A DNA stretch of 39,004 nucleotides from contig JALTAZ010000105.1 of assembly GCA_027075555.1 (NCBI GenBank), forward strand, positions 1 through 39,004, given 5' to 3'. Source of the DNA: Micavibrio sp. GTDB taxonomy: Bacteria > Pseudomonadota > Alphaproteobacteria > Micavibrionales > Micavibrionaceae. How positions within the stretch are numbered: the first letter of the stretch is position 1; every line of letters begins with the position of its first letter. A program made the translations under genes and the position numbers. Shown piece by piece: positions 1 to 39,004 of the stretch. The notes beneath the pieces are model-generated. The model saw nothing but the letters and a program-made list of their open reading frames with translations, was not told the origin of the DNA and ran no database searches.

Positions 1-38
1 GTTATATGTTGGGTATATAAAAATTTAAGGATAGTTTT

Positions 39-890
39 ATGGCACGACGTACAAAATTATATGAAGGTAAAGCAAAAATTATATATGAAGGATCAGAATC
101 GGGTACAGTTATTCAGTATTTTAAAGATGATGCCACGGCTTTCAATGGTGAAAAACATGATATTATTGCAGGAAAAGGTGTACTTAATAATCGTATTTCA
201 TCTCACATTATGACCAAGTTAGAGGCAATAGGAATTCCCACGCATTTTATTCGCCAACTTAATATGCGAGAGCAGCTAGTAAGCAGTCTTGAGATTATAC
301 CAATTGAGTTGGTTGTACGTAATATAGCCGCAGGTTCCCTTTGCAAGCGCTTAGGGCTTAAAGAAGGGGAGGTATTGCCAAAGCCATTGATTGAGTTTTA
401 TTATAAAAAGGATGAACTTGGCGATCCATTAATTGGTGAAGATCATATCGTAACATTTGGTTGGGCAGATCATTATGAGCTTGAGGAAATGGTGTCAATG
501 GCATGGCGCGTTAATGATTATCTTAATGGAATGTTTTCTGGTATTGGGCTAAGTCTGGTTGATTTTAAGCTGGAATTTGGTCGTATATGGGGTAGCCACG
601 GAGAGTTATATGTGGTTCTAGCCGATGAAATTTCTCCTGATAATTGTCGTTTGTGGGATAGTAATACGGGCGAGAAAATGGATAAAGACCGCTTTCGTCA
701 TAATTTAGGTGATTTGATAGAGGGGTATCAATATATTGCTAAAAAACTTGGCCTTATTCCAGATGATCTTGTTCAGGGTGGCAATCTTAATGAAGAGATG
801 ATGAAAAATCTAGATCAGATTGAAAATGAGCTGGCAGAACGCAGGCGTTTGCGCGATTTAAAGGCTAAAAAGCCCCGCAGTAAGGTGTAA
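39..890 (+). CDS. purC: SAICAR synthase (PurC)
   Basis: Phosphoribosylaminoimidazole-succinocarboxamide synthase, a cytosolic enzyme of de novo purine synthesis that joins aspartate to CAIR with ATP. The family signature is clear: [12 protein letters not shown] near residues 7-18, the [13 protein letters not shown] stretch around 35-47, VVRNIAAGS at 92-100, DFKLEFGR at 175-182 and the [12 protein letters not shown] stretch that follows. The start is the ATG after AAGGATAG. At 283 residues it is a little longer than many PurC proteins, because of a basic C-terminal tail rich in Arg and Lys. It converges on nadK with only about 29 bases between the stop codons. Function is assigned from family motifs with little doubt. 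Confidence 0.97.
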
Positions 891-919
891 TTTAAGATGT
901 AGTTATATTCTATTAAGGA

Positions 920-1678
920 TTAAGGGGCGAATTGCTCTTGGTAGATTCGTTCTTCTAGGTGGTTTTCGGGATCAAATAGGAGGGTCGCAGATATGTTGCG
1001 CTCTTCTTTTATTTCAACATAAGATATGTTGCGTACCTCTGTTGTATCGGCAGAGGCACTTACTGCGCGTTCTTTTGGTCTAATAATCTCAAATCTTACT
1101 GATGCGGTATTGGGCAGTAATGCACCAGACCAACGCCGAGGGCGAAACGCACTGATAGGAGTAAGAGGCAAAACATTTGCATTTAATGGAACAATAGGAC
1201 CATCAGCAGAGGAGTTATAAGCAGTACTTCCCACGGGGGTAGATAGCATTATTCCATCACAAACTAGCAAGGGCAGGCGCACTTCATTATTTACAAACAC
1301 CATAATTTGCGCTGAGCTATGAGTTTGGCGTAGTAACGAAACCTCATTATAAGCCAAAGCGCTATATTGCTTATCATTTATATCTGTAGCATTCATTCGC
1401 AGCGGGTGGATTTCATATTTATTGGCTTTTGATATACGTTCTACTAAATCAGATCTTTTATATTCATTGAGCAAAAAACCAAGCGTTCCAAGGTTAAGGC
1501 CAAATAGAGGAAGGTTAGAATTTGTAAAATTATGCAAGGCACGAAGCATCGCTCCATCACCGCCTAGAACCACGATAACATCGGCGCTGTCTATATCATG
1601 TTGTTGATATTTTTCTGTAAATTCACGATATGCTGCTTGGGGTCTTGGATTATCAGAGGCATGGAAATGTATTTTCAT
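920..1678 (-). CDS. nadK: NAD kinase
   Basis: NAD kinase phosphorylates NAD to NADP and sets the cytosolic NADP pool. The catalytic GGDG motif is at residues 39-42, followed by NLGTLGFL at 62-69, a conserved NE pair at 111-112 and the glycine-rich STPVGSTAYN nucleotide-binding stretch at 146-155. The length of 252 residues is normal for the short alphaproteobacterial type. It lies 50 bases downstream of the pyrE fusion gene on the same strand with no obvious terminator between, so the two are probably cotranscribed. Confidence 0.95.
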   Translation of the reverse strand: MKIHFHASDNPRPQAAYREFTEKYQQHDIDSADVIVVLGGDGAMLRALHNFTNSNLPLFGLNLGTLGFLLNEYKRSDLVERISKANKYEIHPLRMNATDINDKQYSALAYNEVSLLRQTHSSAQIMVFVNNEVRLPLLVCDGIMLSTPVGSTAYNSSADGPIVPLNANVLPLTPISAFRPRRWSGALLPNTASVRFEIIRPKERAVSASADTTEVRNISYVEIKEERNISATLLFDPENHLEERIYQEQFAP

Positions 1679-1728
1679 ATTATAGATTCTCTTTTCATCA
1701 GGTGCTTATTATTTGCATGATAATGTTC

Positions 1729-2655
1729 TTAATTATGATGCTCTTGCCATTTTATTGGATCATCAAGAAATGATTCAACAGATTGCAGGGTCTGTGCATC
1801 AAAATAGTTATTTTTCCTAGCTATTTCCAAAACACTCCACCATGTGGTTAATGCGTGTAGATTTATTCCTATTTTTTCCATATTTTGTTTGCTGGCTTTA
1901 AATATGCCATAATGGAATATAACAAAGGCATGATTGACTTTTGCTCCGGCTTTACGCAAGGCTTTGACAAAAATTTCTTTACTACCTCCATCTGTTTGTA
2001 AATCCTCAATCAAGATAACATTAGGTTTTTTATTTTCGCTATTTTTCTTTTGTAAATATCCTTCAATTTGTGCCATACGACCATAGCCCTTAGGCTCTTT
2101 ACGCACATATATCATGGGTTTATTAAGGCGATCCGAAATGAAAGAGCAATAGGGGATTCCTGCCGTTTCACCACCTGCTAGCATATCAATTTTATCAATT
2201 CCAATTTCCGATCTTATTAAAGTTGCAGCATCATTCATAAGGGCGTTACGCTCTTCTACAAAGGAGATTAAACGACGACAGTCAATATATACAGGGCTTT
2301 TCTTGCCAGATTTAAGGGTAAAAGGCTCTTTAGTATTAAATAAAACTGCTTCGGTTTCTATTAGAGCTTTAGCAGCTCTTATAGCAATTTCTTTTTTCTC
2401 GATATCGCTTAAGGATTTTTGCGGGGCATCACCAATTAAGGCAATAAATTCTGACATTGTAGAATCTGTAACGGCTAGAACTTTGGCAATGCTTTCGGTT
2501 GAAGGCCATCGCGGTTTACCATCGGGGCTGATGCGCTTGCTTTTGTTAAAAGATGTTGCATCAAGCCCTGCTTGTTTGGCTAATCCCGAAGGTGAGTAAC
2601 CTTTTGCGCTCGCCAAATTATCTAGACCTTGCCATATTTGTGCGTGTGTAAACAT
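1729..2655 (-). CDS. pyrE: HTH domain fused to orotate phosphoribosyltransferase
   Basis: Orotate phosphoribosyltransferase makes OMP from orotate and PRPP in pyrimidine synthesis. Residues about 88-308 form a complete alphaproteobacterial-type enzyme: YIDCRRLISF at 123-132, AGGETAGIP at 160-168, the YVRKEPKGYGR loop at 183-193, the PRPP-binding ILIEDLQTDGGS at 214-225 and the typical end with TWWSVLE and WQ. Residues 1-75 are not part of that enzyme. They match the N-terminal helix-turn-helix of S24/LexA-like repressors of alphaproteobacteria, with SPSGLAKQAGLDATSFNKSK at 21-40 and RWPSTESIAKVL at 49-60. The S24 protease part is absent and the enzyme follows after a linker of roughly 12 residues. 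The reading frame is open throughout. M67 could be an internal start for a near-normal enzyme, but I see no ribosome site before it. The start ATG is preceded by TGGATAA. The fusion is seen directly; that it binds DNA or regulates is inference. Confidence 0.92.
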   Translation of the reverse strand: MFTHAQIWQGLDNLASAKGYSPSGLAKQAGLDATSFNKSKRISPDGKPRWPSTESIAKVLAVTDSTMSEFIALIGDAPQKSLSDIEKKEIAIRAAKALIETEAVLFNTKEPFTLKSGKKSPVYIDCRRLISFVEERNALMNDAATLIRSEIGIDKIDMLAGGETAGIPYCSFISDRLNKPMIYVRKEPKGYGRMAQIEGYLQKKNSENKKPNVILIEDLQTDGGSKEIFVKALRKAGAKVNHAFVIFHYGIFKASKQNMEKIGINLHALTTWWSVLEIARKNNYFDAQTLQSVESFLDDPIKWQEHHN

Positions 2656-2676
2656 ATTGATTATCCATTTAATTTT

Positions 2677-2690
2677 CTATCTTAGGATAG
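2677..2690. promoter_or_regulatory. palindrome upstream of pyrE fusion, candidate operator
   Basis: CTATC-TTAG-GATAG is a perfect 5-base inverted repeat with a 4-base centre, 22 bases before the pyrE fusion start codon and in the region shared with the divergent phage-type operon. The size suits a dimeric helix-turn-helix protein, so the HTH-PyrE product is an obvious candidate ligand for autoregulation. No second copy of the full palindrome was noticed in the window. The role is inferred from position. Confidence 0.35.
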
Positions 2691-2742
2691 TAATCCCATT
2701 TATGTCTCAAAAGGTAAATAGGAAATTATTCTTAAATTTTTC

Positions 2743-2771
2743 TTGACTTTGAATATCCCTTATACCATAAA
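2743..2771 (+). promoter_or_regulatory. sigma70-like promoter of the virion operon
   Basis: TTGACT at 2743-2748 and CATAAA at 2766-2771 are separated by exactly 17 bases, a good match to the sigma70 consensus. It is the best promoter upstream of the first gene of the phage-type operon (start 2855) and leaves a leader of about 75 bases. The LexA box at 2775-2789 begins 3 bases after the -10 element and would cover the transcription start. Confidence 0.55.
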
Positions 2772-2774
2772 TAG

Positions 2775-2789
2775 GAACATAAAGGGAAC
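2775..2789. promoter_or_regulatory. LexA (SOS) box, GAAC-N7-GAAC
   Basis: GAAC-ATAAAGG-GAAC is a perfect direct repeat with a 7-base spacer. On the other strand it reads GTTC-N7-GTTC, the known LexA-binding sequence of alphaproteobacteria, which is a direct repeat and not a palindrome. It sits just after the -10 element of the promoter at 2743-2771, the usual place for a repressor that blocks initiation. I found no second exact match in the other intergenic regions I checked by eye. Chance occurrence of 8 fixed bases is possible, but the position makes a real site likely. Confidence 0.6.
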
Positions 2790-2854
2790 GAATGTATCTT
2801 TTTACACACATAAATATTCTATTCAATCATAAAAACAACGAAAGGCGATAAGGC

Positions 2855-3337
2855 ATGAAGGATAAAAATAAAGACAAACAAATGCAGAAAAATAAGGGTG
2901 CTGATAAAAATGAAGGCATTCCATTTGATACAATAGAAGATCTTTGGTTTTGGTTTATAATGGCACAGCAGGCTCGTAATGACGGAGCGCGTTATATATC
3001 TGGTGCTGGGCTGATTCCTCGCCCTTGTGAGCCTGTGGATATTTTAAAGATTCTTGATGATTTGTATCGCAAGCGCAGATTGCTTAGAGAGCATCTTCTT
3101 GTTTTGCGACATTACGGGCGCAGACATCTTGCTCCTGATCCAAATCGTGTAAAAGAAGTTAGGTCTTATTATTTGTGGAAAGATGCTCTAGAGCGTATGC
3201 GCCCTGTGTTAGAGCGTAAGGGCATAATTCAAAAAAGGGATAGGCTATCTCAATATATTAATGCAGGAGAAGGCTATGGCGTACAAACATTATTTCCTAA
3301 TCTAGATTTAGGTAATGACGGGGCGCGAATGCAATGA
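2855..3337 (+). CDS. unrecognised first gene of the virion operon
   Basis: A 160-residue soluble protein without a signal peptide or membrane segment. The first 20 residues are very lysine-rich, then comes an aromatic segment (DLWFWFIMAQQ near 30-40) and a strongly basic helical part (KRRLLREHLLVLRHYGRRH near 73-91), which could bind nucleic acid. It is the first gene after the LexA-box promoter and overlaps the next start by 4 bases (ATGA), so translation is probably coupled. I do not recognise the family. A small-terminase or regulatory role is possible from position and basic character only. Confidence 0.75.
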   Translation: MKDKNKDKQMQKNKGADKNEGIPFDTIEDLWFWFIMAQQARNDGARYISGAGLIPRPCEPVDILKILDDLYRKRRLLREHLLVLRHYGRRHLAPDPNRVKEVRSYYLWKDALERMRPVLERKGIIQKRDRLSQYINAGEGYGVQTLFPNLDLGNDGARMQ

Positions 3338-3774
3338 CTAAAAGCCCTGAATTTGTTAATATTGGCGCTATATATTCACAAAAAGCGTGGCTGGTTTTTA
3401 CTAATCAAACACAATTGCCATGGCTAAGATTTTTTAAAAAAGGTTTTCGCCATTGCTTTGTAATTATCCATGATGGTAATAGCTGGATTAGTATTGATCC
3501 TATGGCAAATTATATGGAGGTCATAGCCCATGATTTGCCTAAAGGCTTTGACTTGCCTAAATGGTTAGAAAATCGTGGTCATAGCGTGATAAGCGCAAGC
3601 CTAACCCGCAACATTAATCGCAGCGCACCAATCATGATTTTCACATGCGTTGAGGCATGTAAGCGCATATTAGGCATTCATAAATGGAACATTTTCACGC
3701 CTTGGCAGCTTTACAAATATCTAGATCTACAAACACAGCAAAAAATTCAAGCAAATATAAATAAAAGAGGATAA
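3334..3774 (+). CDS. possible permuted papain-like (NlpC/P60-type) protein
   Basis: A 146-residue protein with no membrane segment. The layout resembles permuted NlpC/P60 or papain-fold domains: a GFRHCFVII stretch placing His40 early, a tryptophan and aspartate (W51, D55) on the following strands, and a later FTCVEACKRILGI segment with Cys105 at the start of a helix, ending in FTPWQLYKYL. In that fold His precedes Cys. If correct it could be a cysteine hydrolase, for example acting on a peptide or lipid bond during particle release, but it may equally be a structural protein. It is coupled to the gene before it by a 4-base overlap, and the next gene starts 6 bases after its stop. The fold assignment is inference from pattern only. 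Confidence 0.75.
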   Translation: MTKSPEFVNIGAIYSQKAWLVFTNQTQLPWLRFFKKGFRHCFVIIHDGNSWISIDPMANYMEVIAHDLPKGFDLPKWLENRGHSVISASLTRNINRSAPIMIFTCVEACKRILGIHKWNIFTPWQLYKYLDLQTQQKIQANINKRG

Positions 3775-3779
3775 TTGTC

Positions 3780-4049
3780 ATGGGAAGTTTAATCTCAACA
3801 CCAAAAGCCCCCAAAAGCCAACCTATTCAAGTGATCCAAACTCGTGAAATCGCTTCTACGGCTAAAATACAAGAGCAAAAGCCCCTTGAAAATAGTGCTG
3901 CGCGCAAACAAGAAGAGCAATCACAAAAGCGCATAAAAAGCTTGCTATCACGTGGTCGCGGCCGTTTTGGCACTATTGCTACTGGCTTGCGTGGCTTTTT
4001 ACAAGAAGCCAATAAAAACAGCGCAAGAAAAACTCTCTTAGGTGAATAG
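3780..4049 (+). CDS. small phage protein preceding the portal gene
   Basis: An 89-residue basic, low-complexity protein: a Pro/Lys-rich start, a Gln/Glu-rich middle and a conserved-looking end with LLSRGRGRFGTIATGLRG at about 55-72 and RKTLLGE at the C terminus. Small proteins with this 'RGR-GTI-TG ... KTLLG' ending are common just upstream of portal genes in podovirus-type and other phages. Their function is not established to my knowledge. A good ribosome site (GAGGA) precedes the ATG. Confidence 0.8.
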   Translation: MGSLISTPKAPKSQPIQVIQTREIASTAKIQEQKPLENSAARKQEEQSQKRIKSLLSRGRGRFGTIATGLRGFLQEANKNSARKTLLGE

Positions 4050-4116
4050 ATATATAGATATGTGGTGAATAAATAGCGGGTAAATAAACATAAAAAAACA
4101 AAAAGGATTTTAAAAA

Positions 4117-5652
4117 ATGATAGTAGAAAATAGTAAAACTCAAGATGAAAATCTCGATATAAAAATATTGCTAGAGCGTTATAATAGCGCAAAAAAGTAC
4201 CGTGATGTATGGAATAAGTTATGGGAAGATTGCTATGATTATGCTCTGCCACAGCGAGGAGGATTTAATGGTGATATCGGCATAGGTCAGGCGCGCACGA
4301 ATAAAATATATGATGCAACCGCGCTAGATGCTGCTGATCAGCTTGCAGCAAGTTTAATGGGGAATTTAACCCCCGCTTGGTCACAGTGGTTTGGATTAAA
4401 AGCTGGCCCAGATTTATCACCAAGCGAAGCCGATGCGCTTGCCCCTGTATTAGAGCAAGTATCAAGAACCATTCAGGCACATTTTGATAGCTCTAATTTT
4501 GCAGTAGAAATTCATCAATGCTATCTTGATTTAGTGGTTGGCGGTACGGCTAGCTTGTCATTTGAAGAATCCGAAGTAGGTGAGTCTTCGGCATTTAATT
4601 TCCGCGCTATAGCTCTAAAAAACACGATATTAGAGGAGGGCGCATCAGGATATCTTGATGGATCATATACTATTTACCCCATGAATTTAGATCAGCTCAG
4701 CTCGCGCTATCCTTTTGCACAAATTCCAAGTAGCATTTTAAAACAAGCTGCTAAAGATCCTCAATCTCGCTTTGATGTGTTAGAAGCAGTGCTACCTAAG
4801 GGATTATCTTATGATTATAATGCAATTTTAATACATGATGAAAATGAGCCTGTAGTCCTACATAGCGGGAGTTTTTCAAACTCACCAATAATAAATTTTC
4901 GCTGGTCAAAATCACCATCAGAAATTTACGGGCGTTCACCAGTTATGAAGGCTTTGCCTGATATTAAAACTGCAAATAAGGTAGTAGAGCTTATATTAAA
5001 AAATGCCTCTATTGCGGTTACTGGAATTTGGCAGGCCGATGATGATGGGGTTTTAAACCCCGCGAATATAGAGCTAACACCAGGGAGTATTATCCCAAAA
5101 GCTATAGGATCAAAAGGCTTACAACCATTAGAAATGCCAGGGCGTTTTGATGTATCGCAGCTAGTTCTTGATAATTTGCAAAGTCGGATTCGTCATGCAC
5201 TGCTAGCAGATAAATTATTACCCGTAGCCAATGCAGGTAAAATGAGCGCTACAGAAGTTATCGAACGCTCAGCAGAGATGTCACTTATATTAGGTGCAAC
5301 TTATGGGCGCTTGCAAGTAGAGCTTTTAAACCCCCTTATTAAGCGCGCATTTTCGATTTTACGCAGGCGTGGTGAAGTTCCTGATATTTTGCTTGATGGG
5401 CGTATGGTGATAGTTGATTATCGCTCTCCACTTGCTAGAGCGCAAGGACAGCGCAATGTACAAAATACCCTAAGTTGGATTTCATCAGTTATGGCCATGG
5501 GTTCAGAGGCATCTTTATCTATAAATCTTCCTGAAACTGCGCGCTTTTTAGGTGAAGCAATGGCAGTGCCTAGTGATCTTATCCGCAGCGAAACTATTCT
5601 TGATTTAGATAAGGTTAAGACCATTACCGAAGAAACTATATCAAATCAATAA
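4117..5652 (+). CDS. portal (head-tail connector) protein
   Basis: Podovirus-type portal, related to T7 gp8-like head-tail connectors. It forms the dodecameric ring at the capsid vertex through which DNA is packaged and ejected, and it anchors the tail. Typical features of the 511-residue chain are the N-terminal YNSAKKYRDVWNKLWEDCYDY helix region near 24-44, the LPQRGG and IYDATALDAADQLAASLMGN segment after it, YGRSPVMKALPDIKTANK in the middle and the MSATEVIERS helix near 385. Length is normal for the family. AAGGA lies upstream of the ATG. It is followed after 37 bases by the scaffold gene. Confidence 0.93.
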   Translation: MIVENSKTQDENLDIKILLERYNSAKKYRDVWNKLWEDCYDYALPQRGGFNGDIGIGQARTNKIYDATALDAADQLAASLMGNLTPAWSQWFGLKAGPDLSPSEADALAPVLEQVSRTIQAHFDSSNFAVEIHQCYLDLVVGGTASLSFEESEVGESSAFNFRAIALKNTILEEGASGYLDGSYTIYPMNLDQLSSRYPFAQIPSSILKQAAKDPQSRFDVLEAVLPKGLSYDYNAILIHDENEPVVLHSGSFSNSPIINFRWSKSPSEIYGRSPVMKALPDIKTANKVVELILKNASIAVTGIWQADDDGVLNPANIELTPGSIIPKAIGSKGLQPLEMPGRFDVSQLVLDNLQSRIRHALLADKLLPVANAGKMSATEVIERSAEMSLILGATYGRLQVELLNPLIKRAFSILRRRGEVPDILLDGRMVIVDYRSPLARAQGQRNVQNTLSWISSVMAMGSEASLSINLPETARFLGEAMAVPSDLIRSETILDLDKVKTITEETISNQ

Positions 5653-5689
5653 TCACAACCAATAATCACAACCAAAAGGAGTATCCAAT

Positions 5690-6352
5690 ATGAGCGATAA
5701 TTTAAATGACCAAAAAGATGAAAATCTTTTGAGCGCTGATATACCAGAAAAATTCAAAGATTCTAAAACCGGTGAATTAAGGCTTGATATGATGGTAAAG
5801 TCATATAAAGAGCTAGAGCGAAGATTATCACAAATGCCAAAGCCACCAAAATCCCATGAGGATTACTGCATTATTTGTGATCATGGTTTGTTCAAACCAG
5901 ACGAGCAGGTAAATAAACGCCTTCATGATATGGGCTTTACGCAAGAGCAAGCTCAAACTGTTTATGATCTTGCCGCAGAAAAAATGATTCCAATGATTCA
6001 TGATATAGCCACAGATTATAATGCAGATAGAGAAGTGGAAAAGCTTATCAATCATTTTGGTGGAGCGCAGCAATGGAAAGAAATATCGCGCCAGCTTTTA
6101 GCGTTTGGGCAAAAAAGCTTGCCCGCAGATGTTTTGGATAATCTTTCAAGCTCTTATGAAGGTGTGCTTGCTTTATATCGCATGATGAAAGGTGTAGAGC
6201 CAAAATTAAACCGCAATAATTCCGCCATAGAAGGGGGGCTAGGAGAGAAAGAGTTATCCTCTATGATGCGCGATCCTAGATATTGGCGCGACAAAGATCC
6301 GGCCTTTATTGCCAAGGTCACGCAGGGTTTTCAAAACATATATGGTAAATAA
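5690..6352 (+). CDS. capsid scaffolding / assembly protein
   Basis: A 220-residue soluble, charged, helical protein between portal and major capsid, the normal place of the scaffold that organises procapsid assembly and is later expelled. The N terminus has IPEKFKDSKTGELRLDMMVKS near 19-39, a pattern I associate with phage scaffold proteins ('IPEKF ... dG ... lvkSY'), and the middle holds KSYKELERRLSQM. The end WRDKDPAFIAKVTQGFQNIY also fits. AAGGAG precedes the ATG. Assignment rests on this pattern and on gene order. Confidence 0.85.
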   Translation: MSDNLNDQKDENLLSADIPEKFKDSKTGELRLDMMVKSYKELERRLSQMPKPPKSHEDYCIICDHGLFKPDEQVNKRLHDMGFTQEQAQTVYDLAAEKMIPMIHDIATDYNADREVEKLINHFGGAQQWKEISRQLLAFGQKSLPADVLDNLSSSYEGVLALYRMMKGVEPKLNRNNSAIEGGLGEKELSSMMRDPRYWRDKDPAFIAKVTQGFQNIYGK

Positions 6353-6386
6353 AATTTTTATATATTAATTATGACTAACACAAAAT

Positions 6387-6414
6387 ATTATGCCTGCTTT
6401 TTAGTGGGCATAAT
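6387..6414. terminator. hairpin between scaffold and PilZ genes
   Basis: ATTATGCC and GGCATAAT form a perfect 8-base stem with a 12-base loop. It lies between two genes that point at each other (scaffold and PilZ). The U-tracts on either side are weak, so it may be a poor bidirectional terminator or an mRNA end-stabilising structure. Confidence 0.45.
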
Positions 6415-6445
6415 TTAAAAGGCATAATAATAGTATATATAAAAT

Positions 6446-6829
6446 TTATGATTGTGACTTGGCAAAGCGCTGTGCGACGTAGTCATCGACTACTTTTTGG
6501 AATTTTGCTTGAACACTTTTTGACAAGGGTAAATATTCCAAAGCAACCTTTCCTGGAACTTTACGTACAACTTTAGCTTTATGGTCAATTTCCATAATCT
6601 CATCACAGAGCTTGAATTTCAAGGTAAAGTTACATTCTTGATCGATGGCAAATAGACGCTCATCAGTGGCGATAAGCATTCCACCATTGCTCCAATTCTC
6701 AACAGGGTGCATCTGGCCGTTAATAATGCTTACGCAGCGATCATCAGAGCGCCTCGCATGCTGTCTATTTCTTTGAATGAGGTTATTTTTATCCTCAATC
6801 CCAGGAGATGATATTATTTTACCAAACAT
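6446..6829 (-). CDS. PilZ-domain protein inside the virion gene cluster
   Basis: A 127-residue soluble protein with the two hallmarks of PilZ cyclic-di-GMP receptors: RRSDDR at 26-31, giving RxxxR at R27/R31, and NWSNGG at 45-50, matching the (D/N)xSxxG motif. The remaining beta-rich part (MLIATDERLFAIDQ, FTLKFKL, HKAKVVRKVPGKVALEYL) fits a single small PilZ barrel. It lies on the reverse strand between the scaffold and major capsid genes, interrupting an otherwise forward cluster, so it looks like acquired cargo. It could link particle production or host motility to cyclic-di-GMP. A host-like PilZ gene stranded by rearrangement is another explanation. Ligand binding is inferred from motifs. 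Confidence 0.88.
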   Translation of the reverse strand: MFGKIISSPGIEDKNNLIQRNRQHARRSDDRCVSIINGQMHPVENWSNGGMLIATDERLFAIDQECNFTLKFKLCDEIMEIDHKAKVVRKVPGKVALEYLPLSKSVQAKFQKVVDDYVAQRFAKSQS

Positions 6830-7190
6830 ATTTTCTCTTTTGTATAAAGCCGTTTATGAGAACAAAGTAATATAAATTTTTGTCGAAATTAAGGCATTGT
6901 TAACTTTTTGTTAAAAATACCCACAGAAATGAATTTTTTACTTGACATTATAGGAATAAAAACCTATTAGTGTATTACCAACGCCATAATTGCGAATTTT
7001 TGTTGCCAGTAATTTAAGCATCTAAGATTACCGTTATTATTTTTACAGAAAACGCATAAGTAAAATCATTTTGCGCCTGTAAGGGCTTTGTTCATATCCG
7101 ACGTTAGGTCTTTTTAACAAGGCAACCAAAAGCGGATTTCTTTCACTTTCACTTTTAACTTTAACTTTTACAAAGAAATGAGGTTTACGT
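6830..7190. other. 361-base regulatory gap before the major capsid gene
   Basis: No gene is visible here. It contains the 5' side of the reverse-strand PilZ gene, the forward promoter at 6942-6970 and a long leader. Just before the capsid ribosome site, about 7137-7172, there is a pyrimidine-rich stretch made of repeated CTTTCA/CTTTAA words; such unstructured U/C-rich leaders can favour ribosome loading on highly expressed mRNAs. No tRNA or attachment-site pattern was seen. Confidence 0.5.
6942..6970 (+). promoter_or_regulatory. promoter with internal inverted repeat, major capsid gene
   Basis: TTGACA (6942-6947) and TATTAG (6965-6970) are 17 bases apart. Within the spacer and -10 element lies an inverted repeat, ATAGG at 6950-6954 and CCTAT at 6963-6967, with an 8-base gap, which looks like a repressor site. 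The word TAGGAA at 6951 also occurs twice in the pyrE/virion control region (2719 and 2772). It would give the capsid gene its own regulated transcript with a leader of over 200 bases. Confidence 0.5.
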
Positions 7191-8024
7191 ATGTCTACTA
7201 CGATAGATCAGGCTTTTATAAAGCAATTTGAACGCGAAGTTCATGAGGCCTACCAACGTCAGGGATCAAAACTTAGAAACACTGTTCGAACAATATCAAA
7301 TGTCAGTGGTTCTGCTGCGGTTTTTCAAAAGGTTGGAAAAGGAACGGCAAGCACGAAATCAACTAATAGCATGGTTCCAGTGATGAATTTAGATCATACA
7401 AGTATTGAAGTTGTATTAAGCGATTATTATGCAGGGGATTGGATTGATCGCCTTGATGAGCTGAAAATCAATATTGATGAACGTCAGGTAATTGCAAATG
7501 CTGGTGCTAATGCTTTGGGTCGTAAAACTGATGAGCTGATTATAAATGCTTTATCAGGGGCAAACTCTCAAGTTATTGCTGATGGTAATATTGGTATGAC
7601 CAAGGATAAAATCCTAAGCGCATTTGAAACTTTTGGCGAAAATGATGTTCCAGATGATAATATGCGTTTTTGCGTTGTTGGCTGGAAACAATGGAGTGAT
7701 ATGCTCTCAATAGATGAGTTTGTTAATGCCGATTATATTGGTGCGGATAACTTGCCATTTGCGGGAATTACTCAAGCCAAGATGTTCCTAGGGACAATTT
7801 TTGTTCCTCATTCAGGCTTGCCAATTGATGCAAATGATATTCGCTCTTGCTTTTATTATCATAAAACAGCCATTGGTCACGCCGCGGCAAGTGAAGTGCA
7901 AACCGATATTTCATGGCATGGCGATAGGGCATCTCATTTTGTTAATAACATGATGAGCCAAGGTGCTGGTCTAATTGATGAGAGCGGTGTAGTCGTAATT
8001 AACTGTGATGAAACCCCAGATTAA
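7191..8024 (+). CDS. major capsid protein
   Basis: A 277-residue protein in the expected place after portal and scaffold, resembling phage capsid proteins of podovirus-type elements in alphaproteobacteria. Recognisable parts are the N-terminal FIKQFEREVHEAYQRQGSKL helix near 9-28, the DYYAGDWIDRLDELK region near 79-93, IGADNLPFAGITQAKMFLG in the second half and the C-terminal VQTDISWHGDRASHFVNN motif, typical of these shells where the last strand packs against the core. No large N-terminal scaffold domain is fused, consistent with the separate scaffold gene. GAGG precedes the ATG. Confidence 0.9.
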   Translation: MSTTIDQAFIKQFEREVHEAYQRQGSKLRNTVRTISNVSGSAAVFQKVGKGTASTKSTNSMVPVMNLDHTSIEVVLSDYYAGDWIDRLDELKINIDERQVIANAGANALGRKTDELIINALSGANSQVIADGNIGMTKDKILSAFETFGENDVPDDNMRFCVVGWKQWSDMLSIDEFVNADYIGADNLPFAGITQAKMFLGTIFVPHSGLPIDANDIRSCFYYHKTAIGHAAASEVQTDISWHGDRASHFVNNMMSQGAGLIDESGVVVINCDETPD

Positions 8025-8058
8025 GTTAAGTGCCTTTATTTTCATACAGTTAACTTAA
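8021..8058 (+). other. hairpin overlapping the capsid stop codon
   Basis: TTAAGTTAA (8021-8029) and TTAACTTAA (8050-8058) form a perfect 9-base stem with a 20-base loop, starting at the capsid stop codon. It lacks a following U-run, so it is more likely an mRNA stabilising or processing element than a terminator. A related repeat, AAGTTAAG/CTTAACTT, occurs at 8444-8473. Confidence 0.4.
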
Positions 8059-8086
8059 AACAAACCCAAATTTAAGGAGATAAATC

Positions 8087-8326
8087 ATGGCTTTCATAGC
8101 ATCTGATTTAAGCGTACTTGCATATGCAAATAACTTTACTTTATGGCATTATACAAGCACAGATAACACCATAGAAACAGCAGATTATTTTAACCCCGCG
8201 GCTTCTATGCTTAATGTTAATGATTTGATTATTGCCAATATCGATACCGATGGTAGTCCCTTGACGAAATTTTATATAGTCACAGGTAATAGCAGCGGCA
8301 GCATCACTGTCACGGTTTATACATAA
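8087..8326 (+). CDS. small capsid-region protein, possible decoration protein
   Basis: A 79-residue protein without signal or membrane segment, with the pattern MAFIASDLSVLAYANNFTLW at the start, then YFNPAASMLNVNDLIIAN and a Thr/Ser/Val-rich end. Small proteins of this kind often follow the major capsid gene in phages and prophages; I associate them with head decoration or head completion but know no proven function. It follows the capsid gene by 62 bases and has an AAGGAG ribosome site. Confidence 0.85.
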   Translation: MAFIASDLSVLAYANNFTLWHYTSTDNTIETADYFNPAASMLNVNDLIIANIDTDGSPLTKFYIVTGNSSGSITVTVYT

Positions 8327-8516
8327 TGATTTATATTTACCTTTATATTTATCTATGTGTAAAAATCCGTTTTTTCAAAAATAAAATGGAGTAGTTTTGT
8401 TCATTCCTTTGCCTCCAGAGTGAGTGCTGTATAAAGGCTTATCAAGTTAAGCGCATGTTCCTTCCCTTAACTTTACGCGCTTGTCTTTTTGCTGCTTTTA
8501 TTTTCATCGGATAGGC

Positions 8517-8563
8517 GCAGCCACAGCTCATATATAATTGGGTTGTGGCTGCTGCTTTTTTTT
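8517..8563 (+). terminator. strong intrinsic terminator after the capsid unit
   Basis: GCAGCCACA (8517-8525) and TGTGGCTGC (8544-8552) form a perfect 9-base GC-rich stem, followed by TGC and eight T residues. It closes the capsid transcript before the tail genes. The rest of the 283-base gap from 8327 to 8609 holds only an inverted repeat (8444-8473) and no gene. Confidence 0.85.
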
Positions 8564-8609
8564 ATGGTCGGGTTTTTTTTAAATATAAATATTTTAAGGA
8601 GAGTTAAAA

Positions 8610-9179
8610 ATGGCATTATCAGATATTGATTTATGCGCTAAAGCGTTAATAAAAATTGGAGCTGCGCCAATTACTAGTTTTGACGATGGCACAGCCGAAA
8701 GCGAGATAGCAGGTGCTCTATATCCACAAGTAAAAGACGCGTTACTTTCTGCCTATGGGTGGAGCTTTGCTAGCGAACAAGTTGAGCTAGACAGGCTGGC
8801 AAATGCACCATTAGTCGATTATAATTATGCCTATCAGTTGCCAGATGATTTCCTAAGAGCATTAAGCGCAGGGAGCGGAGCACGCGGGCGCGGTCTTAAT
8901 TATCGTATTGCTGCGGGTGCACTTCACAGTAATGCATCAGAAGTAGTGCTCAGCTATATTTTCCGCCCCGATGAATCGGCATTCCCGCCATATTTTGATT
9001 CTGCCCTTATAACAAGATTAGCCGCAGAATTTACAATTCCTGTAACGGAGAATACCTCACGCTATGAAACCATGGTAAGGCTTGCTGAGCGCGAATTTGG
9101 GCTTGCTCGTCAAATAGATGCACAACAAGATACGCCTTCACATATAGAGGACTTCACCCTTATTCAAGTGCGTGATTAG
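8610..9179 (+). CDS. tail tubular protein A (gp11-like adaptor)
   Basis: A 189-residue protein of the T7 gp11-like tail tubular A family, the ring that joins the portal to the tail nozzle. Typical start SDIDLCAKALIKIGAAPITS with DGTAES, then AYGWSFA near 50 and the YQLPDDFLRAL motif near 76-86. The C-terminal half, with RLAAEFTIPVTENTS and LAEREFGLARQIDAQQ, also fits. AAGGAG lies upstream. It follows a strong terminator, so transcription must restart before it, although I see no clear promoter in the short gap. Confidence 0.92.
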   Translation: MALSDIDLCAKALIKIGAAPITSFDDGTAESEIAGALYPQVKDALLSAYGWSFASEQVELDRLANAPLVDYNYAYQLPDDFLRALSAGSGARGRGLNYRIAAGALHSNASEVVLSYIFRPDESAFPPYFDSALITRLAAEFTIPVTENTSRYETMVRLAEREFGLARQIDAQQDTPSHIEDFTLIQVRD

Positions 9180-9187
9180 AGCTTTTC

Positions 9188-9217
9188 TTGACGTTCATCT
9201 TTTTAATGGTATATAAT
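9188..9217 (+). promoter_or_regulatory. near-consensus promoter of the acidic-protein gene
   Basis: TTGACG (9188-9193) and a perfect TATAAT (9212-9217) are separated by 18 bases. This is among the best sigma70-type promoters in the window. It starts 9 bases after the tail gene stop and would serve the short acidic gene, and perhaps the tail tubular B gene by read-through. Confidence 0.75.
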
Positions 9218-9251
9218 AGTTCCACATTTGGGAAATATAAGGATAATAGTC

Positions 9252-9608
9252 ATGGGTATGAATGATATAGGCGCTCTGGGTGATGAGTGGGATATGGAAG
9301 CTTACGGGGATATTCCTTCTTATGAGGGTGATGCCGTCGTAGTGCAAGAAGCAGATATTAGTGATGTTAAGAGCGATGTTATTGGTGCTGATGCTGCTAG
9401 TTTTGAGGTGTTAGAAGGTCAAAATCCCATAGCTGGCGATGCTGATTCAGTTGATGATTTGATAGTTGATGGAACTTACCTGCTCAAAGAGTTATTGGAT
9501 AAAATAGCAGATGCCGCGCAGGAAGTCGCTGCATTCCTTGAGGTAAACCCACAAGAGGAAGTTCTAGAAGCCGTATATGATTATGGTGAGGATTTTGCCC
9601 CAGTATAA
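9252..9608 (+). CDS. very acidic small protein, cargo-like gene
   Basis: A 118-residue soluble protein with 31 Asp/Glu, only 3 Lys and no Arg by my count, net charge about -28. There is no signal peptide, membrane segment or recognised domain; the C-terminal half looks helical (LKELLDKIADAAQEVAAFLE). An upstream TTG at 9228 would lengthen it, but the ATG at 9252 follows AAGGATAA and the promoter spacing favours it. The gene has its own strong promoter and own terminator, unlike the tail genes on either side, the usual layout of phage morons. Such charge is typical of DNA-mimic inhibitors but also of assembly chaperones. I do not recognise it and assign no function. Confidence 0.75.
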   Translation: MGMNDIGALGDEWDMEAYGDIPSYEGDAVVVQEADISDVKSDVIGADAASFEVLEGQNPIAGDADSVDDLIVDGTYLLKELLDKIADAAQEVAAFLEVNPQEEVLEAVYDYGEDFAPV

Positions 9609-9678
9609 GATCTGCTATATGTAGTATATTGATGTGTAAATATATATTGTAGATACAAGATTTAAAAGTTAAGCGAAT

Positions 9679-9705
9679 AAATTAAATTAAATTAAATTAA
9701 ATAAT
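9679..9705. repeat. AAATT pentamer repeat
   Basis: About five copies of a 5-base AAATT unit lie between the acidic gene and the terminator at 9722. It is a simple-sequence repeat in non-coding DNA; no effect on a reading frame is expected. Confidence 0.6.
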
Positions 9706-9721
9706 AAATGTTGATACGAAG

Positions 9722-9746
9722 ACCCGCATTTTGTGTGGGTTTTTTT
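9722..9746 (+). terminator. intrinsic terminator after the acidic gene
   Basis: ACCCGCA (9722-9728) and TGTGGGT (9734-9740) form a 7-base stem with one G-U pair and a 5-base loop, followed by a run of T. It separates the acidic gene from tail tubular protein B. Confidence 0.85.
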
Positions 9747-9786
9747 GTGCTTTATTTGCCTTAAATAAAAAATATAAGGAAATATC

Positions 9787-11736
9787 ATGACAAGAATTAG
9801 AGATATAAAAACCACCTTCACAGCGGGGCAGGTAAGCCGTGATCTGCTTGGGCGCGGGGATTTACGTGCCTATGATAATGGCGCACTTATGCTCAAAAAT
9901 GTATTTATAAATCCTACTGGTGGGGTAAAAAGACGTTTTGGCATGAGATATATTGATAATGCACCAGGCTTAGGAAAGTTGATAGCTTTTGAATTTAATT
10001 CAGAGCAAACCGCGCTGCTTGTCATAACTGATGGGCAGATTGATATATATTCCAGCGGGGTAAAAGAAACAACTATCACAACGCCTTGGAATGCAGGACA
10101 GATAGATCAAATAGCATGGACACAAAGCGCAGATACGTTGTTGCTTGTTCACCCTGAAACGCCGCCAAAAAAGCTTGTGCGCTCGCTAGGGGGGATATGG
10201 GTTTTAAGTGATTGGGAATATTTCACGCAAGATGATATAATATTCCAGCCCTTTTTTAAATTCGCCGATAGCGCAGTAACTCTTAGACCTAGCGAAACTC
10301 AAGGAGCAATAACTATAACCGCATCATCTGATGTGTTTGAAGCAGGGCATGAAGGAACGCGCTTGCGCTTGCGCGGAATTGATATTGATGTAACTGATTT
10401 TGTATCCCCAACGGTGGTAAATGCAAATGTTATTCCTAAGATTAATCCAGATTATGATCCCAATATCACAGGCAGCGAGCAAATTTTATATCTTCCTGAT
10501 ACAAAACCAAGCATAGATTGGCTTGAGCAGGCATTCTCACCTGTACGCGGTTATCCTTCAACCGTGGCTTTTCATCAAGACAGGCTGGTAATTGGCGGCA
10601 GTCGTGACTTGCCAAATCGCTTATGGTTTTCAAAATCAGGGGATTTATTTAATTTTGATTTAGGAACTGGGCTTGATGATGAGGCCATAGAATTTTCTAT
10701 ACTTTCCGATCAGGTTAATGCAGTGCGCGGGGTATTTTCATCGCGTCATTTGCAGGTTTTTACCAGTGGCGCAGAATGGATGGTAACGGGCGAGCCTCTT
10801 ACTCCCTCTCAGGTTCAGATCAGACGGCAAACTCGCATAGGATCACGTATTGATCGCTATATACCTCCGCTTAATGTTGATGGGGCAACTTTATATTGTG
10901 CGCGAAGTGGAAATGAGATTTACGAATTTTTATATACAGATTTAGAAGCGGCCTATGCCTCCACCGATCTAGCGTTGCTATCCCGTGATATTGTAGGAGT
11001 GCCAATAGATCAGGATTATGATGCCAAGAACCGATTGTTATTTGTAGTGCGTGAAGATGGTAAATTTGCCACTCTTACTGTTTTTAGAGCTGAAAAAGTA
11101 TCCGCATGGACAAGCCACGAAACAAACGGATTGGTAAAATCCGTAGCCGTTGTTGGAGATGATGTTTATATGCTAATAGAGCGTGATAGCAATTATTTGA
11201 TTGAACAGCTTGATAGCGCCTTTTATTTAGATAGCGCATTATCGGGTCAGGTGGGCTCTCCTGCAACTACATGGTCGGGGCTAGATCATCTAGAAGGGCA
11301 AAGTGTTTCCATTATTGCCGATGGAGCAGTGATGCAAAATCAAGTGGTGCAAAACGGGTCAGTGACCTTAAGTGAAGCTGTATCATCGGTGCAAATTGGG
11401 CTTTCTTATACTCATGTAATAGAGCCACTTCCCCCCAATGAGGTTGGGCGCATTGGCGCAGGGCGAAAAATACGCCTTATTGAGGCAATATTTCGCCTAA
11501 AAGAAAGCGCAGCCCTTAGGGTTGATGTTGGCAGGGGATTAAAGGATATTCCGCTTAAAGATTTTGATAATAATATAATTTCAGACCAACCAAACCCGTT
11601 GATAAGTGGTGATGTACGTGTACGTGCCATTGGTTGGCAAAAAGAGGGGAGCTCTGCGCTTTGGCGTATAGAGCAGGAATTGCCGCTGGCTTTTACATTA
11701 TTATCAGTGGCAACAGAAATTAAAGTTAATGATTAA
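9787..11736 (+). CDS. tail tubular protein B (gp12-like nozzle)
   Basis: A 649-residue protein of the T7 gp12-like tail nozzle family. The start is diagnostic: FTAGQVSRDLLGRGDLRAYD at about 12-31, then NVFINPTGGVKRRFGMRYID. Later landmarks are GYPSTVAFHQDRLVIGGS near 256-273 (the typical 'fhQdRLvfaGs' block), FSSRHLQVFTSGAEWMV and the RQTRIGSRI block near 345-353. Length is in the lower normal range. AAGGA precedes the ATG. It is followed after 15 bases by the gp14-like gene, so the two are one operon. Confidence 0.93.
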   Translation: MTRIRDIKTTFTAGQVSRDLLGRGDLRAYDNGALMLKNVFINPTGGVKRRFGMRYIDNAPGLGKLIAFEFNSEQTALLVITDGQIDIYSSGVKETTITTPWNAGQIDQIAWTQSADTLLLVHPETPPKKLVRSLGGIWVLSDWEYFTQDDIIFQPFFKFADSAVTLRPSETQGAITITASSDVFEAGHEGTRLRLRGIDIDVTDFVSPTVVNANVIPKINPDYDPNITGSEQILYLPDTKPSIDWLEQAFSPVRGYPSTVAFHQDRLVIGGSRDLPNRLWFSKSGDLFNFDLGTGLDDEAIEFSILSDQVNAVRGVFSSRHLQVFTSGAEWMVTGEPLTPSQVQIRRQTRIGSRIDRYIPPLNVDGATLYCARSGNEIYEFLYTDLEAAYASTDLALLSRDIVGVPIDQDYDAKNRLLFVVREDGKFATLTVFRAEKVSAWTSHETNGLVKSVAVVGDDVYMLIERDSNYLIEQLDSAFYLDSALSGQVGSPATTWSGLDHLEGQSVSIIADGAVMQNQVVQNGSVTLSEAVSSVQIGLSYTHVIEPLPPNEVGRIGAGRKIRLIEAIFRLKESAALRVDVGRGLKDIPLKDFDNNIISDQPNPLISGDVRVRAIGWQKEGSSALWRIEQELPLAFTLLSVATEIKVND

Positions 11737-11751
11737 ACAGGAGAAAATATC

Positions 11752-12246
11752 ATGGCAGCAATTACGCCTATATTAACATCAGCATTGGTAAGTCAGGGGG
11801 TTGGTCTGGCTGTATCTGAGTTTTCACGCAGAAAAAAACAAGATCAATCACTTAAACAATTACGCCAGCGTCAAGATCTGAACCAGAAAATCGCAGAACA
11901 AAATGCACAGCAAAGCCGAGAACGTATTGCCATAGATGCGCGCCAAATTGAAGAAAAGCGCAAAAGGGCATTACGCCGCGCAGTATCACGTCAACGCGCT
12001 AATTTTGCAGCGCAAGGAGTTGGATCTGGCGTTGGTTCATCACAAGCAGTATTGCTAGGGCTGTTTGAGCAAAGCGATGAGGAAAAAGCGCAGCGAGAGG
12101 ATCTGGATAATTTGCGCCTAAATTCTATAGATCAAAATCTATCTCAAAGAGCATCTCTCAATATTTTACAACGTACCCAATTAGAGCAGAAAAATAACTT
12201 GCGTAATTTATCGGCAATAGGCAACGATATTACCGATTTATTGTAA
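11752..12246 (+). CDS. internal virion protein, gp14-like
   Basis: A 164-residue protein with a hydrophobic N-terminal segment (ITPILTSALVSQGVGLAVSE) and a long basic, Gln/Arg-rich helical part (residues about 25-90), then a glycine stretch GVGSGVGSSQAVLLGLFEQS near 100-119 and a final helix. This layout matches internal virion proteins of podovirus-type phages that are ejected into the host envelope. It is the only such protein here; no large gp15/gp16-like ejection gene or transglycosylase-containing core protein follows. Confidence 0.85.
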   Translation: MAAITPILTSALVSQGVGLAVSEFSRRKKQDQSLKQLRQRQDLNQKIAEQNAQQSRERIAIDARQIEEKRKRALRRAVSRQRANFAAQGVGSGVGSSQAVLLGLFEQSDEEKAQREDLDNLRLNSIDQNLSQRASLNILQRTQLEQKNNLRNLSAIGNDITDLL

Positions 12247-12260
12247 TAAAAATTAAATCA

Positions 12261-12290
12261 TTGAATTATATTTGTATTTTAAGGTACTAT
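12261..12290 (+). promoter_or_regulatory. promoter of the 187-residue gene
   Basis: TTGAAT (12261-12266) and TACTAT (12285-12290) with 18 bases between. Only 7 bases separate the -10 element from the ATG at 12298, so the transcript would be leaderless or nearly so. AAGG at 12281 is too far from the ATG to be a normal ribosome site, which agrees with a leaderless message. Moderate match. Confidence 0.45.
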
Positions 12291-12297
12291 ATACAGC

Positions 12298-12861
12298 ATG
12301 AATGATGATGATTACAAGGAAACCATTAGTGCCTCTTTTTCTTTGGAAGAAGACGGAATTAGCCTAGAGGCATTTGACGCAGCGGCTCCTTATGTAGAAG
12401 CGCAAAAAGAGCCACAAAAACATAAATATTATTGTGCAATTATGAATTTTGCAATTTTAGAGCATGACTTTTCTTTGCAAGAGCGCGCCAATATATTTGT
12501 TAGATATTCTGGGCTAGAGCATTTTGGGCAATATAAACCAAGAAAAGATATTAAAGATAATGGAATATCAGCGGAAAATTTTGTTGCCATTATAGGGGAT
12601 TATGTTCGCAATAATGAAATGGCGCGACTATCAATATCATCTTGTGATACTTATGAGCGGTTTGCATTATTTGAAATGATGATTAGTGAAGATGGTCGCG
12701 AGGTTAAGGAATTATTGAAAGATTTTCCTGAAAGTAAATTTACGTTTTTTGCTTTTCCTGATGAACAAAGCAGGGATAATAATGTTAATTATTTATGCGG
12801 TAATTATCAGGAAATAAAAGACGCAAATGCAGTAATAGAAAGCTTACATTTAGATTCATAA
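12298..12861 (+). CDS. unrecognised cargo-like gene in the virion cluster
   Basis: A 187-residue acidic soluble protein with no signal or membrane segment. It appears globular, with mixed helices and strands (KYYCAIMNFAILEH near 43-56, MARLSISSCDTYERFALFEM, then KFTFFAFPDE). I recognise no domain. It separates the tail module from the packaging module, has its own promoter-like sequence and a strong terminator at 12890-12918, and may be translated from a leaderless message. These traits suggest an independently expressed cargo gene and not a virion component. Function unknown. Confidence 0.75.
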   Translation: MNDDDYKETISASFSLEEDGISLEAFDAAAPYVEAQKEPQKHKYYCAIMNFAILEHDFSLQERANIFVRYSGLEHFGQYKPRKDIKDNGISAENFVAIIGDYVRNNEMARLSISSCDTYERFALFEMMISEDGREVKELLKDFPESKFTFFAFPDEQSRDNNVNYLCGNYQEIKDANAVIESLHLDS

Positions 12862-12889
12862 CCATTTGATACAAATATATAAATTTAGC

Positions 12890-12918
12890 AAGGCTTGCCA
12901 ATTTGGTAAGCCTTTTTT
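12890..12918 (+). terminator. intrinsic terminator after the 187-residue gene
   Basis: AAGGCTTGCC (12890-12899) and GGTAAGCCTT (12905-12914) form a 10-base stem with one G-U pair and a 5-base loop, followed directly by a T-run to 12918. Confidence 0.9.
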
Positions 12919-12960
12919 GTTTTTTCATTCCCCCATTGTTTTTTAGTAGGAGTTTCATAA

Positions 12961-13269
12961 ATGCCCGATATAAAGAATTTAGGAGATTATACATATAATC
13001 AAATCTTAGAATTTTTACCATCTGCACTAGAAATTGCTTTTGCGTCATATTGTGAATTTGCCTCTAAATTAGAAGGTGAGGACGCGCCAAGCTTTAAAAA
13101 ACATCATGATGCCTGTAAGGCGGCAATCTTGCATATAGAATTGCTGCTAAAGCTAGCTAAATCTGTGGATTTGCAGAATAAAAATCATATAGAGGATATA
13201 AGCAGTCAAGAACAAAAAAATATAAGTAAATTGCTTCTAAATGCTCAAAAGGAACTGGCTGACAAATAA
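12961..13269 (+). CDS. small protein before terminase, small-terminase candidate
   Basis: A 102-residue all-helical soluble protein (YNQILEFLPSALEIAFASYCEF at the start, KKHHDACKAAILHIELLLKLAK in the middle). Short helical proteins with this start and a conserved His/Ala/Cys-Lys helix are commonly found directly before podovirus-type large terminases in alphaproteobacterial prophages. Position makes a small terminase subunit or a terminase partner plausible, but no helix-turn-helix is evident. It is 27 bases upstream of the large terminase, after AGTAGGAG. Confidence 0.75.
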   Translation: MPDIKNLGDYTYNQILEFLPSALEIAFASYCEFASKLEGEDAPSFKKHHDACKAAILHIELLLKLAKSVDLQNKNHIEDISSQEQKNISKLLLNAQKELADK

Positions 13270-13296
13270 TCAAATAAAAATAAAATGAGGTAAATT

Positions 13297-14784
13297 ATGT
13301 CGAATTATGCGATTGAAGGCGCACAGTTTAAACTTTTTGCTGTGCTATGGAATCAGCAACAAGAGCGCAAAACGCCACATATACATTTGAAAATGGCGCA
13401 TTGGCTGGAAAAATCATGGGCAAATGGTGACAAACGCTTGTTGCTTATGGCTTTTAGATCAGCGGGTAAAAGCACAATTGTTGGGTTGTTTGCAGCGTGG
13501 TTAATTTACCAAAATCCTAATATCCGTATTTTGGTATTAGCAGCGGATTTTACGCTTGCAAAAAAGATGGTAAGGAATGTAAAGCGTATAATAGAGCGCC
13601 ATCCCTTAACCACGCATCTTAAACCCAAAGCTATAGACCAATGGGCATCAGATCGCTTTACAGTAAATAGAGAGTTAGAGCTGCGCGATCCTTCTATGAT
13701 GGCAAAGGGGGTCGGATCCAATATTACAGGAAGCCGCGCTGATATTGTGATTTGTGATGATGTTGAAGTCCCCAATACTTGTGATAGCGCGACAAAGCGT
13801 GAAGATTTGCGCGAGCGCTTATTAGAGATTTCTTATGTTCTGGTTTCAGGAGGAACGCAGCTTTATGTAGGTACGCCCCACGATTATTACTCTATTTATG
13901 CCGATGTGCCACGCAGTGAAATTGGTGAGGAGTTCCCATTTCTTGATGGTTTTAAACGCTTATCCCTGCCGATAATTGATGAAAATAACGAGATTGCGTG
14001 GAAAGAGCGCTATAGCAATGATGATATAGAGCAAATAAAAAAAAATTCAGGACCAAATAAGTTTGAAAGCCAGATGATGCTAAAGCCTGTAAATATCATG
14101 CAAGGGCGGCTTAATCCCGATTTACTGCAAATTTATGATGATATGCTGGAATATGATCCAATATTGGGAAGCTTATTCATAGGGCATCATAAAATGATTA
14201 GCGCATCTTGCTGGTGGGATCCTGCTTTTGGCTCTGCAAAAGGCGATAGCAGCGTTCTAGCGGTTATATTTGCCAATGAAGGCGGGGATTATTTTTTGCA
14301 TCATCTTGAATATATTTGTGTAAATGAACATGATAAAATTGATGAAGCAACCCAACAAGCAATTATAGTTGCAGAGCTTGCCAAAGAGCTGTACTTGCCA
14401 TGTATATCGGTTGAAACTAATGGTATAGGGCGGTTTTTGCCCAATATATTGCGTAATAAATTAGCAAATATAAATGCACAAACAAGGGTGATGGAGCAAA
14501 ACTCTACTAAACCTAAAGCGGTACGAATTATCGAAGGGTTTGATGCGATTATGGCGGCAAAGAGGCTATATGTTAATAGGGCGGTTCTAAATACCCCCTT
14601 TATGATGGAAATGCGCGAATGGCGACCATCTGTGAAAGGCGCGGCCGATGATGGGCTAGATGCAGTTGCAGGGGCATTATCACAGCAACCCGATCGTTTA
14701 GAGCGCAAATACACAAGCGCAAATATATATAATTGGCAACAAGGCGCACAATCCCATACCGCTAAAAGTGACTTTGATGTTTGA
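13297..14784 (+). CDS. terminase large subunit
   Basis: The DNA-packaging motor ATPase and nuclease, 495 residues. The ATPase half has a Walker A-like FRSAGKST at 53-60 and a Walker B IVICDDVE at 150-157, after the GSRADI stretch. The RNase H-like nuclease half has the expected acidic residues: WWDPAFG with D308, VETNG with E373 and DDGLDAVAGAL with D451/D452/D455. All key residues are present, so the enzyme is probably intact. It resembles the podovirus-type large terminases that occur at the end of the structural cluster. A terminator follows at 14855. Confidence 0.94.
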   Translation: MSNYAIEGAQFKLFAVLWNQQQERKTPHIHLKMAHWLEKSWANGDKRLLLMAFRSAGKSTIVGLFAAWLIYQNPNIRILVLAADFTLAKKMVRNVKRIIERHPLTTHLKPKAIDQWASDRFTVNRELELRDPSMMAKGVGSNITGSRADIVICDDVEVPNTCDSATKREDLRERLLEISYVLVSGGTQLYVGTPHDYYSIYADVPRSEIGEEFPFLDGFKRLSLPIIDENNEIAWKERYSNDDIEQIKKNSGPNKFESQMMLKPVNIMQGRLNPDLLQIYDDMLEYDPILGSLFIGHHKMISASCWWDPAFGSAKGDSSVLAVIFANEGGDYFLHHLEYICVNEHDKIDEATQQAIIVAELAKELYLPCISVETNGIGRFLPNILRNKLANINAQTRVMEQNSTKPKAVRIIEGFDAIMAAKRLYVNRAVLNTPFMMEMREWRPSVKGAADDGLDAVAGALSQQPDRLERKYTSANIYNWQQGAQSHTAKSDFDV

Positions 14785-14854
14785 TAGTTTTTGCTAAATA
14801 TGACTTTTTTAACTTTAAAGGTTACTAGATCAAGAGATTACTAGACTATAAATA

Positions 14855-14879
14855 AGTCCGCCATATGCGGGCTTTTTTT
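14855..14879 (+). terminator. intrinsic terminator after terminase
   Basis: AGTCCGC (14855-14861) and GCGGGCT (14867-14873) form a 7-base stem with one G-U pair and a 5-base loop, followed by a T-run. It lies 28 bases before the next start codon at 14908. Confidence 0.85.
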
Positions 14880-14907
14880 GTTCCTAAATATAATTGGAGA
14901 AAATATA

Positions 14908-15234
14908 ATGACAGAAATATCAAAAGACCTGATCTGGTGGATTACGGTGGTGGATTTACCAGCGATGGCGGGTTTATTGCTTATGATATGGCGTTTGCGC
15001 GGGGAAACAAGCAAGGCGATTGATGATGTGCATATAACTTTAGATCGGCGTTGTGATCAGCTCCGTGAGGCTTTACATGGCTTTAAGCTGGAGGTAGCAA
15101 AAAACTATGCCTCACAAAATGATCTAAGATTACTAGAAGCAAGGCTTGTAGAGCATCTTTTGCGTATAGAGGCAAAACTTGACGCTACGGCTTTGAAAAC
15201 CGCTGGTTTGCAAGGTAAATCTTTAAAAAAGTAG
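14908..15234 (+). CDS. single-pass membrane protein with coiled coil
   Basis: A 108-residue protein: one N-terminal membrane segment (residues about 8-30, WWITVVDLPAMAGLLLMIW) and then a long charged helix with heptad-like spacing (LDRRCDQLREALHGFKLEVA, LRLLEARLVEHLLRIEAKL). The ATG at 14908 follows GGAGAAAA; a TTG further upstream falls inside the terminator and is rejected. Proteins of this build near the lysis genes may act as spanin-like or holin-accessory proteins, but neither role is shown. It stands between terminase and the lysis genes. Confidence 0.75.
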   Translation: MTEISKDLIWWITVVDLPAMAGLLLMIWRLRGETSKAIDDVHITLDRRCDQLREALHGFKLEVAKNYASQNDLRLLEARLVEHLLRIEAKLDATALKTAGLQGKSLKK

Positions 15235-15264
15235 GTTATAAGCATAAATGATTTTATATGAAAA

Positions 15265-15294
15265 TTGACAATATAAATTCTTATAGATTATGAT
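15265..15294 (+). promoter_or_regulatory. near-consensus promoter of the secreted-protein gene
   Basis: A perfect TTGACA (15265-15270) and TATGAT (15289-15294) with an 18-base spacer, 31 bases before the start codon. One of the strongest promoters in the window, serving the gene at 15326. Confidence 0.75.
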
Positions 15295-15325
15295 CAGATA
15301 TAAGAGATAATTGGGTGATTGATTT

Positions 15326-15859
15326 ATGCCTAGTCGTTATTCAGGAGCGTTATTGGCTTCGTTTATTGTTAGTTCCGCTTTGAGTGTAGATGCAGCTGTT
15401 GGTGTCTCAATAGATAGTAGCGATATTGTTGATGTGGGAAATACTGAAAATAAGGATCAAGCCACGGAGTTTATCAGTACAAATATAGGAAGCGCTAGTA
15501 AGGCTTATGTTTCTATATATAGTTCAGATAAACCACTGGGTAAGGAAGATTCATTCTCACCGGCGGTTATTAGAAAATATATATCAAAGACTGAAATTCC
15601 AGTGCAATCGGAAATGCAGTGTATAAAAGAAGGCGCGGCATATATTATCAATAATTCTAATGTTTCATCTGATTTTGCTATTATTGCCTGTGGAAGTGAT
15701 GATGGCTCCATAAATCGTTATTCTTGCTCTATTCCAGAGGTAAAACCTTTTGAGAAATCAGATAAGCCAAAGGAAATTAAATGCAAAAAAGATATCGGTA
15801 TTATGGCTATGAATGAAAGTAATGAAGATACAACTACACAAGCAATAGATATTTCCTAG
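15326..15859 (+). CDS. secreted protein of unknown function, cargo-like
   Basis: A 177-residue protein with a signal peptide (residues 1-24, ALLASFIVSSALSVDAA, cleavage likely after the last AA). The mature part is Ser/Asp-rich and has five cysteines (in MQCIKEG, IIACGSD, RYSCSI, IKCKKD and one more position at most), probably disulfide-bonded in the periplasm or outside the cell. No known domain is recognised. It has its own near-consensus promoter and terminator, between terminase and lysis genes. Such a secreted cargo gene in a prophage could alter the host surface or exclude other phages; this is speculation. Confidence 0.75.
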   Translation: MPSRYSGALLASFIVSSALSVDAAVGVSIDSSDIVDVGNTENKDQATEFISTNIGSASKAYVSIYSSDKPLGKEDSFSPAVIRKYISKTEIPVQSEMQCIKEGAAYIINNSNVSSDFAIIACGSDDGSINRYSCSIPEVKPFEKSDKPKEIKCKKDIGIMAMNESNEDTTTQAIDIS

Positions 15860-15890
15860 ATAATATTTACTTTGTAATAATTATTAAAAC

Positions 15891-15917
15891 AGTCCTGCTT
15901 TTGTGGGGCTTTTTTTT
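15891..15917 (+). terminator. intrinsic terminator after the secreted-protein gene
   Basis: AGTCC at 15891-15895 pairs with GGGCT ending at 15910, with partial pairing inside, followed by a run of eight or more T. Confidence 0.75.
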
Positions 15918-16003
15918 ATGTTCAGAGTTCAGAATTTTAACACTGAATTATAAAAATTATAAAACAACATCATTAAAACAACATCATAAAGTAGGAGAAA
16001 ATT

Positions 16004-16495
16004 ATGAAAGATAAATCAAACCTTTATGACCTTAAATCACGCAAAAATATAGGCGGTGATAAATCTATGAGTGATTTTTACGATGATATTACCATAGATG
16101 TTTTGGCGCGCACCCTTTGGGGAGAAGCGCGCGGCGAGGGTGCTCGCGGTATGATTGGTGTTGCTAATGTTGTGCTTAACCGCGTTAGAATAGCAAAAGA
16201 AAAGGGTAAATTCTGGTGGGGTAATAATATTATTCAAGTTTGCCAAAAGCCATATCAGTTCTCATGCTGGAATCGCTCTGACCCTAATTTTAAAAAGCTT
16301 CAAAATATAGGGATTGAGGATAAGCATTTCGCCAAAGCGGTAGAAATAGCAAGGCTCGCAACGGCAGGGCAGCTAGAAGATTTAACCCGTGGAAGCACCC
16401 ATTATCACGCAAAGGAAATTAAGCCTTATTGGGCGCGTGCAAAAGACCCAATAGCGGTTATTGGTTCACACATTTTTTATCGCTTAGTGGATTAA
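16004..16495 (+). CDS. cell wall hydrolase, SleB type
   Basis: A 163-residue peptidoglycan hydrolase of the SleB/Hydrolase_2 family, acting as the endolysin of the cassette. The catalytic region is TLWGEARGE at 38-45 with E41 as likely acid, followed by GVANVVLNRV, the QPYQFSCW-like KPYQFSCW segment and the final THYHAK motif. There is no signal peptide, so export to the wall would depend on the 3TM holin downstream. The ATG at 16004 follows AGGAGAA; a later Met at residue 22 is possible but has no such site. Confidence 0.93.
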   Translation: MKDKSNLYDLKSRKNIGGDKSMSDFYDDITIDVLARTLWGEARGEGARGMIGVANVVLNRVRIAKEKGKFWWGNNIIQVCQKPYQFSCWNRSDPNFKKLQNIGIEDKHFAKAVEIARLATAGQLEDLTRGSTHYHAKEIKPYWARAKDPIAVIGSHIFYRLVD

Positions 16496-16521
16496 ATGGT
16501 GGATTAAATGGTGGATTAAAT
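16489..16521 (+). repeat. 12-base tandem repeat at the hydrolase stop codon
   Basis: The unit GGATTAAATGGT occurs 2.75 times in a row, starting in the last codon of the hydrolase gene. Each copy contains the same in-frame stop, so the repeat does not change the protein. Confidence 0.7.
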
Positions 16522-16550
16522 TTGAAAACCAGTAAAGAGAGGAAAGAACA

Positions 16551-17072
16551 ATGTTATCATCTTTATTATCAAAAATTGGTTTACCTATATTGGTCACGGT
16601 TTTGGGCGGGACGTTAGAATCCATAGATAACCCCGTGGCTAAAAGCGCGTCAAAGGCTTTATCAAAAGTTGATGAGCTTATTAAAAATGGCGGGATTTCA
16701 CCCGAACAACTTGCTGAGGCTAATCGCCATACTGAAAAAATGGCAGAGCTTGAGTTAAAAAATTATCAAATCAACCTATCAGAAATCAATAAATCATTGC
16801 GTGCGGAGGTGGCTTCTGATGATAAATATGTACGGCGTATGCGCCCAACATTTGGTTATTTAATGGCATTTACTTGGGGCGCGCAGATGTTTGGCATTGC
16901 CTATGTAATTATTTTTGATACTGATAAAGCAGGCGTGGTTATGGCGGCGATGGGAAATTTAAGCGCGATTTGGGCCATTGGCTTATCTGTACTTGGCATT
17001 TATGTCTATAAACGCAGTGATGATAAAAAATCTCTGGCGCGTGATGTGATTTTCTGGAATCCTAAGCCTTAA
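16551..17072 (+). CDS. 3TM holin (GTA-holin family)
   Basis: A 173-residue membrane protein of the three-TM holin family first defined from gene transfer agents. Membrane segments are at about 5-20, 101-121 and 132-152, with a soluble helical part between TM1 and TM2 (EANRHTEKMAELELKNYQIN) and the conserved YVRRMRPTFGY at 93-103. It probably opens the inner membrane so that the hydrolase encoded just upstream can reach the wall. It is the last recognisable gene of the phage-type cassette. Confidence 0.92.
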   Translation: MLSSLLSKIGLPILVTVLGGTLESIDNPVAKSASKALSKVDELIKNGGISPEQLAEANRHTEKMAELELKNYQINLSEINKSLRAEVASDDKYVRRMRPTFGYLMAFTWGAQMFGIAYVIIFDTDKAGVVMAAMGNLSAIWAIGLSVLGIYVYKRSDDKKSLARDVIFWNPKP

Positions 17073-17211
17073 AAGTTGGAATTTGTCATAGAAAAGATCT
17101 ATAGATATGTGCCATATAAAATGGCGGTAAAATTCAAACTTTCTAAGGTGATCTTCAAAGGTCATGAGTCCTATGCACCAGAATTTTAGGTGCATCTAAT
17201 ATATCTAATAT

Positions 17212-18423
17212 CTAATCACAAGATTTGGGTCCCCAAATTTTGGCATCAGGGCTAAGGCGTTTTTTGATCTCATATATTTGCTCGCAAGGGATATCTCCCC
17301 TGCCTCTTACCCCAACAATTTTCATATTTTTATTACCATAGAGTGGGCTTATATCCGTAATATCATTTGAATAAATAGTAAAATTCACCAAATTTGGCTT
17401 ATTGGCAAAGGCAGAAAGATCAGAGATATTATTATAGCTAAGCGTAATTTCTTCTATATTATTAAGATCTTTAAATACCGATATATCATTGATTTTATTC
17501 ATCATTAGACCAACAATTCTAAGATTCTTAAGAGTTTCAACGCCCCTTAGATCAGAAATAGCCGCCTTATTGACCTGCAACTCTTTAAGTGCGGGGAGTT
17601 TTTCAATCCCTTTTAATGTAGTTAGAGCTTTATTATTTGCCAGAGATATTATGCGTAGCTTGTTAAATTTAGGCATGGTTTCAAGCGAGCTAATTTCATT
17701 TCCTTGCAAATATAGCTCCTCTAGATTTACTAAATCAGCAATAGAACTTAGATCAGAAATCCCTGAATCCTGACAAATTAAATATGTAAGGTTAACGCGT
17801 TGCTTTACCTTTTTTTCTGCCATTGAGTCTTTAATGCAAGCATTTAGCGAAAGTGCAGAAATATCAATTGTACCATTTTTACCTTCATTTGAGCTCTTAG
17901 AATTTTGTGATGTATTAAATTTAAATGGCAAGGGGTATAGGTCAAGCTCTTCATTAACAAAAAATCCAGCAATAGCCATAAATCCTATAGTTATAACTAG
18001 ATTTAGCCTTTGGTTTACAATGCTGGTAAAACCAACAAGAAGCAGATAAAATATGATTGATGGCATTAGCCAAAAGTGTAAAAAGCTGTTTATACGGTTT
18101 TTTGATGGATCAGTTTTATGCACGAATATAAATGTATTTTTGCCAACTATATTTTGGCAAAGCTCTTTATCCCCCCATAAAGAGCCTATGGCTTTGTTTT
18201 TATTTTCGGATATGGCTATTGGTGTATATACAGTGACTTTGTGTTTGCTAGACCCACGGGATTGAGTTGTTATTTTACTATCACAGCCAACAATTACTGC
18301 TGGTTCAATGTTTGCATTCATTACAAAATCTGTACGATCATAAATATACCATATTGCCAGAGCTAAGATAGATAGCATTATAATTTTAAATATCGGGCTT
18401 AATGGTTTGGATTGTGATGTCAT
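17212..18423 (-). CDS. membrane-anchored leucine-rich-repeat protein
   Basis: A 403-residue protein. Three hydrophobic segments at about 10-28, 117-136 and 141-156 enclose a first domain of about 85 residues with CDSK and ELCQ cysteines. Residues about 205-375 are a run of roughly 22-residue leucine-rich repeats of the SDS22/internalin type, with repeated 'I(S/T)DLS.(I/F)..L.NLEEL.L..N' units (for example DLSSIADLVNLEELYLQGN). The repeats probably form a curved protein-binding surface; the side of the membrane on which they lie is not certain. Neighbours give no clue: it is on the reverse strand beyond the holin. No catalytic domain is seen. Confidence 0.85.
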   Translation of the reverse strand: MTSQSKPLSPIFKIIMLSILALAIWYIYDRTDFVMNANIEPAVIVGCDSKITTQSRGSSKHKVTVYTPIAISENKNKAIGSLWGDKELCQNIVGKNTFIFVHKTDPSKNRINSFLHFWLMPSIIFYLLLVGFTSIVNQRLNLVITIGFMAIAGFFVNEELDLYPLPFKFNTSQNSKSSNEGKNGTIDISALSLNACIKDSMAEKKVKQRVNLTYLICQDSGISDLSSIADLVNLEELYLQGNEISSLETMPKFNKLRIISLANNKALTTLKGIEKLPALKELQVNKAAISDLRGVETLKNLRIVGLMMNKINDISVFKDLNNIEEITLSYNNISDLSAFANKPNLVNFTIYSNDITDISPLYGNKNMKIVGVRGRGDIPCEQIYEIKKRLSPDAKIWGPKSCD

Positions 18424-18602
18424 TTTAGTTTTTTATCCGAAATCCGAAATAGAAATAATAATAACGGTGTGTAATTTGTTACTCTATGATATGCAATGCA
18501 GTAAAAAATACAATAAAATAAAATTATGTTGTTGTAGCTTGCGAAATAACTGTAAGTAGTTTAACATTTACGTCTTAAAAATAAAGATATTGGAGCGTTT
18601 AA

Positions 18603-19340
18603 TTGTTTGTCAGATCTTTTATATTACTATTATTAATGGTAACGGCTTCATATTTCTCACATATATCAGAGGCTTTTAGTGGAAAGTTCAATGCCTCTAG
18701 TGAGTATGAGGAGGTTTTTATGCCTGTTATGGATGCGGCCTCTGTTATAATTGATGATGATGATGTTCCCCCTGTTGAGCCTAATTTACTTAAGGCAAAA
18801 TTTTTGAAATATCCACCATTATCTGGTATTGGGGAACGTGTAGATCGACTTGTCTATGGAATAAAGACGGACATAAAGCCAGAGTTAGACCATTACGGTT
18901 ATGAAATACGTCGTTATATGTCTCATGTTGGAAATATCCAAATATATAATGATAATGAATTTCTATTGCGCCAGATAGTAAATGTTAGAAAAGCAGGAGT
19001 GATTGCCGAATATTGGAAAAAGCATTTGGATAAAGAAATATCTGAAATAGAAAAAATAATTGAGGAAAATACCTCTATTGAATTGAGAATTCGTACATCT
19101 TTTAAACAAAATAGATTCACTGCCCAAACTTTTATGATTATTTTAGGTTCTTGGATTGATGCAAATAAAAGATTGCTCGAGTCCATTAAGAAAAATCCTG
19201 ATATTTATAAGGTTGAATATCCTGAGATAGAGATTTCTATACCATCTAAGCGCGTTAACTTCTTTAATCTTTATTCAAAACGCCAAGCTAAACTGAAGGA
19301 TATTCGCAGATATACTCCCTTTGCTATGATGGTTTATTGA
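18603..19340 (+). CDS. exported protein of unknown function
   Basis: A 245-residue protein with a signal peptide (FILLLLMVTASYFSHISEAF). The start is a TTG at 18603, supported by GGAG 7 bases before it; the next ATG would cut off most of the signal sequence. The mature protein has an acidic patch (IIDDDDVPPVEP near 51-62) followed by a long helical, basic part (YWKKHLDKEISEIEKIIEEN) and a basic C terminus. I recognise no domain. It lies between the LRR gene and folD and may belong to neither the phage-type unit nor the housekeeping genes. Confidence 0.75.
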   Translation: MFVRSFILLLLMVTASYFSHISEAFSGKFNASSEYEEVFMPVMDAASVIIDDDDVPPVEPNLLKAKFLKYPPLSGIGERVDRLVYGIKTDIKPELDHYGYEIRRYMSHVGNIQIYNDNEFLLRQIVNVRKAGVIAEYWKKHLDKEISEIEKIIEENTSIELRIRTSFKQNRFTAQTFMIILGSWIDANKRLLESIKKNPDIYKVEYPEIEISIPSKRVNFFNLYSKRQAKLKDIRRYTPFAMMVY

Positions 19341-19351
19341 TTCTAAGCTTT

Positions 19352-20197
19352 TTAAGAGGTTTCATTGCTTTGTTTCATTGCTTTTAGTGTATTTTCCATT
19401 AGACAAGCAATGGTCATAGGACCGACACCGCCAGGAACAGGGGTTATATAGCCGGCAACTTCTTTTGCCATCTCAAAGTCGACATCGCCGCATAATTTTC
19501 CGTTTTCCATGCGGTTAATACCAACGTCAATTACACATGCGCCTTTTTTAATCCAATCGGCTTTTACCATTTTTTCACGTCCTACTGCGACAACAAGAAT
19601 ATCGGCTTGCCTGCATATTTCGGCAAGATTTTTAGTTCGCGAATGAGCCATGGTAACGGTGCAATTTTCCCTTAGCAGTAATTGCGCCATGGGTTTACCG
19701 AATAATAAAGAGCGCCCAATTACAACTGCATGCAGCCCGCTAAGATCATTTATAACCGAGCGTATAAGGATTAAGCTACCCTCTGGGGTGCAAGGGACAA
19801 GTCCGTCCATGCCCGCTACGAGTGAACCAACATTGCGTAAATTAAGCCCGTCCACATCTTTATCGGCTCTGATAAGCTGTATCAGATAATCGCTATCTAG
19901 CCCTTCAGGCAAGGGAAGTTGTAATAATATTCCATGAATATCAGGATTATCATTAAGCTCTTTTATTATTGCTTCAACCTCTTCATCATTGGTGTTTTGG
20001 GGTAGGCGTTTTTCAATGCTTCGAATTCCTACATGCTCACAAGCCTTAATTTTATTGCGTACATATACATGAGAGGCAGGATCATCACCAACTAAAATAA
20101 CTGCAAGGGCGGGTTTATACTCCATCTCATCAACTGCTTTTTTTACACTTTCCTTAAGCTGCGCTGCGATTGCTTTGCCATTTATTATTTGTGTCAT
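19352..20197 (-). CDS. folD: methylene-THF dehydrogenase / cyclohydrolase (FolD)
   Basis: Bifunctional cytosolic enzyme that interconverts 5,10-methylene-THF, methenyl-THF and 10-formyl-THF, feeding purine and methionyl-tRNA formylation. Motifs are the YVRNKIKACE segment with the catalytic Tyr/Lys region near 45-54, QLPLPEGL near 93-100, the GRSLLFGKPMAQLL NADP-binding region near 161-174 and PVPGGVGPMTIACL near the end. At 281 residues the length is normal. The yggT gene lies 33 bases upstream on the same strand, probably cotranscribed. Confidence 0.96.
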   Translation of the reverse strand: MTQIINGKAIAAQLKESVKKAVDEMEYKPALAVILVGDDPASHVYVRNKIKACEHVGIRSIEKRLPQNTNDEEVEAIIKELNDNPDIHGILLQLPLPEGLDSDYLIQLIRADKDVDGLNLRNVGSLVAGMDGLVPCTPEGSLILIRSVINDLSGLHAVVIGRSLLFGKPMAQLLLRENCTVTMAHSRTKNLAEICRQADILVVAVGREKMVKADWIKKGACVIDVGINRMENGKLCGDVDFEMAKEVAGYITPVPGGVGPMTIACLMENTLKAMKQSNETS

Positions 20198-20230
20198 GAG
20201 TTTATGCCTGTGCTAATTTTTTAGTAAAGT

Positions 20231-20509
20231 TTAGTAAAATAATGAAGCTAGAAGGCTACCTAATAGCTGTACCCCGAAGATAAGTATAAGGGGGCTTAAA
20301 TCAATACCGCCAATTGGTGGGATATATTTGCGTAAATGCTTATATGCCGGTTCGGTAACTTTGCTAAGCTGTGTCATAAGGTTTTTTGCTGCATCATTAT
20401 TTTTATTAACAATGTCAAATGCAATAAGCCAGCTCATAGCCACTTCTAAAATAATGATAAGTACGTAAATTTGTACAACAAAACTAATAATCATAGCGAT
20501 CATAAACAT
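20231..20509 (-). CDS. YggT family membrane protein
   Basis: A 92-residue inner-membrane protein with two hydrophobic segments flanking a polar loop. Family pattern: IYVLIIILEVAMSWLIAFDIV in the first half, LTEPAYKHLR-like VTEPAYKHLRKYIPPIGGIDLSPLI in two pieces near 51-75, and a hydrophobic end. YggT proteins are linked to osmotic tolerance, cell division or thylakoid organisation in different organisms; the exact role is unknown. It precedes folD on the same strand. Confidence 0.92.
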   Translation of the reverse strand: MFMIAMIISFVVQIYVLIIILEVAMSWLIAFDIVNKNNDAAKNLMTQLSKVTEPAYKHLRKYIPPIGGIDLSPLILIFGVQLLGSLLASLFY

Positions 20510-20683
20510 GATATAAACCTGCTTTTATGGTTGTTTTGATATGTTATATCGGTTTTACTCATAAAGTAAAAGACTTAGATAGCCTATTTTTTTAATTCGT
20601 TTTTACCTCTGATAATTTAAAATTTAAGGTAAGTTTTACTTATTATAGGTTATAATGGTTATAGATTTATTAGAAAGAATTAC

Positions 20684-21400
20684 ATGATTGGAATTGATCC
20701 TTTAACTATTTCATCTTTGCTGATACTAGCAGGGGCTTCAACCTCGGCAATATGTCCAAAGCCAAAGCCGACGAAAATCAACATTGTCCCTTATACGGCA
20801 AAGGTAAAATATGATTATCACAAATCGCTAAAACAGATTCAAAATTATAGTACCGATACGGTTGATCCTTATGGATTTCACGGACAAACGATTACCCAAG
20901 GTTTTATGAAAGGGCAAATTGAGCTGCGTCATAAAATCAAATTTGGTCAAATAAAGAATAAGCATTATGGTATTGCTTGTGCGTGGTATAATGAGATTAC
21001 AGTTAATATAAATATTGATCCTACCATAGTAATTGCCAAGGAATTATATCGCGATAAATGTATGCGTAAGGCAATTTTAGATCATGAGCTTAAGCATGTG
21101 CGCGTTGATCGTGAGATTGTAAATAAATATTCCAAAATCATGGGAGATAAACTTATGAACGCTCTTAGGTCAAGGGGATTTAGCGCAGGACCATTTGAGT
21201 TAAAGCGTATGAACGAAGTAACATATAAAATGCAAAAAGTGGTACAACAGGTTTTAGAGCTTGAATATAAAAAGCTAGGCATAGAGCGAGAAGAGCGTCA
21301 ACGCGAAGTTGATTCTTTAGGGGAATATAATAAAGTTGATAGTAAATGCCCAAATTTTCAAAAGAAAAAGCAAAAGCTTTATTCCTCTTTACTGCGCTAG
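20684..21400 (+). CDS. putative exported zinc peptidase with HExxH
   Basis: A 238-residue protein whose N terminus (residues 7-24) is hydrophobic and could be a signal peptide or anchor. It contains ILDHELKHVRVDREIV with HELKH at 134-138, the HExxH zinc-binding pattern; an acidic third ligand (E144 or later) could be in the following helix. The rest is helical and charged, with a Lys/Glu-rich C terminus. The layout recalls DUF922-like predicted periplasmic proteases, though I cannot confirm the family. It stands alone between yggT and yceI, on the forward strand. Confidence 0.7.
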   Translation: MIGIDPLTISSLLILAGASTSAICPKPKPTKINIVPYTAKVKYDYHKSLKQIQNYSTDTVDPYGFHGQTITQGFMKGQIELRHKIKFGQIKNKHYGIACAWYNEITVNINIDPTIVIAKELYRDKCMRKAILDHELKHVRVDREIVNKYSKIMGDKLMNALRSRGFSAGPFELKRMNEVTYKMQKVVQQVLELEYKKLGIEREERQREVDSLGEYNKVDSKCPNFQKKKQKLYSSLLR

Positions 21401-21505
21401 AGACATGATTTTAAGCTCTTAATATGTATTAAATTTAATCTGTATTTAATAAGCGTTAATTTTTTCTTGCCATGATTTACTTTTACATCTTATTTTGTCT
21501 GCGGG

Positions 21506-21535
21506 TATTTATTTAACTATTATTTATTTAACTAT
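21506..21535 (+). repeat. perfect 15-base tandem duplication upstream of yceI
   Basis: TATTTATTTAACTAT occurs twice head to tail, ending 11 bases before the start codon and directly in front of the ribosome site AAGGTAGG. It may be a duplicated regulator or transcription-start element, or a recent slippage event. Confidence 0.7.
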
Positions 21536-21546
21536 AAGGTAGGCTG

Positions 21547-22215
21547 ATGTTTTATCGTTTTATGTTATTTGCATTATTTTCTGTTCTTATATCTACGCAA
21601 GTAATGGCGGGCAAGCTTGAAGATGCTTATGGCGCTAAACTATATGATATTGAAAAGGATAAAACTTCGGTTCGATTTGTTACAAAGATGTGCACCGCCG
21701 ATATTATTCAAGGGCGTTTTAATGAATTTTATGGTCAGATATATTTTGATGAGTTTGAGCCTGAAAATTCATGGGTTGATGTTACCATTGATACTTCTAG
21801 CCTGTCACTTGATAAAGAAATGCACGGTAATCATATTATAAAAGATGTTATAGAAGATGTTGACATCCTAAATATTAAAAAATTCACTACAATCAGGCTT
21901 AAAAGCACCAAAATTGAAAGAACTGGCATGAATACTGGCTTTATGATTGCGGATCTTACTTTGCTTGGGGAAACTCACCCAGTTAAACTAGAAGTTACTT
22001 TTGAAAATAAAATGACAGATCGTTACGCAAGGAAAATAGAAGATGGTAAAGTAGCTTTTTCAGCATATGGATCGTTTAAACGCTCTGATTGGAATCTTCT
22101 TTATGGGCTAGATCGCGTAGGTATCCGCCGCATGGGTGACGAAGTTCAGATATTTGTTACTGTTACAGGCAAATTGCATGAGGAAAAAGAAAATAAAAAA
22201 GAAAAAGATCAATAG
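21547..22215 (+). CDS. YceI family periplasmic protein
   Basis: A 222-residue protein with a signal peptide cleaved after VMA at residue 21. The mature part is the YceI lipocalin-like fold, which in known members binds polyisoprenoids: DKTSVRFVTKM near 40-50, GRFNEFYGQIYFD, the VDVTIDTSSLSLD strand near 77-89, LLGETHPVKLEVTF and the SFKRSDWNLLYGLDRVG segment. The C terminus is Lys/Glu-rich. Its stop abuts the ccmI-like gene on the other strand with no spacer. Confidence 0.9.
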   Translation: MFYRFMLFALFSVLISTQVMAGKLEDAYGAKLYDIEKDKTSVRFVTKMCTADIIQGRFNEFYGQIYFDEFEPENSWVDVTIDTSSLSLDKEMHGNHIIKDVIEDVDILNIKKFTTIRLKSTKIERTGMNTGFMIADLTLLGETHPVKLEVTFENKMTDRYARKIEDGKVAFSAYGSFKRSDWNLLYGLDRVGIRRMGDEVQIFVTVTGKLHEEKENKKEKDQ

Positions 22216-22764
22216 CTAATCCTCAGACTTTGATTTTTTCTCAAAGGCCTCAATGAAGTTTTCTATATCGGGTATGAATGGCGTATTTTCTGGTGCAATT
22301 GCAAGGGCGCGATAAAGGTTTTTTATGGCTATATCGTAATTTTTACCCTCTGCTTGTTTTAAACCCTTTGCAAAATATGCTGTTGCAAGCTGCAAGGTAA
22401 AGTCATTATTTTCAGGGCGTGCTGCCGTGGCATCTTTTAGTAGCTTTATCGCCTCATCATATAATTCACGTGAGATATATGCCCCGGCCATATCAAGTAT
22501 AGCCTTAGCATTTTCAGGATCAATATCAAGCTTTTGTCTTAATTGCTCCATCTCATTGGCATATTTTATATCAGGGCTTATTTGCTTATATATGGGAAGG
22601 TCAGCAAAGGCCAAAGGGCGCAGCGTATATAGGATTCCAAGAGATATAGCGGGGATAAAAACCATCAAAAAATAAGCATGAGCAGGGCGGCTTTGCATAA
22701 TTGGTGTAATAATATATAACGTAACTATCCCACTTATAATCGCACAAATGATAAGGGTAATCAT
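22216..22764 (-). CDS. CcmI/CycH-like TPR protein of cytochrome c maturation
   Basis: A 182-residue protein with two N-terminal membrane segments (about 2-24 and 31-48) and a periplasmic TPR region with units such as AKAILDMAGAYISRELYDEA and FTLQLATAYFAKGL. This is the CcmI (CycH) layout: TPR repeats that bind apocytochrome c and deliver it to the heme ligation complex. It is shorter than typical CcmI. It follows ccmG by 3 bases, which supports the role. Confidence 0.8.
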   Translation of the reverse strand: MITLIICAIISGIVTLYIITPIMQSRPAHAYFLMVFIPAISLGILYTLRPLAFADLPIYKQISPDIKYANEMEQLRQKLDIDPENAKAILDMAGAYISRELYDEAIKLLKDATAARPENNDFTLQLATAYFAKGLKQAEGKNYDIAIKNLYRALAIAPENTPFIPDIENFIEAFEKKSKSED

Positions 22765-22767
22765 ATT

Positions 22768-23367
22768 CTAACCACCCCTTTTAATTTTATAAACATATTG
22801 ATCTTTGCCAAGGTCTTTATCTTTGCGAATTTGTTTTATTACAGGCAATATCACCTGCCTTAGGTCTTTTTTGCGAATAGGACCTTTGAAGTGATAACGG
22901 ATTTTGCCATCTGCGTTGATTATAAAGCTCTCTGGTGTTCCCGATATTTTCCAGCTTGCTACCGCGTAACCTTCTTCATCAACGCCAATATGGGCAAAGG
23001 GGTTTCCAAATTTTGTTACATATTTCATTATGTCTTTGGCCGTATCCCTATAGCCAATACCGATAATTTTTATATTATATTTTTGGGCTAAGGTTAAGAG
23101 CTGTTTATGCTCTATTAGGCAAGTAGGACACCATGTTGCAAATATATTAACCATAATTACGTCACTATCTTTAATATAGTTTTCAACCAAGTTCTTATCA
23201 GTTATTTTTCTGGTTTTAGGGGAAAGTACAGATAGCTCTTCAACCTCAAAATAGGGGATTGGCGTTGATATAAGATGTATTGTACTTTTTTCAATATTGG
23301 TTTTAACCTGAAGATATCCAAGGAAAAATAAGGTAAATATAGGTATAAGGAATATTATTCTATTCAT
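22768..23367 (-). CDS. ccmG: CcmG/DsbE thioredoxin-like protein
   Basis: A 199-residue membrane-anchored periplasmic thiol:disulfide oxidoreductase. N-terminal anchor at 4-19; active site ATWCPTC with C80 and C83; cis-proline loop SGTPESF with P145; acidic EEGYAVASW between them, typical of CcmG. It reduces apocytochrome c heme-binding cysteines before heme ligation. It overlaps the gene before it by 8 bases and is 3 bases upstream of the ccmI-like gene, so the three are one operon. Confidence 0.9.
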   Translation of the reverse strand: MNRIIFLIPIFTLFFLGYLQVKTNIEKSTIHLISTPIPYFEVEELSVLSPKTRKITDKNLVENYIKDSDVIMVNIFATWCPTCLIEHKQLLTLAQKYNIKIIGIGYRDTAKDIMKYVTKFGNPFAHIGVDEEGYAVASWKISGTPESFIINADGKIRYHFKGPIRKKDLRQVILPVIKQIRKDKDLGKDQYVYKIKRGG

Positions 23368-23575
23368 TTACGGGGCTTTCTTTATTTCCTTGTTCTTTAG
23401 AAGATGGGGGTTGCAAAACTTCAAAAGTAGTTCCTAAGCTAACTAATATTCCTGATGATATAAGAAGTAAGGCAATGGCCTTTAATGTACGAATTTTAGA
23501 CAGGGAAAACATGATTGATATTACCCCAATCACAGCCCCAATAATCACGCAAAATATCCCAATATCATACAGCAC
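23360..23575 (-). CDS. small two-TM membrane protein, ccm operon
   Basis: A 71-residue protein with two membrane segments (about 4-24 and 33-50) and a polar, Glu/Ser-rich tail. It overlaps ccmG by 8 bases and is the first gene of the operon. I do not recognise it; it might be an accessory to cytochrome c maturation or an unrelated small protein. In many alphaproteobacteria ccmF or ccmH would be expected here and neither is present. Confidence 0.75.
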   Translation of the reverse strand: MLYDIGIFCVIIGAVIGVISIMFSLSKIRTLKAIALLLISSGILVSLGTTFEVLQPPSSKEQGNKESPVNE

Positions 23576-23640
23576 GTATCAGTTCCTTAAATTACATGAT
23601 ACATAATTATATCACTAAACTACATTACTAAACCATACTA

Positions 23641-24795
23641 CTAAACCACATTAAGAGCATTATTAAGATCAAGCGTTAAATCGTCTATATGCTCTATTCC
23701 TACGGATAATCGAAATAGCTGATCACTAACGCCTGCCTTGGCTCTAGCTGCCTTTCCCATTGATACATGGGTCATGGTTGCGGGGTGATTGATAAGGCTT
23801 TCCGTACCGCCAAGGCTTTGCGCGAGACGGAATATTTTAAGCTCATCGACAAAAGCAGATAGTTTAGATTTATCGGCTTTAATCTCAAAGCTAAGCATGG
23901 AGCCATAGCCACGTTGTTGGCGCGTGGCGATTTCATGCCCTTTATGACAGGGTAATCCTGGATAATAAACATTATCAATTTTTGGGTGTTCTAAGAGCAT
24001 TTGCGCAATTTTTTCTGCGTTTTCCTGCGCTCTTCTAACTCTAAGCTCTAGGGTTCTCATTCCGCGCAATGTCATATATGAATCAAATGGCGCACCAATA
24101 AGCCCCAAAGAATTCGCCCAAAACTCTAGGGTTGTAAGTATATCTTGATTATTCGTAGTAACGCATCCCCCCACAACATCGCTATGCCCGTTTAAAAACT
24201 TAGTAGTGGAGTGAAAAACTATATCCGCGCCAAGTTCCAGCGGGTTTTGTAATATTGGCGATAGGAAAGTATTATCACATACGGTAATTGCTCCCTTAGT
24301 CTTAGCATGGCGGGCTATCATTTTTATATCGGCTATGCGCATTACTGGGTTAGATGGGCTTTCAATTAAGACCATTTTAGGGCTGTGATCGCGGAATAAA
24401 CGCTCAACTTCCTTTTCATCATATTGATCTATGAATTTAAGTTTAAAGTGTTTTTTTTCTGCCAGCGCGCAGAGCATACGATAAGACCTGCCATAGCAAT
24501 CATAAGGCGCAACTATTAAATCGCCGTGATCTAAAAGATGGATAATAAGAGTCAAGGCCGCCATACCCGATGATGTTACGCAAGAGCCAATACCGCCTTC
24601 AATTTGCGTAATGGCATTTGCCAGATCATCGCGCGTTGGGTTACATGTTCTTGAATATTCATATGGCAGATGTTTTTCCAGCCCATCTATCTCAAAGGTA
24701 GAAGATAAATATATCGGCGCTATTACCGCCTTATGCGCCTTATCAGTGCTTATAGATGCTTGAACAACTGAGGTTCGTTTATATTTCTTGGTCAT
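23641..24795 (-). CDS. trans-sulfuration PLP enzyme (cystathionine lyase/synthase type)
   Basis: A 384-residue PLP enzyme of the Cys/Met metabolism family. The PLP lysine is K199 in FHSTTKFLNGHSDVVGG, the cofactor-ring aspartate D174 in VCDNTF, and the YEYSRTCNPTRD segment at 46-56 and SSGMAAL at 75-81 contribute the substrate and phosphate sites. The C-terminal SLGGTESLINHPATMTHVSM is typical. Family members include cystathionine beta-lyase, gamma-lyase and gamma-synthase, and sequence alone does not separate them safely here; the motif set best fits a lyase or gamma-synthase. An RNA-like structure lies upstream on the same strand. Confidence 0.9.
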   Translation of the reverse strand: MTKKYKRTSVVQASISTDKAHKAVIAPIYLSSTFEIDGLEKHLPYEYSRTCNPTRDDLANAITQIEGGIGSCVTSSGMAALTLIIHLLDHGDLIVAPYDCYGRSYRMLCALAEKKHFKLKFIDQYDEKEVERLFRDHSPKMVLIESPSNPVMRIADIKMIARHAKTKGAITVCDNTFLSPILQNPLELGADIVFHSTTKFLNGHSDVVGGCVTTNNQDILTTLEFWANSLGLIGAPFDSYMTLRGMRTLELRVRRAQENAEKIAQMLLEHPKIDNVYYPGLPCHKGHEIATRQQRGYGSMLSFEIKADKSKLSAFVDELKIFRLAQSLGGTESLINHPATMTHVSMGKAARAKAGVSDQLFRLSVGIEHIDDLTLDLNNALNVV

Positions 24796-24890
24796 GTCTT
24801 TATTTAAGCCTGAATTATTTTTAAAATATTAGGGCACTCTACCTTTGTAAATATTACATGTAAATAATTGATGGGTTTTTGATCTAGTGC

Positions 24891-24931
24891 AAATAAAAAA
24901 ATAAAAAACCGCTGCTTGATAAGGGCAGCGG
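24891..24931 (-). terminator. intrinsic terminator, reverse strand
   Basis: CCGCTGC (24909-24915) and GCAGCGG (24925-24931) form a perfect 7-base GC stem with a 9-base loop. On the reverse strand the stem is followed by a long T-rich tract. It ends a transcript that starts further right, not metC, whose start codon is 96 bases beyond. Confidence 0.85.
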
Positions 24932-25038
24932 CCAATTAAAATTAAAGTAAGTAAGCGAATCGACTTTTTGAGAAGGAGGAGCTTGAAATCTTTTTTAAAT
25001 CAACCTCTTAAAGTTAAAGGTTCTCAAATCATCTATTT
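24891..25038 (-). ncRNA. candidate small RNA or metC leader with anti-SD stretch
   Basis: On the reverse strand a GATAAT -10-like element at 25050-25045 would start a transcript near 25038 of about 145 bases. It contains a near-palindrome at 25022-25002 (AACCT...AGGTT arms), then an unpaired CTCCTCCTTCTC at 24981-24970, complementary to ribosome binding sites, and ends in the terminator at 24931-24891. A 5' hairpin, an anti-SD loop and a terminal hairpin are typical of trans-acting alphaproteobacterial sRNAs. The -35 element is weak. It could also be an attenuator in the leader of the metC-like gene. No match to a named RNA family is claimed. Confidence 0.45.
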
Positions 25039-25276
25039 GTAATTATTATCCTTAAATATGGCAGAAAAAAGGAAATAACATGCCATTTTACTGATATTTT
25101 GCTATCATATTGTTATTAAATGATTTTTTAGTGTTGAAAACATTTGTAAAACACTTATATGGTTGTTTTTTTATCGTTTTTATCGTTTATGATCGCTTTT
25201 ATTCCTTAAATTATCTTGTATAAGGCTGTTTTACTAAGGTTGTAATTAAGATTTTAGCTGCATACAAAAATACTTA

Positions 25277-25309
25277 TTAGGGTAATTAGGGTAATTAGGG
25301 TAAATTCCC
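25277..25309 (+). repeat. GGGTAATTA repeat array upstream of acnA
   Basis: Two perfect copies of GGGTAATTA (25280-25288, 25289-25297) run into GGGTAAATTCCC (25298-25309), itself an inverted repeat. The same word occurs as a perfect 12-base palindrome GGGTAATTACCC at 28109-28120 after acnA. It looks like an operator with direct and inverted half-sites controlling aconitase. Confidence 0.55.
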
Positions 25310-25408
25310 TATTACTATCTTAATATTATTGATATACAATCTTTTTGGTTTGGCTGCGCGCTAAGCTGTTAGTTCAATATATTCATATTATAAAATGAGG
25401 CTTATCCC

Positions 25409-28081
25409 ATGGCACGTACAGGAACAGATTCCTTAAATACCCGTAAAACTCTTAGCGTAGAGGGCAAGGAGTATGATTATTTCTCGCTTAAGGCGGCAGA
25501 AGAAAAAATCGGTGATATTTCAAGGCTTCCTTATACGTTAAAAGTATTGCTAGAGAATTTGCTTAGAAATGAAGATGGGCGCAGTGTTACGACTAGTGAT
25601 ATTAAGGCGCTCGCTGATTGGCTTAAGGAAAAAAAGTCAAATCACGAGATAGCTTACCGACCTGCGCGCGTTCTTATGCAGGATTTTACAGGTGTGCCGG
25701 CGGTAGTAGATCTAGCAGCAATGAGAGAAGCTGTTATTTCCTTAAGCCAATCGGCAGATAAGATCAATCCACTTGTTCCTGTTGATTTGGTTATTGATCA
25801 TTCGGTTATGGTTGATGAATCTGGAACGCCTTTGGCTTTTAAACATAATGTTAAGCGTGAGTTTGAACGTAATGCAGAGCGTTATGAGTTTTTAAAATGG
25901 GGGCAGGGCGCATTTGATAATTTCCGCGTTGTTCCACCTGGGACAGGGATTTGCCATCAGGTTAATCTTGAATATTTGGCGCAAAGCGTCTGGCTTGATA
26001 AAGATGATGCAAATCCAGATAGAAATATTATCTATCCTGATACCCTTGTAGGTACAGATTCGCATACAACTATGGTTAATGGTCTGGCTGTGCTTGGCTG
26101 GGGTGTTGGTGGTATTGAGGCAGAGGCCGCCATGTTAGGACAACCCGTATCAATGCTTATCCCCGAAGTTGTAGGCTTTAAGCTAACAGGGCAAATGAAA
26201 GAAGGTACAACCGCAACTGATCTTGTGTTGCGCGTTGTTGAAATGTTGCGCACTCTTGGCGTAGTTGGTAAATTTGTTGAGTTTTATGGTGATGGGCTTG
26301 ACCATCTATCATTGGCCGATCAGGCAACTATTGCCAATATGGCGCCAGAATATGGCGCAACTTGTGGATTTTTCCCAATTGATGAGGAAACGCTTAATTA
26401 TCTGCGTTTTACAGGGCGTGACCCCCACCGCGTAAAGGTGGTTGAAGAATATGCCAAGGTGCAAGGGATGTGGCGTGATGCCAGCACTCCTGATCCTGAA
26501 TTTACAACCACTATGACGCTTGATTTAGGCGATGTTGAGCCCGCAATTTCAGGGCCAAAGCGCCCGCAGGATCGAATTGCTTTATCTGCTGCGTCAAAGG
26601 CGTTTGAGCAGCTTGTGCCAGAGCATAAATCAATACCGGCAAAGGGGCAGGATTTCACTATAGATAATGGCGATGTTGTAATTGCCGCAATTACAAGCTG
26701 TACTAATACTTCTAACCCATCGGTCATGGTGGCAGCGGGCTTAGTAGCGCGCAAGGCCCACGCACTTGGTATGAAAGTCAAACCATGGGTTAAAACCTCT
26801 CTAGCCCCTGGATCACAGGTGGTTAGCGAATATTTGAATAAAGCAGGTCTGCAAGATGATCTTGATGCGCTGGGTTTTAATACTGTGGGCTATGGCTGTA
26901 CTACTTGTATCGGTAATTCAGGGCCTTTATTAGAGCCAGTAGGAGCGGCAGTAGATGAAGGTGATCTTAACGTCGCGGCCGTTTTATCAGGAAATCGTAA
27001 TTTTGAGGGGCGTATTTCCCCGCAAATTAAGTCAAATTATCTTGCTTCGCCTCCACTGGTAGTAGCTTACGCTCTAGCGGGTTCAATGCGCGTTGATTTG
27101 CTTAATGAGCCTTTAGGGCAAGATAGTAACGGCAATGATGTCTATCTTAAAGATATATGGCCAAGTAACGCCGAAGTTGCGCAAACAGTGGCGCAGTGTC
27201 TAACCCCTGAAATGTTTGCCGAGCGTTACGCTAATGTGTTTAAAGGTACGCAAGAATGGCAGGAAATAGGCGGTGATCAATCGGGGCTGACTTATGATTG
27301 GCAGGAAGACTCTACCTATGTTCGCAACCCGCCATTTTTTACATCTATAAGCAAAGATATAAGCGAGCTGAGCGATATTGAAGATGCTTATGCTCTTGCA
27401 CTTTTGGGGGATTCGGTAACGACCGATCATATATCGCCTGCTGGTGCGATTAAGGCGGATTCGCCTGCTGGTTCATATTTGCTAGAGCATGGTGTTGATC
27501 CGCGAGATTTTAACTCTTACGGGTCACGCCGTGGTAATGATCAGGTTATGACAAGAGGAACCTTTGCAAATATCCGTATCCGCAATGAAATGTTAGATAA
27601 TGTTGAGGGCGGCTATACCAGATATATTCCAAGTGGTGAGCAAATGAGCATTTATGAAGCAGCAGTGCGCTATCAGGCACAAGGGTATCCTTTAGTGGTT
27701 ATTGCTGGTAAGGAATATGGCACAGGCTCAAGCCGTGACTGGGCGGCAAAAGGAACGCGCCTGTTGGGCGTTAAGGCAGTTATAGCCGAGAGTTTTGAGC
27801 GTATTCACCGCTCTAACCTTATTGGAATGGGGGTATTACCGTTACAATTTAAAGAAGGCCAAGGGCGCAAAAGCCTTAACTTGCGCGGTGATGAAAGGTT
27901 TTCTATTAAGGGAATATCCGAAGGGCTTTCACCTGCCAAGATTGTAACATTAAAAATCAGATATAATGATGGATCAGAGCATGAAATAGATTTATTATGT
28001 CGCATTGATACATTAGATGAGTTGGAATACTACCGTAATGGTGGTATCTTGCACTATGTTCTAAGAAGTTTGGCAGGCTAG
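25409..28081 (+). CDS. acnA: aconitate hydratase A
   Basis: Aconitase of the AcnA/IRP1 type, which isomerises citrate to isocitrate in the TCA cycle with a [4Fe-4S] cluster. The cluster cysteines are C431 in [10 protein letters not shown] and C497/C500 in [12 protein letters not shown], in the expected places. The C-terminal swivel domain has the [16 protein letters not shown] loop with substrate-binding residues. At 890 residues it is full length and appears intact. The gene has a repeated operator-like array upstream and a palindrome downstream. Confidence 0.98.
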
Positions 28082-28108
28082 AAAAACTTGTTTTAAATTA
28101 CGTTATTT

Positions 28109-28120
28109 GGGTAATTACCC
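28109..28120. promoter_or_regulatory. GGGTAATTACCC palindrome between acnA and the polysaccharide genes
   Basis: A perfect 12-base palindrome, 38 bases before the likely start of the nucleotide-sugar dehydrogenase and 28 bases after acnA. It shares GGGTAATTA with the array before acnA, so the same regulator may act at both places. Confidence 0.45.
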
Positions 28121-28157
28121 CTTGCCCCAAGCGGAAACATTATATAAGTCTAAAAGC

Positions 28158-29468
28158 ATGAATTTAGATCTTGAAAATTATGACATTACGGTAGTTGGTC
28201 TGGGTTATGTTGGAATGCCTCTCGCCATTGCCTTGGCAAAGTATTTCCCCGTAAAAGGTTTTGATATTAATCACAAACGAGTAAGTGAATTATCCAAAGG
28301 CTGGGACTCTAATAGAGAGGTTCCTCAAGCGCAAATTAGGACTTCGAGCTGTAATTTTACTGATAATATTGATGATATAAAGGGCAGCAATATCTATATT
28401 GTTACCGTTCCGACCCCTATTGATGAAAATAACAAACCCGATCTTGGGGCGCTGAGCGCTGCAACAAAAATGATTGCGGATATTTTAAAAAAGGGGGATA
28501 TTATTGTTTATGAAAGCACAGTATATCCTGGAGTTACCGAAGAAATATGCGGAGATATCCTAGAGCGGGGTAGTGGATTTAAATCAGGGGTAGATTTCTT
28601 CTTAGGCTATTCACCAGAACGTATAAACCCCGGTGATACAGAGCATACAGTTGAGAATATTACCAAAATTATTGCCGCTCAAAATGATGATGTTGCTGAT
28701 TTATTGACTAAGATTTATGGTTCTATGAATGGCGGGCGTATATTCAAGGCAAAGGATATAAAAACCGCTGAGGCGGCAAAAGCCATAGAAAATGCACAGC
28801 GTGATATAAATATTGCCTTTGTTAATGAGATTACCATGCTGCTCAATAAGGTGGGTGTTTCGGCCTATGATGTGCTAGAGGCGGCAGGCACAAAATGGAA
28901 TTTCCTAAGTTTTAGCCCCGGTTTAGTTGGTGGTCATTGCATAGGTGTTGATCCATATTATTTAGCAGAAACGGCAACTAAGGTTGGGCATAAGTCAGAG
29001 CTTATCCTAGCTGGGCGCAAGCTCAATGATAATATGGGCGAATATATCGCAGGCAGGGTTGATAGATATATCAACCGCGCGAAAAAGGTCAGTAACGCCA
29101 AGGCAAAGATTTTGGTTTTGGGCTTTACCTTTAAGGAAAATATAAACGATATCCGCAATACCAAGGTCATTGATCTTGTAAATTCATTAAAAGAGTTTGG
29201 GCATGAGGTTGATATTCATGACCCACATGCGGTTGTCGATGATGTTAAAGAGTTTTACGGGCTTGATCTGTTATCTTCTATACCAAGTAAGGGGGGCTAT
29301 GATTGCATAGTTTTAGCCGTTGCACATCAAACTTACAAGGATATGGGTGTTGGTAATATTGCTCAATTACTGGCCTATGATGATAATTCAAAGGCAATTA
29401 TTTATGATATTAAAGCTCTATGGCGTAAGGAAAAAATGCCTGATAATGTGCTGTATAAATATTTATAG
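28158..29468 (+). CDS. UDP-sugar 6-dehydrogenase, TviB/WbpO type
   Basis: A 436-residue NAD-dependent nucleotide-sugar dehydrogenase that oxidises C6 of a UDP-hexose (often UDP-GlcNAc or UDP-GalNAc) to a uronate for surface polysaccharide. Rossmann motif GLGYVGMP near 14-21, the STVYPGVTEEICG segment, the SPERINPGD motif and the catalytic Cys in GGHCIGVDPYYL (C261) are all present; the C-terminal FTFKENINDIRNTK is typical. I take the ATG at 28158 as start; an upstream TTG at 28107 would add 17 residues and overlap the palindrome. It opens the polysaccharide cluster. Confidence 0.92.
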   Translation: MNLDLENYDITVVGLGYVGMPLAIALAKYFPVKGFDINHKRVSELSKGWDSNREVPQAQIRTSSCNFTDNIDDIKGSNIYIVTVPTPIDENNKPDLGALSAATKMIADILKKGDIIVYESTVYPGVTEEICGDILERGSGFKSGVDFFLGYSPERINPGDTEHTVENITKIIAAQNDDVADLLTKIYGSMNGGRIFKAKDIKTAEAAKAIENAQRDINIAFVNEITMLLNKVGVSAYDVLEAAGTKWNFLSFSPGLVGGHCIGVDPYYLAETATKVGHKSELILAGRKLNDNMGEYIAGRVDRYINRAKKVSNAKAKILVLGFTFKENINDIRNTKVIDLVNSLKEFGHEVDIHDPHAVVDDVKEFYGLDLLSSIPSKGGYDCIVLAVAHQTYKDMGVGNIAQLLAYDDNSKAIIYDIKALWRKEKMPDNVLYKYL

Positions 29469-29615
29469 CTACTGTAATAATATGGATAGTAAAGGGTTAT
29501 GATTAAAAAGGTTAGGAAAAACTCCATGACTTGTTATTTTTTATAATATAACCCACCGCCATTTATGGTCTTTTAAATTGAGTTTTATTCCCCCATATGA
29601 AGGAGAGAACATATA

Positions 29616-31508
29616 ATGTGTGGCATTGCCGGATATTATACGATTGATCGTAGCATAGTGCCACAAAAGGGCTTAGAGCTTTTGAAAAATATGACCGATA
29701 CAATGTTTCATCGCGGCCCTGATTCTAGTGGCTATTGGTGTGATAGCAAAAAAGGGATATATCTAGGTCATAGGCGCTTGTCTATTCTTGACCTATCAGA
29801 TGCTGGTTCTCAACCAATGATATCGCAATGTGGGCGATATATTATGGTTTTTAATGGCGAGATTTATAATTTTGATAATATAAGAGCAGAGCTTAAAAAA
29901 ATTGATTCCCAAATATCATTTAAAGGTCACAGTGATACAGAAATATTATTAGAGAGCTTTGCTAGGATAGGTTTTGAAAAAACTTTGAACCTTATAAAAG
30001 GAATGTTTGCAATCGCTTTATGGGATAATAGGGAAGAAAAAATTTATCTAATAAGGGATCATGTTGGAAAAAAACCCCTTTATTTCGGTATTATTAAGGA
30101 TAAGATTGTTTTTGCTTCTGAATTAAAAGCGATTAGGGATATATCTAACAATAATCTTGAAATTAGCACCAAAGCATTAAACTTATATAATTATTTCGGA
30201 TTTATACCTTCGCCATATTCTATATATTCTGATATTTACAAATTGCCACCATCTAGCTATGTAATATTAGAAAAAAACGACATATTAGTCGGAAATTCTA
30301 ATAACTTAATAGAAAAAGCAAAGAAATATTGGAAATTTTCCAAAAGAGATAATCAACTTAGCAAAGTTAGTAAAGAATATCAGGAAAGGGAGCTCCTTTC
30401 TATCCTTAAAGAGGCAGTATCTAAAAGAATGATTTCAGATGCCCCTATAGGAGCATTCTTATCAGGGGGGATAGATTCCTCACTTATATGTGCGTTGATG
30501 CAAGAAAATTCAAATAATGCGATCAATACATATAGTATAGGATTTTCAAATAATGAATTTGATGAATCTAGTCATGCCGCGAAAGTTGCAAAATATTTAG
30601 GTACTAACCATACAACATATATGTTAGACCCAAGTGATACTAAAGAAATAATTCCAGATTTGCATAAAATTTATGATGAACCATTTGCAGATTATTCACA
30701 AATACCAACAGCAATAATTTGTCAGCAAGCAAAAACGGCCACAACCGTAGCCCTTAGTGGTGATGGTGGTGATGAGGTATTTTGCGGGTATAAGCGCTAT
30801 TTTATGCTTAAAAAACTATTGGATTATGGCAATATAATGCCTTTATCCCTACGCAAGGCGGTTTGTGCATTATTATTATTAGCTAGTCAAAAATCTTATA
30901 ATAAATTAGGCATCAATGGAAAGCGTATATATTCTATTGCAGGTTTTTTGACGCAAAAGAATATAGAAAAAGCGCAATTACGGGCATTAAGTATCAATCC
31001 TGAATTAGATTTTTTTAATGACTTATATATTGGAGATTTAGACGATTTAGATGATTTTGAAAAAATGATGATGATTGATAGTAATCTTTATTTGCCCGAT
31101 GATATATTGGTAAAGGTTGATAGGGCTTCTATGTTTTCATCTTTAGAGGTCAGAAGTCCCTTACTTGACAAAGATGTAATAGAATTTGCATGGCAACTAC
31201 CTATAGAGAGTAAAATTTTTGCATGTAAAGGTAAAGGCAAGAAACATTTATATGATTTGCTTTGTAAATATGTTCCTTCAGAAATTATCGACAGACCAAA
31301 ACAGGGATTTACCCCACCAATAGCAAGTTGGCTAAAGGCGGATTTAAAGGAATGGGCACATGATATATTATATATTGATACCCCATTATATGAAAAGAGC
31401 TATAAAGAAAAATGTTGGAATGAGTTTATTTGCGGATATAAAGATAACCACCATGTTATATGGTCTATATTGATGGCTCAATCATGGTTTTTAAATTCAA
31501 AAAATTAA
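29616..31508 (+). CDS. glutamine-dependent asparagine synthase-like amidotransferase
   Basis: A 630-residue AsnB-family protein. The N-terminal glutaminase starts with Cys2 (MCGIAGYY), with HRGPDSSG near 33-40 and FNGEIYNF. The synthetase half has the ATP pyrophosphatase loop LSGGIDSSLI near 282-291, SGDGGDEVFCGYKRY and LPDDILVKVDRASM. All key residues are present. Because it lies inside a surface polysaccharide cluster, it may amidate a uronic acid sugar made with the preceding dehydrogenase, as AsnB-like proteins in O-antigen clusters are thought to do, and not make free asparagine. AAGGAGAG precedes the start. Confidence 0.93.
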   Translation: MCGIAGYYTIDRSIVPQKGLELLKNMTDTMFHRGPDSSGYWCDSKKGIYLGHRRLSILDLSDAGSQPMISQCGRYIMVFNGEIYNFDNIRAELKKIDSQISFKGHSDTEILLESFARIGFEKTLNLIKGMFAIALWDNREEKIYLIRDHVGKKPLYFGIIKDKIVFASELKAIRDISNNNLEISTKALNLYNYFGFIPSPYSIYSDIYKLPPSSYVILEKNDILVGNSNNLIEKAKKYWKFSKRDNQLSKVSKEYQERELLSILKEAVSKRMISDAPIGAFLSGGIDSSLICALMQENSNNAINTYSIGFSNNEFDESSHAAKVAKYLGTNHTTYMLDPSDTKEIIPDLHKIYDEPFADYSQIPTAIICQQAKTATTVALSGDGGDEVFCGYKRYFMLKKLLDYGNIMPLSLRKAVCALLLLASQKSYNKLGINGKRIYSIAGFLTQKNIEKAQLRALSINPELDFFNDLYIGDLDDLDDFEKMMMIDSNLYLPDDILVKVDRASMFSSLEVRSPLLDKDVIEFAWQLPIESKIFACKGKGKKHLYDLLCKYVPSEIIDRPKQGFTPPIASWLKADLKEWAHDILYIDTPLYEKSYKEKCWNEFICGYKDNHHVIWSILMAQSWFLNSKN

Positions 31509-31526
31509 AATTGTAAAGTTATAAAA

Positions 31527-32639
31527 ATGGTAGATAGATTTAAAAAGCCAAAAGTCCTTTTTATGCTTCCTACACTAGAAGCAGGGGGGGCTGAGAGGAT
31601 TTTAGTAACCTTGCTTAATAATATAGATCGACAAAAATTTTCACCAGAATTTCTGGCCTTAAAGGATAATGGTCCGGTCAAAGAGTGGATAAACAAAGAT
31701 ATTCCATTTCATTCTTTTGGAAATAGAACAATTAAAACCAGTATAGTTGCTTTTCTAAAATTCATAAAAAAAGAAAAGCCAGATATTATTTTTACAACTA
31801 TGGTACATTCAAATGCTTTGGCTCTATTGGCAAAAATCTTTTTTCCTAAAATTAAAGTAATTGTAAGAGAGGCGGCGTTGCCATCTGTTTTAATCTCAAA
31901 ATATGGATTTAAAGGCAGGTTATGTATTTTTGTATATAAATTACTATATCCTAAGGCTGATGTGGTTATTAGTAATTGTTCACAAATGATTGATGATTTT
32001 GAAAAAGTTATAAAAATTAAGACAGATAATCATAAGATTTTATTTAATCCCGTAGATACTAGGCGCATATATGCCAAACTTCCTGAAAAAATAGAAAAAA
32101 CATCAGATAAAATAAATTTTGTTGCCGTTGGTAGGCTCTCTTATGAAAAGGGGTATGATAGGCTAATTAAGTCTTTGGGTGGTTTAAATATCGATAAAAA
32201 CTGGCGTTTTGATATAATCGGAGATGGTGAATATAAAAAAGTTCTTCAAGATCTAATTAAAGAAAATGGTTTGGAAAATAAGGTTTTTTTGCGTGGTTAT
32301 CATTCCAACCCATGGGTAATTGCCGCGAATGCAGATTGCTTATTATTGCCCTCACGCTGGGAGGGTATGCCAAATGTTGTGCTTGAGGGATTTGCCTGTG
32401 GTATTCCTGCTATTGCAATTAGTCAAGCGGGGGGAATAATGGATATAGCCAAATATGCAGATAAATCCATATTGAATATAGTTGATAATATGGATCAATT
32501 TGTTCAGGCGATGGGCAAAATAGAAATTATGGATAAGGATCAAGATATAAATAGGAATAAAAATATAATATCAAAACTGCCTGAGGAATTTAATCTTGAG
32601 CGTGTAATTAAGAATTTTGAAGGAATGCTTAATAATTAA
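31527..32639 (+). CDS. glycosyltransferase, GT4 family
   Basis: A 370-residue GT-B fold transferase for polysaccharide assembly at the cytoplasmic side of the inner membrane. The N-terminal LPTLEAGGAER at 14-24 is the acceptor-side motif; VGRLSYEKGYDRLI and the E-x7-E motif EGMPNVVLE (E279/E287) in the sugar-nucleotide-binding half are typical of GT4. A run of seven G at 31584-31590 encodes the Gly-Gly-Ala. It follows the asparagine-synthase-like gene by 18 bases, probably in one operon. The sugar transferred is not known. Confidence 0.92.
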   Translation: MVDRFKKPKVLFMLPTLEAGGAERILVTLLNNIDRQKFSPEFLALKDNGPVKEWINKDIPFHSFGNRTIKTSIVAFLKFIKKEKPDIIFTTMVHSNALALLAKIFFPKIKVIVREAALPSVLISKYGFKGRLCIFVYKLLYPKADVVISNCSQMIDDFEKVIKIKTDNHKILFNPVDTRRIYAKLPEKIEKTSDKINFVAVGRLSYEKGYDRLIKSLGGLNIDKNWRFDIIGDGEYKKVLQDLIKENGLENKVFLRGYHSNPWVIAANADCLLLPSRWEGMPNVVLEGFACGIPAIAISQAGGIMDIAKYADKSILNIVDNMDQFVQAMGKIEIMDKDQDINRNKNIISKLPEEFNLERVIKNFEGMLNN

Positions 32640-32727
32640 AAGCAATATATTGAAATATATGAAACATCACAGTACAACAGCAATGCAAAATAATAAATTA
32701 TATAAAATTATAAAGGCTATATAAAAA

Positions 32728-33726
32728 ATGATACGACCTATTTTAGTTACCGGTGCAGCAGGGTTTATAGGCTTTCACACGTCATTACGCCTTTTGGAAC
32801 AGGGGGGGGAAGTCGTTGGTATTGATAATCTTAATGATTATTATGATGTTAGCTTAAAGCAAGCTCGCCTTGCCAAGTTGCAGGAATTTGATAAATTTAA
32901 ATTTGTTAAGCTGGATATTTCCGATAAAACGGCAATGGAAAAATTATGGGCAGAGCATGGCGATTTTCTAGAGGTAATACATTTAGCCGCGCAAGCAGGC
33001 GTTAGATATTCGCTTAAAAACCCTTATAGCTATATCACCAGTAATTGCATGGGGCATCTTACGGTTATGGAGATGTGCCGCCATACAAAAGATTTCAAGC
33101 ATCTGGTTTATGCTAGCTCTTCATCGGTTTATGGTGGCAACAAGAAACTTCCCTATTCGGTTGAGGATTCAGTTGATCAGCCATTATCCCTATATGCCGC
33201 GACTAAGCGTTCTGATGAGCTTATGAGTCATACTTACGCGCATTTATATAATATTGCACAAACAGGATTAAGATTCTTTACGGTTTATGGTCCTTGGGGG
33301 CGTCCTGATATGGCGCTGTTCATATTCACAAAGGCTATATGTGAGGGCAAAAGCATTCCCATATTCAATGATGGTAATATGAAGCGCGACTTTACATATG
33401 TTGATGATATAGTAAGTGGCATATTAGGCGCGCTTAAAAATCCACCAGCATTAAGGATTGATGGTAAAGGTGATGTTCCTAACCGTATTTTAAACATAGG
33501 TAATAATCGCAGTGAGAATCTTATGGATTTTGTTAAGGTTATTGAAGACGCGCTTGGCAAAAAGGCAGAGCTTGAGCTGTTGCCTATGCAAGATGGTGAT
33601 GTGCCAGAAACTTATGCAGATATAGAAGAAACCACGCGCATTGCTGGTTATAATGCAAGGACAACTATCCATGAGGGGATCCCAAAATTTATTGCATGGT
33701 ACAAGGAATATTACAACATATCATAG
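32728..33726 (+). CDS. NAD-dependent epimerase, UDP-glucuronate 4-epimerase type
   Basis: A 332-residue extended short-chain dehydrogenase. NAD motif VTGAAGFIGFHTS at 6-18, DNLNDYYDVSLKQARL (typical of UDP-glucuronate 4-epimerases, making UDP-galacturonate), the catalytic Ser/Tyr/Lys set in ASSSSVYGG and LYAATK (Y156, K160), and RFFTVYGPWGRPDMA in the sugar-binding half. A tract of eight G at 32802-32809 spans codons 25-28, where this family usually has a His or Asp in place of one Gly. It is the last gene of the forward cluster. Confidence 0.93.
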   Translation: MIRPILVTGAAGFIGFHTSLRLLEQGGEVVGIDNLNDYYDVSLKQARLAKLQEFDKFKFVKLDISDKTAMEKLWAEHGDFLEVIHLAAQAGVRYSLKNPYSYITSNCMGHLTVMEMCRHTKDFKHLVYASSSSVYGGNKKLPYSVEDSVDQPLSLYAATKRSDELMSHTYAHLYNIAQTGLRFFTVYGPWGRPDMALFIFTKAICEGKSIPIFNDGNMKRDFTYVDDIVSGILGALKNPPALRIDGKGDVPNRILNIGNNRSENLMDFVKVIEDALGKKAELELLPMQDGDVPETYADIEETTRIAGYNARTTIHEGIPKFIAWYKEYYNIS

Positions 33727-33767
33727 ATTATATATCACGGATATATGGTATAAATGGTATAATATGC

Positions 33768-33792
33768 CATATCATATCATATCATATCATAT
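33768..33792. repeat. CATAT pentamer repeat, five copies
   Basis: Five perfect copies of CATAT lie between two converging genes and include the stop codon of the reverse-strand oxidoreductase. Changes in copy number would only affect the last residue and stop of that gene. Confidence 0.75.
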
Positions 33793-34905
33793 TATTTCTT
33801 TTGTTATATATTCGGCTATGGCTAACGATGCACTAAGCCCAGGGGATTCTATTCCAAATAAATTTATAAGCCCTGAAATGCCGTGATCTTTTTCCCCTTG
33901 TATAAGAAAATCTGTATAGGGCTTATCACTAAAGAATATTTTAGGGCGTATCCCGCAATAATCAGGGATTAGTGAATTATCGGCTAGGGTAGGGATATAT
34001 TTTTTTATTGCCTTATAAAATTCACTTATGCGCGCGGTGTTAACACTATAATTGGGTTTATCCACCCACTCTACATCAGGGCCAAAGCGAACTTGCCCTG
34101 CTATATCAAGGGTTAGATGAATTCCAAGGCCTGCTTGCTGGGGAAGGGGATATATTAAATGTCTGAAATTATGCTTGCCTGTTAGTTTGAAATAATTACC
34201 CTTGGCATAGCGTTGCTTAGGGCATTTATCTTCGGCAAAGCCTTCTATATTTTTGGCAATTTTAACCGTGGCTAGACCTGCGGCATTTATTATATTTTTT
34301 GCGCGCAGAGTTATATTTTCTCCTTGGCAATTTATATTAAGGGTAAAGCCACTATCAGATGGGGTTATGCGCTCTATTTTTGAAAGGAAAGAGCAAGCCC
34401 CGCCATTATCTTCAACCTCACCTAACATAGATAGCATAAAAGAGTGTGTGTTTATAATTCCTGTTGATGGGCTGAATATAGCGGCCTTACAGCTTAACTC
34501 CGGTTCTAGGGATTGTGCCTTATCACCTGTGATAAGCTCTAAGTCATTAACGCCATTATCCATTGCTTGCTTTTGGATTTTCTCAAGGTGGCTTATTTGC
34601 TCATCATCTGTGGCAACAAGGATCTTGCCACAATTATTATGCTCTATTCCTTGCTTTTTCGCATATTGATAAAGTAGTTCTTTGCCCCTAACGCATAATT
34701 TTGCTTTAAGGGAATTTTTGGGATAATAAATCCCTGCATGTATAACCTCACTATTGCGTGCAGAAATGCCAGAACCAATAGTTTTTGCGCCCTCAATAAT
34801 CAAAACATCGCGCCCATTTAGGGCAAGACTTCGCGCGGTGGCAAGCCCTATAACCCCTGCGCCAATAATTACATATTCTACTATATCTAAATTTGAATTA
34901 CCCAT
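33787..34905 (-). CDS. FAD-dependent oxidoreductase, L-2-hydroxyglutarate oxidase-like
   Basis: A 372-residue DAO-fold flavoprotein resembling LhgO/L-2-hydroxyglutarate dehydrogenases. FAD Rossmann motif IIGAGVIGLATARSLALNG near 13-31 and ISARNSEVIHAGIYYP near 48-63 are the diagnostic start; the later KGNYFKLTGKH, LGIHLTLD and RFGPDVEW stretches also fit that family. It would oxidise a 2-hydroxy acid, passing electrons to quinone or oxygen. It is on the reverse strand and converges with the epimerase gene; it may not belong to the polysaccharide pathway. Confidence 0.88.
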   Translation of the reverse strand: MGNSNLDIVEYVIIGAGVIGLATARSLALNGRDVLIIEGAKTIGSGISARNSEVIHAGIYYPKNSLKAKLCVRGKELLYQYAKKQGIEHNNCGKILVATDDEQISHLEKIQKQAMDNGVNDLELITGDKAQSLEPELSCKAAIFSPSTGIINTHSFMLSMLGEVEDNGGACSFLSKIERITPSDSGFTLNINCQGENITLRAKNIINAAGLATVKIAKNIEGFAEDKCPKQRYAKGNYFKLTGKHNFRHLIYPLPQQAGLGIHLTLDIAGQVRFGPDVEWVDKPNYSVNTARISEFYKAIKKYIPTLADNSLIPDYCGIRPKIFFSDKPYTDFLIQGEKDHGISGLINLFGIESPGLSASLAIAEYITKEII

Positions 34906-34942
34906 GATGATATATATAAATGTTTATAAATATTTGGCGATA

Positions 34943-36931
34943 TTATTCTATATTTTTGATTATAGTAGATTTTTCTATAAATTTTTTCATATCATTACTA
35001 TTTTTCAAAAGGTTAGAAAGATATTTTATTCCTGCTGATGATAAATGTTGATCATCAAGAAATAGTGGTTTTTTGCCATTTTCAATAAAAACAGGGCATA
35101 TATATTCTGGGCATAATAGCTTTATCTTACTTATATAAGTCACGTTTGGCAGATTATGACTAAGGAAGTTTTCGGCTTTTAATGTATCGTCATAAAAATA
35201 TGGTTCTTGCAATGGAAGATTTTGCACATCTTCATAATTTTTTGCCCCAAGCATAAAGAAAGTTTCAAATATATCATGTCTTAGCATAGGGGTAGGACCA
35301 ATAATAAGCACATTTTTGTTATAATAATTAATATCATTATTTAGCCTTTCATAAGGCTCAAGCACCCAACGTGAGCTTAATATAATGGCTTTTACTATTT
35401 GCTTTTTATCAAGTTCTTGCAGGATTTTTTGTAAATCTTTGAAACACCATGATCCTGATCTTCTATCTTTAAGATAGCTAGTCGCCGCGCACCCTGCTTG
35501 TTGCAGCATTGCAAAACTTTGATTGGGGTAGGCAAGTTCTAAGGCTTTATATGTGTTTGCTCCATTACTATCGCCAATAATAAGAAAGCCTTTATCAGAT
35601 TTACTTGTTAAATTATGCTCTAGGCAGGGTATTAGAATTTCATAGTTTTTTGTATTATTATAAGAACATTCCAGCCCGCTATGTTTTGAAGCAATAAATT
35701 CTTTTTCCTCTGGCATTGGAAATTTCTTATCAAAGGCTATTTTGAATTTTTTGTCTTCTTTTTCAATATGATATAGAAGCTCTTTTTGAACATCGCTAAG
35801 CCGCCATGACCAGCCATTATTGCTAGTCACATTATAAGCAAATATAAAAACCAGAAAAGTAGAGAAGAATAATATAGCCTGTTTCTTAATTCCAATATCT
35901 TTACGGCGGTAAGAATTTTCAATAAAATGGTGGATTACTGCCGCTAAGATAAGGGATATGATAACCAGCTTTAATTTTATCAAGATTCCTATTTCGCTGT
36001 AATACCAGTAGGCAAATATTACATAAAGTGGCCAGTGAATAAGATATAGGCTATAGGAAATTTTACCGATGTAAATAGATACGCGGTTATCATATATTTT
36101 ATGGATTATACCATTATTATCATCATTAGATAATATTATAAGCGCCGCCCCCACGCATGGCACAAGTGCCCAAATACTGGGAAAAGGTGTTTGATCGCTA
36201 AGTAATATAAAGCCACTAACAATCATTATTGTTCCTATAAATGGAATAAAGGCAAATGCCATGCCGTTAAGTTTTTTTATTATCGGACTTTGTAGTATGT
36301 AATAACAAAGTGAGCCAATGCCAAATTCAAAGAACCTGAAAGGCAAGTTATAATAAACAAAATTATTGGTAAAACGCAGGAATATCTCGGATAAAGCCAA
36401 AGATGCAACAATTCCAATTAACATTATCCATTTGGTTTTATCTTTAAATATTTTAGTTATAAGAATGTAAAAGGGTGGGAATAACAAATAATATTGCAGC
36501 TCTATGCTTAGTGACCAAGTAGGAACAAAGGGATCATAACTATCAAGGATCTGAAAATATCCTATGCTTTTCCAGTAAATAATATTAGATACAAAGCTTA
36601 GAGCCCCTAACATACTATAGCTAAGATTTTCAAGATGTTTTGGAGAAAATAATATTACCGCAGCAATAAAAGTTACGATGCTTACAAATAATAAAGCGGG
36701 GTAGATTCTATAAAAACGTTTTTTATAAAAGCCTATAAAACTAAAATTATTATTATAAAGTTTATTATGAATAATTCCGGTAATAAGAAAGCCTGAAATC
36801 ACAAAGAAAATATCAACCCCAGAAAACCCGCCTGAAAAACCAGGGATTTTATAATGGAATAAAATAACGGCAATAACCGCAAATGCCCTTAACCCATCAA
36901 TATGCGGAAAATATTTGGTTTTGTTTTGCAT
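34943..36931 (-). CDS. acyltransferase 3 - SGNH fusion protein (OafA type)
   Basis: A 662-residue O-acetyltransferase of the OafA/YrhL type. Residues 1 to about 370 are the acyltransferase 3 membrane domain with about ten membrane segments, starting with YFPHIDGLRAFAVI (7-20) and containing GFSGVDIFFVISGFL. Residues about 380-662 are a periplasmic SGNH hydrolase-like domain with GDS at 453-455 and D626/H629 in LDDQHLSSAGI. Such proteins add acetyl groups to O-antigen, capsule or peptidoglycan; here a surface polysaccharide is the likely target given the neighbouring cluster. Confidence 0.93.
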   Translation of the reverse strand: MQNKTKYFPHIDGLRAFAVIAVILFHYKIPGFSGGFSGVDIFFVISGFLITGIIHNKLYNNNFSFIGFYKKRFYRIYPALLFVSIVTFIAAVILFSPKHLENLSYSMLGALSFVSNIIYWKSIGYFQILDSYDPFVPTWSLSIELQYYLLFPPFYILITKIFKDKTKWIMLIGIVASLALSEIFLRFTNNFVYYNLPFRFFEFGIGSLCYYILQSPIIKKLNGMAFAFIPFIGTIMIVSGFILLSDQTPFPSIWALVPCVGAALIILSNDDNNGIIHKIYDNRVSIYIGKISYSLYLIHWPLYVIFAYWYYSEIGILIKLKLVIISLILAAVIHHFIENSYRRKDIGIKKQAILFFSTFLVFIFAYNVTSNNGWSWRLSDVQKELLYHIEKEDKKFKIAFDKKFPMPEEKEFIASKHSGLECSYNNTKNYEILIPCLEHNLTSKSDKGFLIIGDSNGANTYKALELAYPNQSFAMLQQAGCAATSYLKDRRSGSWCFKDLQKILQELDKKQIVKAIILSSRWVLEPYERLNNDINYYNKNVLIIGPTPMLRHDIFETFFMLGAKNYEDVQNLPLQEPYFYDDTLKAENFLSHNLPNVTYISKIKLLCPEYICPVFIENGKKPLFLDDQHLSSAGIKYLSNLLKNSNDMKKFIEKSTIIKNIE

Positions 36932-36998
36932 AATATTTTTTTATTGAGTTTGAATATATCATTTATATAAATATATCGTTTATATATATATGCCATAG

Positions 36999-37913
36999 TT
37001 ACTCAATATAAATTTCATCTTCATTGACCATATTGGTCTTTGCATATTTTTCGGCTTGCTCTGTAATATATTCAAATAACGGCCGTTCGGGGCGATAGCG
37101 TACTTTATAGCGGTTTTCCATGCTGTTTATTTGTGCTTCTAATTCATTTATTCTATCACGCGCCGCATAGCCCTTTTTTGCTTCATCAGAGAATTTTTCA
37201 ATTATATTTTGATTAAGTTTTTCATTATTTATACCAACAATGTAGGAAAGCTGAACACCTTCTAAAAAATCACCAGCGCTACTAAGCCCTTGTGTTATAG
37301 CCACCTTTTCACCTTTATTTAAAGGTTTTAAAACATAATTAAATGTTGTGGTATTTCCAGGGGCGCGCAGTACCATGCTGCACCTGCTGTATTTATTGCC
37401 TAAAATAGCCACCAAAGCAACATTGCTGTCATAGCTAATATCTACAATTTTTCCAGCCTTCTTAAATGCATTTTTTGCTAGGTCTATAGATTTGCTATAT
37501 TCATCTTTATTTATTATTTCACATTGTTCAATAACGTCAAAGAAATGATGATGTTTGCCATATGAATATATGACCCTTCCCTTATGATATATGCAAACCC
37601 AACGATCAAGATTATAACGGCGCTCATAATCATTAAGGGCATGATCCCATAATTTAGGCCATTCAATAAGTTTTAATCTTGGCGCTAAAGGGCCATGTTT
37701 TTCATAATTTGCAATTATAAGCGATACTAAACGCGTGCATGTATGCATGGTATTTGTTCTTACAACAAATGTCTCAACTGGCATTTCTCCAGCTTGCAGA
37801 TTTATAACCATGCGGTTACTGCGCGCTCGCAAGACAAGCGGATTGTCGTCTTTGCTTTTAGTTTTTTCTTTTATTATGAACTTCTCACGAAGCAAAGAGG
37901 TATCAACATTCAT
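36999..37913 (-). CDS. hypothetical protein, 304 residues
   Basis: A soluble 304-residue protein with no signal or membrane segment. The middle has beta-rich hydrophobic strands (WVCIYHKGRVIYSYGKHHHFF at 104-124 in two parts) and the C-terminal third is helical and charged, with KKGYAARDRINELEAQINSM as a likely short coiled coil. I do not recognise a domain. It lies 67 bases upstream of the acyltransferase gene on the same strand and 133 bases downstream of another unknown gene. Confidence 0.8.
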   Translation of the reverse strand: MNVDTSLLREKFIIKEKTKSKDDNPLVLRARSNRMVINLQAGEMPVETFVVRTNTMHTCTRLVSLIIANYEKHGPLAPRLKLIEWPKLWDHALNDYERRYNLDRWVCIYHKGRVIYSYGKHHHFFDVIEQCEIINKDEYSKSIDLAKNAFKKAGKIVDISYDSNVALVAILGNKYSRCSMVLRAPGNTTTFNYVLKPLNKGEKVAITQGLSSAGDFLEGVQLSYIVGINNEKLNQNIIEKFSDEAKKGYAARDRINELEAQINSMENRYKVRYRPERPLFEYITEQAEKYAKTNMVNEDEIYIE

Positions 37914-38046
37914 GAATTAACCTGAAAAATATTATCTGCAAATAGCAAAATGCTATCACTTTTTAGATGATAGCATATTGAGAAAATTCTTAAAGCCTGA
38001 TGTAAATATCTATATTACATTATTATAATATTTATCTTATCTTATA

Positions 38047-38613
38047 TTATGCTGCAAAACTTGGTCTTGGTGTTTCATATTTATATTGAGAAACGTTGCC
38101 AAGGTTATCAAGCTGTTTTGCATAATATGCCATGTTGCGCTCGATGGTCATACGCTTTGGCAGGTCTTCCATAAATTTTTGCATTCCTTCTGAGATGCTA
38201 GCGCGCATATTAAACCCCTTTGATATAGATTTTCCAGACATGCGTGCCATTGTTCCTTGACCGTGCGCTGCCTTTTGTTCGCGGCTTCCTTCTACGTCAG
38301 AGATATACTCACTGTAGCAATCTATAATGGCGGTCATATCAATATTTTGAGCAAGATCAGCATAATCTTCTGACATGCCTTTTGATATTGCTTCACTAAT
38401 AGCGCCACTCAAAAGGCTTTCTAAAATCATGCTTCCTAACATACCATCATTATCATTTGCTATTTTAAAATTTGGATTAGAAGCAATAAATAAAGGACCT
38501 TTATAAGATGGCATATCCGGGTGTGGAGCAAGAGTTTGCAGCTCTTTCATTAAACCCATAATAGTTCCGATTAATGCTTGTTTTTGATTATTATTGTTAT
38601 ATGCGTAACTCAT
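38047..38613 (-). CDS. hypothetical protein, 188 residues
   Basis: A 188-residue soluble protein with a Asn/Gln-rich start, then a helical hydrophobic stretch (GSMILESLLSGAISEAISKGM near 80-100) and a charged C-terminal half. There is no signal peptide, membrane segment or domain that I recognise. The repeated Gly/Ser/Ala helix may be amphipathic. GGGAGC-like sequence precedes the ATG. It points away from the gene-free end of the window. Confidence 0.78.
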   Translation of the reverse strand: MSYAYNNNNQKQALIGTIMGLMKELQTLAPHPDMPSYKGPLFIASNPNFKIANDNDGMLGSMILESLLSGAISEAISKGMSEDYADLAQNIDMTAIIDCYSEYISDVEGSREQKAAHGQGTMARMSGKSISKGFNMRASISEGMQKFMEDLPKRMTIERNMAYYAKQLDNLGNVSQYKYETPRPSFAA

Positions 38614-39004
38614 TTTATTTGCTCCCTTGTTAGTTCAATACTATGCAGGGCAAGTAAATATGAGTTTAATTATATGTAAAATTTGAAGTAATTCTTATTT
38701 TTACTTTATTATTTATTTGTTTATAATTTGTATAAAATTTTATATAATTCTATTTTTACTATATATAATGATAGTTTAGTTGTTATATATTTAATTTTTG
38801 ATAGATTGATTTATTATCTTAAAAAGTTTTCCTTCATGCCCCTTATGGGGGGGGTATTTTTGCAAAATGTCAAAATAACATTAAAATATTAATGTAAAAG
38901 TTAATAGATAATAGCGCGAATCTCTTTAATTTAATGGTCATAGACCATCTTTGAAAAGATCATAGTTTTTTAAAAAAGGACCCCGACTGTCAGGGAGTGT
39001 GTGT
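38614..39004. other. 391-base gene-free end of the window
   Basis: Very AT-rich, no open reading frame seen. It contains a CCCC-TTAT-G8 sequence near 38839-38854, where the first four G could pair with the C run and are followed by TATTTTTG, resembling a weak terminator. Further on are two nested inverted repeats, ATGGTC-ATA-GACCAT (38934-38948) and ATCTTT-GA-AAAGAT next to it, and CCC...GGG near 38981-38995. These are probably control elements of a gene beyond the window or of the gene starting at 38613. Confidence 0.5.

Follow-up and report, generated by a model that had tools for sequence, protein, structure and literature searches.

A repressor-type helix-turn-helix domain fused to orotate phosphoribosyltransferase is a candidate regulator of a podovirus-like particle cluster in a Micavibrio lineage

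The window, by which we mean the whole 39,004-nucleotide stretch of Micavibrio sp. contig JALTAZ010000105.1 (assembly GCA_027075555.1), carries on its minus strand a gene for a 308-aa protein (1729..2655), defined by its open reading frame, family match, relatives and predicted structure. Its product, HTH-PyrE, joins an XRE-type helix-turn-helix (HTH) domain (residues 1-74; 2434..2655, minus) to an orotate phosphoribosyltransferase (OPRT, PyrE) domain (residues 86-308; 1732..2400, minus). The gene lies between that of NAD kinase (920..1678, minus), a chromosomal neighbour often retained next to pyrE, and a divergent set of podovirus-like particle genes. As the initial annotation had read it, the frame is intact, starting with ATG and running without an internal stop through both domains. 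Residues 86-307 match the family model NF001729 at 302.7 bits (curated cut-off 245), and the OPRT domain matches the Burkholderia OPRTase of PDB 4ohc at 239.6 bits. Alignment with standalone PyrE proteins and 4ohc identifies RKEPKGYGR and EDLQTDGGSK in the fusion, which we take to be the OPRT catalytic-loop and PRPP motifs. Two other fused proteins have changed PRPP loops (EDLQNHGSS in G011, L060, and EDLQNFGHS in G012, L064, vs. EDLQTDGGS); despite these, neither genome gave a further strong PyrE match.

No Pfam model matched residues 1-74. They are 48-75% identical to the N-termini of HTH or HTH-S24 proteins of relatives, in agreement with the earlier assignment of this part to a repressor, and one such homologue (G055) matches PF00717 (S24) at 86 bits. 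An S24 domain with its Ser/Lys dyad and Ala-Gly site is absent from the fusion itself. The structure prediction proposed with the initial annotation was run: the AlphaFold model has a mean pLDDT of 89.2, with its minimum (66) in block 71-80, at the start of the linker. Submitted alone to Foldseek, the small helical HTH resembled HTH proteins of the C.BclI/C.AhdI/SinR type (TM 0.6-0.7, best E 5.9e-3), with no match at E <= 0.001. From codon 68 to codon 139 there is no ATG, GTG or TTG, which leaves PyrE without an obvious separate start downstream of the HTH; ATG67, at the HTH end, gives way to a non-Met codon in three or more of the fused proteins (G004, G006 and G011 among them). Across 16 fused proteins, mean identity is 76% in the HTH, 68% in PyrE and 23% in the linker.

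On the plus strand, the virion operon opens with three genes without a family match, for proteins of 160 aa (2855..3337; no match in the phage collection either), 146 aa (3334..3774) and 89 aa (3780..4049), the last two conserved. Then follow genes for the portal or head-to-tail connector (4117..5652, PF12236), a T7-type capsid assembly (scaffold) protein (5690..6352, PF05396), the major capsid protein (7191..8024, PF19821 and phrog_3437), tail tubular proteins A-like (8610..9179, phrog_394) and B-like (9787..11736, phrog_376), the terminase large subunit (13297..14784, phrog_38 and PF17289), a cell wall hydrolase (16004..16495, PF07486) and a GTA_holin_3TM holin (16551..17072, PF11351, 41.5 bits against a cut-off of 24.8), whose family is named for the release of gene transfer agents (GTAs). 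Two minus-strand genes accompany the cluster: a PilZ-domain gene of c-di-GMP type between the scaffold and capsid genes (6446..6829), which has retained this place in many relatives, and a leucine-rich-repeat protein gene directly behind the holin (17212-18423). At the position of 11752-13269, all six annotated relatives carry a gene of about 674 aa, labelled fibre-like from its position; five of these are 53-78% identical to the sixth. A search within the window gave no significant match to it anywhere, and the gap holds a 187-aa open reading frame without a family match (12298-12861). Because the fibre-like gene is missing from the operon, particles made from the window may be defective, or else retargeted.

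We searched 58 genomes of the order (Micavibrionales), mostly MAGs and including the window's own. The HTH-PyrE protein was matched in 52, and the two-domain order for which the initial annotation had advised a database search was present at full length in 17. Chance, and a sequencing or assembly error, are ruled out as sources of the fusion by these 17 genomes. The match was absent from G007 and G008 of the window's genus (assemblies 84% and 76% complete). In a class-wide search of 385 genomes, the matches listed include the full-length fusion for 3 genomes, each belonging to the window's family. Three further candidates were rejected: G153, apparently a fusion outside the order, proved on its fetched sequence to be PyrE without the HTH, and in G014 and G037, whose open frames had suggested fusions, a stop divides HTH from PyrE. 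One MAG, OFTM66, contains two different fused loci (L038 and L039) on two contigs, either from two strains in one bin or from a true duplication. The IMG/VR ‘viral’ contig 3300032255_000163 (L173/L174), with HTH-PyrE at 91% and the capsid gene at 95%, is probably the chromosome of a close relative binned as a virus.

The accompanying check for a standalone PyrE gave a uniform result: in each of the 17 fused genomes the fusion is the single strong match to the pyrE family (about 85-118 bits, lowest 84.7; 6 of 17 pass the curated cut-off of 106.8). None of the remaining matches reaches 32 bits, and these presumably represent other phosphoribosyltransferases; pyrF, for OMP decarboxylase, was found in all 17. 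Since it is the sole strong PyrE match and pyrF is present, we infer that HTH-PyrE is the working pyrimidine enzyme of the cell. A prophage with an accessory enzyme gene is ruled out, as PyrE is the sole strong copy in the genome and the cluster keeps its position in relatives; PyrE is better read as the cell's own enzyme than as a phage accessory.

We read 38 neighbourhoods of relatives (15 fused, 23 unfused). The HTH gene is divergent to the cluster's portal gene in 31 of them, every fused region being among these, and two more divergent fused cases come from the window and record L032. The HTH of G035 lies 2.4 kb away from the operon, and the portal of G020 is split into two frames. pyrE was present in the stretch read in 17 of the 23 unfused regions. 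The HTH gene of unfused relatives exists in several states, namely intact HTH-S24, decayed S24, bare HTH, and HTH with pyrE adjacent or in frame. Judged by motifs, G019, G039, G043, G047, G049, G055 and G193 seem to have kept an intact S24 domain (G039 by eye, where the motif pattern was too strict). The domain is decayed in a further group and missing in G014, G020, G023 and G032, which have 72-104 residues left; G052 was left out, its HTH gene reaching the contig edge. In G023, a bare 83-residue HTH is followed by pyrE with 26 bases between the two matches, and in G037 pyrE lies in the same frame as the HTH, behind a stop. The likely path therefore runs from a self-cleaving repressor through decay of S24 to a bare HTH and then to read-through into pyrE. 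That an HTH-S24 or decayed repressor occupies the same divergent position in relatives supports the original reading of the HTH as that of the virion operon's repressor, with PyrE in place of S24. Separate genes in close relatives had been named as grounds against the fusion; they do exist, in sister lineages, and there they reveal how the fusion originated and do not refute it. These sequence comparisons show that, in one lineage, S24 was lost from the repressor of the virion operon and the HTH of that repressor was joined to the adjacent housekeeping PyrE.

The portal tree, from which G005, G020 and G039 were dropped for having portal proteins no longer than 450 aa, places the 15 fused rows in one clade (support 99/96). 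In the PyrE tree, 15 of 16 fused proteins group together, with G012 apart on a long branch that the bootstrap does not settle; in the RecA tree G012 is unresolved, and the fusion there needs two changes. We prefer a single origin, which is not proven, because every one of the 15 fused rows falls into a single group in the portal tree, and on the same ground we disfavour the several origins that the placement of G012 in the other two trees might suggest.

The intergenic region contains two putative operators, O1 (TAGGATAGTAATCCCA, 2683..2698) and O2 (TAGGAAATTATTCTTA, 2719..2734), 36 bp apart. A weak -10-like match for the repressor-enzyme gene (2725-2730) falls within O2; the scan that gave it yielded 3 promoter-like matches vs. 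1.3 in shuffles, hardly above chance. A putative virion promoter (TTGACT, 17 nt, CATAAA; 2743..2771, plus) was read by eye and was not reported by the scan. Close to the expected transcription start lies a LexA-type box, GAAC-N7-GAAC (2775..2789, plus).

We examined the promoters of 16 of the 17 fused genomes (G002 left out) and of 23 unfused ones. The operator consensus TAGGA-N6-TCCYA was drawn by eye from these very promoters, so that its enrichment in them is not independent: allowing two mismatches, it has 31 sites in the fused set (2.8 in shuffles) and 36 in the unfused set (3.5 in shuffles). The exact 36-bp pair, at the same stringency, is present in 16/16 fused and 10/23 unfused promoters, leaving 13 of 23 outside the fused clade without it. 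Counted from the start of O2, TTGAC follows at 22-25 bp in 16/16 fused promoters and the GAAC-N7-GAAC box at 54-57 bp in 15/16; the virion promoter of G021 has no exact box. Two tests were independent. The unchanged consensus (two mismatches allowed) had 26 sites vs. 2.7 expected in 21 class-wide promoters of HTH homologues adjoining the same cluster, with 17 of the 21 matched; all are from outside the order save G193, which belongs to the window's family. The GGAA-N4-TTCC repeat of RogA (see below), with up to one mismatch, had 15 sites vs. 2.0 in the fused set (13/16 promoters) and 22 vs. 3.2 in the unfused set (17/23), and none in two Maricaulis promoters of RogA-like genes.

The gene thus sits at a repressor's position facing a virion operon, as first proposed, and every fused promoter examined has the operator pair. 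These retained pairs, and a conservation of the HTH higher than that of any other part of the fusion, argue against the protein being simply PyrE with a harmless N-terminal extension. Such a remnant would be in keeping with the trimmed HTH genes of some unfused relatives, and DNA binding by the HTH is a prediction, but we find this account scarcely credible. A wider HTH-PyrE regulon was considered and rejected: the strict operator pattern, which would miss O2-like sites, occurs twice in the genome (once here) vs. three times for the reversed control.

The box at 2775..2789 is presumably a LexA motif. Among relatives it occurs in 22/30 lexA and 20/30 recA promoters (the best 30 of 51 and the best 30 of 54 genomes above the family cut-offs), compared with 9-11% of random windows. 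In the window genome, the recA promoter is without the box and the lexA promoter has a one-mismatch version. Exact matches to GAAC-N7-GAACR number 15 in this genome vs. 29 for the reversed control; such genome-wide counts are uninformative, so the promoters of relatives were used instead.

The virion genes have dN/dS values of 0.04-0.15 in intact, unsaturated pairs, and for nadK the two unsaturated pairs give 0.05 and 0.15, all of them rough values as dS is near saturation, and mostly above 1, in most pairs. Saturated pairs were dropped from the range, as was G043-G055 (0.265; the G043 capsid gene is broken). Given the low dN/dS, the operon seems to be still used and under selection. The capsid gene was matched in 40 of the 58 genomes of the order (E <= 0.001, counting fragments and two distant copies), and in 17/17 fused genomes with at least 79% identity. 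These data bear on whether the HTH serves pyrE only, with the virion operon incidental or silent. Autoregulation of pyrE alone could invoke the overlap of O2 with the weak pyrE-side -10-like match. However, the major capsid gene is kept in every fused genome, the virion genes have low dN/dS, and spacing on the virion side is nearly as strict as that between the operators; we regard this reading as very unlikely.

The cluster is endogenised, lying in the chromosome next to pyrE/nadK. It is split on one contig in G017 (L063), with the capsid gene about 78 kb from pyrE/HTH and the portal, and in G034 (L068), with the capsid gene about 34 kb from the HTH; in G029 and G030 it lies on another contig, and G028 was left out of this assessment, its HTH being 567 bases from the contig end. 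It is broken or mostly lost in G014, G019, G020, G043 and G047. Pairwise portal and RecA distances are correlated (r 0.69, 20 genomes; 0 of 5000 permutations as high), and the two trees have similar groups by eye. The cluster thus appears to be largely inherited vertically with the chromosome. GTAs are described, in the available text of a GTA paper (PMC9662315), as endogenised, often over several loci, and mostly vertically inherited with trees congruent with the host, and further as packaging and delivering random host DNA in a head too small for the element. Endogenisation and mostly vertical inheritance are both found here. Pfam recognised neither an integrase nor replication genes, the marks of a temperate prophage, in the 19 main open reading frames of 2855-17072; several small frames there are without any match, and the absence covers recognisable genes only. 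With its largely fixed place, low dN/dS and no recognisable integrase or replication genes, the cluster looks more like a GTA than an ordinary prophage, and we call it a candidate GTA from its genes alone. The phage context of the initial annotation therefore survives as to the virion genes; an ordinary prophage gives way to a largely vertical, GTA-like cluster that is order-wide and partly class-wide.

Across the class, the capsid protein was matched in 92 of 385 alphaproteobacterial genomes. In 57 the match covers almost the entire protein with at least 51% identity, some copies having internal stops (the 57 include the window's own genome and three of its family). We read 39 such regions (L257-L295), at least three of which end near the capsid gene (L267, L285 and L289). 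An HTH homologue is present in 21 of them, 19 times divergent and twice co-directional (G245 and G415), and 19 of the 21 have an S24 part. The cluster also occurs in at least 596 IMG/VR loci; among the 80 listed, many lie on contigs 12-14 kb long. It may possibly represent an unrecognised podovirus-like GTA family across the Alphaproteobacteria. The closest named phage among those listed is Pelagibacter phage EXVC031P Hodr (capsid 49%, portal 36% identity), and an unannotated fecal clone, MT838907, has 58% and 52%.

We think it probable that HTH-PyrE is a bifunctional trigger enzyme, in which PyrE replaces S24 and which represses both its own gene and the virion operon, with release by a ligand as the likeliest way out. 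Known OPRTases are homodimers. PyrE would accordingly take over the role of S24 as dimeriser, and the dimer would bind O1 and O2, the 16-bp inverted repeats lying between the divergent promoters. Once bound, it would repress its own gene, making pyrE autoregulated, together with the virion operon, on which LexA at the adjacent SOS box would be a second lock. With no self-cleaving domain in the fused repressor, and with the virion genes seemingly under selection, particle production should have an alternative release. Most likely, DNA binding would be lost once PRPP/orotate (or OMP) is bound to the enzyme, or once the enzyme becomes dilute, and opening of the operon would require DNA damage together with a suitable nucleotide state. 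The obvious candidate for release, with Bacillus PurR as the analogue, is PRPP, orotate or OMP; if the repressor role is right, we give such control of DNA binding roughly an even chance. The fullest version, a podovirus-like GTA family under RogA-type guard in which, in one Micavibrio-type lineage, HTH-PyrE senses PRPP/orotate at its active site and gates release together with LexA, is possible, though we hold it only tentatively.

A repressor-enzyme might also work without sensing a ligand. PyrE would then be a dimerising partner that ties the repressor's level to that of PyrE, with release through LexA cleavage and dilution or proteolysis. The operators, the autoregulatory layout and the LexA box are equally accounted for in this way. 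S24 catalytic residues are missing in many unfused relatives too, and in RogA as described in the available text (PMC9632790), so non-cleavable repressors exist without a phosphoribosyltransferase domain. Left unexplained is why an enzyme with its catalytic motifs was kept fused in 17/17 genomes, although the adjacency of pyrE could by chance account for a persistent fusion. Overall, we consider release without sensing rather unlikely, and favour the ligand-released trigger enzyme.

If the repressor-enzyme reading is true, the cell may couple particle production to nucleotide supply, and an HTH repressor welded to an enzyme with known ligands would be a concrete, testable candidate signal for GTA derepression. 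The relatives provide a step series for the domestication of a phage-type repressor, from intact S24 motifs through decayed S24 and bare HTH to fusion with a housekeeping enzyme. More broadly, the data point to a podovirus-like, possibly GTA-forming cluster in many alphaproteobacterial families, and the split clusters of G017 and G034 resemble those described for domesticated GTAs.

The genome paper on Micavibrio ARL-13, in the available part of its main text, does not mention capsid, orotate or prophage, and reports no extragenomic phage (PMC3189940). Among the matches listed in a literature search of titles and abstract starts, with few subscription journals, no paper dealt with an HTH fused to PyrE, with a GTA of Micavibrio or with an alphaproteobacterial GTA of podovirus-like type. 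PutA, BirA and NadR are trigger enzymes, in which an active enzyme is fused to a DNA-binding domain. HTH-PyrE would be like them in kind, with different enzymes and HTHs, and to our knowledge none of the three controls a virion gene cluster. In Bacillus PurR, PRPP inhibits DNA binding and the effector pocket is phosphoribosyltransferase-like, according to the available text (PMC8789054). The PurR pocket is purely regulatory as described there, whereas the domain here retains enzyme motifs and is the sole strong OPRT match; the likeness concerns the effector pocket.

With RcGTA-like and Bartonella GTAs, as far as these are described, the window cluster shares its nature as a vertically inherited alphaproteobacterial particle gene cluster. 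RcGTA particles have 49-nm tails in the available description (PMC9662315). Compared by description, the cluster is unlike RcGTA in that its portal, PF19821 capsid and tail tubular proteins match podovirus families. Hodr is a 34-kb phage record; the window cluster is about 14 kb long, and no replication genes were recognised in it. Faecalibacterium belongs to a different phylum from the window's host. Its FpGTA is GTA-like and is called the first with podovirus-like morphology, with encapsidated DNA reported (PMC12946183). The available part of that report does not mention a repressor-enzyme, and the podovirus-like cluster here is known from genes alone.

The closest parallel in control is RogA of Caulobacter crescentus (CCNA_00080), described in the available text as a GTA repressor with an N-terminal HTH and without key self-cleavage residues, which acts on gafYZ, the activators of the Caulobacter GTA, at promoters with two GGAA-N4-TTCC inverted repeats (PMC9632790). 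External cues likely trigger GTA synthesis there, possibly by inhibiting RogA or stimulating GafYZ (PMC9632790). Two Maricaulis loci (L050 and L051) encode a 208-aa HTH-S24 protein, RogA-like by description, with no catalytic Ser or Lys seen in the S24 part; no window cluster genes were matched in the available flanks. HTH-PyrE would resemble RogA in its N-terminal HTH, in repressing an alphaproteobacterial (here candidate) GTA and in the paired GGAA-N4-TTCC-like repeats at its predicted target promoter, a likeness of description and operator repeats. RogA, as described, keeps a C-terminal S24-like domain where HTH-PyrE has PyrE, and whereas RogA targets gafYZ, HTH-PyrE directly faces a podovirus-like virion operon.
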